From positions 1 to 47,783 of the forward strand of contig CALLVC010000265.1 of assembly GCA_938010785.1 (NCBI GenBank): a stretch of 47,783 nucleotides of DNA. Reading direction: 5' to 3'. The stretch comes from an uncultured Saprospiraceae bacterium. Lineage in GTDB: Bacteria; Bacteroidota; Bacteroidia; Chitinophagales; Saprospiraceae. Shown in pieces: positions 1 to 47,783 of this stretch (its first letter is position 1; each line of letters begins with the position of its first letter). The notes under the pieces were generated by a model. It saw only the letters and a program-made list of their open reading frames with translations, was not told where the DNA came from and did not search any database. The position numbers and the translations under genes are program-made.

Positions 1-44
1 AAATTGATATTACAAAAAATATTATTGTAATTTAATATCAACTA

Positions 45-112
45 ATATCTGTGTTCCTTCACTAATCCGTGGTAGTAATCAATACCACGGATTAGTGAAG
101 GAACACGGATAT
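45..112. repeat. Near-perfect inverted repeat, 30-nt arms with 8-nt loop
   Basis: Left arm 45-74 atatctgtgttccttcactaatccgtggta; right arm 83-112 taccacggattagtgaaggaacacggatat; 29/30 pair, the exception being a G-T wobble. Confidence 0.85.
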
Positions 113-298
113 TTATTACTTTTTTATCTGACGCTCTAAAATATGGTAAATGATTGATTTTTAGCACGTTGAAACTTTAGACATACTCTAAATAGGGTTT
201 TATTTTTACCTTAAATTTCCTTCAAGTAAAGCTGTTTTAAATTTAAGACAAAAACAAATTCGATAAAATTATTTTTTCATGGTTCCTAATTTATTTAA

Positions 299-1390
299 AT
301 GCCTGCTTCTACTACTAAACTTACTCAAGTTGAGTTACCTTATTTAATTGTAGGACAGGGGATAGCAGGTTCTTTGCTAGCATGGCATTTAGAAAAAGCC
401 AATCAGCCTTACCTAATTATAGATAATCATCATCAAACCTCCGCTTCTAAAATTGCTGCCGGAATAATAAATCCAATTACAGGTAGGAGATTTGTTAAAA
501 GTTGGATGATAGATACCTTCTTGCCATTTGCGAAATCTACTTATCAAGAAATTGAAGCCCAATTGGATATTCAGGTTTGGAAGGATATGGATATTATTCG
601 TTTTTTCATGAGTAATGCAGAAGGGAATAATTGGTTAACAAAAACCACTTGGGAGGGCTATGATAAATACTTAAAAGAAGAAAAAAATGCAGACTTTCTA
701 CATCAATTTATTAATGATGAATCGGGTTTTGGAACGGTGGTAGGGGCCAAAGTTGATTTAGGAAAAGTGGTTAAAAATTTTCAGAGCCACTTTCAAAAAA
801 AAGGAGTTCTACTATCGGAATTATTTGATTATGAACAACTTATCGTAGAAAGGAATCAGGTGAGATATAAAGAAATCACCGCTCGGAAAGTCATTTTTTG
901 TGAAGGATTTGCTGCTTTTAAAAATCCATGGTTTGCCCATCTTCCTTATGAATCTGCAAAAGGAGAAGCATTAATCATTCGTATTCCAAATTTACAAACA
1001 CCGGATATCATCAAAAAACACTTTTTTATAGTCCCACTTGAGGATGATTTATTCTGGTTTGGCTCCAATTATGAATGGGATGATTTATCCAATGAACCTA
1101 CTGAAATCGGCAGAAATTATTTAGAAAAAGAATTAAAGCAAATTTTAAAAGTCAAGTATGAAGTGGTAGACCATTTAGCCGCTGTCAGACCTGTTTTAAA
1201 AGACCGTAGACCTGCAATAGGTTTACATCCTACCAATTCAAATATTGCATTTTTTAATGGCTTAGGCACGAAGGGAACATCAATAGCACCCTATTGGGCA
1301 AACGAAATGACCTTGTTTTTAACAGAAGGAAAAGAGATTCCAAAGGAAGTAAACGTTCAAAGATTTAAATTACCCGTCGAAGCAAACTAA
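299..1390 (+). CDS. FAD-dependent oxidoreductase (DAO family)
   Basis: ORF of 363 aa; N-terminal dinucleotide-binding motif YLIVGQGIAGSLLAWHLE and C-terminal FNGLGTKGTSIAPYWA typical of DAO-type FAD enzymes. Confidence 0.8.
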   Translation: MPASTTKLTQVELPYLIVGQGIAGSLLAWHLEKANQPYLIIDNHHQTSASKIAAGIINPITGRRFVKSWMIDTFLPFAKSTYQEIEAQLDIQVWKDMDIIRFFMSNAEGNNWLTKTTWEGYDKYLKEEKNADFLHQFINDESGFGTVVGAKVDLGKVVKNFQSHFQKKGVLLSELFDYEQLIVERNQVRYKEITARKVIFCEGFAAFKNPWFAHLPYESAKGEALIIRIPNLQTPDIIKKHFFIVPLEDDLFWFGSNYEWDDLSNEPTEIGRNYLEKELKQILKVKYEVVDHLAAVRPVLKDRRPAIGLHPTNSNIAFFNGLGTKGTSIAPYWANEMTLFLTEGKEIPKEVNVQRFKLPVEAN

Positions 1391-1400
1391 CCACTAACCA

Positions 1401-2252
1401 CTACTTAAACATTTCTATTTGATTTGTAATTTCTGCTTCTTCGGTTTTAGGAACATTTTTCGAGTTAGCAATATTGGCTTGTAAAACTCTTTTAATCACT
1501 CTAAGTTTGTGGGTATATTTTTTAGTTTCCACATTAAAAATACCAAAGTGGTCAATCTTATCAATTCTTACTTTTCCAAAAGTGTGAAGTATGCGGTCTT
1601 TATCACAGATAATGCCCACATGATTGATATGTCCATTTTTATCTTGGAAAAAAACTAAATCTCCAATAGCAGCTTGTTCATAAAAATCGATATTATCTCC
1701 TTTTCTTGCTTGTAAATAAGCATCTCTAGGCATAGCCACTCCAATCATTTTAAAGAGAATCTGAATTAAGCCAGTGCTATCAATTCCAAAAGGAGAACGA
1801 CCACCTTCCAATTCAGGCGCATATAAATACTTGCGAGCTAGTTTGATTAATAAATCTATTGATGTTTGAATATTTTGAGGAGTAATAACCTGACCACTGA
1901 ACGAATAACTAGTTCCAGCGATTTCAAAACGCATTCCATCGAAGCAGGGTAGAGAGGCTCCCATTGTTAAGGGTAAAAAGTGGTCGGATGCAATTGCAGG
2001 TTGAGCCAATTCCATACAGCAAGCAAAATTTGATTGGTAACGATTTGCTTCTTCCTCAGTAATAGGGTTCAATTGGTTGGTCGGTACCCATCCAATTTGA
2101 TTATCCCAAACACAACGGATTTTTGTCCATTCCCCATTTTTTTCCCAGCATTCCACGACCTCGCCAAAAAGGAGTTGGGTAACCATCTCGCTTTTGTACT
2201 TTCGACCTGCTCTGACAGGCACAACACTAAGAGAACAAATGCTAAAAATCAT
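1401..2252 (-). CDS. NlpC/P60 (C40) family peptidase with N-terminal SH3-like domain
   Basis: SH3-like N-terminus (VVECWEKNGEWTKIRCVWDNQIGWVPTNQL) and a C40-like region (PFGIDSTGLIQILFKMIGVAMPRDAYLQ...GDLVFFQDKNGHINHVGIICD). The usual catalytic Cys position reads DSTGL rather than DCSGL. Confidence 0.75.
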   Translation of the reverse strand: MIFSICSLSVVPVRAGRKYKSEMVTQLLFGEVVECWEKNGEWTKIRCVWDNQIGWVPTNQLNPITEEEANRYQSNFACCMELAQPAIASDHFLPLTMGASLPCFDGMRFEIAGTSYSFSGQVITPQNIQTSIDLLIKLARKYLYAPELEGGRSPFGIDSTGLIQILFKMIGVAMPRDAYLQARKGDNIDFYEQAAIGDLVFFQDKNGHINHVGIICDKDRILHTFGKVRIDKIDHFGIFNVETKKYTHKLRVIKRVLQANIANSKNVPKTEEAEITNQIEMFK

Positions 2253-2582
2253 GATAATAGTTTCAGTATGCTGGTATATTTTTGTTTGATGGTAGGAATG
2301 GCTTTTATAAGGTTCAACTTATTGAAAAGTCAAGGGGCTATCAGCAACAAAAATGTTGTTTTTAAGTACGACAAGTTACCAAAAAAAATAAAAAAGTGCC
2401 TATTAGCAAACAAACTTTATTTCCTTTTGGACGAAAAATACTAAATATCTACATATTCCGTTTGAAAATCTAATAATATTGTGATTTAATAACGAGAAAA
2501 ATAACTTTCTATTTTATAAGTAGAATTAGGTGGAGACTAAAATATCCTTTTTGTATCCTTTGGAATTAATTTACATATAGAC

Positions 2583-3656
2583 TTGATTATAAAGATGAGA
2601 AAAATCTTTTTGCTTACATTTTTTGCGACCATTTTTTTCTGTTCAGATTTAACTGCTCAGGATAAACATTTTACTCAATACTTTGCTGTGCCTACCTTGA
2701 CCAATCCAGCCTTAGCTGGAGCATTTCGAGGCCGATACCGAATGGGGATTGTTCGGAGAGACCAGTGGAGACAAACCTTGGAAACACCCTACGTAACATT
2801 TGCGGGAGGAGTAGATGTAAGGTTTGATACCGACCATAATAGAGGAGTGAGCGATGCAGTTGGAGTAGGTTTATCTTTCTTTAATGACAAAGTGGATGAT
2901 TCTGGGTTTCGAACCACCCAAATGGCTTTATCAGGTGCTTACCATAAAGCATTAGATGATTCTGGCGTACATTATCTTACCTTAGGTGGTCAGATGGCAG
3001 TAAATCAAAGAAGTGTCAATTATGAAAACTTGACCTTTGAAGACCAATATAACGGGACAAGTGGCTTTACTTTACCTACAGGCGAAATATTACCAGAAAA
3101 TAATTTTGCCTTTTTTGATGTTGCCTTAGGGTTGAATTATACTTTTTCTCCGAGTCATAGAACCACTTTTTATCTAGGGGGAGCCGTACATCATCTATTA
3201 GAACCCAATGTTTCTTTTTTAGCGGCTAATCCAGATGTAAGTATTTCCATTCCTGAGGATAATAAGTTATTTAGAAAATATACAGGTTTATTGGCTGCAA
3301 GATTTCCAGCGGGGAATCAATTGTTTATTATCCCAAGAGCATTAATCCAAATTCAAGGACCACATATTGAAATTAATGCTGGTTCCAATGTACGGATTGC
3401 ATTAGGAGATTATACACCCTTTGCTTTGCATGTAGGTGGGTGGGCTAGACCAGTAAAAAATGCTGATAATACTTTTGGATTGGATGCAGTTGTTGCTATG
3501 TTGGGAATAGAATTTGACAATTTATTGTTTGGCTTTAGTTATGATTTAAACTTAGATGATTTAGCCATACCGGGGCCTCGAAGAAGTTCTTTTGAATTAT
3601 CTATAGCCTATTTAGGGAATTTTGAAAATGAAGAGATTTTGTGCCCTAAGTTTTAG
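2583..3656 (+). CDS. Type IX secretion system membrane protein, PorP/SprF family
   Basis: QDKHFTQYFAVPTLTNPALAGAFRGRYRMGIVRRDQWR is the typical PorP/SprF N-terminus; beta-barrel pattern; C-terminal CPKF. Confidence 0.88.
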   Translation: MIIKMRKIFLLTFFATIFFCSDLTAQDKHFTQYFAVPTLTNPALAGAFRGRYRMGIVRRDQWRQTLETPYVTFAGGVDVRFDTDHNRGVSDAVGVGLSFFNDKVDDSGFRTTQMALSGAYHKALDDSGVHYLTLGGQMAVNQRSVNYENLTFEDQYNGTSGFTLPTGEILPENNFAFFDVALGLNYTFSPSHRTTFYLGGAVHHLLEPNVSFLAANPDVSISIPEDNKLFRKYTGLLAARFPAGNQLFIIPRALIQIQGPHIEINAGSNVRIALGDYTPFALHVGGWARPVKNADNTFGLDAVVAMLGIEFDNLLFGFSYDLNLDDLAIPGPRRSSFELSIAYLGNFENEEILCPKF

Positions 3657-3687
3657 TGCAAAATAAGCCTTTAGACATACTCTAAAT

Positions 3688-3728
3688 AAAAAAGGGATTT
3701 CACTTATCGTGAAGTCCCTTTTTTATTT
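3688..3728. terminator. Bidirectional intrinsic terminator between convergent genes
   Basis: Stem aaaaaagggatttcac / gtgaagtccctttttt (3688-3703 / 3709-3724) followed by a T-rich tract. Confidence 0.8.
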
Positions 3729-3747
3729 TTGGCAGAGCCATATTTAT

Positions 3748-4830
3748 CTAAAAGTACTTAAAATTATGATTATTCTCTATGTTCAATAAAGTCTCATAAA
3801 TCAACTTAATGACTCCTTCTACGTCTTTCTTGTGTGCCATTTCAACAGTCGTATGCATATACCGTAAAGGCAAAGAAATTAAAGCAGAAGGTACCCCACC
3901 ATTTGAGTAAGCAAAAGCATCAGTATCCGTACCAGTACTTCTTGATGCAACTTCTCTTTGAATATCAATCTTGTGCTTTTCCGCAGTATCAATAATTAAA
4001 CTCAGTAGCTTATTATGAACTGCTGGGGCATAGGTCACAGAAGGACCCTCACCAGCTTTTACATCCCCATGTTTTTTTACACTGACCAAAGGTGTGTGTG
4101 TATCATGAGTCACATCTGTAACGATAGCTACGTTAGGTTTTATCGTATCTGCAATCATCTGAGCACCCCTTAGACCAATTTCTTCTTGTACAGAATTGAC
4201 TATGCATAATCTAAATGGTAAATCAACGTTATTTTCCTTAATCAATCTTGCCACTTCCGCAATACAAAATCCACCCATTTTATTATCTAAAGCTTTACCG
4301 CAATAGTATTTTTTATTTAAAATGGTCATTTCGTCTTCGTAAGTAATTACACATCCTACATGAATACCCATTTTCTCCACTTCTTCTTTATCTTCTGCGC
4401 CTACGTCAATAAAAATATTTTCAACTGTAGGGGCTAAATTGGCATCTTTACCTTTTCGAGTGTGGATAGCAGGCCAACCAAAAACACCTTTAACATAACC
4501 GTTTTTGGTATGAATATTTACCCTTTTGGAGGGTGCAATCATTTGGTCAGACCCTCCATTTCTCATAACGCTAATAAAGCCATCATCAGAAATGTGGTGT
4601 ACAAACCAAGAAATTTCATCTGCATGTCCTTCAATAACTACGGTGAATTTTTTATCAGGATTGATTACCGCATAAGCTGTTCCGTAATTATCCAGATGCC
4701 ATTCATCAATAAAAGGCTTGATATAGTCTATCCAAAGCTTTTGCCCCGGCGCTTCAAATCCAGTTGGAGAAGCATTATTCAAATATTTCTTAAGAAACTT
4801 TTCTGATTTTGCGGTAATGATTTTCATCAA
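3748..4830 (-). CDS. M42 family metallopeptidase (glutamyl aminopeptidase/endoglucanase-like)
   Basis: VVIEGHADEISWFVHHI, KALDNKMGGFCIAEV, VNSVQEEIGLRGAQ, RSTGTDTDAFAYSNGGVPSALISLPLRYMHTTVE: M42 metal-binding and catalytic motifs. Confidence 0.88.
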   Translation of the reverse strand: MMKIITAKSEKFLKKYLNNASPTGFEAPGQKLWIDYIKPFIDEWHLDNYGTAYAVINPDKKFTVVIEGHADEISWFVHHISDDGFISVMRNGGSDQMIAPSKRVNIHTKNGYVKGVFGWPAIHTRKGKDANLAPTVENIFIDVGAEDKEEVEKMGIHVGCVITYEDEMTILNKKYYCGKALDNKMGGFCIAEVARLIKENNVDLPFRLCIVNSVQEEIGLRGAQMIADTIKPNVAIVTDVTHDTHTPLVSVKKHGDVKAGEGPSVTYAPAVHNKLLSLIIDTAEKHKIDIQREVASRSTGTDTDAFAYSNGGVPSALISLPLRYMHTTVEMAHKKDVEGVIKLIYETLLNIENNHNFKYF

Positions 4831-5096
4831 ATAGTGGTTTTGTAATCAGTTTTTTTATTAATAAAACTTTGGGGTAAAAAAATATACGAGCCTAAGTTTT
4901 AGTGTAAATGTCAGTTGTTATTGTTATCGAAATTATAAAAAACGCAAAGGTACTTTATATTATAAAAATATTTATGTGATTGGTTTGTTTTTTTAGTATT
5001 TGGTATATTTTAGATACCTTCTATTTTTTTTAGCTAATTGTATTGGATAGGTAATAGGAAGTGTATTGGATTAAATTGAGACAAGAGAATTGATAA

Positions 5097-5720
5097 TCAA
5101 CCCTTTGAGTTAATTTTTTGTCTCCATTTTTTCAGCAATTGTACGTCAGAAGCTTCAATAAAGTTTGTTTTTAAGGCCTCATTTATTAAAATATCGTAAT
5201 TAGAAAGAGTTTCTAGTTGATATCCTGCATTTTCAAAGGCAATTTTAGCCTTATCAAAACCATAAGTGAAGATAGCTGAGATACCGACTACCTCTGCACC
5301 AGCATTGACTAAAGCATCAATAGCTCTCAAGGAACTGCCTCCAGTTGATATAAGGTCTTCAATGACTAGTACTTTTTCTCCTTTATTCAATGCGCCTTCT
5401 ATTTGATTTTGCCGCCCATGTGCTTTGGCTTTATCTCGGACATAGATAAAAGGCATATTCATTGCATCAGCTAATAACGCACCATGAGGTATTCCAGCTG
5501 TAGCAACACCCGCTATTTTATCGAATTTTGGAAATTTCTGAGCACATTCTGCAAAAGCATTTTTGACAAATGTTCTTGCTTCTGGATGGGATAGGATAAT
5601 TCGATTGTCGCAGTAAATGGGAGATAGGATGCCAGAGGCCCAAGTAAATGGGGTTTGTGGACTTAGTTTAATTGCTTTTATTTGCAATAATCTTTTGGCG
5701 ACTTCAGCAGCTATATTCAT
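5097..5720 (-). CDS. pyrE: Orotate phosphoribosyltransferase
   Basis: FTWASGILSPIYCDNRIILSHP, GVATAGIPHGALLADAMNMPFIYVR and PRPP-binding loop VLVIEDLISTGGSSLRAIDAL. Confidence 0.92.
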   Translation of the reverse strand: MNIAAEVAKRLLQIKAIKLSPQTPFTWASGILSPIYCDNRIILSHPEARTFVKNAFAECAQKFPKFDKIAGVATAGIPHGALLADAMNMPFIYVRDKAKAHGRQNQIEGALNKGEKVLVIEDLISTGGSSLRAIDALVNAGAEVVGISAIFTYGFDKAKIAFENAGYQLETLSNYDILINEALKTNFIEASDVQLLKKWRQKINSKG

Positions 5721-5767
5721 TTAACAATTTTTTTTTGAAGGTCGTGTCTGCTGGAAAGGACAAAAAA

Positions 5768-6000
5768 GCAATTTTTTATGAAAATGTACCTAGTAGTTAG
5801 TCAAGATAAAATTGACGGGTAATTTTGGCGATTTTTGAACATGTCCATCGTTAAAAATACCTGCGTCTGCCGGCAGGCAGGCTCGCCAGAGCTACGGCTA
5901 TGTCTGCGTTTTTTGCCTTGGTCTTGTCCAAAACTCATTCAAACTTACACTCGTCATTTCAACGTTGACTAACCACTAGTAAAAGATTTTAAAAAATTGC
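5768..6000. repeat. Composite nested inverted-repeat element
   Basis: Outer arms gcaatttttta (5768-5778) / taaaaaattgc (5990-6000); next ctagtagttagtcaa (5790-5804) / ttgactaaccactag (5965-5979); inner GC-rich palindrome tgccggcaggcagg and core agctacggctat. Confidence 0.7.
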
Positions 6001-6113
6001 ATCACCGATTTCTTAAAAATAGCTGTTAACTATTTGTGATTCAGTTGTTTAATTCGTTTCTCCAAAAGGACTTATATACCTTTTAATTTTCGCTATTCAA
6101 AAAATTTTGGCAA

Positions 6114-6737
6114 ATGTACAAAATATACGTTAATGAGACCCCATTAATCCTTATGCAAAATGACCAATTACCTACAGATTCTTTGGATTTGACCAAAAAT
6201 CTGCTAATTCGGTATAATGGAAAGGCTCGTTCTTTGATGAGTCCGATTGATATGTTGGAAAAAACAAAGCGCTTGTCTTCAATTATTGTTTATCATAAAG
6301 ACGTAGAAAAATTACATGCTGACTTCGAAAGCTTATTCAAAATACTAGAAGCTGGTGGTGGAGTAGTGGCAAATGAGCAAGGCGAGATTCTTACGATGTA
6401 TCGAAGAGGTTCATGGGATTTACCAAAAGGAAAGATTGATAAAGGCGAAACAAAAGAAGCGGCAGCAATAAGAGAGGTACAAGAAGAAACAGGATTAGAG
6501 GTGGTCGAATTAGGTGATTTTTTATTAGAAACAAATCATACCTACAAAAGTCGAAAAGGTAAAAGAATCATTAAGCGAACCTACTGGTATAAAATGACCA
6601 CAAAAGAAATGGACTTAAAGCCAGAAATCGAAGAGGATATAGAATTATGTGAATGGATGCCGGCCGATGCTTTTTTGAAAAAGAAACCACTTTATAATAC
6701 GATTCGAGAAGTGATAGAGGGTTATTTAGGGGAATAA
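6114..6737 (+). CDS. NUDIX hydrolase
   Basis: Nudix box GKIDKGETKEAAAIREVQEETGLE. Confidence 0.9.
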   Translation: MYKIYVNETPLILMQNDQLPTDSLDLTKNLLIRYNGKARSLMSPIDMLEKTKRLSSIIVYHKDVEKLHADFESLFKILEAGGGVVANEQGEILTMYRRGSWDLPKGKIDKGETKEAAAIREVQEETGLEVVELGDFLLETNHTYKSRKGKRIIKRTYWYKMTTKEMDLKPEIEEDIELCEWMPADAFLKKKPLYNTIREVIEGYLGE

Positions 6738-6799
6738 TCAACTTTTGCACCCTTTAAATCTCGTTTGCGAGGCGACATGAATGAATGATTCCGTAGGAT

Positions 6800-6855
6800 G
6801 GGGTTGTGTAAAAAGTCAGCGTCCTTCAGCGTCAAAATACTTTCTACACAACCCC
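6800..6855. repeat. Inverted repeat ggggttgtgt...acacaacccc, copy 1
   Basis: Left arm 6800-6816 ggggttgtgtaaaaagt; right arm 6839-6855 actttctacacaacccc (16/17 pair). Second copy at 10523-10651. Confidence 0.8.
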
Positions 6856-6942
6856 AAGTAAAAGAACCGTGATACGGACGGGAGAGTCGCCGAGTAGAAC
6901 ATAAAGAAATTTTTTATACGCTGCACTTTGTACACGAAAAAT

Positions 6943-6998
6943 AAGAAAACATAAAAAATCATAACCTCAAACCGTGTCTTTCCGTGTCAAAAAAAAAC
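6943..6998 (+). repeat. 56-bp dispersed direct repeat, copy 1
   Basis: aagaaaacataaaaaatcataacctcaaaccgtgtctttccgtgtcaaaaaaaaac matches 41571-41626 at 52/56 positions. Confidence 0.85.
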
Positions 6999-7195
6999 AT
7001 TTTCAAATTTATTGTTTCTCCAAATCAAATATCCCTTCCTGTCAAAAAAGTGACAAAAGTCCTATTCGCAAAAAAAAGTTCCTGAAAAATGAAATAAAAA
7101 ATAATTAAAGGAGTTTATAAGGAGTCGCTTTCAAAGTTAAGCGTAGAATTTACACAAATTATATCCAAAATTTTATTCCAAAACTCACATTATCC

Positions 7196-7597
7196 ATGAA
7201 CTTTATTACTATTATGAACAAATTAACACTTTTTAAGCCTGCTATTATTACCTGTTTTTTCCTCACTTTCTCTATTTTTGCAGTAGCTCAATCTAGTCCA
7301 TCTGGCTTATTAGCTTCCAACGATATTAGTCCTAAAGGAATTGTAGAGGAAGAATGGTCTTTTTTTTATGACGCAGAGAATGAAATCTATTATATCGACT
7401 TTGAAACGATTAGCTTAAATTTGACTAAAGTAAAGGTGGTAGCTAAAAATGGGAACGAGGTAATTGCAGATAATGTAGCAGATTTACCAGTAAATACTAT
7501 ATATGAATTGGATTGTAGTAAATTGATTAATGGTAGTTATACCGTAGAATTACATTCCTACACAGATATTTTGAAAAAAGAAGTAACAATAAAATAA
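7196..7597 (+). CDS. Hypothetical secreted protein
   Basis: 133 aa with a signal-peptide-like N-terminus ending FAVAQ; short beta-rich domain. The initiator may be the internal Met at 7214. Confidence 0.6.
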   Translation: MNFITIMNKLTLFKPAIITCFFLTFSIFAVAQSSPSGLLASNDISPKGIVEEEWSFFYDAENEIYYIDFETISLNLTKVKVVAKNGNEVIADNVADLPVNTIYELDCSKLINGSYTVELHSYTDILKKEVTIK

Positions 7598-7635
7598 AGG
7601 TTACTTTTGTAACCAACCAAACTTTGTTTTCAAAC

Positions 7636-7669
7636 TCCCGAGCAATATTTTTGCTCGGGATTTTTTTTT
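7636..7669. terminator. Intrinsic terminator
   Basis: tcccgagcaa-tattt-ttgctcggga followed by ttttttttt. Confidence 0.85.
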
Positions 7670-7671
7670 GA

Positions 7672-8142
7672 CTATTTATGCTCCATTTGTTGTTGAATTC
7701 GACGTACTAATTCTTTCAAATCATAATTCTCTTCTGCAAAAAGCATCACTTTTTTATCTCTCGTTTCGACCGCCAATAAATTATCCTCTCGTATGGTGAC
7801 CTGTGCATTGATGAAAGATTGCTGTTTGTCATTATAAATTCCTGCTCTTTGGATTTGTTTATAAGGCGTTTTTCCATGGAATGATTCCATATAAGTTCCA
7901 TACAATTTTACAGGTTGTATAGTGTGTAAATTCCATGCCGTGAAAAGAGTAGTGGCAAAAATTATCAAGGCTAACAACCCTCCTAACAAGGTGGCTATTT
8001 GTCGGTAGGTCCCTGTTATACCTTTTATCTTTTTCGTTTCTACTAAAAATACAAAAACAACTAAACCTATTAAAATTACGATTAAGGCGATTAAGGTAGT
8101 ATAGCTTTTAGTGGGTTGTGCAGTATATAATAATTCTTCCAT
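7672..8142 (-). CDS. Hypothetical membrane protein (two predicted TM segments)
   Basis: Hydrophobic stretches LIALIVILIGLVVFVFLV and IATLLGGLLALIIFATTLF; no family recognised. Confidence 0.6.
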   Translation of the reverse strand: MEELLYTAQPTKSYTTLIALIVILIGLVVFVFLVETKKIKGITGTYRQIATLLGGLLALIIFATTLFTAWNLHTIQPVKLYGTYMESFHGKTPYKQIQRAGIYNDKQQSFINAQVTIREDNLLAVETRDKKVMLFAEENYDLKELVRRIQQQMEHK

Positions 8143-8289
8143 AGTTCTAAGATATTAAATCAAATTCAAAAATATAGTTTTTTTTCGTCCATTAACGAAC
8201 ATACCCGTCCCTACCCCCGTTCCTCATCCCTAATACCTATGATTATAAAAAACTAAGGTTTTTTTAATTTTTGCAATTATCTGTTATGA

Positions 8290-8386
8290 TTCTGCCAAAA
8301 TCGGAACAACTAACTGTCCTTACCAAAACTATTATTATTATTTCTAGGTAAAGTTAGGTCAAATAACGGACAGTTAGGAGGCAGAA
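8290..8386. repeat. Nested inverted repeat upstream of 8409 gene
   Basis: ttctgcc (8290-8296) / ggcagaa (8380-8386) and ctaactgtcc (8310-8319) / ggacagttag (8368-8377). Confidence 0.65.
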
Positions 8387-8408
8387 AAAGGATTGGTTTG
8401 TTATTATT

Positions 8409-9416
8409 GTGTTTGTTCACCTACTCCATTACAACTTGAATTTAATGAAAAGGATTTTATTAATTATAGCCATTTTTCTCAGTATAGGACCTGTGGTTTA
8501 TGGCCAGACTTGTTGTTCTGGGGGAGTCCCATTGTCTAGTAACTTAGGCTTACCAGCAGGAGAGAAAGGAACGCTACAACTTGCCTTAACCTATGATTTA
8601 AATATTTTAGAGACGCTTAAAACAGGTCGTCAAACCTTAGAAGATGATGCTAGAAGCCGACGAACTCATTCCACTATTTTTGAAATAGGGTATAGTTGGA
8701 GTGATAGATTTTCGATAGACGGTTTTTTCTCTTTTGTTAGACAGGAACGAGTAATTAATCAATTTGGGAATACCAATTTTTCGAGTACGAGTGGAATTGG
8801 CGATGCAGTTTTACTTTTTAAATATAAAGTTTGGGCATCTGAAGATAATGGTACGCTTCTACAAGTTGGAGTTGGGCCAAAAATTCCCCTTGGGGCTTCT
8901 GATAAAAAAAGTGATACTGGCTTAACTTTCAATGCCGATTTACAACCGGGAAGTGGCGCTTGGGATGCAGTCGTTTTTGCTCAATTTTCTTCCATTCTCA
9001 AGAAGCGACCAAGTATGAGTTTTTTGGCGACTTCGACCTATGGACTGAAAGGAAAAAATAAAGCATATTTTGGGGTGCAAACTTATCAATTTGGTAATGA
9101 ATTTCAGTTGTCAATGGGTTTGAGTGACCGTATTTTAATTGGCAATTCCATAGTTGACCCTTCCGTTTTATTTCAATTCAGACATCAAACACCAGATATT
9201 ATTGATGGGGAAAATTTACCGAGCACAGGTGGAAATTGGGTATTCGTTAATCCATCTTTTGCCTATTGGGCAACCCCCGATTTATCGATAAACTTAGGCG
9301 TTTCACTTCCTCTATTTGCTTCGATTACCGGAACCCAGGTAACGCCAACTATGAGATTTACAACAGGTGTATTTTATAGATTATATACCCAAAAAAAAGA
9401 ATTAATCAATTTTTAA
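8409..9416 (+). CDS. Outer-membrane beta-barrel / transporter-like protein
   Basis: Signal peptide (probably from Met at 8445, MKRILLIIAIFLSIGPVVYGQ); amphipathic strands (VGVGPKIPLGASD..., INLGVSLPLFASITGTQVTPTMRFTTGVFYRL). The given start is GTG; ATG at 8445 is more likely. Confidence 0.65.
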   Translation: MFVHLLHYNLNLMKRILLIIAIFLSIGPVVYGQTCCSGGVPLSSNLGLPAGEKGTLQLALTYDLNILETLKTGRQTLEDDARSRRTHSTIFEIGYSWSDRFSIDGFFSFVRQERVINQFGNTNFSSTSGIGDAVLLFKYKVWASEDNGTLLQVGVGPKIPLGASDKKSDTGLTFNADLQPGSGAWDAVVFAQFSSILKKRPSMSFLATSTYGLKGKNKAYFGVQTYQFGNEFQLSMGLSDRILIGNSIVDPSVLFQFRHQTPDIIDGENLPSTGGNWVFVNPSFAYWATPDLSINLGVSLPLFASITGTQVTPTMRFTTGVFYRLYTQKKELINF

Positions 9417-9426
9417 AATTTATAAA

Positions 9427-10503
9427 ATGATGAATAATTTATTGAAAACTGGATTGTTTTTTATCCTTTTATTAACACTGGCTTGTTCCAAAGACGAATC
9501 ACCTACAATCGGTGGAAATGCAGGTTCGGGTGATTGGTTAATACCTGAAAATGAGGTGAGAGATGGAGGCCCGGGTAAAGACGGAATTCCTGCAATTTCT
9601 AATCCCAATTTTAGTAGTATTGCACAAATAGATTTTTTGGATACGGATGATTTGGTGATTGCCGTCAAAATGGGAGAATCAGTAAAAGCATATCCTCATC
9701 CTATCTTGGATTGGCATGAAATTGTAAATGATGACCTTGCTTCTGGAGACAGGTTAAGTTTGACTTATTGTCCATTGACTGGAACTGCAATTGGTTGGGA
9801 TGGGACTTTGAATGGTAACAAAACAACTTTTGGTGTTTCAGGTTTGTTGTATAATTCTAATTTGATACCTTTTGATAGAGCAACGGATTCTTATTGGTCT
9901 CAAATGAGTCACAAATGTGTGAAAGGGGAGCTAGTAGGAACGGAAATAAATACTTTTCAAGTTATTGAAATGAATTTTAACACCTTGAGAGAAGCCTATC
10001 CTAATGCACAAGTATTGAACACCAATACAGGCTTTAATCGTAATTATGAAAGGTATCCTTATGGGGATTATATCACTAATAATTCAAGTTTAATATTCCC
10101 AGTGAGTAACACAGATAGCAGAGTGCCAAACAAAGAAAGGGTCTTGGGTGTAGTGGTCAATGAGGAAGCGATTACCTATAGGTTTAGTTCTTTTGCTGTG
10201 AATGAAATTAATACTATTCAAAATCAATTTCAAGGAAAAGATTTAGTGGTTGTTGGGAGTCAATCTAAGAATTTTATAGTAGCATTTGAAAACAGCTTAC
10301 CAGATGGAACCACACTTGATTTTCAACCAATTCAAGGTGCCTTACCAATTGTCATGGAAGATAATGAAGGCAATAGATGGGATGTTTTTGGTGAGGCTGT
10401 AGAAGGGCCAAGAAAAGGAACTAAATTACCAGAGGTTTTAAACTATATCGGTTATTGGTTTTCCTGGGCGACTTTTAATGAGAACTTAGAGATTTACGAA
10501 TAA
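9427..10503 (+). CDS. DUF3179 domain-containing lipoprotein
   Basis: Lipoprotein signal (LLLTLACSKDE); AYPHPILDWHEIVNDDLASGDRLSLTYCPLTGTAIGWDG typical of DUF3179. Confidence 0.85.
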   Translation: MMNNLLKTGLFFILLLTLACSKDESPTIGGNAGSGDWLIPENEVRDGGPGKDGIPAISNPNFSSIAQIDFLDTDDLVIAVKMGESVKAYPHPILDWHEIVNDDLASGDRLSLTYCPLTGTAIGWDGTLNGNKTTFGVSGLLYNSNLIPFDRATDSYWSQMSHKCVKGELVGTEINTFQVIEMNFNTLREAYPNAQVLNTNTGFNRNYERYPYGDYITNNSSLIFPVSNTDSRVPNKERVLGVVVNEEAITYRFSSFAVNEINTIQNQFQGKDLVVVGSQSKNFIVAFENSLPDGTTLDFQPIQGALPIVMEDNEGNRWDVFGEAVEGPRKGTKLPEVLNYIGYWFSWATFNENLEIYE

Positions 10504-10522
10504 AATTCGTAGGAGAAGGGCA

Positions 10523-10651
10523 GGGGTTGTGTGAAAAGTCGATTTTATCAACAAATTATTATTTTAATAAAATGTTTATCGTTGATTTTGAATATTTTAA
10601 ATATGTAAAATATTCGGATATTTGACGTATTTTGACTTTCTACACAACCCC
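10523..10651. repeat. Inverted repeat ggggttgtgt...acacaacccc, copy 2
   Basis: Left arm 10523-10540 ggggttgtgtgaaaagtc; right arm 10634-10651 gactttctacacaacccc; inner hairpin gaatatttta/taaaatattc at 10590-10615. Confidence 0.8.
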
Positions 10652-10682
10652 AGCTCTATATGATTTAGAATACAATCTAGTA

Positions 10683-10735
10683 CTAAGGAACGGTGAAAAA
10701 ATAAACTTACAATTTATTTTTTCACCGTTCCTTAG
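10683..10735. repeat. Perfect 23-bp inverted repeat
   Basis: ctaaggaacggtgaaaaaataaa (10683-10705), loop cttacaa, tttattttttcaccgttccttag (10713-10735). Confidence 0.85.
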
Positions 10736-10763
10736 CATATAATTGACTTCATTATTTATAATT

Positions 10764-10799
10764 AAGTCGGTCTAATATTTACAATAGGCCGGCTTTTTT
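10764..10799. terminator. Intrinsic terminator
   Basis: aagtcggtcta / taggccggctt stem followed by a T run. Confidence 0.7.
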
Positions 10800-10832
10800 C
10801 GTATACCGCTGTCTGAATTTTAAGGCGCAATT

Positions 10833-10863
10833 TTTGAACTTACTTCAGCAAGACTTATATTTG
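10833..10863 (+). promoter_or_regulatory. Bacteroidota-type sigma promoter (TTTG-N19-TATATTTG)
   Basis: -33 TTTG at 10833-10836, 19-nt spacer, -7 TATATTTG at 10856-10863, about 42 nt before the 10905 start. Confidence 0.6.
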
Positions 10864-10904
10864 CATTTTATACAACCATATTATTGTTTTAATTACACAC
10901 AAAT

Positions 10905-12257
10905 TTGCAATTTAAAATTACTTTATTTACGCGAAAAAAATCTTTCCAATTATCGCTATTTCTTTTGGTAGCCTTAGTTACAATTGGGTTATTATACAGT
11001 TGTTCAAATTCCAATACTCAAAAAACATCTACCGCTTCTCTAGTGAATGGTCTAAAAAAGAATCATTCAAGTTCCTTTCCTATAGCAGTACCTGATTTAA
11101 AATATGGGTTTGCCTTAGATACTTTCCATGTGGTAAAAGATACGATTAGAGAAGGAGAGTTTTTGGCAGAATTATTACTACCACATAAGGTAGACTATCA
11201 GAAAATTGACCAATTGGCTCGTAATGTAAAAGATACTTTTGCTGTTACTAAATTAAGAGCTAATAAAGAATATATTATCCTCAGTAGAGATACAGCAGAA
11301 GGGGCAGATTATTTCATATATGAACCCAATGTTTATTCTTATGTGATTTATGATGTTAAGGATAGTTTGGATGCAAAAGTGATGTATCATCCAATTTCTA
11401 CAACCGTCAAAGAGGCTGCGGGAAGTATTGAATCTTCTCTATGGTTAACCATGCAATCTTATGGCTTTCCAACTGATTTAATTGACAAGATGGAGGGGGT
11501 TTTACAATGGTCTTTAGATTTTTACCATATTCAAAATGGGGATAAGTTTAAATTGATTTACGAAGAAAATACTATTGATGGAAAATATGCTGGAATAGGA
11601 AAGGTGCTTGGCGCCTATTTTAAAAATTATGATAATGAATACTATGGTATATATTACGAAAACGGAAAAATAAAAGGATATTACGATGAAGCGGGTAGGC
11701 CGATGAAAAGTCCGTTTCTGAAATCACCAATAAAATATTCTTATCGAATTTCTTCAAGTTTTAATTTGAGAAGATTTCACCCAGTCTTAAAAAGACGCCG
11801 ACCACATTTAGGAACAGATTACGCGGCGGCAAGAGGTACCCCAATTATAGCAGTAGCCAATGGAGTAGTCACTAAAAGAGGCTATGGCAAAGGAAATGGA
11901 AATTATATAAAAATTAAACATGATAAGACCTACGCTACGCAGTATTTACACATGAGTAAATTTGCTAAAGGGGTCACTAAAGGAGTGCAAGTAAAGCAAG
12001 GACAGACCATAGGCTATGTTGGTTCTACTGGCTTAGCTACGGGGCCGCATGTTTGTTTTAGATTTTGGAAAAATGGACGCCAAGTTAATCATAGACGATT
12101 AAAATTGCCCAATCCAGAACCAATGCCTGAGAAAGAAAAGCCTTTGTATGAACCTATCAGAAATGAAATGGTCAATCAATTAAATGCAATCGGCTATCCA
12201 CCCGTAATCAAAGAAGAAGAAGAAGAAAAAGGAATAGAAGAGGTAGAGGCACAATAA
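10905..12257 (+). CDS. M23 family metallopeptidase (LytM-like)
   Basis: FHPVLKRRRPHLGTDYAAARGTPIIAVANGVVTKRGYGKGNGNYIKIKH...YLHMS...GLATGPHVCFRFW; TTG start in the supplied ORF. Confidence 0.88.
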   Translation: MQFKITLFTRKKSFQLSLFLLVALVTIGLLYSCSNSNTQKTSTASLVNGLKKNHSSSFPIAVPDLKYGFALDTFHVVKDTIREGEFLAELLLPHKVDYQKIDQLARNVKDTFAVTKLRANKEYIILSRDTAEGADYFIYEPNVYSYVIYDVKDSLDAKVMYHPISTTVKEAAGSIESSLWLTMQSYGFPTDLIDKMEGVLQWSLDFYHIQNGDKFKLIYEENTIDGKYAGIGKVLGAYFKNYDNEYYGIYYENGKIKGYYDEAGRPMKSPFLKSPIKYSYRISSSFNLRRFHPVLKRRRPHLGTDYAAARGTPIIAVANGVVTKRGYGKGNGNYIKIKHDKTYATQYLHMSKFAKGVTKGVQVKQGQTIGYVGSTGLATGPHVCFRFWKNGRQVNHRRLKLPNPEPMPEKEKPLYEPIRNEMVNQLNAIGYPPVIKEEEEEKGIEEVEAQ

Positions 12258-12280
12258 AAAAATATTATAATACAAGTTAT

Positions 12281-12320
12281 AGAAAAAGGGCCCCAAACAA
12301 TTGTTTGAGGCCCTTTTTCT
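12281..12320. terminator. Bidirectional intrinsic terminator between convergent genes
   Basis: agaaaaagggccccaaacaattgtttgaggccctttttct. Confidence 0.85.
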
Positions 12321-12363
12321 ATTATTAGGATAAAGATTTTCGAGTATCAAAAATCAATTATTT

Positions 12364-12582
12364 TTAAGCAATATCCTTTAAACTCGGTGCAGTATTTTCA
12401 TCAAACTTCTTACCATTCCAACAACCTAACCATTCTGCATCTTTTCCAACTTTTTTATACATTAAATAGGTATTAACCGCATCTTCCTTTGCTCTTCTAG
12501 AAATTACAATATTTTGAATTCCTGATTTAATGTTAAAGTAATAAATGCCTACACCCATTTTGTAATGCTTCGACTTCGCCAT
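12364..12582 (-). CDS. Small hypothetical protein
   Basis: 72 aa ORF flanked by a terminator on its 3' side; no family recognised. Confidence 0.5.
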   Translation of the reverse strand: MAKSKHYKMGVGIYYFNIKSGIQNIVISRRAKEDAVNTYLMYKKVGKDAEWLGCWNGKKFDENTAPSLKDIA

Positions 12583-13573
12583 ATAAAAACAATTTTAATG
12601 AATAATTTTAAAAACCATCGAATGAAAACAACTACTTTTAGTTATAAGTTTCATTTTTCCAATTAAGAAAAAATTAATGGTTTCTAATTTTGAAGAATAA
12701 CTATTATGGACGATTAATATTATTTTAAACAGCCCATCAGCAGTGGCGAAAATGATTTTTCTAAATTTCAAAAAAATATTTAAACCTAATGCCTTTTTAT
12801 TTATTTGGTCAATATATACAATGTTTTTATAAAATAAACAAAATTTTACAAAAAAATAAGTAAACTTTACACAGAAAGTCCTGAAAACCAGTATAAAAGT
12901 ACCACCTTTTTTAAGGTTTTTGTTAGATTTTCGTTTTTAATTTTAAATCTTAATTTTTGTATTTAAATTTTTAACGTTTGAGAAATTAAATTTTACAAAA
13001 AATATTTTTGCTTACCAATAATTTTACTTTAATTTGAGCTCTAGTAAGTTTAAATCTTAAAAAGCCATTTTTGTAAATTATACTATTGAAATTTATTACC
13101 CTACATATTTTTACATTCAAACCAAATTTAACATCAGAAAGATAATTACTTATATTCATACAGGACCAGTCTAATAAAACGAAAAACTTTAAATTTTTAT
13201 CTCACTGTTTTAATGAAACAGTTCATTAAGTAACAACGAAAGAAATAACTTCTGCTTTTTTCAATTAGGATTAAATGTAGAAGTTATTTTTTCGCTGGCA
13301 CTTTTTGTCTGACTAAATGGTGTTTTCCAAAATTAACAGTTGGAATAAAAACGCTTAGTAACGAGCAAATAATAAGTGGTGCATTTGGAACTAGAGATTT
13401 TAGTTCAAGGCTAGGCATTTTTTAAGAATAGCCCAGTTATTGTTCAAAAAAATAATACCGATAGCTATCGATACATTGGAGCAAGATATCAGTACCTAAA
13501 TGTGTTAGTTATTATTTCACCATTCCTTAGTCAGGCATTCTTTTTTGTGGAAATTATATTAAAAATAAAAAAA

Positions 13574-15283
13574 ATGAATTTAAATCTAAGAGCCACTGCT
13601 GAAAATACCTATGACGCAATTGTTGTTGGTTCTGGTATTAGTGGAGGTTGGGCTGCAAAGGAGTTGACCGAAAAAGGTCTAAAAACCCTCGTTTTAGAAC
13701 GTGGAAGAAACATCGAGCACGTGAAAGATTATCCTACCATGAATATGAATCCTTGGGATTTTCCGAATGGAGATAGAGTAGGGCCAGAAGAGGCAAAGCA
13801 TTATGAAAAGCAAATGCGAACAGGTTATACGATTAGAGAATCAACGAAGCATTGGTGGGTAAAAGATACAGAACATCCGTATAGCGAGACGAAGCAATTT
13901 GATTGGATTAGAGGGTATCATGTTGGAGGTCGTTCTTTACTTTGGGGGCGTCAGAGTTATAGATTAAGTGAAATGGATTTTGCCGCGAATAAAAAAGAAG
14001 GCGTTGCAGTAGATTGGCCTATCCGTTACAAAGACATGGAAAAATGGTATGATTATGCTGAAGAGTGGGCTGGAATTAGCGGTCAGAAAGAAGGCTTAGC
14101 ACAGTTGCCTGATGGTAAATTTTTACCTCCGATGGAATTAAATTGTGTAGAAAAACATGTAAGAGATAGAGTAGCTGAAAAGTTTAATGATAGAATTTTA
14201 ACCATTGGTAGGAGTGCGAATCTGACCGCCCCACATAAAGGAAGAGGCAAATGTCAATTCCGTAATTTATGTATGCGTGGTTGCCCATATGGTGGATATT
14301 TTAGTAGTAATGCTTCAACTTTACCGGCAGCGCAAGCCACAGGAAATTTGACAATTAGACCTTTTTCAATTGTAACAGAAGTACTTTATGATAAGGATAC
14401 TAAAAAGGCAACTGGGGTAAGAATAAAAGATAGTCAAACAAAAGAAACGATTGATTTTAATTCAAAAATAGTTTTCGTAAATGCTTCTTGTATTCCAACG
14501 ACACAAATTTTGATGCAATCCGCAAATGATGTTTGGGAAGGTGGATTAGGGAGTTCAAGTGGAGAGTTAGGCCATAATTTAATGGACCACCATTTTAGGT
14601 TAGGAGCACGAGGACGATATGATGGATTTAATGACCGTTATTATAAAGGAAGAAGAGCAAACGGTATTTATATTCCGCGTTTTAGAAACCTTCCGGGGCA
14701 ACCAGGCACCAAAAAAGATTTTATCCGAGGCTACGGTTATCAAGGAGGCGCAAGTAGAACGGATTGGACTAGATTTGTTAAAGAGATGACGGTAGGAAAA
14801 CCTATTAAAGAACTAGTACAAGAACCGGGACCGTGGATGATGGGCATGACTGCCTTTGGGGAGTGCTTACCGTATCACGAAAATAAGATGACGCTGAATA
14901 GAGATTTATTAGATATTGATGGACAACCTACCATCACCTTTGATGCAGAGTGGAAGGAGAACGAATATAAAATGCGGGAAGATATGATGACCTCTGCCGC
15001 TGAAATTCTAGAAGCTGCTGGATTCAAAGATGTCAATACTTATAATAATCTAAGCTATCCAGGAACAGGAATTCATGAGATGGGAACAGCAAGGATGGGA
15101 CGTGACCCCAAGACATCTGTTCTAAACAAATGGAATCAAGTTTGGGATGCGAAAAATGTATTTGTTACGGATGGTGCAGCAATGACTTCTGCTGGTTGTC
15201 AGAATCCTTCTTTGACGTACATGGCATTGACCGCAAGAGCAGCGAATCATGCTGTAGAAGAATTGAATAAGCAAAATCTTTAA
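13574..15283 (+). CDS. GMC family oxidoreductase
   Basis: AIVVGSGISGGWAAKELTEKGLKTLVLERG and C-terminal GIHEMGTARMG...VTDGAAMTSAGCQNPSLTYMALTARAANH. Start moved from 13502 to the ATG at 13574 (MNLNLRATAENTYD). Confidence 0.88.
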   Translation: MNLNLRATAENTYDAIVVGSGISGGWAAKELTEKGLKTLVLERGRNIEHVKDYPTMNMNPWDFPNGDRVGPEEAKHYEKQMRTGYTIRESTKHWWVKDTEHPYSETKQFDWIRGYHVGGRSLLWGRQSYRLSEMDFAANKKEGVAVDWPIRYKDMEKWYDYAEEWAGISGQKEGLAQLPDGKFLPPMELNCVEKHVRDRVAEKFNDRILTIGRSANLTAPHKGRGKCQFRNLCMRGCPYGGYFSSNASTLPAAQATGNLTIRPFSIVTEVLYDKDTKKATGVRIKDSQTKETIDFNSKIVFVNASCIPTTQILMQSANDVWEGGLGSSSGELGHNLMDHHFRLGARGRYDGFNDRYYKGRRANGIYIPRFRNLPGQPGTKKDFIRGYGYQGGASRTDWTRFVKEMTVGKPIKELVQEPGPWMMGMTAFGECLPYHENKMTLNRDLLDIDGQPTITFDAEWKENEYKMREDMMTSAAEILEAAGFKDVNTYNNLSYPGTGIHEMGTARMGRDPKTSVLNKWNQVWDAKNVFVTDGAAMTSAGCQNPSLTYMALTARAANHAVEELNKQNL

Positions 15284-15354
15284 ACTAATAACGGTTTTAC
15301 TAACAAACAAAAATATCGGTGATATATTCTATTTCCGGTTTAAAATATATAAAA

Positions 15355-15921
15355 ATGAAAAGACGAACGGCAATAAAAAATACTGCCTTTATGATGGGGG
15401 GCATTCTTTCAGCTTCAGCGATAGCTTCTATTTTTGATAGTTGTGTTGCCCCAGCTGCTGGAGAAGTTTGGACCCCAGAATTCTTTAGCGTAGACGAAGG
15501 TAAAATGGTTTCTAAGATTGCGGACTTATTGATTCCAACGACCGACACCCCTGGAGCATTGGATGCTTTAGTACCTCAATATGTAGATAGAGTAGCCAAG
15601 AAAATGATGGGGGCGGAGGAAAAATCTTTTATCCAAGAAGGCTTTAAAGCCATGGCAGCCGCTTGTAAAGAGGCAACAGGAAAGGACTTTTTGTCTTGTA
15701 CAGAGGAAGAACAAATTGCTTTCCTTCAAGCAGAAGAGAAAGCAGCGTTAGCCTCCAAAACACCAACTTTATTTGGCGGTCTAAAAGAATCAATTTATCA
15801 AGGCTTTTTTAGGTCGGAATTAGGAGCAACTGAAGTTTTAAAATTCGACCCTGTACCTGGGAATTATGATGGTTGTATCCCATATTCTGATGTAAATGGT
15901 ACTTGGGCAAATTTTAGATAA
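15355..15921 (+). CDS. Gluconate 2-dehydrogenase subunit 3 family protein
   Basis: Tat-like leader MKRRTAIKNTAFMMGGILSASAIASIF; SVDEGKMVSKIADLLIPTTDTPGALDALVPQYVDRV; next to a GMC oxidoreductase. ORF given from 15319; start set at 15355. Confidence 0.82.
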   Translation: MKRRTAIKNTAFMMGGILSASAIASIFDSCVAPAAGEVWTPEFFSVDEGKMVSKIADLLIPTTDTPGALDALVPQYVDRVAKKMMGAEEKSFIQEGFKAMAAACKEATGKDFLSCTEEEQIAFLQAEEKAALASKTPTLFGGLKESIYQGFFRSELGATEVLKFDPVPGNYDGCIPYSDVNGTWANFR

Positions 15922-15981
15922 AAGTTCAACTTTTAGAACGCTTAAAAATACGAGCGCATAAAGTAACAAAACAGCATTAAA

Positions 15982-16869
15982 ATGAAACGAAGAACCGCCA
16001 TTAAAAACCTTGCCGTAGGAACAGGAGGAGTGATTGCCTTGGCCAATCAAGGTTGTTCTACTGATAATCCTACAGAAAAACAACCAGTTATCGAAGCCAC
16101 CACCCTAAAAGGAAATATTAATCACTCTGTTTGTCGTTGGTGCTACTCGGGTATGCCATTGGAAGAACTGATTGACGCTTCCAAAGATATGGGGATTCAA
16201 TCCATCGAAATTACCAAACCTGAAGAGTGGGAAATCATCGTTAAGAAAGGATTAACCGTAGGAATGGGGACGGCTGATTTTATTAGCCTTACCGATGGAA
16301 TGAATAATCCTAAGAACCATGCAAAGGTTTTAGACCCTTATTTTAAGCTAATCGAAAAAGCAGAAAGTATGGGGATTAAAAACATCATTTGTTTTTCTGG
16401 TAACAGAAATGGTTTGGATGATAAGACAGGACTAGAAAATTGTGCGGTTGGCTTAGATAAAATTGTCAAACATGCTGAGAAGCATAATGTGATGATTGCG
16501 ATGGAATTATTGAATAGTAAAGTTAACCATAAGGGCTATCAATGCGATAAAACTCCTTGGGGTGTAGAATTAGTGGAAAAAATTGGGTCTCCCAATTTTA
16601 AGTTATTGTATGATATTTATCACATGCAAGTGATGGAAGGGGATGTAATTGCAACTATCAAAAAGTATCAAGATTACATCTGTCATTATCATACTGCTGG
16701 CGTTCCAGGTCGAAATGAAATTGATGCAACTCAGGAGTTAAATTATCCTGCTATTATCAAAGCGATTGCGGATACGGGCTATAAAGGCTTTTTAGGGCAA
16801 GAATTTATTCCTACATGGGATGATAAAATGGCAGCTTTAAAGCATGGGGTGATGACTTGTGACATCTAA
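15982..16869 (+). CDS. TIM-barrel sugar phosphate isomerase/epimerase (hydroxypyruvate isomerase-like), with leader peptide
   Basis: Leader MKRRTAIKNLAVGTGGVIALANQGC; KLLYDIYHMQVMEGDVIATIKKYQDYICHYHTAGVPGRNEID and GYKGFLGQEFIPTWD. Confidence 0.82.
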   Translation: MKRRTAIKNLAVGTGGVIALANQGCSTDNPTEKQPVIEATTLKGNINHSVCRWCYSGMPLEELIDASKDMGIQSIEITKPEEWEIIVKKGLTVGMGTADFISLTDGMNNPKNHAKVLDPYFKLIEKAESMGIKNIICFSGNRNGLDDKTGLENCAVGLDKIVKHAEKHNVMIAMELLNSKVNHKGYQCDKTPWGVELVEKIGSPNFKLLYDIYHMQVMEGDVIATIKKYQDYICHYHTAGVPGRNEIDATQELNYPAIIKAIADTGYKGFLGQEFIPTWDDKMAALKHGVMTCDI

Positions 16870-16890
16870 TCTTTTTAATGAAATAATGTT

Positions 16891-16927
16891 TAAAGCAGCC
16901 AATTACGTTCAGTAGTTGGCTGCTTTA
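16891..16927. terminator. Stem-loop downstream of 16869, possible terminator
   Basis: taaagcagccaa / ttggctgcttta perfect 12-bp stem; weak T tract. Confidence 0.55.
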
Positions 16928-17216
16928 GTTTATATGATATTGTTTGTTTTTTCAAGAATTTTGAGGGAGAATCAATCACTAAGAAGCATAAAAAGTTAAA
17001 TTAAATATCTGCGCGTTTAAAATTAAGAAAAATCATCAGGTTTAAGCTTTTTATTTTCAACTATTAAAGCAATTTGATTATAAAAATATCAATTGATTTT
17101 ACTATAATTTCTAAAAAACTGCTTGTCACAAATTTTAACATCTAGTATAGAATCAACAAGACTATCCCCTTATCTTTGAAGTGTCTTTTATCATCGGGGG
17201 GTAGATAAAAGATATT

Positions 17217-17248
17217 AGGGGGCAAACTTCGGTTTGTTCCCTTTTTTT
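17217..17248. terminator. Hairpin with UUCG tetraloop and T run
   Basis: gggggcaaac-ttcg-gtttgttccc followed by ttttttt; a second hairpin tcttttatc/gataaaaga lies just upstream. Confidence 0.6.
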
Positions 17249-17276
17249 GTATTTGGACTTTCCATTTCAAGATTTC

Positions 17277-17810
17277 TCAATACCAATTTTGTTGTCTAAG
17301 ATAATTCAATTTAACGTGTACTTCGGAATTACTATATTCTTTGTAAATGGGAACTTTTATTGAAACTCTAGCTTTGGAGTTAGGATGTAATTTAAACTGA
17401 AAAATTCCTTGTTTTTCAATGTTTAATAAGTCTCCGTTTAGGGATTTAAATTCAACATCAAATTCACCTGACTCCCAAGAGAACGCTGTTTGATTGTCTA
17501 ACTCGATTAAGATATTTAATATATCACAATTTTTACAGTCTTCTCGTTCAATCGTGTCCATACGGATAACCGTCATTTGAATTTCATCCTGATACTCTTA
17601 AAATTTTACTGTTCTATTTTGGCTCGAATTAAAAAGAGGAATCAGTAATGCTGGTAAGATAATTAATGGAATTAAAAACAAAAGGGAAGGATTCCATCTA
17701 CTTTGAAAGGATTGACATTTAGGACATTTTAAAGCATCAGCTAAAATGGACTCTTTACAATATTTACAAATTTTTGTCTCCATGATTTTGGTGTTTTGAT
17801 TTAAATCCAA
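17277..17810 (-). pseudogene. Zinc-ribbon membrane protein apparently split by one in-frame stop
   Basis: 17598-17810 encodes METKICKYCKESILADALKCPKCQSF plus a TM segment and ends in TAA. The next seven codons (EYQDEIQ) and the 17277-17576 ORF continue in the same frame. Confidence 0.6.
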
Positions 17811-18017
17811 TAACTCTAAATTAAGTGAAGCAAAGTAAAAATCAAAAAAATAATCGACAAAAAGACAAATGTATTCGTTGAATAGATTTGAAATACCCGC
17901 ATGAACAAAGTTTAAAAGTTAAGAGACGTGAATGAGGATAGCTATTTTAGGTGGTGACTTATTAGGAATAAATTCGTCTTACAAATACTATTTACAGTAA
18001 CAATTAAAATAATAACC

Positions 18018-18134
18018 ATGCGTGGAATATTAAGAATGTTAATGATGTTTGGACCGATGCTTTACAAAATGTATCAAAAATATCAGCGAAATAACCCTAA
18101 ACAGCAACCACCACAAAATCCTGATAATCAGTAA
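18018..18134 (+). CDS. Short ORF, MRGILRMLMMFGPMLYKMYQKYQRNNPKQQPPQNPDNQ
   Basis: 38 codons, ATG to TAA, amphipathic N-terminus and Pro/Gln-rich tail; not in the supplied ORF track. Confidence 0.35.
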   Translation: MRGILRMLMMFGPMLYKMYQKYQRNNPKQQPPQNPDNQ

Positions 18135-18140
18135 GAATAC

Positions 18141-18442
18141 CTAGAACTATAGGGCGAACGAAAAGTCAAAATTGTAATATATAAACCTTTAAAAATTGAT
18201 AGCCGATGTTTGAAGATTGCATCCATAGCCGTCAGGCTAAGTGATTATTGACCGAAAAGCAGGAGATACTTTGAAAGTATCTCCTGCTAGGGGAGCCTAG
18301 AAAGCGATACTTTCAGCGTATCTCTTTCTTTTACCCTCACGGCTATGGATTGCATCTTCAAACCAATATTTCAGCGGTTTTTAACTTTTATCAGTCAATT
18401 ACATATTATAAGAACGACTTTTCGTTCGCCCTACTAGAACTA
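18141..18442. mobile_element. MITE-like element: 284-bp inverted-repeat unit flanked by exact 9-bp direct repeats
   Basis: Direct repeats ctagaacta at 18141-18149 and 18434-18442. Terminal inverted repeats tagggcgaacgaaaagtc (18150-18167) / gacttttcgttcgcccta (18416-18433). Inner palindromes include agcaggagatactttgaaagtatctcctgct. Confidence 0.65.
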
Positions 18443-18528
18443 AAAAAGAAAATATAGGTAGAGGATTTAAAATCATCACCTATACTTTCTTTTCGTTTGC
18501 GACACAGCTATTGGCTTAAAAAGTTGCT

Positions 18529-18738
18529 TTATTCGTAAAGATATTGCTCACTTGGCCTATCAGAAAGATATTCTACTAACTCCCACTCAAAACCTGCTTG
18601 GTCATAATAATAGGCTCGCTTTCTAAACTTTTCTATAGGTGTATCAATACCTTTGTTATACCCGCCTTCCAATAATTTCTTTTCAATTTCTTGTAGATTA
18701 GAGACTATTAATGCTATAAGGAGCGGCACCTGAATCAT
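18529..18738 (-). pseudogene. Probable remnant of a VOC/glyoxalase-like protein (C-terminal half)
   Basis: LIALIVSNLQEIEKKLLEGGYNKG...FRKRAYYYDQAGFEWELVEYLSD resembles the second half of a VOC domain; no N-terminal half present. Confidence 0.5.
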
Positions 18739-18746
18739 GGCAGATA

Positions 18747-19808
18747 CTAAAACTTAGGGCAAACCACCTTCCCCCGCTTTCTATTTTTTGCAGGAACAAT
18801 GTAAGTAAAAGAGACTTCAAAAGCCCCACGTGCATTAGAGGCAGGCGTTAGTTGAGAGGTATTAATATCATAACTTAAACCGAGCGTCCAAGTTTTCATT
18901 TCTAGCATACTAGTAACAGTAATGGCTTCAAAAGCGACCCCAGCTATTTCTTTGCCAGAGACATGTGCCCAAGCGCCAATCCTTAAAGCTAAATCATCTT
19001 CATCTCCAGAGGTATATCTAAAGTTAGTACCAATATTTACATCGGTTGCAGGACCTTGAAAAAAGACAGAAGCAGCGGGTAATAGACTTAAATATTTTGT
19101 GATGCCAAGTTCGCCACCAAAATGGCCAACGTATCTTCTATGTAATCGGTCAACTCCCGTTTCAAAAATGGAGATATTTGGGGTGTTTAAGTGATAAATG
19201 GCGCCACCAGCATAAAAGGAATAATCATTGCCAACAATATACCACAATAAGCCTGCACTAAAATCGGGATAAACGCCACCTGTTCTACTTTCTATTTCAC
19301 CAGAAGGTAAATCAAAATTGATGACTTCGTTGCCAGCGTCGTATTGTCCACTAAACCAGAGGTCGCTCCAATCTAAGGAATGTTGTCCGATGCCAGCTTG
19401 TGCCCCTGCGACTAGATAGAAATCTTTTTCTTTGCCACCACCCAAATATTTCATGAAGGATAGATTGGCTTGCCCTTTCGTTCTTTTGAGTCTTGAAGCA
19501 CCCGCTTGGTCTTGTAAGGCATTAAAGCCAATACCTAAATAATCACTTTTTCTGATGTTTATGCGATAATCATAATGAGCAGCTACAGTTCTAAATGGGG
19601 CTTCGTTGAGGACAGAAGACCATTGGTCTCTATAGTTGATAATAAAGCGCATTTGGCCATCATGCACGACACTAAGTGCAGGGTTTAATTGGTCAGGAGC
19701 AGCATAAAATTGGGCAAACCGTGGGTCCTGTGCCATTGCGCTTTGCAAGATACCTAAGAAAAAGAAAAGATATAAGCCCCATTTTATGGGCCAGTTTTTA
19801 TAGCTCAT
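18747..19808 (-). CDS. Type IX secretion system membrane protein, PorP/SprF family
   Basis: QDPRFAQFYAAPDQLNPALSVVHDGQMRFIINYRDQWSSV; C-terminal KVVCPKF; directly follows the SprB-repeat protein gene. Confidence 0.88.
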   Translation of the reverse strand: MSYKNWPIKWGLYLFFFLGILQSAMAQDPRFAQFYAAPDQLNPALSVVHDGQMRFIINYRDQWSSVLNEAPFRTVAAHYDYRINIRKSDYLGIGFNALQDQAGASRLKRTKGQANLSFMKYLGGGKEKDFYLVAGAQAGIGQHSLDWSDLWFSGQYDAGNEVINFDLPSGEIESRTGGVYPDFSAGLLWYIVGNDYSFYAGGAIYHLNTPNISIFETGVDRLHRRYVGHFGGELGITKYLSLLPAASVFFQGPATDVNIGTNFRYTSGDEDDLALRIGAWAHVSGKEIAGVAFEAITVTSMLEMKTWTLGLSYDINTSQLTPASNARGAFEVSFTYIVPAKNRKRGKVVCPKF

Positions 19809-19812
19809 AAAA

Positions 19813-22800
19813 TTATCTAATTAAAGTGGTACTACCTTTATAAATTTCTACAGAACCATCTGGGAAAACGACTTCTAATATCCAAACAAATACCCCGGTA
19901 TTGAGGGCTTGTCCCTTAAATGTTCCATCCCAAGTATTTTTGGAATTATTGACGCTCAAATCATTTGATTGGAAAACAGTTTCTCCCCAACGGTCGAAAA
20001 CAGTAAAGGATTGAATGGTTAAATTTTCTTTTCCATGAATTAATAAAAAGTCATTTTCTCCATCTCCATTTGGCGAAAAGCCAGTTGGCACAAATACTTT
20101 TTTAGTTTTAGCAACTTGAATGTTGATATTAGCCGTAGCCTCACAACCATTACCGTCGATTGCGTATAATTCATATCTGGTTTCGCCTTCGGGTTTAATC
20201 ACAATTTCATCACATAAATCTTCGCAATTAAAAGTATTTGGTGCATTAGCGGTCCAACTATATTGGACATTTCCTATATTATTCAGAAATCTAGCAGATA
20301 ATAAGGTTGAATCTCCTTGTTCAATAGTCGTTAGGTCGCTTAGAATACTGATTTCAAACACAGGTGGCGTTTCTATAGAGATATTTTCACTTTCCCAAAT
20401 ACAATCATTGCCATCTTTTATATAAGTCCTATAAGTGCCAGCGGTCAGCCCAACTATATTACTTAAACCAGTGAAATTATTACCATCCAAGCTATAAGAA
20501 AAGGGTGCTTTCCCACCAATAGGAGATATTATCAATGTGCCATTCGCATCTCCAAAACATGAAACATCTGTAGCCTCTGCGCTGCCGTCCAAAGGATTTG
20601 GAGCTACTAACTCAAAGGATTCAGTGATACTACAATCGTTTTCATCGGTCAGTTCTAAGGAATAATTACCAGATGCCACATTAACTAATTGAGGTGCAGT
20701 ACTGCCATTTGACCAGTTATAATTTAAGGTTCCAGTTCCCCCCGTCGCAGAAATATTAATCCGCCCTTTCATATCTCCTACACACAAATTGGGGTTTAAT
20801 TGTATATCCTCTATAACAATTGCACTAGGTTCCCTAATGGTATCTGAAACGGACACGGAACAGTTATTTCCGTCGATTAAAGTAAAGGTATATATTCCAG
20901 CAGGCAAATCCATTGCTTTATCCGAAGTGGTGTTAATCGCATTAGCGCTCCAACCTACACTAGCAATATCATTGACATTATTGGTGGCTTGTACAATTAT
21001 TTGACCATCTTGTAATCCGAAACAACTAATATCCGTTTTAGCTAAAATTACACTTATAGGTTCTGGTGCTTCTAGCAGTCTGCTTAATGTTTGACTACAT
21101 CCAATTTGGTCCATCACAGTAACATGATAAGTAGTATTTCCTGCTAAATTATCTATGAAACTTTGGTTGATATTCGGGGCGGTACTCCAATTAATTTGAT
21201 AATTATCGGCTATACCATTTCCTTGCCCACCTGTAATAGGAGAGAGGGCCATTCTACCATTGGTAGCATCCGCACATGTTGGCTTTGCTTCAATGATAGA
21301 AAAAGTAATCGAATCAAATTCAGTTACTGAAACACTATCAATTATTTGACAATTATTCTCGTCTGTAATGGTGATTATATGCTTTCCTGCGTTTAGATTA
21401 TTAGCTATATTTTGGGAACTACCCGAACTCCAATTATATTGATAAGTATTGCCAGTCCCACCTTGAGTGGTCAGGACTCCTCGATTAGTGTTTTGATTGA
21501 AACATGCAGTATCTGTTTGAAGAAAAGAAGTCGAAATTTGGCTGTTAGGCTGTGTGACTTCTATTGCACCTTGAGCCGTACAGCCTATCCCGTCGGTTAT
21601 GGTGACCGTGTAGTTTCCTGCTATCAAATCTAAAGCAGTATTTTCTGTTTGAGCCTCCCTATCATTCCATAGATAGGAATAGGGTTGTGTGCCACCACCA
21701 GTAACAATCACCCTAGCTGCACCTTCTCTACCATCAAAACAATTATTATCGTTTTTATTTAGTTGAAAGGTAATCGGAGGAGTTGCTGCTAAATTAACGG
21801 ATACAGGCAAAATAGTACATCCATTTCCATCTGATAAACTCAAAACATGGTCCCCAGAGGAAATTCCTAAATAAGGATTTGCCGTAGATTGATTATTATC
21901 CCAATTTAGATTATACGGCTGGACTCCACCCGAAATAAAAGCTTGTAAACGACCATCCACTCCATCATGACAAAGCGGAGGTGTTTGGGTAATACTATCT
22001 ACTTGTAAAGGCGGAGGTCCTTCTACAAGTGCCGTATCTATTGTTTGACAATTATTTTCATCTTGAATGGTGACGGCGTATTTTCCTGGTAATAAATTTT
22101 CATTAAATGCATTCGTATTGCCATTTTCCCATTGGAAAGTAAGTATGCCACTTCCTCCAACTGCATTCGCAGTAACACTACCATCAGACCTATTATGACA
22201 GCTTGTTGGATTACTATCAAAATTGACCGTTATAATCGAAGCAGGTTCTACCAAAATCGATTGAAAAGCCTCACAGCCGTTCACATCTGTAACCGTCACA
22301 TTGTAGGTGTCAGGGGAAAGATTAATAGCGGTTTGAGTTGTTTGTTGGGTCGTATCATCCCAAATAAAAGTATACGGAGCGGTCCCGCCTAGAAAAGATA
22401 CGGTTGCCGTACCATCTGCGCCATTACTACAGGATGGAGGAGTGTAAGCAACAGAAATAGCTAAAGGGTTCGGGGCAGAAATTGCTTTTTGGACTTCTTT
22501 GTCACAACCATTATTATCCGTAACGGTCAAAAAATAAACATCTTCCTTTAATCCAAAAGTAAATTGATTTGTTTGTCCTGTACTCCATTTATACTTATAA
22601 GGAGTAATCCCACCTTCGACATTGGCTAATAAAGCCGCATCTGTTTCGCCCGGACAGGATAAAGGTTCTTCTTGGAAGTCTACCGTTATTTCTTCGGGTT
22701 GAGTAACGGTAATAGTTTGCTGAGTTTGACAGTTATTGTCATCTTCAATCATTACTGTATAGTCTCCAATATCTAGTCCTATAGCAGCGGAACCTGATTG

Positions 22801-25800
22801 CCCATTATCCCAATCAAAAGCATAGGGAGGTGTACCACCAGTAACTTTTACAGTTGCTTCTCCATCTGCCATTTCAAAACAGGTGACAGGTTTTTCTGAA
22901 GCTATGGCTTGTAATGCAGATGGTTCAATAATTTCTAGGGTATCTGATGCTTCACAATTATTTTCATCAGCAACAGTCACAAAGTATTGACCACTAGACA
23001 GATTATTAAGCGTTAAATCTTGACTACTTGTGTGTGCCCATGAAAGCACATTGAAACTCCCTACACCACCTGTTGGTAATACAGTGACAGTTCCATCGTT
23101 GTCTCCAAAACAGTCGAGTACCTCGGTATCAAAACTAATAGTGATTTCGGGTGGAGCAGTTATTTCAAAGGTAATCGTATCTGCACAAGTCTGTAAATCT
23201 TCGACCAAAAGGGAATACTCACCTGGAGCTAATCCGTCAAATCTATTATTTCTTTGTGGACTTTCATTATTAAGCGTATAGGTATAAATGCCATCTCCAC
23301 CAGTTGCGTTTATTTCCACCACAGCGTCTTCACTTTTATGACAATTAGTAACTAAATCATTGCTTCCTAAAGTAGCATTCAAATCGCAGAATTTATAAAC
23401 AACTGCACGACTTGTAAATTTTGTATTACAAGGAAAGTCATCATAAACGCCTCTAACTTGAACATTAAAAGGCGTATTTTGACTTAAATTTTCATAAATG
23501 TGAAATAAAGGACCACTAGTTGGCTCCCAATCTTGTGTATTGGTACTTATTTCGTAACTATCAACTCCTGGGACAGGGTCCCAATTAATTAAAAGCTGTC
23601 CATTTTCTAAGCTAAAATCGCTAATACCTAGGACCGTTTCATCTATTCCTAAAACCTTAATTTGAAGAGTGTCTTTGACAATACATCCTTCAAAATCCTT
23701 TTCTAAAATATAAGAAGTGGTAGAAGTTGGAGATGCTGATGGGTTAGTACATTCAGTACAACTTAAATTATCGGAAGGCGACCAAGTAAATGTTGCATTG
23801 CTTGGTGACAAAAAGGTCATAGACCAGCTTTTTAATACATTCACATCCGTACTTGCCGCCCCCGCATCATCTGACAGTTTTAGTGTCCAAACCCCATTTA
23901 TATCGGTTCCAGCTAAGTTCTCAAAAGGTTCCTCTGGTAAATAATCTCCAGTGAAGGGACCATCAGTTGCCTCGGTAATTGAGCGGGTAGCATTTGCTGT
24001 AAAACAAGTATTTAAATACCCATCATTTCGACCTCCATTTTCAGAAGATAGATTTAAATGAACGCCATTAGGGGAAATCAAGGTAATCACTAAATCAGAA
24101 TTGAATTCGGAAGTTAAATCCAAACAAACAGATATGAGGTTGCTACCATCCGCTTTTATTTCGTTAGCTGGAACATTGCTAATTTGCAGCGGACTTTCGT
24201 AGGCATTTTCGGGAGGGTGGGTACCATGTGAGAATTCTTGATTCGGGAAAGTTTGAAAAGTCTCGACCCCTAAAACAAATGGGTCTATGGCACTCTCTAA
24301 ATCAATACTTTCCCCAGTACAGATAGTCAAACTATCTTTTTGAAAAAGGTGTTTATCACAATTTAGACAATCAGGATGGTTGTTAGGCAAGACCATAAAT
24401 TGGATTGCGGTATCGTGCACACAACCAAAATTATCTATTGCTTCTAGTACATAATTTGCTTCTCCAGCACTATTTGGCTGGATAACAATTTCATCTTGTT
24501 CATAATCCTTAATGTCTCCTGTATTTTCCCATTGGAAACCAATTATGTTGGTTTGGAAAGTTTCTAAATCTGGATATAAATCTGGATTAATATCCAAACT
24601 CCATGAAAAAATAGTACCATTATCTTGTTCCCATAAATCCGTAACGGTAATTACCCAATCTCCATTCAATGGACAACCCAAAAGAGCTTCCAAACTTTCA
24701 AAAGAATTAAAATCCCCAGAAGGTAAATTATAGGTTTCGTTAGGGCTACTATTGTCATTGTTATTAGCAAATTCTGTCAGGGTTCCATTCTGAGAGGTTG
24801 GAGACCAACAATAATTTGCCCCAATTCCAGCAATTGGTGTAATCCCGTCATTATCCTCTGGAATGCCTAAATAAACTTCTTTATTAATAACGGATTGATT
24901 TTGTAATAAAACGGTATTGCCACTTGGGCAGGTTATCCTAATTTCCATATCGTGCAACCAGGAATGTTCCATGTTGACACAAATGGATTGGAGGTCATCT
25001 ATATCATTTAAAACCTGTCCAGAGTTAAAATCTGTAAACCTAATACTTGTTTCATAAGAAGCACCATTTCCATCGGGTAGGCTAATGGAATCCGAGCGAA
25101 TCCCATTAAACAAAAAGGCGCCATCTTGGTTACAAATCTCAATAGGAGAAGTAATATTATCAGTACCAACACTACTAGCTAATCTAAGTGTGTCGCCCAG
25201 ACAAAGTGCATCTGGAATATTCCCTATTTTAAACAAAGGTTTAGGCGCAACCCTAACCTTTTGAAGTGCGAAATTGGCATTAGTACAACCAAATTGGTCG
25301 GTGATATTTAAGGTAGCTCGATAACCTCCAGCTTTTTCATAAACATGGCTTACATTATTGCCTACCGCAAATTGACCGTCTCCAAAATCCCACTCAAAAG
25401 TACTGGTGGCATCACTATGTGCATAGACTAAATCATTTTGAAGGAAACTTCCTGAACCATTAAAAAAAACTCGTTCTCCTTCGCAAATATCTATCCAGCC
25501 CCTATCCACTGGAACAGATGCTGGTGTCGTTTGGTCAATTTGCGCTTCAATTAATTGACAAGCAGGAATACAATCTATATTGGCTTCCCAACCATTTCCC
25601 ACTTCAATTGAATTACTAGTAAAAGTTACCGTAATACAACCTGTACTGTTGGCAGCAGTAGCTTGCACAATAAAAGGAAAGCCATTAGAAAAGGATTCTG
25701 CACAAAGAATAGAATCAGCAGCAGTATCTAAGCCATCAAAAAAACATAATTTATCACCTGGGCCTAAATCAATTTGAGAAAAAGTCAATCGAATATGTGT

Positions 25801-25992
25801 CCCAACTAAAGGATTTTTACAAATTGTCGTTTGAAGATTTTCATTGTTTTTATAATCATTAGTACTACCACCACTATCTGAAAAGAATCCACCACAGTCG
25901 TTTATCAAAAGGAGATTTTCATCCATTTGATAGTTCTGTCCAAAGGCAGTTCCATTCCAAAATAATAATAAAATAATAGTAGCTCTAATCAT
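19813..25992 (-). CDS. Giant T9SS type B cargo with CUB-like, PKD, two P-type domains, about 13 SprB repeats and a gliding-motility C-terminal domain
   Basis: 2059 aa; PKD FEWDFGDGQ...VSHVYEKAGGYRATLNITD; two domains with GVWTLKLSDDAG-like ends; repeats such as CFEMADGEATVKVTGGTPPYAFDWDNGQ...YTVMIEDDNNC; C-terminus KKVFVPTGFSPNGDGENDFLLIHG...FDRWGETVFQS...WDGTFKGQALNTGVFVW. Confidence 0.9.
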   Translation of the reverse strand: MIRATIILLLFWNGTAFGQNYQMDENLLLINDCGGFFSDSGGSTNDYKNNENLQTTICKNPLVGTHIRLTFSQIDLGPGDKLCFFDGLDTAADSILCAESFSNGFPFIVQATAANSTGCITVTFTSNSIEVGNGWEANIDCIPACQLIEAQIDQTTPASVPVDRGWIDICEGERVFFNGSGSFLQNDLVYAHSDATSTFEWDFGDGQFAVGNNVSHVYEKAGGYRATLNITDQFGCTNANFALQKVRVAPKPLFKIGNIPDALCLGDTLRLASSVGTDNITSPIEICNQDGAFLFNGIRSDSISLPDGNGASYETSIRFTDFNSGQVLNDIDDLQSICVNMEHSWLHDMEIRITCPSGNTVLLQNQSVINKEVYLGIPEDNDGITPIAGIGANYCWSPTSQNGTLTEFANNNDNSSPNETYNLPSGDFNSFESLEALLGCPLNGDWVITVTDLWEQDNGTIFSWSLDINPDLYPDLETFQTNIIGFQWENTGDIKDYEQDEIVIQPNSAGEANYVLEAIDNFGCVHDTAIQFMVLPNNHPDCLNCDKHLFQKDSLTICTGESIDLESAIDPFVLGVETFQTFPNQEFSHGTHPPENAYESPLQISNVPANEIKADGSNLISVCLDLTSEFNSDLVITLISPNGVHLNLSSENGGRNDGYLNTCFTANATRSITEATDGPFTGDYLPEEPFENLAGTDINGVWTLKLSDDAGAASTDVNVLKSWSMTFLSPSNATFTWSPSDNLSCTECTNPSASPTSTTSYILEKDFEGCIVKDTLQIKVLGIDETVLGISDFSLENGQLLINWDPVPGVDSYEISTNTQDWEPTSGPLFHIYENLSQNTPFNVQVRGVYDDFPCNTKFTSRAVVYKFCDLNATLGSNDLVTNCHKSEDAVVEINATGGDGIYTYTLNNESPQRNNRFDGLAPGEYSLLVEDLQTCADTITFEITAPPEITISFDTEVLDCFGDNDGTVTVLPTGGVGSFNVLSWAHTSSQDLTLNNLSSGQYFVTVADENNCEASDTLEIIEPSALQAIASEKPVTCFEMADGEATVKVTGGTPPYAFDWDNGQSGSAAIGLDIGDYTVMIEDDNNCQTQQTITVTQPEEITVDFQEEPLSCPGETDAALLANVEGGITPYKYKWSTGQTNQFTFGLKEDVYFLTVTDNNGCDKEVQKAISAPNPLAISVAYTPPSCSNGADGTATVSFLGGTAPYTFIWDDTTQQTTQTAINLSPDTYNVTVTDVNGCEAFQSILVEPASIITVNFDSNPTSCHNRSDGSVTANAVGGSGILTFQWENGNTNAFNENLLPGKYAVTIQDENNCQTIDTALVEGPPPLQVDSITQTPPLCHDGVDGRLQAFISGGVQPYNLNWDNNQSTANPYLGISSGDHVLSLSDGNGCTILPVSVNLAATPPITFQLNKNDNNCFDGREGAARVIVTGGGTQPYSYLWNDREAQTENTALDLIAGNYTVTITDGIGCTAQGAIEVTQPNSQISTSFLQTDTACFNQNTNRGVLTTQGGTGNTYQYNWSSGSSQNIANNLNAGKHIITITDENNCQIIDSVSVTEFDSITFSIIEAKPTCADATNGRMALSPITGGQGNGIADNYQINWSTAPNINQSFIDNLAGNTTYHVTVMDQIGCSQTLSRLLEAPEPISVILAKTDISCFGLQDGQIIVQATNNVNDIASVGWSANAINTTSDKAMDLPAGIYTFTLIDGNNCSVSVSDTIREPSAIVIEDIQLNPNLCVGDMKGRINISATGGTGTLNYNWSNGSTAPQLVNVASGNYSLELTDENDCSITESFELVAPNPLDGSAEATDVSCFGDANGTLIISPIGGKAPFSYSLDGNNFTGLSNIVGLTAGTYRTYIKDGNDCIWESENISIETPPVFEISILSDLTTIEQGDSTLLSARFLNNIGNVQYSWTANAPNTFNCEDLCDEIVIKPEGETRYELYAIDGNGCEATANINIQVAKTKKVFVPTGFSPNGDGENDFLLIHGKENLTIQSFTVFDRWGETVFQSNDLSVNNSKNTWDGTFKGQALNTGVFVWILEVVFPDGSVEIYKGSTTLIR

Positions 25993-26389
25993 TTATACAA
26001 TTCTCCTGTTCATTAATGCTTGTCCTTTATTCGATTCGGGTGGGGGAAGAATAGAATCTTACGATTTAGAAATTGCGGGTAAGTATTTTATATGTTTTTC
26101 CTTTTAAAAAAAAAAGTTGTTTTTCAAAAGTATATTTTTCGGACTGATTCATAGTGTATTCGTCTAAAGATTTTTATAAAATTAAGTTTATAATATAAAC
26201 AAATGTAAGTTATCTAAACTAATAAAAAATCAATTATCTCTCCAAAATTTACATGCTGGCAGACAAACTTGATTTTATCTGACAATTCCTCACTTTTTAA
26301 GCAAAAAATAAGTGTTACCGGCTTTCTTTTTTTAGTTTTATGCGATTACCTAATAAATTAATTTTCTTTTTAGCAGCTATATATTTTTC

Positions 26390-28150
26390 ATGCGGCAATT
26401 TATATTTTTCACCTATTTTATTTTTCTATTTTCTACAGAGCAAGTTTTTGCACAACCTGTAAACGATAATTGTTCCGATGCAATTGTTTTAAATGCTACT
26501 AATGGGGGTTGTTATTTTAATGCGACTTTAGTTAATGCAACGCAATCATTATCTGCTGGAAATTGCAATAGTGCATTAATACAAGATATTTGGTTTTCAT
26601 TTGTAGCAGATTCCACTTTTCATCAAGTCTCTGTGAATCCTTCTAGCGGGATGGATGCTGTTTTAGAGGTACGTAAAGGAATTACCTGCGAAGGGGAATT
26701 TTTGGCTTGTATTGACCAAGGTGGAGGAGATGGAGCCGTAGAAAATTTAGGACTAAATAATTTAGTGAAAGGGAATACTTATTTTATACGAATTTATGAT
26801 TTTACGGGCTCTGGAATCAAGCCAAGTACTTGGAATTTAGATGTGTGTGTGTCTGGTTTTGCACCTTCAGAATTGCCTGAAATTCAATTGGTTAATCCAA
26901 AAGGAGGAGAGATTTTTGAAGCAGGAAGTATTTTGAATATTCAGGCAGAAGTTGAAGGGGTGATTTCTGGAAAAGAAGTAGCCTTTTCTAAAGATAATGG
27001 TGCCTCATGGGAAATAATATGGCAGTCTTCTAGCCCCAATCCTCTTTTTGAATACGATTGGTTTATACCTAGTATAAATGCTGAAAAGTGTTTAATTAAA
27101 GCTACTGTTTTTCAGCTTGGAGAAGCTTTTGAAGTTATTAATGAACTACCATTTAGTATCACCACTAATCCTACTCCTCAATTTAGATTAAGTCAAGAAT
27201 TAAGTCATTTATATTGGCCTTTTTACAATCCGTCTGTTATTGAGCCAAATGATTTTCATGTACCAAGCGAATGGCAAAATCAAGAAGATGGCGTCCTAAT
27301 CACTAGTGATGATGTGGTCAATATTTGGTTTTTTTTCAATGACCATTATTGGCAAAGTAGTGGGCGGTGGCATCATTCGGGGGATAATTGTTTTGCTCAA
27401 GATTGGAATTTTATCAATGGCGGAAATTCAGATTGTCGAATGTATTTTTTCTCCCCGATGGCGGGAAAAGTCTTATTTAAAAAAGAATCTTGTTTAAATT
27501 TTAATTGTGCGAATCCAACTTGTACTAGTGGATGTGGAAATTATATTGTCGTACAATCAGTTGAAGACCCAACTTTTGCCTATAGGGCTTGTCATTTTAG
27601 TGAATTGAATGAGGAGGTTGAGGTCGGAGAAGTCATTGAAGCAGGAGATTTGATAGCTAGGGTAGGGAATGAAGGCAGTTCAAGTGCAGCCCATGTTCAT
27701 TTTGTTTTGTATAAAAATTTGTCAAATGAAAATATAGCAACATTGGCTTCTGGTGCAACTTTGAGTTCTAATTCAGACCAAAGTATAAATCCAGCTAATT
27801 TATCTGATTTATGTTTTGATAAGGCAGCAAATTTTAGATTTGATGTTCCGTTAGATAATCAAATTACGAATATTCCGCTGGTGGAATATGAACCTGTCTA
27901 CCGACTTAAACTGTTCCCAAATCCAAATAATGGACAGTTTAACCTTACTTTGAATGCCAATGCTTACCAATTTATGACCATCGAAGTTTTTGACCCAATA
28001 GGACAACGCGTTTTTCTTAAAGAAAAGGAGCAATATTTAAAAGATACCAATATAAAAATTGAATTAGAAAAGGTAGTTGCTGGGATGTATTTTGTTAGGT
28101 TAAGATTTGACCAAGAGTTCCTACAGGAAAGAATAATAATTACTAAATAA
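26390..28150 (+). CDS. Secreted M23-like peptidase with T9SS type A C-terminal sorting domain
   Basis: Signal peptide; C-terminal half with GNYIVVQS...ACHFSELNEEVEVGEVIEAGDLIARVGNEGSSSAAHVHFVLY; tail LFPNPNNGQFNLTLN...VAGMYFVRLRFDQEFLQERIIITK. Confidence 0.82.
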   Translation: MRQFIFFTYFIFLFSTEQVFAQPVNDNCSDAIVLNATNGGCYFNATLVNATQSLSAGNCNSALIQDIWFSFVADSTFHQVSVNPSSGMDAVLEVRKGITCEGEFLACIDQGGGDGAVENLGLNNLVKGNTYFIRIYDFTGSGIKPSTWNLDVCVSGFAPSELPEIQLVNPKGGEIFEAGSILNIQAEVEGVISGKEVAFSKDNGASWEIIWQSSSPNPLFEYDWFIPSINAEKCLIKATVFQLGEAFEVINELPFSITTNPTPQFRLSQELSHLYWPFYNPSVIEPNDFHVPSEWQNQEDGVLITSDDVVNIWFFFNDHYWQSSGRWHHSGDNCFAQDWNFINGGNSDCRMYFFSPMAGKVLFKKESCLNFNCANPTCTSGCGNYIVVQSVEDPTFAYRACHFSELNEEVEVGEVIEAGDLIARVGNEGSSSAAHVHFVLYKNLSNENIATLASGATLSSNSDQSINPANLSDLCFDKAANFRFDVPLDNQITNIPLVEYEPVYRLKLFPNPNNGQFNLTLNANAYQFMTIEVFDPIGQRVFLKEKEQYLKDTNIKIELEKVVAGMYFVRLRFDQEFLQERIIITK

Positions 28151-28330
28151 TTCTACTTAGCTTAGAGGGCAGTAAATAAATAAAGTAAACAAAGACCGAT
28201 TAGCTTTAAAATATTCTCTTGAAATTCGTCCATAATATTTAATTGATTTGATAGAGGAAATACAAAGTTGATGCCATTTATTAAATAAAATAATATTTTA
28301 TAAAAATATATATATAGTGCACGCACCTTT

Positions 28331-28477
28331 AGTAATAATAATGGCGCTTTGACAACTATTGCAAAAAGTAGCTTAGACCTCTGGTCTGAGCAGCCTAAAC
28401 GTACTACTCCTCAGACCAGAGGTCTAAGCTACTTTAGCTCTTTTGCAAAATTTGTCAATGAACCATAATAATTTATT
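28331..28477. repeat. Nested inverted-repeat element
   Basis: Perfect 24-bp arms agtagcttagacctctggtctgag (28367-28390) / ctcagaccagaggtctaagctact (28410-28433); outer ttgacaa/ttgtcaa and tgcaaaa/ttttgca; weaker pairing further out. Confidence 0.75.
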
Positions 28478-29198
28478 GCTCAGTATGCTATTACAAATGT
28501 GTCTGTATCATCGACCACTAAAAAGGTGCAGCATCGGACTTAGTTTTACTTTCTGCAAATCCATTAGCACAAATAGTCAATACTTTTTAAGTCCATAAGC
28601 ATCCAGATAGTTATCGTTGACAAGTTATGCCTACCGAAGGAGGCTTAAAGTTTGAGTTTGAATTTGAACTTTATCTAGGACCTTAAGACTACATACTCAT
28701 AAATATATATATTGATAAATAGGTCTTACTTTAAAATTAAATATACAACTAACTGACTATCAATGAATCTATTAAGGGAAAATTATATTGGTAAAAACAA
28801 TATATTAGAACTTGTCTCATAAGGCTTGTTTTTATGTTTATTTTGTAATAAAATTGTTTTGAGAAAAGAAAACTACACATCCCAACGTGATTATTAATGA
28901 CACAAAAATGGGTTAATTTATCTTAGATAATTAGCTTGTTAAAAGGAAAAAGTAAAGCTAGAAATAATCATTTATCCTTTGGATAAAGTTGATGTTTTTG
29001 CTTTGGAACTAATTTTCTACCCCACTTACTTATTGATAAAAATTGCCGCTGTGCAATTTTTGCATCCCCTCCATTTATAGCGATAATTTCACCTACTTCT
29101 TGGTTCAATTTATATTGAGGCAAAAGGTTAAATTATTATAGTTCCCTAGCGACAAACATTCTTGATTTACAAACTCTAGCAAACATACTACACAAGTA

Positions 29199-31463
29199 AT
29201 GGAACTTACATACTACTTAAGCATACTATGGAGAAGAAAATGGCTAATTTTGTTGTCTGCAATCCTTGCAGGTGTTTTAGCCTATTATATAGTTTCCCTT
29301 AAGCCCCCAATTTACAAATCTGAGACTATCCTTTCTACTGGAGTAATTGACCCAACGGGTATCAATCCAGGAAAAGACAACCCTTTCATTCAGCAATTAC
29401 ATATTAAAATGAGTTTTAATAACTTAATACAATACGTGACTTCGCGTAGTTGTATTAATTTGTTGACCTTTCATTTGTTAAATCATGATTTAGAACCAGA
29501 CGAATTTGGAGATGGGCCATTTAGAGCACCTGAGGTTTTATCTAGTTATAACGAGGCATCTATAGATACCTTAAGTAACCTATTAGCAGTAAAACTGGAA
29601 CAATTAAAACCAGAATTTGAGCGACCAGAGGATGAACTATTCTTCAATAAGATAGCTAAAGATTATAAATATGATTATGAAAAGTTGAAACAAGACCATC
29701 TTCAAATTCAACGAATGGGGGAGACGGATTATGTAAAAATATCTTTTACTTCAGAAAATGCAGAATTATCTGCTTTTGCAGCTAGCAAATTTAGTAAATC
29801 TGTGATTGATTATTTTGAGTCAAAAAGAAATAGTGAAACAGATGAGGCCTTAGCCTATTTAAGCACAACTGCCCAAGCTAAAAAAGATAAACTAGACAAT
29901 AAGCAAAACGATTTAAAATCCTATAATTCAGGTAATCAATTGGTTGATTTGGTTTCTCAAAGAGAAGCTACGGTTAATCAGATTAGAGATTTAGAACAGC
30001 AAAAAAGTAATGCCCAAGCAGCTATAAACGCTAATGAGGCCACCATAAAAGATTTGGAGAAATTGATGAAAAAACCAAATTTGATGGATGAGGAGCCCGC
30101 CAAATTGGATGAAAATGATGCGGATAATTATGCAATTATTCAACTAAATAGAAAAATTGTCAATCGAAAGGAACTAGTTGCTATGTACACCAATAATTTA
30201 ATTGATGGTATTGGCAATAAACGAAAAAATGAATCATCTCTACGTTTGGTTAAAAAGCAATTAAATGAGGATATGAAGGCCTTGTCGAGATTGCAAAAGG
30301 AAAAAGTGGAGGAGAAAGTGGAAACTGAAGATGATACCAGAGAAAACGGGCTCTTTGATAGACATCTTTCTGCTACGATTGACCTCACCAACGCCAAAGA
30401 AGAAATGGCCATTATAGAGGAGAAATTAATCGAATTAAGGGCTAGGTCAAATAGTTTTGTATCAAATCAGGCTTATGTAACAAATCTTGAAAGAGAGATT
30501 AATATTGCCAAGGAGGATTATGAAATGGTCGTTAGAAAATTAGAGTTAGAACGATTAGAAACCAAAAGCTTAGATAGTCCTTTTACCATCATTGAACATG
30601 CCCAAATACCAGAAGAAGCGGAGTCTGATAAGAAAATATTATTTACGGCATTCTCAGGTGTGGTAGGTGCTTCAATGGCAACTTTCTTTATTTTTCTATT
30701 GGCCTTTTTGGATAATACAATGCATTCTCCCAATCAGTTTAAGGCTTTTACCGGTTTATCGCTTATTGGAAGTGTCATAAAAATTAATCATAAGAAACTC
30801 AATTTGCAAGAATTATTTGCAGGGGAAACTAAGGATAAAGTCATGGAAAGATTCAAAGAATTAATTCGTGATTTGAGGTTTAATCTGGAGAAAATCAAAG
30901 GAGGGAATATCTTCTTGGTAACTAGTCCAAGAGAAGATGAAGGAAAATCTTTTTTGATTACGATTTTGGCACATTCACTTTTATTAAAGCAAAAAAAAGT
31001 ATTGGTAATTGATACCAATTTTAAAAGAAATACACTTTCTACTTGGGCGGATAAAGCACTACCAGCGAGTTATGGACTCCATCAATTATTAGTAGATGCT
31101 AAGTTGACTGAACATTTTGCGGTAACAAGTATTAAGTCACCATTTAACAATACACCGATTGAATCAATTAGTAATTCTGGTAGGTCTCAATCTCCGCTAG
31201 AAGGACTGAATGAAGAAGAATTTCAATTGTTTTTAAGAAGATTATCAGAAAAATACGACTTTATTTTCATGGAGGGGGCAGCTTTAAATGAATATGCTGA
31301 TACCAAGGAGTTGATAGATTTTAGTGACAATGTGTTGGCTATTTTTAGCTCAGATTCAACCATGAGACAAGCAGATAAAGACTCCTTAGCCTTTTTAAAT
31401 GCTTTAGGAGATAAGTTTGGTGGTTCGATTTTAAATCGAATTAACCGAAAAAATATGGGATAA
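29199..31463 (+). CDS. Polysaccharide co-polymerase (Wzz/GumC-like) with degenerate BY-kinase-like C-terminal domain
   Basis: N-terminal Wzz TM region (LSILWRRKWLILLSAILAGVLAYYIVSLKPPIYKSE); coiled coil; C-terminal TSPREDEGKSFLITILAHSLLLKQKKVLVIDTNFKRNTLS. Confidence 0.85.
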   Translation: MELTYYLSILWRRKWLILLSAILAGVLAYYIVSLKPPIYKSETILSTGVIDPTGINPGKDNPFIQQLHIKMSFNNLIQYVTSRSCINLLTFHLLNHDLEPDEFGDGPFRAPEVLSSYNEASIDTLSNLLAVKLEQLKPEFERPEDELFFNKIAKDYKYDYEKLKQDHLQIQRMGETDYVKISFTSENAELSAFAASKFSKSVIDYFESKRNSETDEALAYLSTTAQAKKDKLDNKQNDLKSYNSGNQLVDLVSQREATVNQIRDLEQQKSNAQAAINANEATIKDLEKLMKKPNLMDEEPAKLDENDADNYAIIQLNRKIVNRKELVAMYTNNLIDGIGNKRKNESSLRLVKKQLNEDMKALSRLQKEKVEEKVETEDDTRENGLFDRHLSATIDLTNAKEEMAIIEEKLIELRARSNSFVSNQAYVTNLEREINIAKEDYEMVVRKLELERLETKSLDSPFTIIEHAQIPEEAESDKKILFTAFSGVVGASMATFFIFLLAFLDNTMHSPNQFKAFTGLSLIGSVIKINHKKLNLQELFAGETKDKVMERFKELIRDLRFNLEKIKGGNIFLVTSPREDEGKSFLITILAHSLLLKQKKVLVIDTNFKRNTLSTWADKALPASYGLHQLLVDAKLTEHFAVTSIKSPFNNTPIESISNSGRSQSPLEGLNEEEFQLFLRRLSEKYDFIFMEGAALNEYADTKELIDFSDNVLAIFSSDSTMRQADKDSLAFLNALGDKFGGSILNRINRKNMG

Positions 31464-31526
31464 TTCGGTAAGTTATTTCAGTTATTAAAATAAATTTATA
31501 GCCGAATCATCTTAACAAACACAGCG

Positions 31527-32918
31527 ATGCAAAAAGACAACACTAAAAGTTACTGGTTAATTTCCGGTCTCTATGCCTTTTTTGAAAAAGGTGCCAACTA
31601 CCTGTTTGGGTTCGGTAGTGTATTTATATTATATCGAGTTTTGGAAGTATCTGAAATGGGTATTTGGGTTTTATTTTTAACCATTTGTGCCTTTTTGGAA
31701 GTAACGAGAATGGGTTTGATTCAAAATGCGCTGGTTAAATTTTTATCTTCAGAGGACAAAGCGCTGCATGGAGAAATTAATACTGCTTCGTTATTTTTAA
31801 ATTTTGTCTTAACCGCACTTTTCGCTTGTTTTTTGTATCTTTTAGCTCCCTTTTGTGGATACATATTTGAAAGTCCCTCCATCATTCCCCTTTTGCATAT
31901 TTATGCTTTGACTACCTTGGTTTTAACACCAATGTATCAATCAAATTTCATACTCCAAGCCAATTTATCATTTAAAGGTATTTTTCTGAGTAATACTATT
32001 CGACAGGGGCCATTTTTTCTATTCCTGTTGTACTTGTATCTTTCAGATTCGCCAATAGCATTATTGCAATTAGCTCAATTTCAAGTCTTTACAGCTTGTT
32101 TAGGGAGTGCAGTAGCCGTTTATCATGCATGGCCTTATTTAAATTTTGCTAAAAAAGCGAAATGGGATTGGGTTAAAAAATTGGTGAATTTTGGCAAATA
32201 TGCAGTATCTACTAACTTAAGTATCATGCTCTATAAAAGTATGGATAAAATGATGCTGGGTGGCTTGATTTCAACTGCTTCTGTGGGTATTTATGATTTA
32301 GCGATTCGAATAACGAATTTAATGGAAGTACCAACATTTTCTGCCGCCGCAGTTGTTTTTCCTCAAAGTGCCAGAGAGATGGTCAATAATGGGAAAACGG
32401 GCGTGAAGAAAATGTATGAACAATCCGTAGGTGCGATATTAGGATTACTATTACCGATTATTTTGTTTGTAGAATTATTTCCCGAAATCATTATTTTAAT
32501 AATTGCGGGAGAAGAATATTTACCTGCAGTACCGCTATTGAGATTAACCATTTTATTCGGACTGTTTTTACCATTTGGAAGTCAAATGGGAACGGTTTTA
32601 GAATCGATTGGAAAGCCTCATATTAATTTTTATTGTACTGTATTTGGGTTTATCCTAAATGTCATTTTTAACTATTTATTTATTAGTTGGATGGGGATAA
32701 TGGGCGCCGCATATGGAACGCTGTTGACTTATTTTATCACATTTATCATTACCCAAGTGATTTTATATAAAATATTGAATGTCAGAACATTAAATGTATT
32801 TAAATACATTTGGGAATTTTATCAAAAAGGATTTGCATTAGCAAAAGATAAATTTAATTATTTTTTTCAAAAACCCAATATTGCCGCTGATATCCCCCCT
32901 AACCAAGGCAAGCATTGA
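31527..32918 (+). CDS. Polysaccharide flippase (Wzx/MATE-like)
   Basis: Multi-TM protein; KYAVSTNLSIMLYKSMDKMMLGGLISTASVGIYDLAIRI typical of oligosaccharide flippases. Confidence 0.85.
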   Translation: MQKDNTKSYWLISGLYAFFEKGANYLFGFGSVFILYRVLEVSEMGIWVLFLTICAFLEVTRMGLIQNALVKFLSSEDKALHGEINTASLFLNFVLTALFACFLYLLAPFCGYIFESPSIIPLLHIYALTTLVLTPMYQSNFILQANLSFKGIFLSNTIRQGPFFLFLLYLYLSDSPIALLQLAQFQVFTACLGSAVAVYHAWPYLNFAKKAKWDWVKKLVNFGKYAVSTNLSIMLYKSMDKMMLGGLISTASVGIYDLAIRITNLMEVPTFSAAAVVFPQSAREMVNNGKTGVKKMYEQSVGAILGLLLPIILFVELFPEIIILIIAGEEYLPAVPLLRLTILFGLFLPFGSQMGTVLESIGKPHINFYCTVFGFILNVIFNYLFISWMGIMGAAYGTLLTYFITFIITQVILYKILNVRTLNVFKYIWEFYQKGFALAKDKFNYFFQKPNIAADIPPNQGKH

Positions 32919-32985
32919 TATTAAAGTAAATCTGAAAGGAGCTGAATTCTGATTGATTAATCTTATGCTTTTTTGGTAGTGAAAT

Positions 32986-33097
32986 TCAGAAATCATATAT
33001 CAGAAATCATAGATCATACCTCTGTATAATTAGAATTTCTGAGCCTTATCACACAGATTTATGATGTAAAATTTATGATGTATGATTTATGATTTTT
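32986..33097. repeat. Two period-7 tandem arrays in inverted orientation
   Basis: tcagaaa-tcatata-tcagaaa-tcataga-tcata (32986-33018) and tttatga-tgtaaaa-tttatga-tgtatga-tttatga (33058-33092). Confidence 0.75.
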
Positions 33098-33200
33098 AAG
33101 CCAAGTTCTAAAAGATTTAAATCATTATATCAGATAATTTCTGTATTACCAATTCCCCCTGAATCCCCCAGATTCATATTAATAAATTTAAAAAAGAGTT

Positions 33201-34109
33201 ATGGGGAGGATTAACCAAGTTTTTAGGCGAATGTGTAATCTAGCAGCAACGCCGTTTGTGAAAGTTGGATTTTTAGGTAAAGTATTGGATGTTTTTTATC
33301 AAGAATACCAATACAATAAAATTTTAGCTACACAACAAAGCGTTCATCGAAAGTTGAAGGGTAATTTCAAAGAGGCTGAGGTAAAGTATGGCCCTTTCCA
33401 AGGGTTAAAATATCCAGAATTAGCTGGGTTTGGAAGTGAGCTGTATCCTAAATTATTAGGCTGTTATGAAGTAGAATTGTTTGATTGGGTGGAACGAATT
33501 CGTCCCAATAATTATGATAAAATTGTAAATATTGGTTGTGCAGAAGGGTATTATGCGGTAGGCTTAGGATTGATGTTTGAAAATTCATTAATTTATGCTT
33601 ACGATTTAGCCGAAAGGGCTCGAGAATTATGTACCGCGATGGGAAAAGAAAATGACATTTCGAATAGGTTAAATGTTTTTAGTAAATGTACGACCAATAC
33701 CTTAAAGAAATTAGATTTTGGAGAACGCTCCTTAATTGTTTGTGATTGTGAAGGCTTTGAAATGGAGTTATTCAAATCAGAAGTAATGGACAATATCAAA
33801 AATTGTGATATCCTAATTGAATTACATGATTTTATCAATCCAGATATTTCTAATAAAATGTTACCTCTTTTTGAAGAGACCCATAATCTAGTCATTTATA
33901 GGAGTATGGATGATGAATTGAAAATAATTCAGTTAAGTGAAAAATATAAGGAATTGCAGAAATTAACTCAATTCGAAAAGAAAATCGCTTTAGGTGAATT
34001 AAGACCAACCACGATGGAGTGGGCTTTTTTAACGCCTAAAAAGGCAATTTCTATTTCCGTTCCAAAAAGAAAGGAAAAAGAGGTGAATTTTATCGAAAAA
34101 GTTGGATAA
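33201..34109 (+). CDS. FkbM-like SAM-dependent methyltransferase
   Basis: YDKIVNIGCAEGYYAVGLGLMF (SAM motif I), SLIVCDCEGFEMELF, CDILIELHDF. Confidence 0.75.
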   Translation: MGRINQVFRRMCNLAATPFVKVGFLGKVLDVFYQEYQYNKILATQQSVHRKLKGNFKEAEVKYGPFQGLKYPELAGFGSELYPKLLGCYEVELFDWVERIRPNNYDKIVNIGCAEGYYAVGLGLMFENSLIYAYDLAERARELCTAMGKENDISNRLNVFSKCTTNTLKKLDFGERSLIVCDCEGFEMELFKSEVMDNIKNCDILIELHDFINPDISNKMLPLFEETHNLVIYRSMDDELKIIQLSEKYKELQKLTQFEKKIALGELRPTTMEWAFLTPKKAISISVPKRKEKEVNFIEKVG

Positions 34110-34136
34110 TAGTCTAAAATTATTAATAAGTAAACT

Positions 34137-34904
34137 ATGACAGAATCTTTATTATTGGAAGGCTTAAATTATGCAGAACAAAATTTTCTGGATGAAAATG
34201 CGGACCATTTAAAAGTAGACAAACGATTGGTTCGCAGCCTTTTAGATTTAGATGGTAAGCGAATCATGGACTTTGGTTGTGGCATGGGCGGTATGACCCT
34301 GTGGTATGCTAAGAACTGGGATTGTGAAGTGCATGGAGTGGATATTGATGGTCATCATATCCAAGTGGCCAACCAAATTAAAGCTAAGCACAATGTGCAA
34401 AATGTCCATTTTGCAAAGCGAAATGTAATTGAAGACCCATTAGATGGTAAGTTTGATTTTGTATTTTTAAATGATGTGGTAGAGCACATTCCTTTAGATA
34501 TTTTGCAAAATATTTTTCTCCAATTGGAAAAGATATTAGCTCCAGATGGGAAGATATTTGTCTCTTATCCACCTTGGAAAAGTCCATACGCATCCCATTT
34601 GAATCATGTAATTAAAATTCCTTGGTGTCAATTTTTACCAAAGTCGACTTTAGACGGTTTGATTGAGAAAAATAACCACCCAATCGTAGGAGAATTAGAA
34701 AGTGATTTAAGAGAAGCTTATGATGGACTGAATCATATGACACATGACAAAATTTCTAAGATTGTTGCAAACACCAGCTTAAAACAAGTCTATCGAAAAA
34801 GTCATTGCATACTAAATAGATTGCCTTTATTAGAAAGTGTTCCATTTAGAATATTTCCATTAAACTACCTGATTACCAAAGAATTCCTGATGGTCGGGAA
34901 ATAG
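34137..34904 (+). CDS. Class I SAM-dependent methyltransferase
   Basis: KRIMDFGCGMGGMTLWYAKNWDCEVHGVDIDGHHIQVANQ; FDFVFLNDVVEHIP. Confidence 0.88.
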   Translation: MTESLLLEGLNYAEQNFLDENADHLKVDKRLVRSLLDLDGKRIMDFGCGMGGMTLWYAKNWDCEVHGVDIDGHHIQVANQIKAKHNVQNVHFAKRNVIEDPLDGKFDFVFLNDVVEHIPLDILQNIFLQLEKILAPDGKIFVSYPPWKSPYASHLNHVIKIPWCQFLPKSTLDGLIEKNNHPIVGELESDLREAYDGLNHMTHDKISKIVANTSLKQVYRKSHCILNRLPLLESVPFRIFPLNYLITKEFLMVGK

Positions 34905-34972
34905 TTGTAAGTGGTTAGTGGTGAGTTGTAAATTTGGCTCAATACTGACCACTAACCACTGACCACTAACAA
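34904..34972. repeat. Paired period-7 tandem arrays in inverted orientation
   Basis: gttgtaa-gtggtta-gtggtga-gttgtaa (34904-34931) and ctgacca-ctaacca-ctgacca-ctaacaa (34945-34972), filling the gap between two genes. Confidence 0.85.
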
Positions 34973-34980
34973 CTTAAAAA

Positions 34981-36186
34981 ATGAGAGATTACGATATCAT
35001 ACTTTATACCTTGTTTCCGACAGATAACATCTATTCGTCGGTATCGCTATCTATGGCAAAGGAATTTGCAAAAAACAATCGAGTTTTTTATGTGAACAAG
35101 CCTTATTCCGTCAAAGATTTTGTTGCCAATTTGAATAATAAGAAGGTCAGAGAACGAGCACCAAAGTTATTAACCAATCAGATACAGTATGAAACAATAG
35201 AGAAAATTCCTCAAAATTTTGTGGCTGCCACACCGACTTTGTCTTTGCCAATTAACTGGTTACCAGTAGGAAAAACCTATAATTATTTGCAGGATTACAA
35301 TCGGAGTGTGGTGCTAAAAACCGTTAAGAAATTCATCAAGGATTATAAAATAAAAAAATATATTTATCTCAATTGCTACAATCCATATGGAGCGGCGGTT
35401 TTGCCAAAATCTTATGGAGCGGCTTTAAATGTTTATCAAAGTATCGATGACATTAGTCAAAATGATTACACCGTTAAGCATGGTTTAAATCTTGAGAATG
35501 AGGCGATTAAGCAAGCCGATGTAACATTGGTTACCTCCAAAGAATTGTGGAATTTAAAATCAAAAATATCTAAGGATACTTTTATTTTAAATAATGCGGT
35601 AGATAATACTGTATTCAAAAGAACTTTGACAGAGACCTTTCTTAAACCTAAAGAATTAGAAGGGAGAACAGGAAAAGTAGTGGGGTTCATTGGTAATTTA
35701 GATGAATTGAGGGTCAATTATCCGCTAATTAAAAAAGCAGCATTAGCACACTCGGATAAGACATTTCTATTCGTGGGGCCATTAAATAATACGGAATACT
35801 TAGAATTAGGATTACCAGATATTCCAAATATCATTTTTGCAGGTGGTAAAAATTTATATGAATTGCCGCAGTATCTCCAGCATATGGATTGCTGTTTGAT
35901 TCCTTTTTTATGTAACACCTTGACCAAAAGTATTTATCCTCTAAAAATTAACGAATATCTCTCAGGTGGGAAACCTGTCATTGCGACAAATTTTTCAGAG
36001 GATATTCAAAGTTTTAAAGACCAAATTTACTTGGCAGATTCAGATGATGCTTTTGTGAAATTGATTGACGAAGCCTTATCACCCCAAAGCGAACAGGCAA
36101 CAAAAGACAGAATTGCTTTAGCAGAATCGAATACCTGGACGGCTAGAATTAGTCAGTTTTGGGATATTATGACACCTTATCTTTAA
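34981..36186 (+). CDS. Glycosyltransferase (GT-B, group 1-like)
   Basis: VVGFIGNLDELRVNYPLIKKAALAHSDKTFLFVGPLNN... LIPFLCNTLTKSIYPLKINEYLSGGKPVIATNF. Confidence 0.85.
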   Translation: MRDYDIILYTLFPTDNIYSSVSLSMAKEFAKNNRVFYVNKPYSVKDFVANLNNKKVRERAPKLLTNQIQYETIEKIPQNFVAATPTLSLPINWLPVGKTYNYLQDYNRSVVLKTVKKFIKDYKIKKYIYLNCYNPYGAAVLPKSYGAALNVYQSIDDISQNDYTVKHGLNLENEAIKQADVTLVTSKELWNLKSKISKDTFILNNAVDNTVFKRTLTETFLKPKELEGRTGKVVGFIGNLDELRVNYPLIKKAALAHSDKTFLFVGPLNNTEYLELGLPDIPNIIFAGGKNLYELPQYLQHMDCCLIPFLCNTLTKSIYPLKINEYLSGGKPVIATNFSEDIQSFKDQIYLADSDDAFVKLIDEALSPQSEQATKDRIALAESNTWTARISQFWDIMTPYL

Positions 36187-36233
36187 ACAAACTATGGTGA
36201 AAACATAAAACATTGGCTTTCAATTTCAAATAT

Positions 36234-36268
36234 CGGTCAACCGTATACCGTATACCGTCAACCGTTTT
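36234..36268. repeat. Period-7 tandem repeat
   Basis: cggtcaa-ccgtata-ccgtata-ccgtcaa-ccgtttt. Confidence 0.85.
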
Positions 36269-36288
36269 AAAACCTAAAGACAAACATT

Positions 36289-37620
36289 GTGATACCAAAA
36301 ATTATACACTATTGTTGGTTTGGAACAAAGCAAATTCCAGAAGATTATCAAGGTTACATTGATGGTTGGAAAAAACTAATGCCTGATTATGAAATAATGC
36401 TTTGGAATGAGGCAAATAGTCCGATGCATTTACCTTATTTGCAAGCTACATTAAAGTATAAAAAATGGGCGAATCTCTCTAATTTCGTTCGAATCTATGC
36501 GCTTTATCATCACGGTGGTATTTATATGGATACGGATATGGAGGTGTTAAAATCCTTAGAGGAATTTCGACAATATGGAAGTTTTTTAGGACTTGAATTA
36601 GGAGAAAAAAATGATAAAGATATTATTGTAAATAATGCCATTTTTGGGGCAGAAAAAGGCCATCCCTTTATTGAAAAATGTATGGATTTTTATCTACAAC
36701 ATTTTGATGGTAGAGATACGGCTTTAGATTCTTCACCATATCTTGTAACTAGATTATTGAAGGAAACAGGAATGCATAAATATGGACGCCAAAATATTGG
36801 AGGCGTAGAATTATTTCCAAAAGAATATTTTTATCCATACCACATAACAGAAAAATTCACCCCAGAATGTGTTAAAGAGAATACTTATACTATCCATCAT
36901 TGGGGGTATTCGTGGGGTACAAAACCTTTTTCCTACAGATTGGAACATCTGAAAAAGGTAACAAAGGACAAAATATATAAGACCTTACCAGTTCATCAAA
37001 AAGGGTATTTAAAGCACGGAAAATTAGTACGGGATGTATTAAAAGGAGGAACGGTAAAAGCCGGCCCTTTTGAAGGGGTAAAATTACCTTTGTCAAAGGA
37101 ATATGAATCTGCCAAACTACCCTTAAAATTATCTGGAATTTATAAGGAAGAACTTCAATTGATTTTATATCAATTAACAAATAGGACCTATAAAACTATT
37201 TATTTCAATGGAGAACATCCTGAATATTTTACAAAAGGTCTAGCTAAATTATTTCCGAATGCGACCATCAAAGATTTGTCTGCTGAAAAGGACAATAGTT
37301 TGATGGTTAAAAATATCGGGGCCGATTCTTTATTGGTTACTAATAGTGCTTTAGCTAGTCAAATGGCTGAAGATATAACTAAAGTATCTAAAGGTGTAGA
37401 TATGGTTTTAGAATTTAGGTATCACTTGCCAGCTACCCAGAAGGAGCAGCTTAGTGAAGTCATAGGTGCTAATCAAGAACTATATTGTGTGCCAAGTAAA
37501 TTAAATTATCAATACGAACAAAACGCTTTTTTACAAAACTATCCTCTAAAGGAAATCGAAGCACATCTTAAAAAAGAGGTGACGGATGTACACGAATGGG
37601 TGGTGATAAAGAGCAAATAA
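36289..37620 (+). CDS. DXD-type glycosyltransferase (OCH1/capsular-like) fused to a degenerate FkbM-methyltransferase-like domain
   Basis: MIPKIIHYCWFGTKQIPEDYQGYIDGWKKLMPDYEIMLWNE...YALYHHGGIYMDTDMEVLKSL; the C-terminal about 200 aa resemble the 33201 product. GTG start. Confidence 0.82.
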   Translation: MIPKIIHYCWFGTKQIPEDYQGYIDGWKKLMPDYEIMLWNEANSPMHLPYLQATLKYKKWANLSNFVRIYALYHHGGIYMDTDMEVLKSLEEFRQYGSFLGLELGEKNDKDIIVNNAIFGAEKGHPFIEKCMDFYLQHFDGRDTALDSSPYLVTRLLKETGMHKYGRQNIGGVELFPKEYFYPYHITEKFTPECVKENTYTIHHWGYSWGTKPFSYRLEHLKKVTKDKIYKTLPVHQKGYLKHGKLVRDVLKGGTVKAGPFEGVKLPLSKEYESAKLPLKLSGIYKEELQLILYQLTNRTYKTIYFNGEHPEYFTKGLAKLFPNATIKDLSAEKDNSLMVKNIGADSLLVTNSALASQMAEDITKVSKGVDMVLEFRYHLPATQKEQLSEVIGANQELYCVPSKLNYQYEQNAFLQNYPLKEIEAHLKKEVTDVHEWVVIKSK

Positions 37621-37633
37621 TTAAAAACAGCTT

Positions 37634-37753
37634 ATGAACAATAGATTCAAAGATGTAAAATTGACTTCAAAAGACCGCTTAATAGAATTTTTAGGAAATG
37701 CTTTTGCGATTCTTCTTTTATTAGCTTTCTTTTTAAAAATAGTAATATTTTAA
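37634..37753 (+). CDS. Small single-TM protein, MNNRFKDVKLTSKDRLIEFLGNAFAILLLLAFFLKIVIF
   Basis: 39-aa ORF filling the gap between two glycosyltransferase genes; TAA ends 1 nt before the next ATG; not in the supplied track. Confidence 0.5.
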   Translation: MNNRFKDVKLTSKDRLIEFLGNAFAILLLLAFFLKIVIF

Positions 37754-37754
37754 A

Positions 37755-38600
37755 ATGATGAATAGATTTTCAACACCAGATTGGGTAAAAAGACATTATT
37801 TTGATTTTCGAAATTATGATACCGTTTCATCGACCCAAATTGAAAAAATCAAAAATGGATTGGCCAAATTTAAGGTGTTTAATCCTGTTGCTTCTATAGT
37901 CATACCAGCCTATAACGAAGAAGAGAATTTATTAAGCACTTTGTCTTCTTTTGCTGATATTCAACCTGAGGTGCCAACAGAATTATTAATTGTCAACAAT
38001 AATTCCAATGACCGGACACAAGAAATTCTAGACCGATGTGGCGTAAATTCCATTTTTCAACCAAAACAAGGTAGAACCTACGCACGTCAACTAGGATTGG
38101 AAACAGCCAGAGGAGAGATTTTGTTAAGTGCAGACGCAGATAGTATTTATCCTGCTGATTGGGGAAATTTATTTGTAAAAACTTTATTGAAAAACGAAGA
38201 TGTAGCGGTAGTTTATGGCAGATATTCTTTCATTCCAAGTAAAAGCATTAATCGTTTTGGATTGGCCTTTCATGAGCTCGGTGGAGAGATTATGTTTGAT
38301 AGAAGAAAGGGCTTGGATTTATGTATCAATGCAGTTGGATTTAATACTGGGTTTAGAAAAGCGCAGGCTTTAGCTGTAGGCGGATATGACCCTGAAAAGT
38401 TAGAATTTGAAAATCAAAGAAGTGAAGATGGCTGGTTGGCACAAAGTCTATATAAAAAATTCGGTAATATCTTACTTGTAAAATCACCTAATCGGGTATG
38501 GACAAGTGATAGGAGATTATTAGAAGAAGGGAGTTTAGCAAAAGCTTCCGTGAATAGAGTTATCAGATATTTAAATGGAACAAATTTAGCCAATACCTAG
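37755..38600 (+). CDS. Family 2 glycosyltransferase
   Basis: ASIVIPAYNEEENLLSTLSSFADIQPEVPTELLIVNNNSNDRTQEIL; ARGEILLSADADSIYPADW. Confidence 0.9.
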   Translation: MMNRFSTPDWVKRHYFDFRNYDTVSSTQIEKIKNGLAKFKVFNPVASIVIPAYNEEENLLSTLSSFADIQPEVPTELLIVNNNSNDRTQEILDRCGVNSIFQPKQGRTYARQLGLETARGEILLSADADSIYPADWGNLFVKTLLKNEDVAVVYGRYSFIPSKSINRFGLAFHELGGEIMFDRRKGLDLCINAVGFNTGFRKAQALAVGGYDPEKLEFENQRSEDGWLAQSLYKKFGNILLVKSPNRVWTSDRRLLEEGSLAKASVNRVIRYLNGTNLANT

Positions 38601-38629
38601 AAGCTAACATAAACAAGAAAGAACAAACT

Positions 38630-40111
38630 ATGGAGAAAGCTATAAAAAAATGGATTAAACATCACTTTTTGATGGAAAAGTTAGACACGGTACTTGGTAT
38701 GGTGTTACTAATGTTCTTATCTGTATTTGTAGCTGTGGTGGTCGGAAAACTAGGATTTCTAGGTGGAGCAGCATTGTTAGTCGTGACGTTAGGTATTTTT
38801 TTAGTATTAGGGGCAATGTTTAATCTCTATTTGGGGCTTTATGTGATTCTAGTCATGTCTATTTTGGTCTCCTTCCTCTCCAAAATAGTGGATTTGCCCT
38901 ATGGACTTTCCTTAGATTTATTATTAGTTGTATTGGCTTTAGGGGTTATTATGAAACAACTGAAGGATAGAGACCTTTCCTTTGCCAAAAATCCTATTTC
39001 CTTACCGATTATAGTTTGGGTATTTTACAATATGATTCAGGTAATCAATCCGATTGCTGCATCAAGATTAGCATGGGCTTTTACCGTTAGGAGTATGGCA
39101 TTGCTTATTCTGTTGTATTTTATTGCCGCTTATGCCCTTAATAGTTATCGTAGAACCATTAATATTTTCAAATTCATGCTGGGCCTAGCATTTGTTTCCG
39201 CTTTGTATGGTTTGAAACAAGAGTTTTTTGGTTTTACAGACTTTGAATTGGCCTGGCTTTATTCAGACCCTGCACGATTTCAATTAATATTCCAGTGGTC
39301 TAGGATGCGGGTTTTTTCCTTCTTTTCAGACCCTACAAATTATGGGATTTACATGTCTTACATGTCCGTGATGTGTTTTATTTTGGCTTTGGGAAAATTC
39401 AAAATTTGGCAAAAAGCACTTTTGGGCTTTGCAGGTGTTTGTATGTTGCTGGCAATAGCTTATGCAGGTTCAAGAACACCAGTAGTGTTGATACCCTTTG
39501 GCTTTGCAGTTTTCACCATGTTGAGCTTGAAAAGGAATATAATTATTGCCATGATGGCAGTTGGGATATTAGGAGGTGCTTTTTTAATGAAATCCACTGG
39601 TAATGCAGTATTATTTAGGATACAATCAGCCTTTATGCCAAAAAATAGTGGGGATACCATGGGGGTTCGATTTGAAAACCAGAAAAAAATTAAACCATTT
39701 ATACAATCCCATCCCTTTGGCGCAGGATTGGGGAGTGTTGGAGAGTGGGGGCAACGTTTTTCTCCAGATACTTTTTTAGCCAATTTTCCGCCAGATAGTG
39801 GTTACGTTAGGGTAGCGGTCGAACTAGGTTGGTTTGGATACTTGCTTTATTGTTGGCTGCTTTATACCATTGTGCGAATGGGAATACGATACTATCTGCG
39901 GGTCAAAAACGAACAAATGAAGACGATATACTTAGCTCTGACCACCATGATGTTTATGCTTATTTTAGCCAGTTATGTCCAGGAAGCTATCGTCCAATTA
40001 CCAACGAGTATTCATTTTTATGTTTGTCTGGCTGTGCTTGTTCGTTTGAAGGATTTTGAAGCAGCAGCAGAGTTGGAAATAAATGGGAAACCAAAAATTT
40101 TGAATGAATAA
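38630..40111 (+). CDS. O-antigen ligase/polymerase (Wzy/WaaL-like)
   Basis: Multi-TM protein; LLAIAYAGSRTPVVLIPFGFAVF and HPFGAGLGSVGEWGQRFSPDTFLANFPPDSGYVRVAVELGWFGYLLY. Confidence 0.85.
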   Translation: MEKAIKKWIKHHFLMEKLDTVLGMVLLMFLSVFVAVVVGKLGFLGGAALLVVTLGIFLVLGAMFNLYLGLYVILVMSILVSFLSKIVDLPYGLSLDLLLVVLALGVIMKQLKDRDLSFAKNPISLPIIVWVFYNMIQVINPIAASRLAWAFTVRSMALLILLYFIAAYALNSYRRTINIFKFMLGLAFVSALYGLKQEFFGFTDFELAWLYSDPARFQLIFQWSRMRVFSFFSDPTNYGIYMSYMSVMCFILALGKFKIWQKALLGFAGVCMLLAIAYAGSRTPVVLIPFGFAVFTMLSLKRNIIIAMMAVGILGGAFLMKSTGNAVLFRIQSAFMPKNSGDTMGVRFENQKKIKPFIQSHPFGAGLGSVGEWGQRFSPDTFLANFPPDSGYVRVAVELGWFGYLLYCWLLYTIVRMGIRYYLRVKNEQMKTIYLALTTMMFMLILASYVQEAIVQLPTSIHFYVCLAVLVRLKDFEAAAELEINGKPKILNE

Positions 40112-40151
40112 TAGACTTTATCCAATAAGTACTCTTAAGGTCGACCGAGAA

Positions 40152-40244
40152 CCGAATAAAATCTAACCTATCAAATTAAATTTTCTGTAAATTCAGTCTC
40201 TAGGACAATTAATCTAAGCTTAACTTACTCCTAATTTTATTCGG
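40152..40244. repeat. Inverted repeat
   Basis: ccgaataaaat (40152-40162) / attttattcgg (40234-40244). Confidence 0.55.
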
Positions 40245-40414
40245 CATAAAAGTTGAAATATTCCTTTTGACAATATTAGTCAAATACAATAATCATTTTT
40301 ATTGGTAATTCTTTTTAGTATAACTAATTTTCCTATTTGTTGTAAGAAATTGAATTTACTAGACTTTATGCTGAAAAAAATCAGTCTAAAATCATTAATC
40401 TAGAAACGACCAGT

Positions 40415-41173
40415 TTGGAAAAGTATATCATTATTTTCTTTTTATTTATTGCTCATTTTTCGTTTGCACAGGAAATGGATTTTAGCAGGGTAGTAACCCC
40501 TGAGGGCCAATCTCCACGCACCTTCGAAGACCAATTGGTTCAATGGGCATGGTATAACAGTCCAGGAAACGCCATTTATAAAGAACAAATGGAAATTGCT
40601 GCCAAAAGGAAAAACTTAACTTGGTGGGAATTATTGGACGCTTCAGCTACATTTAATATCAACGAAAGTCATTTTCAACAAGATTCTATTCTTAATGGTA
40701 GTGATGTTTTAATTGCCAATCCAAGTAGTAATTTATTTTTTCCAAGATATAATTTTGGTATTAGTTTTAATCTAGGCGCTATTTTTTCCCGACCTACTCG
40801 GACTAAAATTGCAGAATCAGAAATAAAGATTGCCGAGTATGAAGAACAGCAGCAAAAACTTAGAGTTAGAGCGGAGGTGCTTCAAAGATATGAGGATTAT
40901 GAGTTATCATTAGAAGTATTAAAATTTAAAACGCAAGCTGCCGAAGAAGGAGAATCTATTTATACCTTAGTTTTAGAACAATTCGAGAATGACAAAGTAG
41001 ATTTTAAGGATTTTAGTACAGCCTCTGAGGTTTTTCATAGGGCTAACGAAGCCAAGGCTATTGCTAAAACTAGAGTCAATAAAGCAAGAATTTTCCTTGA
41101 AGAATTAATTGGTATTCCTTGGGATAAGGCGGTGAAACGTAGAAAGGAAAGAGAAAGAAGGACTAACAAGTAG
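40415..41173 (+). CDS. TolC-like/coiled-coil outer-membrane-associated protein, short form
   Basis: Signal peptide IIIFFLFIAHFSFAQ; LFFPRYNFGISFNLGAIFSRPTRTKIAESEIKIAEYEEQQQKLRVRAEVLQRYEDYELSLEVLKFKTQAAEEGESIYTLVLEQF. TTG start in the supplied ORF. Confidence 0.6.
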   Translation: MEKYIIIFFLFIAHFSFAQEMDFSRVVTPEGQSPRTFEDQLVQWAWYNSPGNAIYKEQMEIAAKRKNLTWWELLDASATFNINESHFQQDSILNGSDVLIANPSSNLFFPRYNFGISFNLGAIFSRPTRTKIAESEIKIAEYEEQQQKLRVRAEVLQRYEDYELSLEVLKFKTQAAEEGESIYTLVLEQFENDKVDFKDFSTASEVFHRANEAKAIAKTRVNKARIFLEELIGIPWDKAVKRRKERERRTNK

Positions 41174-41199
41174 ATTTATCAAAATGCTACGTAAAATTT

Positions 41200-41220
41200 A
41201 ATTTTCAATTTTCAATTTTC
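41200..41220. repeat. Period-7 tandem repeat aattttc x3
   Basis: aattttc-aattttc-aattttc, abutting the outer arm of the 41221-41643 element. Confidence 0.8.
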
Positions 41221-41643
41221 AATAAGGCGTGTACGAAGTTTTCAAAGCGGCTAGGATTGAACCACGGATTGAACATGAACAAACATCGTTTGTGAACCGT
41301 CAGGATGGGAGAGCCAACGGTTTCTTTGCTTGATTTGCTCTAGTGGCTCAAGACATAAATATTTAACAGTTTAATAATCGTTCTTTTTCGCCTACTCGTC
41401 GTTAGAAAATCGGGCTTAATAGCTACGGCTATTATCCCAATCGCATCCCATCCGCTTGCGGTTCGGAAGTGCACTTCCTTATCTAGATTAGACTAAAAAT
41501 AACTGATTCTAAACTATCAACTACTTTTGTCTTGAGCCACTAGGTCGTGTTTAAAACATAACCTTTTTACAAGAAAACATAATAATTCATAACTTCAAAC
41601 CGTGTCTTTCCGTGTCAAAATAAAACTTCGTACAGCCCTTATT
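41221..41643. repeat. 423-bp composite nested inverted-repeat element
   Basis: Outer aataaggcgtgtacgaagtttt (41221-41242) / aaaacttcgtacagcccttatt (41622-41643), 20/22 pair; inner perfect 16-bp ctagtggctcaagaca (41340-41355) / tgtcttgagccactag (41528-41543); core agctacggctat at 41421 and palindrome ggaagtgcacttcc. Confidence 0.7.
41571..41626 (+). repeat. 56-bp dispersed direct repeat, copy 2
   Basis: 52/56 identical to 6943-6998. Confidence 0.85.
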
Positions 41644-41989
41644 TAAAATTTTCAATTTAGAACCACCTTCGGCGGAAAATCGAAAATTTATAAACGAAGT
41701 GCACTAATTACGGTCGAGGTTATAGTTTAAATGTCTGATAATCAATTTTTTAGAACTTATAAAATCTGACTTCAGACAGTCTCGATTCATTTGGACGGTC
41801 TGCCTTCTGACTTCTATTTCTAAAATTACTTCTGTAAACTTCAGACTCTTTTGAAATGCAAAGAGCCAAGACATTTTTTATAAATTTTAGGAGAAAATCC
41901 TTTAATTAAAAAGCCAATTCTATAAAATAAATCTAAAAAGTGCTACCTTGGCAACCAGATAGAATTTAAAAAACAACTTTATACAATTT

Positions 41990-43465
41990 ATGGAGGCTTA
42001 TAAGTCATTTTTAGGAAATTCACCATCTTGGTACAAGACTGCGATAATTGCTTTTTTAATACTGAATCCAATTCTTTTGTTTACTGCTGGACCAGTAGTT
42101 ACTGGATGGATAGTGATAGCAGAATTTATCCTTACTTTAGCAATGGCTTTAAAATGTTATCCCCTACAAGCAGGAGGTTTAATAGCATTAGAAGTTATCT
42201 TTTTGGGACTGACAAGTCCTAAAACAGTCTTCCATGAATTAGAAGCAAATTTAGATGTAATTCTATTGTTGGTATTTATGGTGGCTGGTATTTACTTTAT
42301 GAAGCCGCTCCTGATGTACATTTTTGGAAAAATCTTTATTAAAGTAAGGTCCAAAATTGTACTCTCCCTTCTTTTTTCCTTTATGGCAGCTTTTCTAAGT
42401 GCTTTTTTAGATGCTTTGACGGTTACCGCTGTATTAATAGGTGTCTTTGTAGGCTTTTACTCTGTCTACCATAAAGTTCAATCGAGTAATGCAGATTATG
42501 ATGATGATGGTATAAAAGATAGGAACGAATTAGGAGGAGAAACGCTGGAACAATTCAGAAGTTTTATGAGAAGTTTAGTGATGCACGGAGCTGTAGGTAC
42601 AGCATTAGGTGGCGTTTGTACACAAGTCGGTGAACCTCAAAATTTATTGATTGCCGCAAAACTAGATTGGGATTTCATGCAATTTTTCTGGGCTATGGCA
42701 CCTATAACGATGCCTGTTTTAGTTAGTGGCTTATTAACTTGTCTAGCATTAGAATTGACTGGATGGTTTGGATTTGGAGAAAAACTACCTGAAAATGTAA
42801 GAGGAATTATTCAAGGATATGTAGAAGAACAAGATGCAAATAGAACGGATAAAGAAAAGTATGCTATCAAAGTACAAGCGGTAGCAGCCATCTTTTTGAT
42901 TGTAGCACTAGCTAATCACTGGGCTGCTCCGGGGCTTATTGGTTTAGCCGTGATAGTTTTACAAACTGCTTTCACAGGTATTACAGATGAACACAGCATT
43001 GGACATGCCTTTGAAGAAGCTTTACCTTTTACCGCTTTGTTAGCCGTATTTTTTGTAATCGTCGGCATGATTCACGATTTGCATCTTTTTACCCCGATTA
43101 TTGATGCAGTGTTGGCAATGGAAAAATCTATTCAACCCTCGATGTTTTATATCGCCAACGGAGTATTATCTATGATTAGTGACAATGTATTTGTGGCTAC
43201 TGTATACATCAACGAAGTTAGAGCAGCCTACGACGCAGGAAACATCACTAGAGAAGAATTTGAGCATCTAGCCATTGCCATTAACACAGGAACGAATTTA
43301 CCAAGTGTTGCGACACCAAATGGTCAAGCAGCATTCTTATTTTTGTTAACTTCAGCTTTAGCACCAGCAATTCGTTTATCTTATTTAAAGATGATTTGGA
43401 TGGCTTTACCTTATACGATTGTTTTAGGTGGAGTAGGGTTGATTTGTGTTAAAATGTTACTTTAA
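41990..43465 (+). CDS. nhaB: Sodium/proton antiporter, NhaB-like
   Basis: [151 protein letters not shown]. Confidence 0.88.
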
Positions 43466-43522
43466 AAGTAGTCGAAAATTTATTCTTCGATTTGAAATAT
43501 CTCCATATAATACGATAAAATT

Positions 43523-43558
43523 TAAAGAGGAAGTAGGCTTAAGTCTGCTTCCTCTTTA
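43523..43558. terminator. Stem-loop terminator downstream of the antiporter
   Basis: taaagaggaagtaggcttaagtctgcttcctcttta followed by a T-rich stretch. Confidence 0.75.
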
Positions 43559-43649
43559 TTTCTTAAACTAAGACTTAGCCTTTCTTTTTTATCTCCCTTC
43601 CTAAACTATCAATGGCTTTCTTGTAAAAACTGGATTAGAGTGTAAATAA

Positions 43650-43780
43650 AAATATTGTCGTTCGATACGACAATATTTGTTAGGAACGTTTAGAAGAGAA
43701 GTTTTATAAGAAAACTCTTCTAAACTATCGAAAAACGATTCTACCTGAAATAGGTGAATTTATTTTTTCAAAGTTCCTTA
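43650..43780. repeat. Cluster of consecutive hairpins upstream of the caspase-lipase gene
   Basis: aatattgtcgt/acgacaatatt (43651-43677), tttagaagag/ctcttctaaa (43689-43724), atcg/cgat (43727-43739), acct/aggt (43743-43755); outer taggaac...gttcctta (43681-43780). Confidence 0.65.
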
Positions 43781-43819
43781 TCTTAGCTTTTTATTTCTGA
43801 TTTTAAATTCCCATTACCA

Positions 43820-46800
43820 ATGGCCAAACCACAATTACACGCCCTTTTAATTGCAATTAACAATTACCATCCTCAATCTAGAGTTGGAGGTCTAGCAGGT
43901 TGTATTAATGATAGAGATGCAGTGGCAAAATTTCTTAAAAAGCATTATGCCCATTTAACTCCTCAGTTAACAAAATTGACGGATGCCGAAGCCACTCGGA
44001 CCAATATTATTACCACTTTTAGAGAACAAATTGTCAAAAAAGCAAAGAAGGGTGATTCTGTGATTTTATACTATGCAGGTCATGGTTCTTATTCAACATC
44101 AGCACCTGAATTTGCAAAATTTGATGGTCTAGGGCAAGACGAAACCTTTGTTTGTTATGATAGTCGATTGCCTAATAACCACGATTTAACGGATAAAGAA
44201 TTAGCGGTCCTTTTATCAGAAGTTAAAAAAGACATTCATTTAGTTGTAATAGCAGATGCTTGTCATTCTGCCTCTGTGACCAGAACGGTTGATTTTGCTC
44301 GAGTGCCGCAGGAAATTGGTTCCGCAGCTTTTAATTTGGCAGCCAAACGGTTTGAACAGCCGCGAACTGTCTCTAGAAATATGTCATCCTATTTGTTGTC
44401 TGCCGATAATTATTATACAAAAATAGCTGGAAATATATCCATTCCAAGGTCTAAGCATTTACTCATGTCCGCTTGTAATAGAGATGAAGAAGCATGGGAG
44501 ACGACGGACCGAAGAGGATTATTCACGACTTATCTGCTGAAGGTGCTTAATAAAAATAGAAATATTAGCTATGCAGATTTGTTTGCTCAAGTTAGAACCC
44601 TAGTTTATAATACAGCAAAAAATCAACAGCCAACTTTATATCCATTTGAAGGGTTTAATCCAAATACTGTTTTTTTAGGAGGAAAAGATCAACCCAATAA
44701 AAATCGACATCAAATTGTAGCAAAAGATACGGGTGGTTGGCAAATGGAGTTAGGGGCTATAAATGGTGTACCTACCAGAAATTTGGATAAGGCTAATTTG
44801 CTAATTGGGGTTTATGAAGGACTAGGAGAACAAGCAACTTTTAAAGGGGCTGTTGGTGTTTCTGCTGTTGGGATTACCCATTTAACTTTAAAAGATGAGC
44901 TAAATTTATTAGTAGATAGAAATTATTGGGGCGAATTGCAGACGATACCAACTGCCATTTTGGTAAATCTCAAAGGTCGAAAAAAGTTTGTCAAAAGCTT
45001 CCTAGAAGAGTATAACAAACAACCTTCCGCTTACTTTAATTTTGTTGAAAAAGTAAACGCTGCCAAATATACATTGTATGTATCCAAAAAAGCTTGGAAA
45101 ATAAAGCATACCGAGACAGGAAAGGAAATTGACTTGATTCCAAGTGGAGGAGCAGCGGCTATTGACCAATTAAAAAAACAATTAGAGCATATTACCAATT
45201 GGGAAAACATTGCCTCCTTAGAAAATAAAGCCACCACTATTTCTGATAGTATTGAAGTTAGATTTAAAGAAGAAAAAAGTCGGGATAATTTCGTTACCTA
45301 CACAGATTCGGATATCATTCTTGATTATTATAAAGATGGCGAAGATACATCAAGAAATGGCAAGCCAAAACCAATTTGGTATCAAATTCAAGTTAGAAAT
45401 ATCAGTGATAAAAATTTATACGTCTCTTTATTGCATTTGAGTGCAAAATTTGGCGTATCTCCGCATTTCGCTACGGGAGTCATTCCTGCCAATTCAGGAT
45501 GGAAAACATTGGATGACCAACATGGGTTAGTTATTGAAAAAAAGGAGGATATTCAAGTAAAAGATTTATTTAAAATTGTAGTAAGCACTCGAGATTTTGA
45601 TAGTTACAAATATGCTTTGGAGGAGATGCAACAAACTACTCGCTCAACGGTAACTAGAGAAGATTATGAGGAAGCTCCAATGGATGATTGGTTTACAAGA
45701 ACAATTTCGGTAACGACTATTCGACCACAAGGAATTATTGGAAGAGGTCCTTTAAAAATTAATGGACTCACTTTTAATAAGCATGATGAGTTTGAGGCAG
45801 AAATATCTTTTGCACCAATGCAAGGAATTTCTAGAAGCACGCACAGCACAAATAATCTGGCGGCATTTTTTGATAAAGGGGAGGGTACAATAATTAATTT
45901 TGGTAAAACAGGTTCAAGAAGCACCCAACAAGACCGTTCTATAATAGAGTTATCAGGTATCAAGAATCCCGACTCCTTAGCTAAAAACCCTTTGACCTTC
46001 AAGGTGGATGCTACATTGAGTGGCGGCGAAAATCTTTTGCCAGTCACCATGGAAAATGGTTTTATTATTCCAATTGGTCAAAGTACCGTTTTGGCGGACG
46101 GAAGCACTCAAATAAGTATTGAACATCTTCCAGAAAATGCGGATTTACCTCCTGGTGCACAAGGTAAAAGAAGTTTAGGTAAAGCATTATGGTTTAGCTT
46201 ACTAAAACTGGCAGGCTTAAAAGAGGAGGCTTTCTTATTGCGAAAGGTAAGTTTTCGAAAAAGTATCGCAAGTCGAGTGCCCCTTCATAAAACAAGTGTC
46301 AAAAGAGCGAAAAATATTTTGCTAGTTATTCATGGAATTATTGGAGACACTAAAACAATGATTACCAATCTAGAATTTCTAAAGAAAGAAGGCCATTATG
46401 ATTTGATTTTGACCTACGATTATGAAAATTTGAATACCAAAATTGAGGATATAGCCACTAATTTGGATGAACAATTGAAAGCCTACGGCCTTGGCCCAAA
46501 TGATGGAAAAACATTTGATATATTAGCCCATTCTATGGGAGGATTGGTGAGCAGATATTTGATAGAATTTATCAGAAAAGGAGATACTTTAGTAGACCAT
46601 TTATTTATGTTTGGTACACCCAATGGAGGGTCTATTTTTGGAGAAATACCAGTTTACCGAGATAAATTAGTAAAGTTGCTAACTGTAGGATTGAATTTTG
46701 GAAAGGCTTGGTTAGGTGGAGTAGGAACAGCCTTAGGTATTTTAAATAAGGTGTTAATGGGTTCTAAACCAATTACCGTGACCTTGGGACAAATGAGTGC

Positions 46801-47125
46801 CAACAGTGAATTTATTGATAAACTAAAAGACGGTCAAAAAGGACACACAAAATATCGAGTAATTGCTGGGGACATCTCGGATTATCACAATATCAAAGGA
46901 GCTAGATTCAAGCGCTTTGTTGAAAAAGTTTTACTCAAAATAGGGAAAACTGCTAATTCCAATGAGCCTAATGATATAGCGGTCTTAGTAGAAGATATTC
47001 GGTCTGTTCCAGATGCTATTGCAGCTGAGAAATACGATGTATGTTGTCACCACATGAATTATTTTGAATCAGAAGATGGTTTGATTGCCTTAAGGGAAAT
47101 TGTAGAGAACAGGCAAATTCAGTAA
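43820..47125 (+). CDS. Caspase-like (C14) protease fused to a C-terminal alpha/beta-hydrolase (lipase/PGAP1-like)
   Basis: Caspase: ALLIAINNYH...LAGCINDRDAVAKFL...VILYYAGHGS...HLVVIADACHSASVTR. Hydrolase: ILLVIHGIIGDTKTM...FDILAHSMGGLVSRYLIEF...LFMFGTPNGGS, with candidate Asp (NDIAVLVED) and His (CCHHMNYFES) near the C-terminus. Confidence 0.88.
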   Translation: MAKPQLHALLIAINNYHPQSRVGGLAGCINDRDAVAKFLKKHYAHLTPQLTKLTDAEATRTNIITTFREQIVKKAKKGDSVILYYAGHGSYSTSAPEFAKFDGLGQDETFVCYDSRLPNNHDLTDKELAVLLSEVKKDIHLVVIADACHSASVTRTVDFARVPQEIGSAAFNLAAKRFEQPRTVSRNMSSYLLSADNYYTKIAGNISIPRSKHLLMSACNRDEEAWETTDRRGLFTTYLLKVLNKNRNISYADLFAQVRTLVYNTAKNQQPTLYPFEGFNPNTVFLGGKDQPNKNRHQIVAKDTGGWQMELGAINGVPTRNLDKANLLIGVYEGLGEQATFKGAVGVSAVGITHLTLKDELNLLVDRNYWGELQTIPTAILVNLKGRKKFVKSFLEEYNKQPSAYFNFVEKVNAAKYTLYVSKKAWKIKHTETGKEIDLIPSGGAAAIDQLKKQLEHITNWENIASLENKATTISDSIEVRFKEEKSRDNFVTYTDSDIILDYYKDGEDTSRNGKPKPIWYQIQVRNISDKNLYVSLLHLSAKFGVSPHFATGVIPANSGWKTLDDQHGLVIEKKEDIQVKDLFKIVVSTRDFDSYKYALEEMQQTTRSTVTREDYEEAPMDDWFTRTISVTTIRPQGIIGRGPLKINGLTFNKHDEFEAEISFAPMQGISRSTHSTNNLAAFFDKGEGTIINFGKTGSRSTQQDRSIIELSGIKNPDSLAKNPLTFKVDATLSGGENLLPVTMENGFIIPIGQSTVLADGSTQISIEHLPENADLPPGAQGKRSLGKALWFSLLKLAGLKEEAFLLRKVSFRKSIASRVPLHKTSVKRAKNILLVIHGIIGDTKTMITNLEFLKKEGHYDLILTYDYENLNTKIEDIATNLDEQLKAYGLGPNDGKTFDILAHSMGGLVSRYLIEFIRKGDTLVDHLFMFGTPNGGSIFGEIPVYRDKLVKLLTVGLNFGKAWLGGVGTALGILNKVLMGSKPITVTLGQMSANSEFIDKLKDGQKGHTKYRVIAGDISDYHNIKGARFKRFVEKVLLKIGKTANSNEPNDIAVLVEDIRSVPDAIAAEKYDVCCHHMNYFESEDGLIALREIVENRQIQ

Positions 47126-47452
47126 GCAACACCCAGTAAAACGTCTAAATGTAATTGTAATAAATCCGTTGGGAAATAGAATCCGTTGGGCTTTTATCCC
47201 ACACGGATTTTATTATCACTAAAAAAATATAATATTTTATAGGGAAAATTCAATTTAAAAATAATCCTTCCCACCTAAGATTATTTAATTGTAAACACAA
47301 TATCGCCACAACTAGACCTCCTATCATAAAAATTCTTCCACCCAACCTGCGAAAATCATTCTTTTTATAGATAAAATTTTGGAAGATTATTGTTTTGCAA
47401 GGTATTCTATTATATTTAGCCCATATTCTTCAGAACAAACGAACCAACCGAC

Positions 47453-47677
47453 ATGAATTTTCAACAAAGCTTGCCTTTAATTTTATGCATACTAATTGTG
47501 GCCTGTAAAAATGCCCCCCCTTTTGAAGCTACCAATAGAAAGGAAAACGAACCTCTAGCAATACCTGAATCACTTCCCATGAAGTCTATAGAATTGTCAG
47601 ATATTTCTACCTTCAAAGTAGATGGAAAAAATTGGACAATCGGAAAGATTGATTTACAATGGCAACTTACCGTTTGA
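47453..47677 (+). CDS. Short lipoprotein-like ORF
   Basis: MNFQQSLPLILCILIVACKNAPPFE: lipobox LIVAC; 74 aa. Confidence 0.5.
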   Translation: MNFQQSLPLILCILIVACKNAPPFEATNRKENEPLAIPESLPMKSIELSDISTFKVDGKNWTIGKIDLQWQLTV

Positions 47678-47783
47678 AATGAAAACCATAAAAGCAATGA
47701 AAGATGGTTTTAGTATCGAATTCACCCAGCCAGTTAATAGAGCTACCGCAGCCAATCCTGAATCTTATGCCATCAATGATTTC
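47622..47783 (+). CDS. Start of an out-of-frame ORF, truncated by the window end
   Basis: MEKIGQSERLIYNGNLPFEMKTIKAMKDGFSIEFTQPVNRATAANPESYAINDF..., open to the last base in the +1 frame relative to 47453-47677. Confidence 0.5.
   Translation, partial: MEKIGQSERLIYNGNLPFEMKTIKAMKDGFSIEFTQPVNRATAANPESYAINDF

Follow-up and report, generated by a model that had tools for sequence, protein, structure and literature searches.

The analysis of the stretch of DNA under investigation (47,783 nucleotides of contig CALLVC010000265.1 of an uncultured Saprospiraceae bacterium, hereafter the window) disclosed a gene encoding a single chain of 1101 amino acids, in which a metacaspase-type peptidase is joined, through two beta-rich modules, to a lipase-like alpha/beta-hydrolase. 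This protein is probably a protease-controlled effector of a conflict network of the STAND/CHAT type, whose chain would be cut either in cis or in trans. The more precise reading, in which cuts at arginine-bearing loops of this single chain arm the lipase-like domain, is about evenly balanced between right and wrong. In its most complete version, a widespread family of self-arming lipases would combine an Arg-specific caspase with a lipase zymogen on a single polypeptide, and as many as five Arg loops would be cleaved once an NLR-like nSTAND1 sensor, together with a CHAT protease, fires; this version is advanced tentatively, as an outcome that we hold to be somewhat doubtful. The features of the protein are reported in Table 1.

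Table 1. Features of the caspase-hydrolase fusion protein, with their nucleotide positions in the window and the basis of each assignment.
Feature	Position	Strand	Basis
Caspase-module 1-module 2-lipase-like fusion protein, 1101 aa (ATG at 43820, stop at 47123-47125)	43820..47125	+	ORF list, Pfam, 40 full-length homologues, dN/dS
Metacaspase-type peptidase domain (p20+p10), aa 3-290	43826..44689	+	Peptidase_C14 and nearest solved structures
Caspase catalytic His88 (YAGHGS)	44081..44083	+	invariant 40/40
Caspase catalytic Cys148 (DACHSA), preceded by S1-pocket Asp146	44261..44263	+	invariant 40/40
Disordered loop after the catalytic Cys, aa 150-172, conserved Thr154-Arg155	44267..44335	+	pLDDT <50; R155 39 R/1 K
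Beta-rich module 1, aa 292-600	44693..45619	+	AF2; weak DUF4384 relation; present in hydrolase-less caspase paralogues
Disordered inter-module loop, aa 605-620 (TTR608STVTREDY), candidate cleavage loop	45632..45679	+	pLDDT <50; column 608 33 R/4 K (loose alignment)
Beta-rich module 2, aa 624-787, with loop Arg672, Arg700, Arg784	45689..46180	+	AF2, conservation
Arg672, disordered loop 669-674	45833..45835	+	38 R/2 K of 40
Arg700, disordered loop 697-704	45917..45919	+	35 R/2 K of 40
Arg784 (GKR/SLG), disordered loop 774-787	46169..46171	+	38 R/1 K of 40; Ser next in 28
Lipase-like alpha/beta-hydrolase domain, aa 788-1101, helical lid ~939-984	46181..47122	+	DUF7379, Foldseek, AF2
Nucleophile Ser905 (AHSMGG)	46532..46534	+	invariant 40/40
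Catalytic acid Asp1052 (PNDIAV)	46973..46975	+	invariant 40/40
Catalytic base His1078 (CHHMNYF)	47051..47053	+	invariant 40/40

The original prediction had described a caspase-like protease fused to a lipase-like hydrolase, and both the open reading frame and the Pfam matches confirm it: Peptidase_C14 covers residues 7-274 (E 3.2e-28, 99.4 bits against a cut-off of 21.4) and DUF7379, an alpha/beta-hydrolase-type family, residues 834-968 (E 1.6e-13, 51.4 bits against 33). PADLOC assigned the protein to its generic "caspase" model; identity with an EACC1 caspase was rejected, the NCBIfam profile caspase_w_EACC1 giving 32.5 bits against a cut-off of 140. The structure prediction and the homologue search that had been proposed were both performed. 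The former yielded a metacaspase-like N-terminal part, two beta modules and a lipase-like C-terminal part; the latter gathered 40 full-length homologues of the same architecture from six phyla, sharing 23-51% identity with the window protein, and disclosed conflict-system neighbours. The full-length AF2 model has a mean pLDDT of 78.6 and a pTM of 0.47, at which the relative placement of the domains is uncertain. When modelled separately (pLDDT 82, pTM 0.76), the middle region consists of two beta-rich modules, approximately residues 292-600 and 624-787, separated by the disordered loop 605-620, in agreement with the beta-rich middle of about 500 residues that had been anticipated. DUF4384 matches part of this region in two of 36 homologues, and a Foldseek search with the region alone retrieved no convincing solved relative; no domain name is given to it because the matches are weak and mixed (Ig-like and beta-sandwich, best E 1e-3). 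No transmembrane-like segment was found in the fusion protein (highest 19-residue Kyte-Doolittle mean 1.21); secretion or membrane anchoring was rejected, the hydrophobic segment being missing, and the cytoplasmic location suggested beforehand fits the sequence. An Rfam search of the window gave no match.

The solved structures nearest to the N-terminal part are those of metacaspases, namely GSU0716 (3bij), ScMca1, TbMCA2, and AtMC4, and a Foldseek search with the first part of the AF2 model retrieved GSU0716 (E 3e-14), AtMC4, AtMC9, and TbMCA2. The His/Cys dyad lies in a p20 caspase fold, as in metacaspases and orthocaspases (C14B), and the acidic S1 pocket of metacaspases is present as well: Cys28, Asp31, and Asp146 are invariant in all 40 homologues and are aligned by HMMER to Cys92, Asp95, and Asp211, which form the S1 pocket of TbMCA2, a metacaspase specific for Lys/Arg (PMC4357240, PMC6426788). 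We infer from the sequence that the caspase of the fusion would cleave after Arg. Dyad, pocket and fold are thus common to the window protein and to C14B peptidases such as TbMCA2, AtMC4, and GSU0716, whereas the lipase-like C-terminal effector and the two beta modules are additions of the former.

Regarding the other end of the chain, its closest solved proteins are bacterial lipases, the DUF7379 profile matches 36/36 homologues, a Ser-Asp-His triad accompanies it, and the last part of the AF2 model retrieved lipases of Proteus, Burkholderia, and Bacillus in Foldseek; Palm_thioest, PGAP1, and LCAT profiles match the domain weakly. The alpha/beta-hydrolase fold, the triad and the helical lid are shared with DUF7379 and with true bacterial lipases (Proteus, Burkholderia, BlEst2), whereas the window hydrolase sits behind a protease in the same chain and has no apparent secretion signal. 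The domain is lipase-like by resemblance, and its sequence and predicted fold do not settle whether the substrate would be a lipid, a thioester or another acyl compound. The YAGHGS, DACHSA, and AHSMGG motifs were found where they had first been read, and the "plausible Asp and His partners" of the nucleophile correspond to Asp1052 and His1078; the five residues (H88, C148, S905, D1052, and H1078) are conserved without exception in the 40 full-length homologues, far beyond what is expected by chance.

The full-length architecture occurs in the genus, the family and the order of the window organism, and in GTDB species of Bacteroidota, Cyanobacteriota, Pseudomonadota, Actinomycetota, and Chloroflexota, with a partial homologue in Acidobacteriota; homologues are harbored by plasmids of Nostoc, Anabaena, Rhizobium, and Deinococcus. 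The distribution is patchy, the C-terminal half being present in only two of the 297 genomes sampled across the phylum. In the maximum-likelihood tree the proteobacterial members fall among the Bacteroidota, and Rhizobium, Deinococcus, and Actinomycetota are joined, a topology consistent with some horizontal transfer of the family, although several branches are long. A sister species harbors an orthologue, split by contig ends, at the same NhaB-flanked site, and the dN/dS values of the comparison are 0.051 at the caspase end and 0.037 at the hydrolase end; given this purifying selection and the orthologue, the gene is very probably functional. As for viruses, the scan of IMG/VR with the fusion protein gave no match and that of a phage collection just a weak caspase match, while Foldseek against viral proteins retrieved giant-virus metacaspases and hydrolases separately, with no named caspase-hydrolase fusion among the matches listed.

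The original prediction had also stated that the neighbours give no defence context. This holds for the window locus, where NhaB lies upstream, the contig ends about 660 bp downstream and no defence or sensor gene was found beside the gene; likewise, the sister-species orthologue has no adjacent sensor gene, but NhaB on one side and ordinary genes downstream. It does not hold for the family. In many loci the homologues are flanked by genes for nSTAND1 NTPase, WD40/TPR, EAD11, CHAT, and VMAP domain proteins, the commonest neighbours being CHAT and other caspase genes. Of the fusion loci, 18/39 have an nSTAND1, CHAT or VMAP gene no more than 6 kb away, vs. 3/51 control loci (Fisher p 9e-6), the latter being weaker hits of the scan that also yielded the fusion loci, most of them to the hydrolase alone, and different from the fusion loci in taxonomy; leaving out the loci that supplied the queries, the counts are 12/32 and 3/51 (p 7e-4). 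Beside six homologues (L032, L033, L043, L045, L055, and L061), CHAT and nSTAND1 are encoded by two distinct genes. The neighbour of another one (L042) encodes a CHAT-nSTAND1-WD40 fusion; CHAT, MoxR-like AAA and vWA genes come after L043, a CHAT-VMAP gene and an AAA gene after L059. On a Nostoc plasmid, the homologue belongs to an ORF of 3057 amino acids that also holds, among other things, a second caspase and a region that, by reading of the sequence, resembles a STAND NTPase.

The genome of the window organism itself contains, on contig C595, a tight CHAT - nSTAND1/WD40 - caspase operon, whose caspase is a paralogue of residues 4-603 (caspase plus module 1), and, on contig C587, a caspase that carries the effector-associated domain EAD11. 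At the window locus the adjacent nSTAND1 NTPase and CHAT genes are absent, and neither MoxR AAA, vWA or VMAP genes nor an MBL-fold pro-nuclease are evident among the ORFs of the window; VMAP-C gave no match in this genome in a search run without a positive control. Since many relatives and the C595 paralogue sit in STAND/CHAT gene sets, the window protein looks like a hydrolase-armed, solitary form of the caspase component of such sets, and its silent neighbourhood should not be read as the absence of a connection with defence. Judging from its gene neighbourhoods, the family as a whole seems to supply the caspase/effector part of STAND + CHAT systems made up of several genes. The idea of a one-polypeptide module is borne out insofar as both active sites are complete and the domains are kept together in six phyla, but in the light of the STAND/CHAT neighbours it is probably too narrow; the cell-death or defence role once assigned to the module is partly supported, by the family-level link with STAND, CHAT, and VMAP.

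The candidate sites of control are five segments outside the lipase lid that AF2 models as disordered (150-172, 605-620, 669-674, 697-704, and 774-787), each bearing one conserved arginine (155, 608, 672, 700, and 784, respectively) whose substitutions are mostly Lys. In the window protein they read VTR/TVD, TTR/STV, ISR/STH, GSR/STQ, and GKR/SLG. Of the positions conserved to at least 80%, five out of nine in the AF2 low-confidence segments are Arg, vs. five out of 136 elsewhere (Fisher p 6e-5); leaving out the loop that follows the catalytic Cys, four out of five conserved loop positions are Arg (p 4e-5). The probability that five random segments of equal lengths all contain such an Arg column is about 2e-5. 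The four middle-region loops are disordered in the model of the middle region alone as well. Loop 605-620 contains at least one Arg in 40/40 homologues; its alignment is loose and several arginines are present there, so that the aligner may have stacked column 608. Thr154 and R155 are very near the active site, the latter too near to be a safe cleavage candidate. Arg784 is immediately N-terminal to the hydrolase, and a cut there is predicted to release a free domain of 317 amino acids. The boundary between the two modules was dropped as the sole cleavage site, since paralogues that lack the hydrolase have this loop too and R784 directly precedes the hydrolase. One conserved Arg/Lys per predicted disordered loop, together with a putative Arg/Lys-type S1 pocket, is what self-cleavage would need.

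For this protein we infer Arg-specific self-cleavage, activation of the lipase, a lipid substrate, cell death and a role in defence, according to the following scheme. The metacaspase-type N-terminal peptidase would cut after Arg/Lys; in many relatives, its activation would probably occur through an adjacent nSTAND1/WD40 or TPR sensor and a CHAT protease, or through a VMAP/MoxR complex. One or several of the Arg loops (R608, R672, R700, R784, and perhaps R155) would then be cleaved, in cis or in trans, and the cuts would release or unblock the C-terminal hydrolase, which might attack lipids or acyl esters and thereby kill or arrest the cell, as in abortive-infection defence. Since the window gene is solitary, activation in this genome might depend on a sensor from another locus, for which the CHAT-nSTAND1/WD40-caspase operon of C595 is a candidate, or on a direct stress signal.

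The loop arginines persist in relatives that lack one of the two enzymes: R608- and R784-like residues are kept in L039, a homologue that itself lacks a caspase, and R608-like residues, with the inter-module loop, in the hydrolase-less paralogues. The loops may therefore be cut by a partner, or the arginines may be structural. The first of these alternatives, which we regard as rather unlikely, sees the protein as a member of a cascade acting in trans, whose caspase has other proteins as its targets, or is itself processed by another caspase or a CHAT protease, with the hydrolase as a second, independently regulated arm and the loops cut by a partner. The frequency of CHAT and caspase genes among the neighbours and the arginines retained by L039 speak for it, and peptidase cascades have been proposed for such systems (PMC7159879); nevertheless, the invariant S1 pocket of the family suits its own loop arginines, and many members, including the window protein, lack an adjacent protease. 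It is less likely still that the arginines are structural or bind a ligand, and that caspase and lipase cooperate without cleavage, e.g., by allosteric gating: the conserved hydrophobic residues after R784, the invariant T154 next to R155 and the persistence in caspase-less and hydrolase-less relatives would agree with it, but the loops are of low confidence, variable in length and variable in their flanks, and what replaces the arginines is mostly Lys. Finally, a degradative or housekeeping enzyme (a general protease-lipase, or a protein-quality or membrane-turnover factor) would account for a solitary gene adjoining NhaB, under purifying selection and retained in the sister species, but is very improbable for a family that is rare and patchy in the phylum, partly plasmid-borne, linked to STAND/CHAT/VMAP genes and not evidently secreted.

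The preferred reading, i.e., a protease-controlled effector, has precedents. Caspase-abhydrolase fusions and the caspase/hydrolase pairing in conflict systems are already in the literature. Three cyanobacterial orthocaspase-abhydrolase fusions (Osc7112_0662, Cri9333_0714, and Nos7107_1322) were listed in 2020 (PMC7475262) and, by their description in the available part of that source, combine a caspase p20 and an alpha/beta-hydrolase in one protein, as the window protein does; the cyanobacterial members of our homologue set share its full-length architecture. That part of the source gives them as a domain combination, read as a "dual specificity" protease, and does not describe the lipase-type fold, the STAND/CHAT linkage or the loop arginines. 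In the VMAP (vWA-MoxR) ternary conflict systems, caspases and alpha/beta-hydrolases were found to be strictly paired as gene neighbours, and proteolysis was proposed to release the effectors (Kaur et al. 2020, PMC7159879). The coupling is shared with our family, and loci L043 and L059 contain part of that gene set, whereas in the window the two enzymes form one chain, with no MoxR, vWA or VMAP gene nearby. In Canu (KaeCanABC), a caspase was shown experimentally in 2025 to activate a pro-nuclease against phage T4 (PMC12799240). This is a tested precedent for the proposed mechanism, in that a protease of the caspase family cuts disordered insertions and thereby arms a hydrolytic effector; in Canu this effector is an MBL-fold nuclease, encoded separately and with conserved glycines as its gating sites, unlike the same-chain lipase-like domain and Arg loops described here. 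An earlier record of caspase and lipase in one Bacteroidota protein is the metacaspase-amidase-GDSL-lipase protein of Chitinophaga pinensis (2012, PMC3501461), whose lipase family and architecture, with an amidase, are different.

What is new here is the extent of the family, the lipase-type fold, the association with CHAT/nSTAND1 evaluated against a control, and the arginine-marked loops. The bacterial caspase pathways that have been tested release pores (gasdermins) or arm nucleases (Canu); if the proposed mechanism is true, the attack on membrane lipids would join the caspase-controlled death effectors, and the pairing of caspase and alpha/beta-hydrolase predicted in 2020 by comparative genomics would acquire a mechanism. 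The window protein would represent a compact system with predictions at the level of single residues (R608, R672, R700, and R784; C148; S905), and the family might be a bacterial, lipid-attacking counterpart of the lytic death triggered by inflammasomes and caspases.

The caspase-lipase architecture is found in a 3057-aa ORF of a Nostoc plasmid (L121:3491-12664), together with a second caspase and a STAND-like NTPase region, and the C-terminal part of this ORF reads like a periplasmic ligand-binding protein. In a 1299-aa protein (L038:6366-10265), the domain order is reversed, the lipase-like domain being located N-terminal to the caspase-like one; the latter is probably a pseudo-protease, since its DCCHS motif reads DAPF. 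The homologue of Methylomonas fluvii (L063:7989-12807) is broken in two by inserted DNA, perhaps a transposon, whose opposite strand encodes an ORF of 344 aa.

As for the genes flanking family members, a caspase-subtilisin fusion (L061:11258-13876) immediately follows one of them. Downstream of three related members, a protein with a guanylate-cyclase domain and TPR is kept, separated from the family member by a small opposite-strand gene; this protein might be the source of a nucleotide signal.

Guanylate-cyclase-domain and TPR proteins downstream of family members
Locus	Coordinates
L032	11952-14261
L033	8965-11199
L055	12198-14429

Elsewhere in the window, a 2059-aa repeat-rich protein with a gliding/T9SS-type region at its C-terminal end adjoins a PorP/SprF-like gene (the two together at 18747-25992), and a polysaccharide/glycosyltransferase cluster (29199-40111) comprises Wzz-like, flippase, methyltransferase, glycosyltransferase and Wzy-like members. 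The start of the downstream ORF (47475-47783) resembles that of a lipoprotein-type protein, 616 aa long, encoded in the sister species (L027:9928-11778); the sequence beyond it then matches inside that species' next gene (L027:7925-9877). Either about 3 kb has been deleted here or the end of the contig is misassembled.

Lastly, another contig of the window's own genome (C595, L131:47-7953) harbors a compact operon in which genes for a CHAT protease, an nSTAND1/WD40 protein and a caspase with module 1 are separated by only a few bases, likely representing an intact STAND/caspase conflict system.
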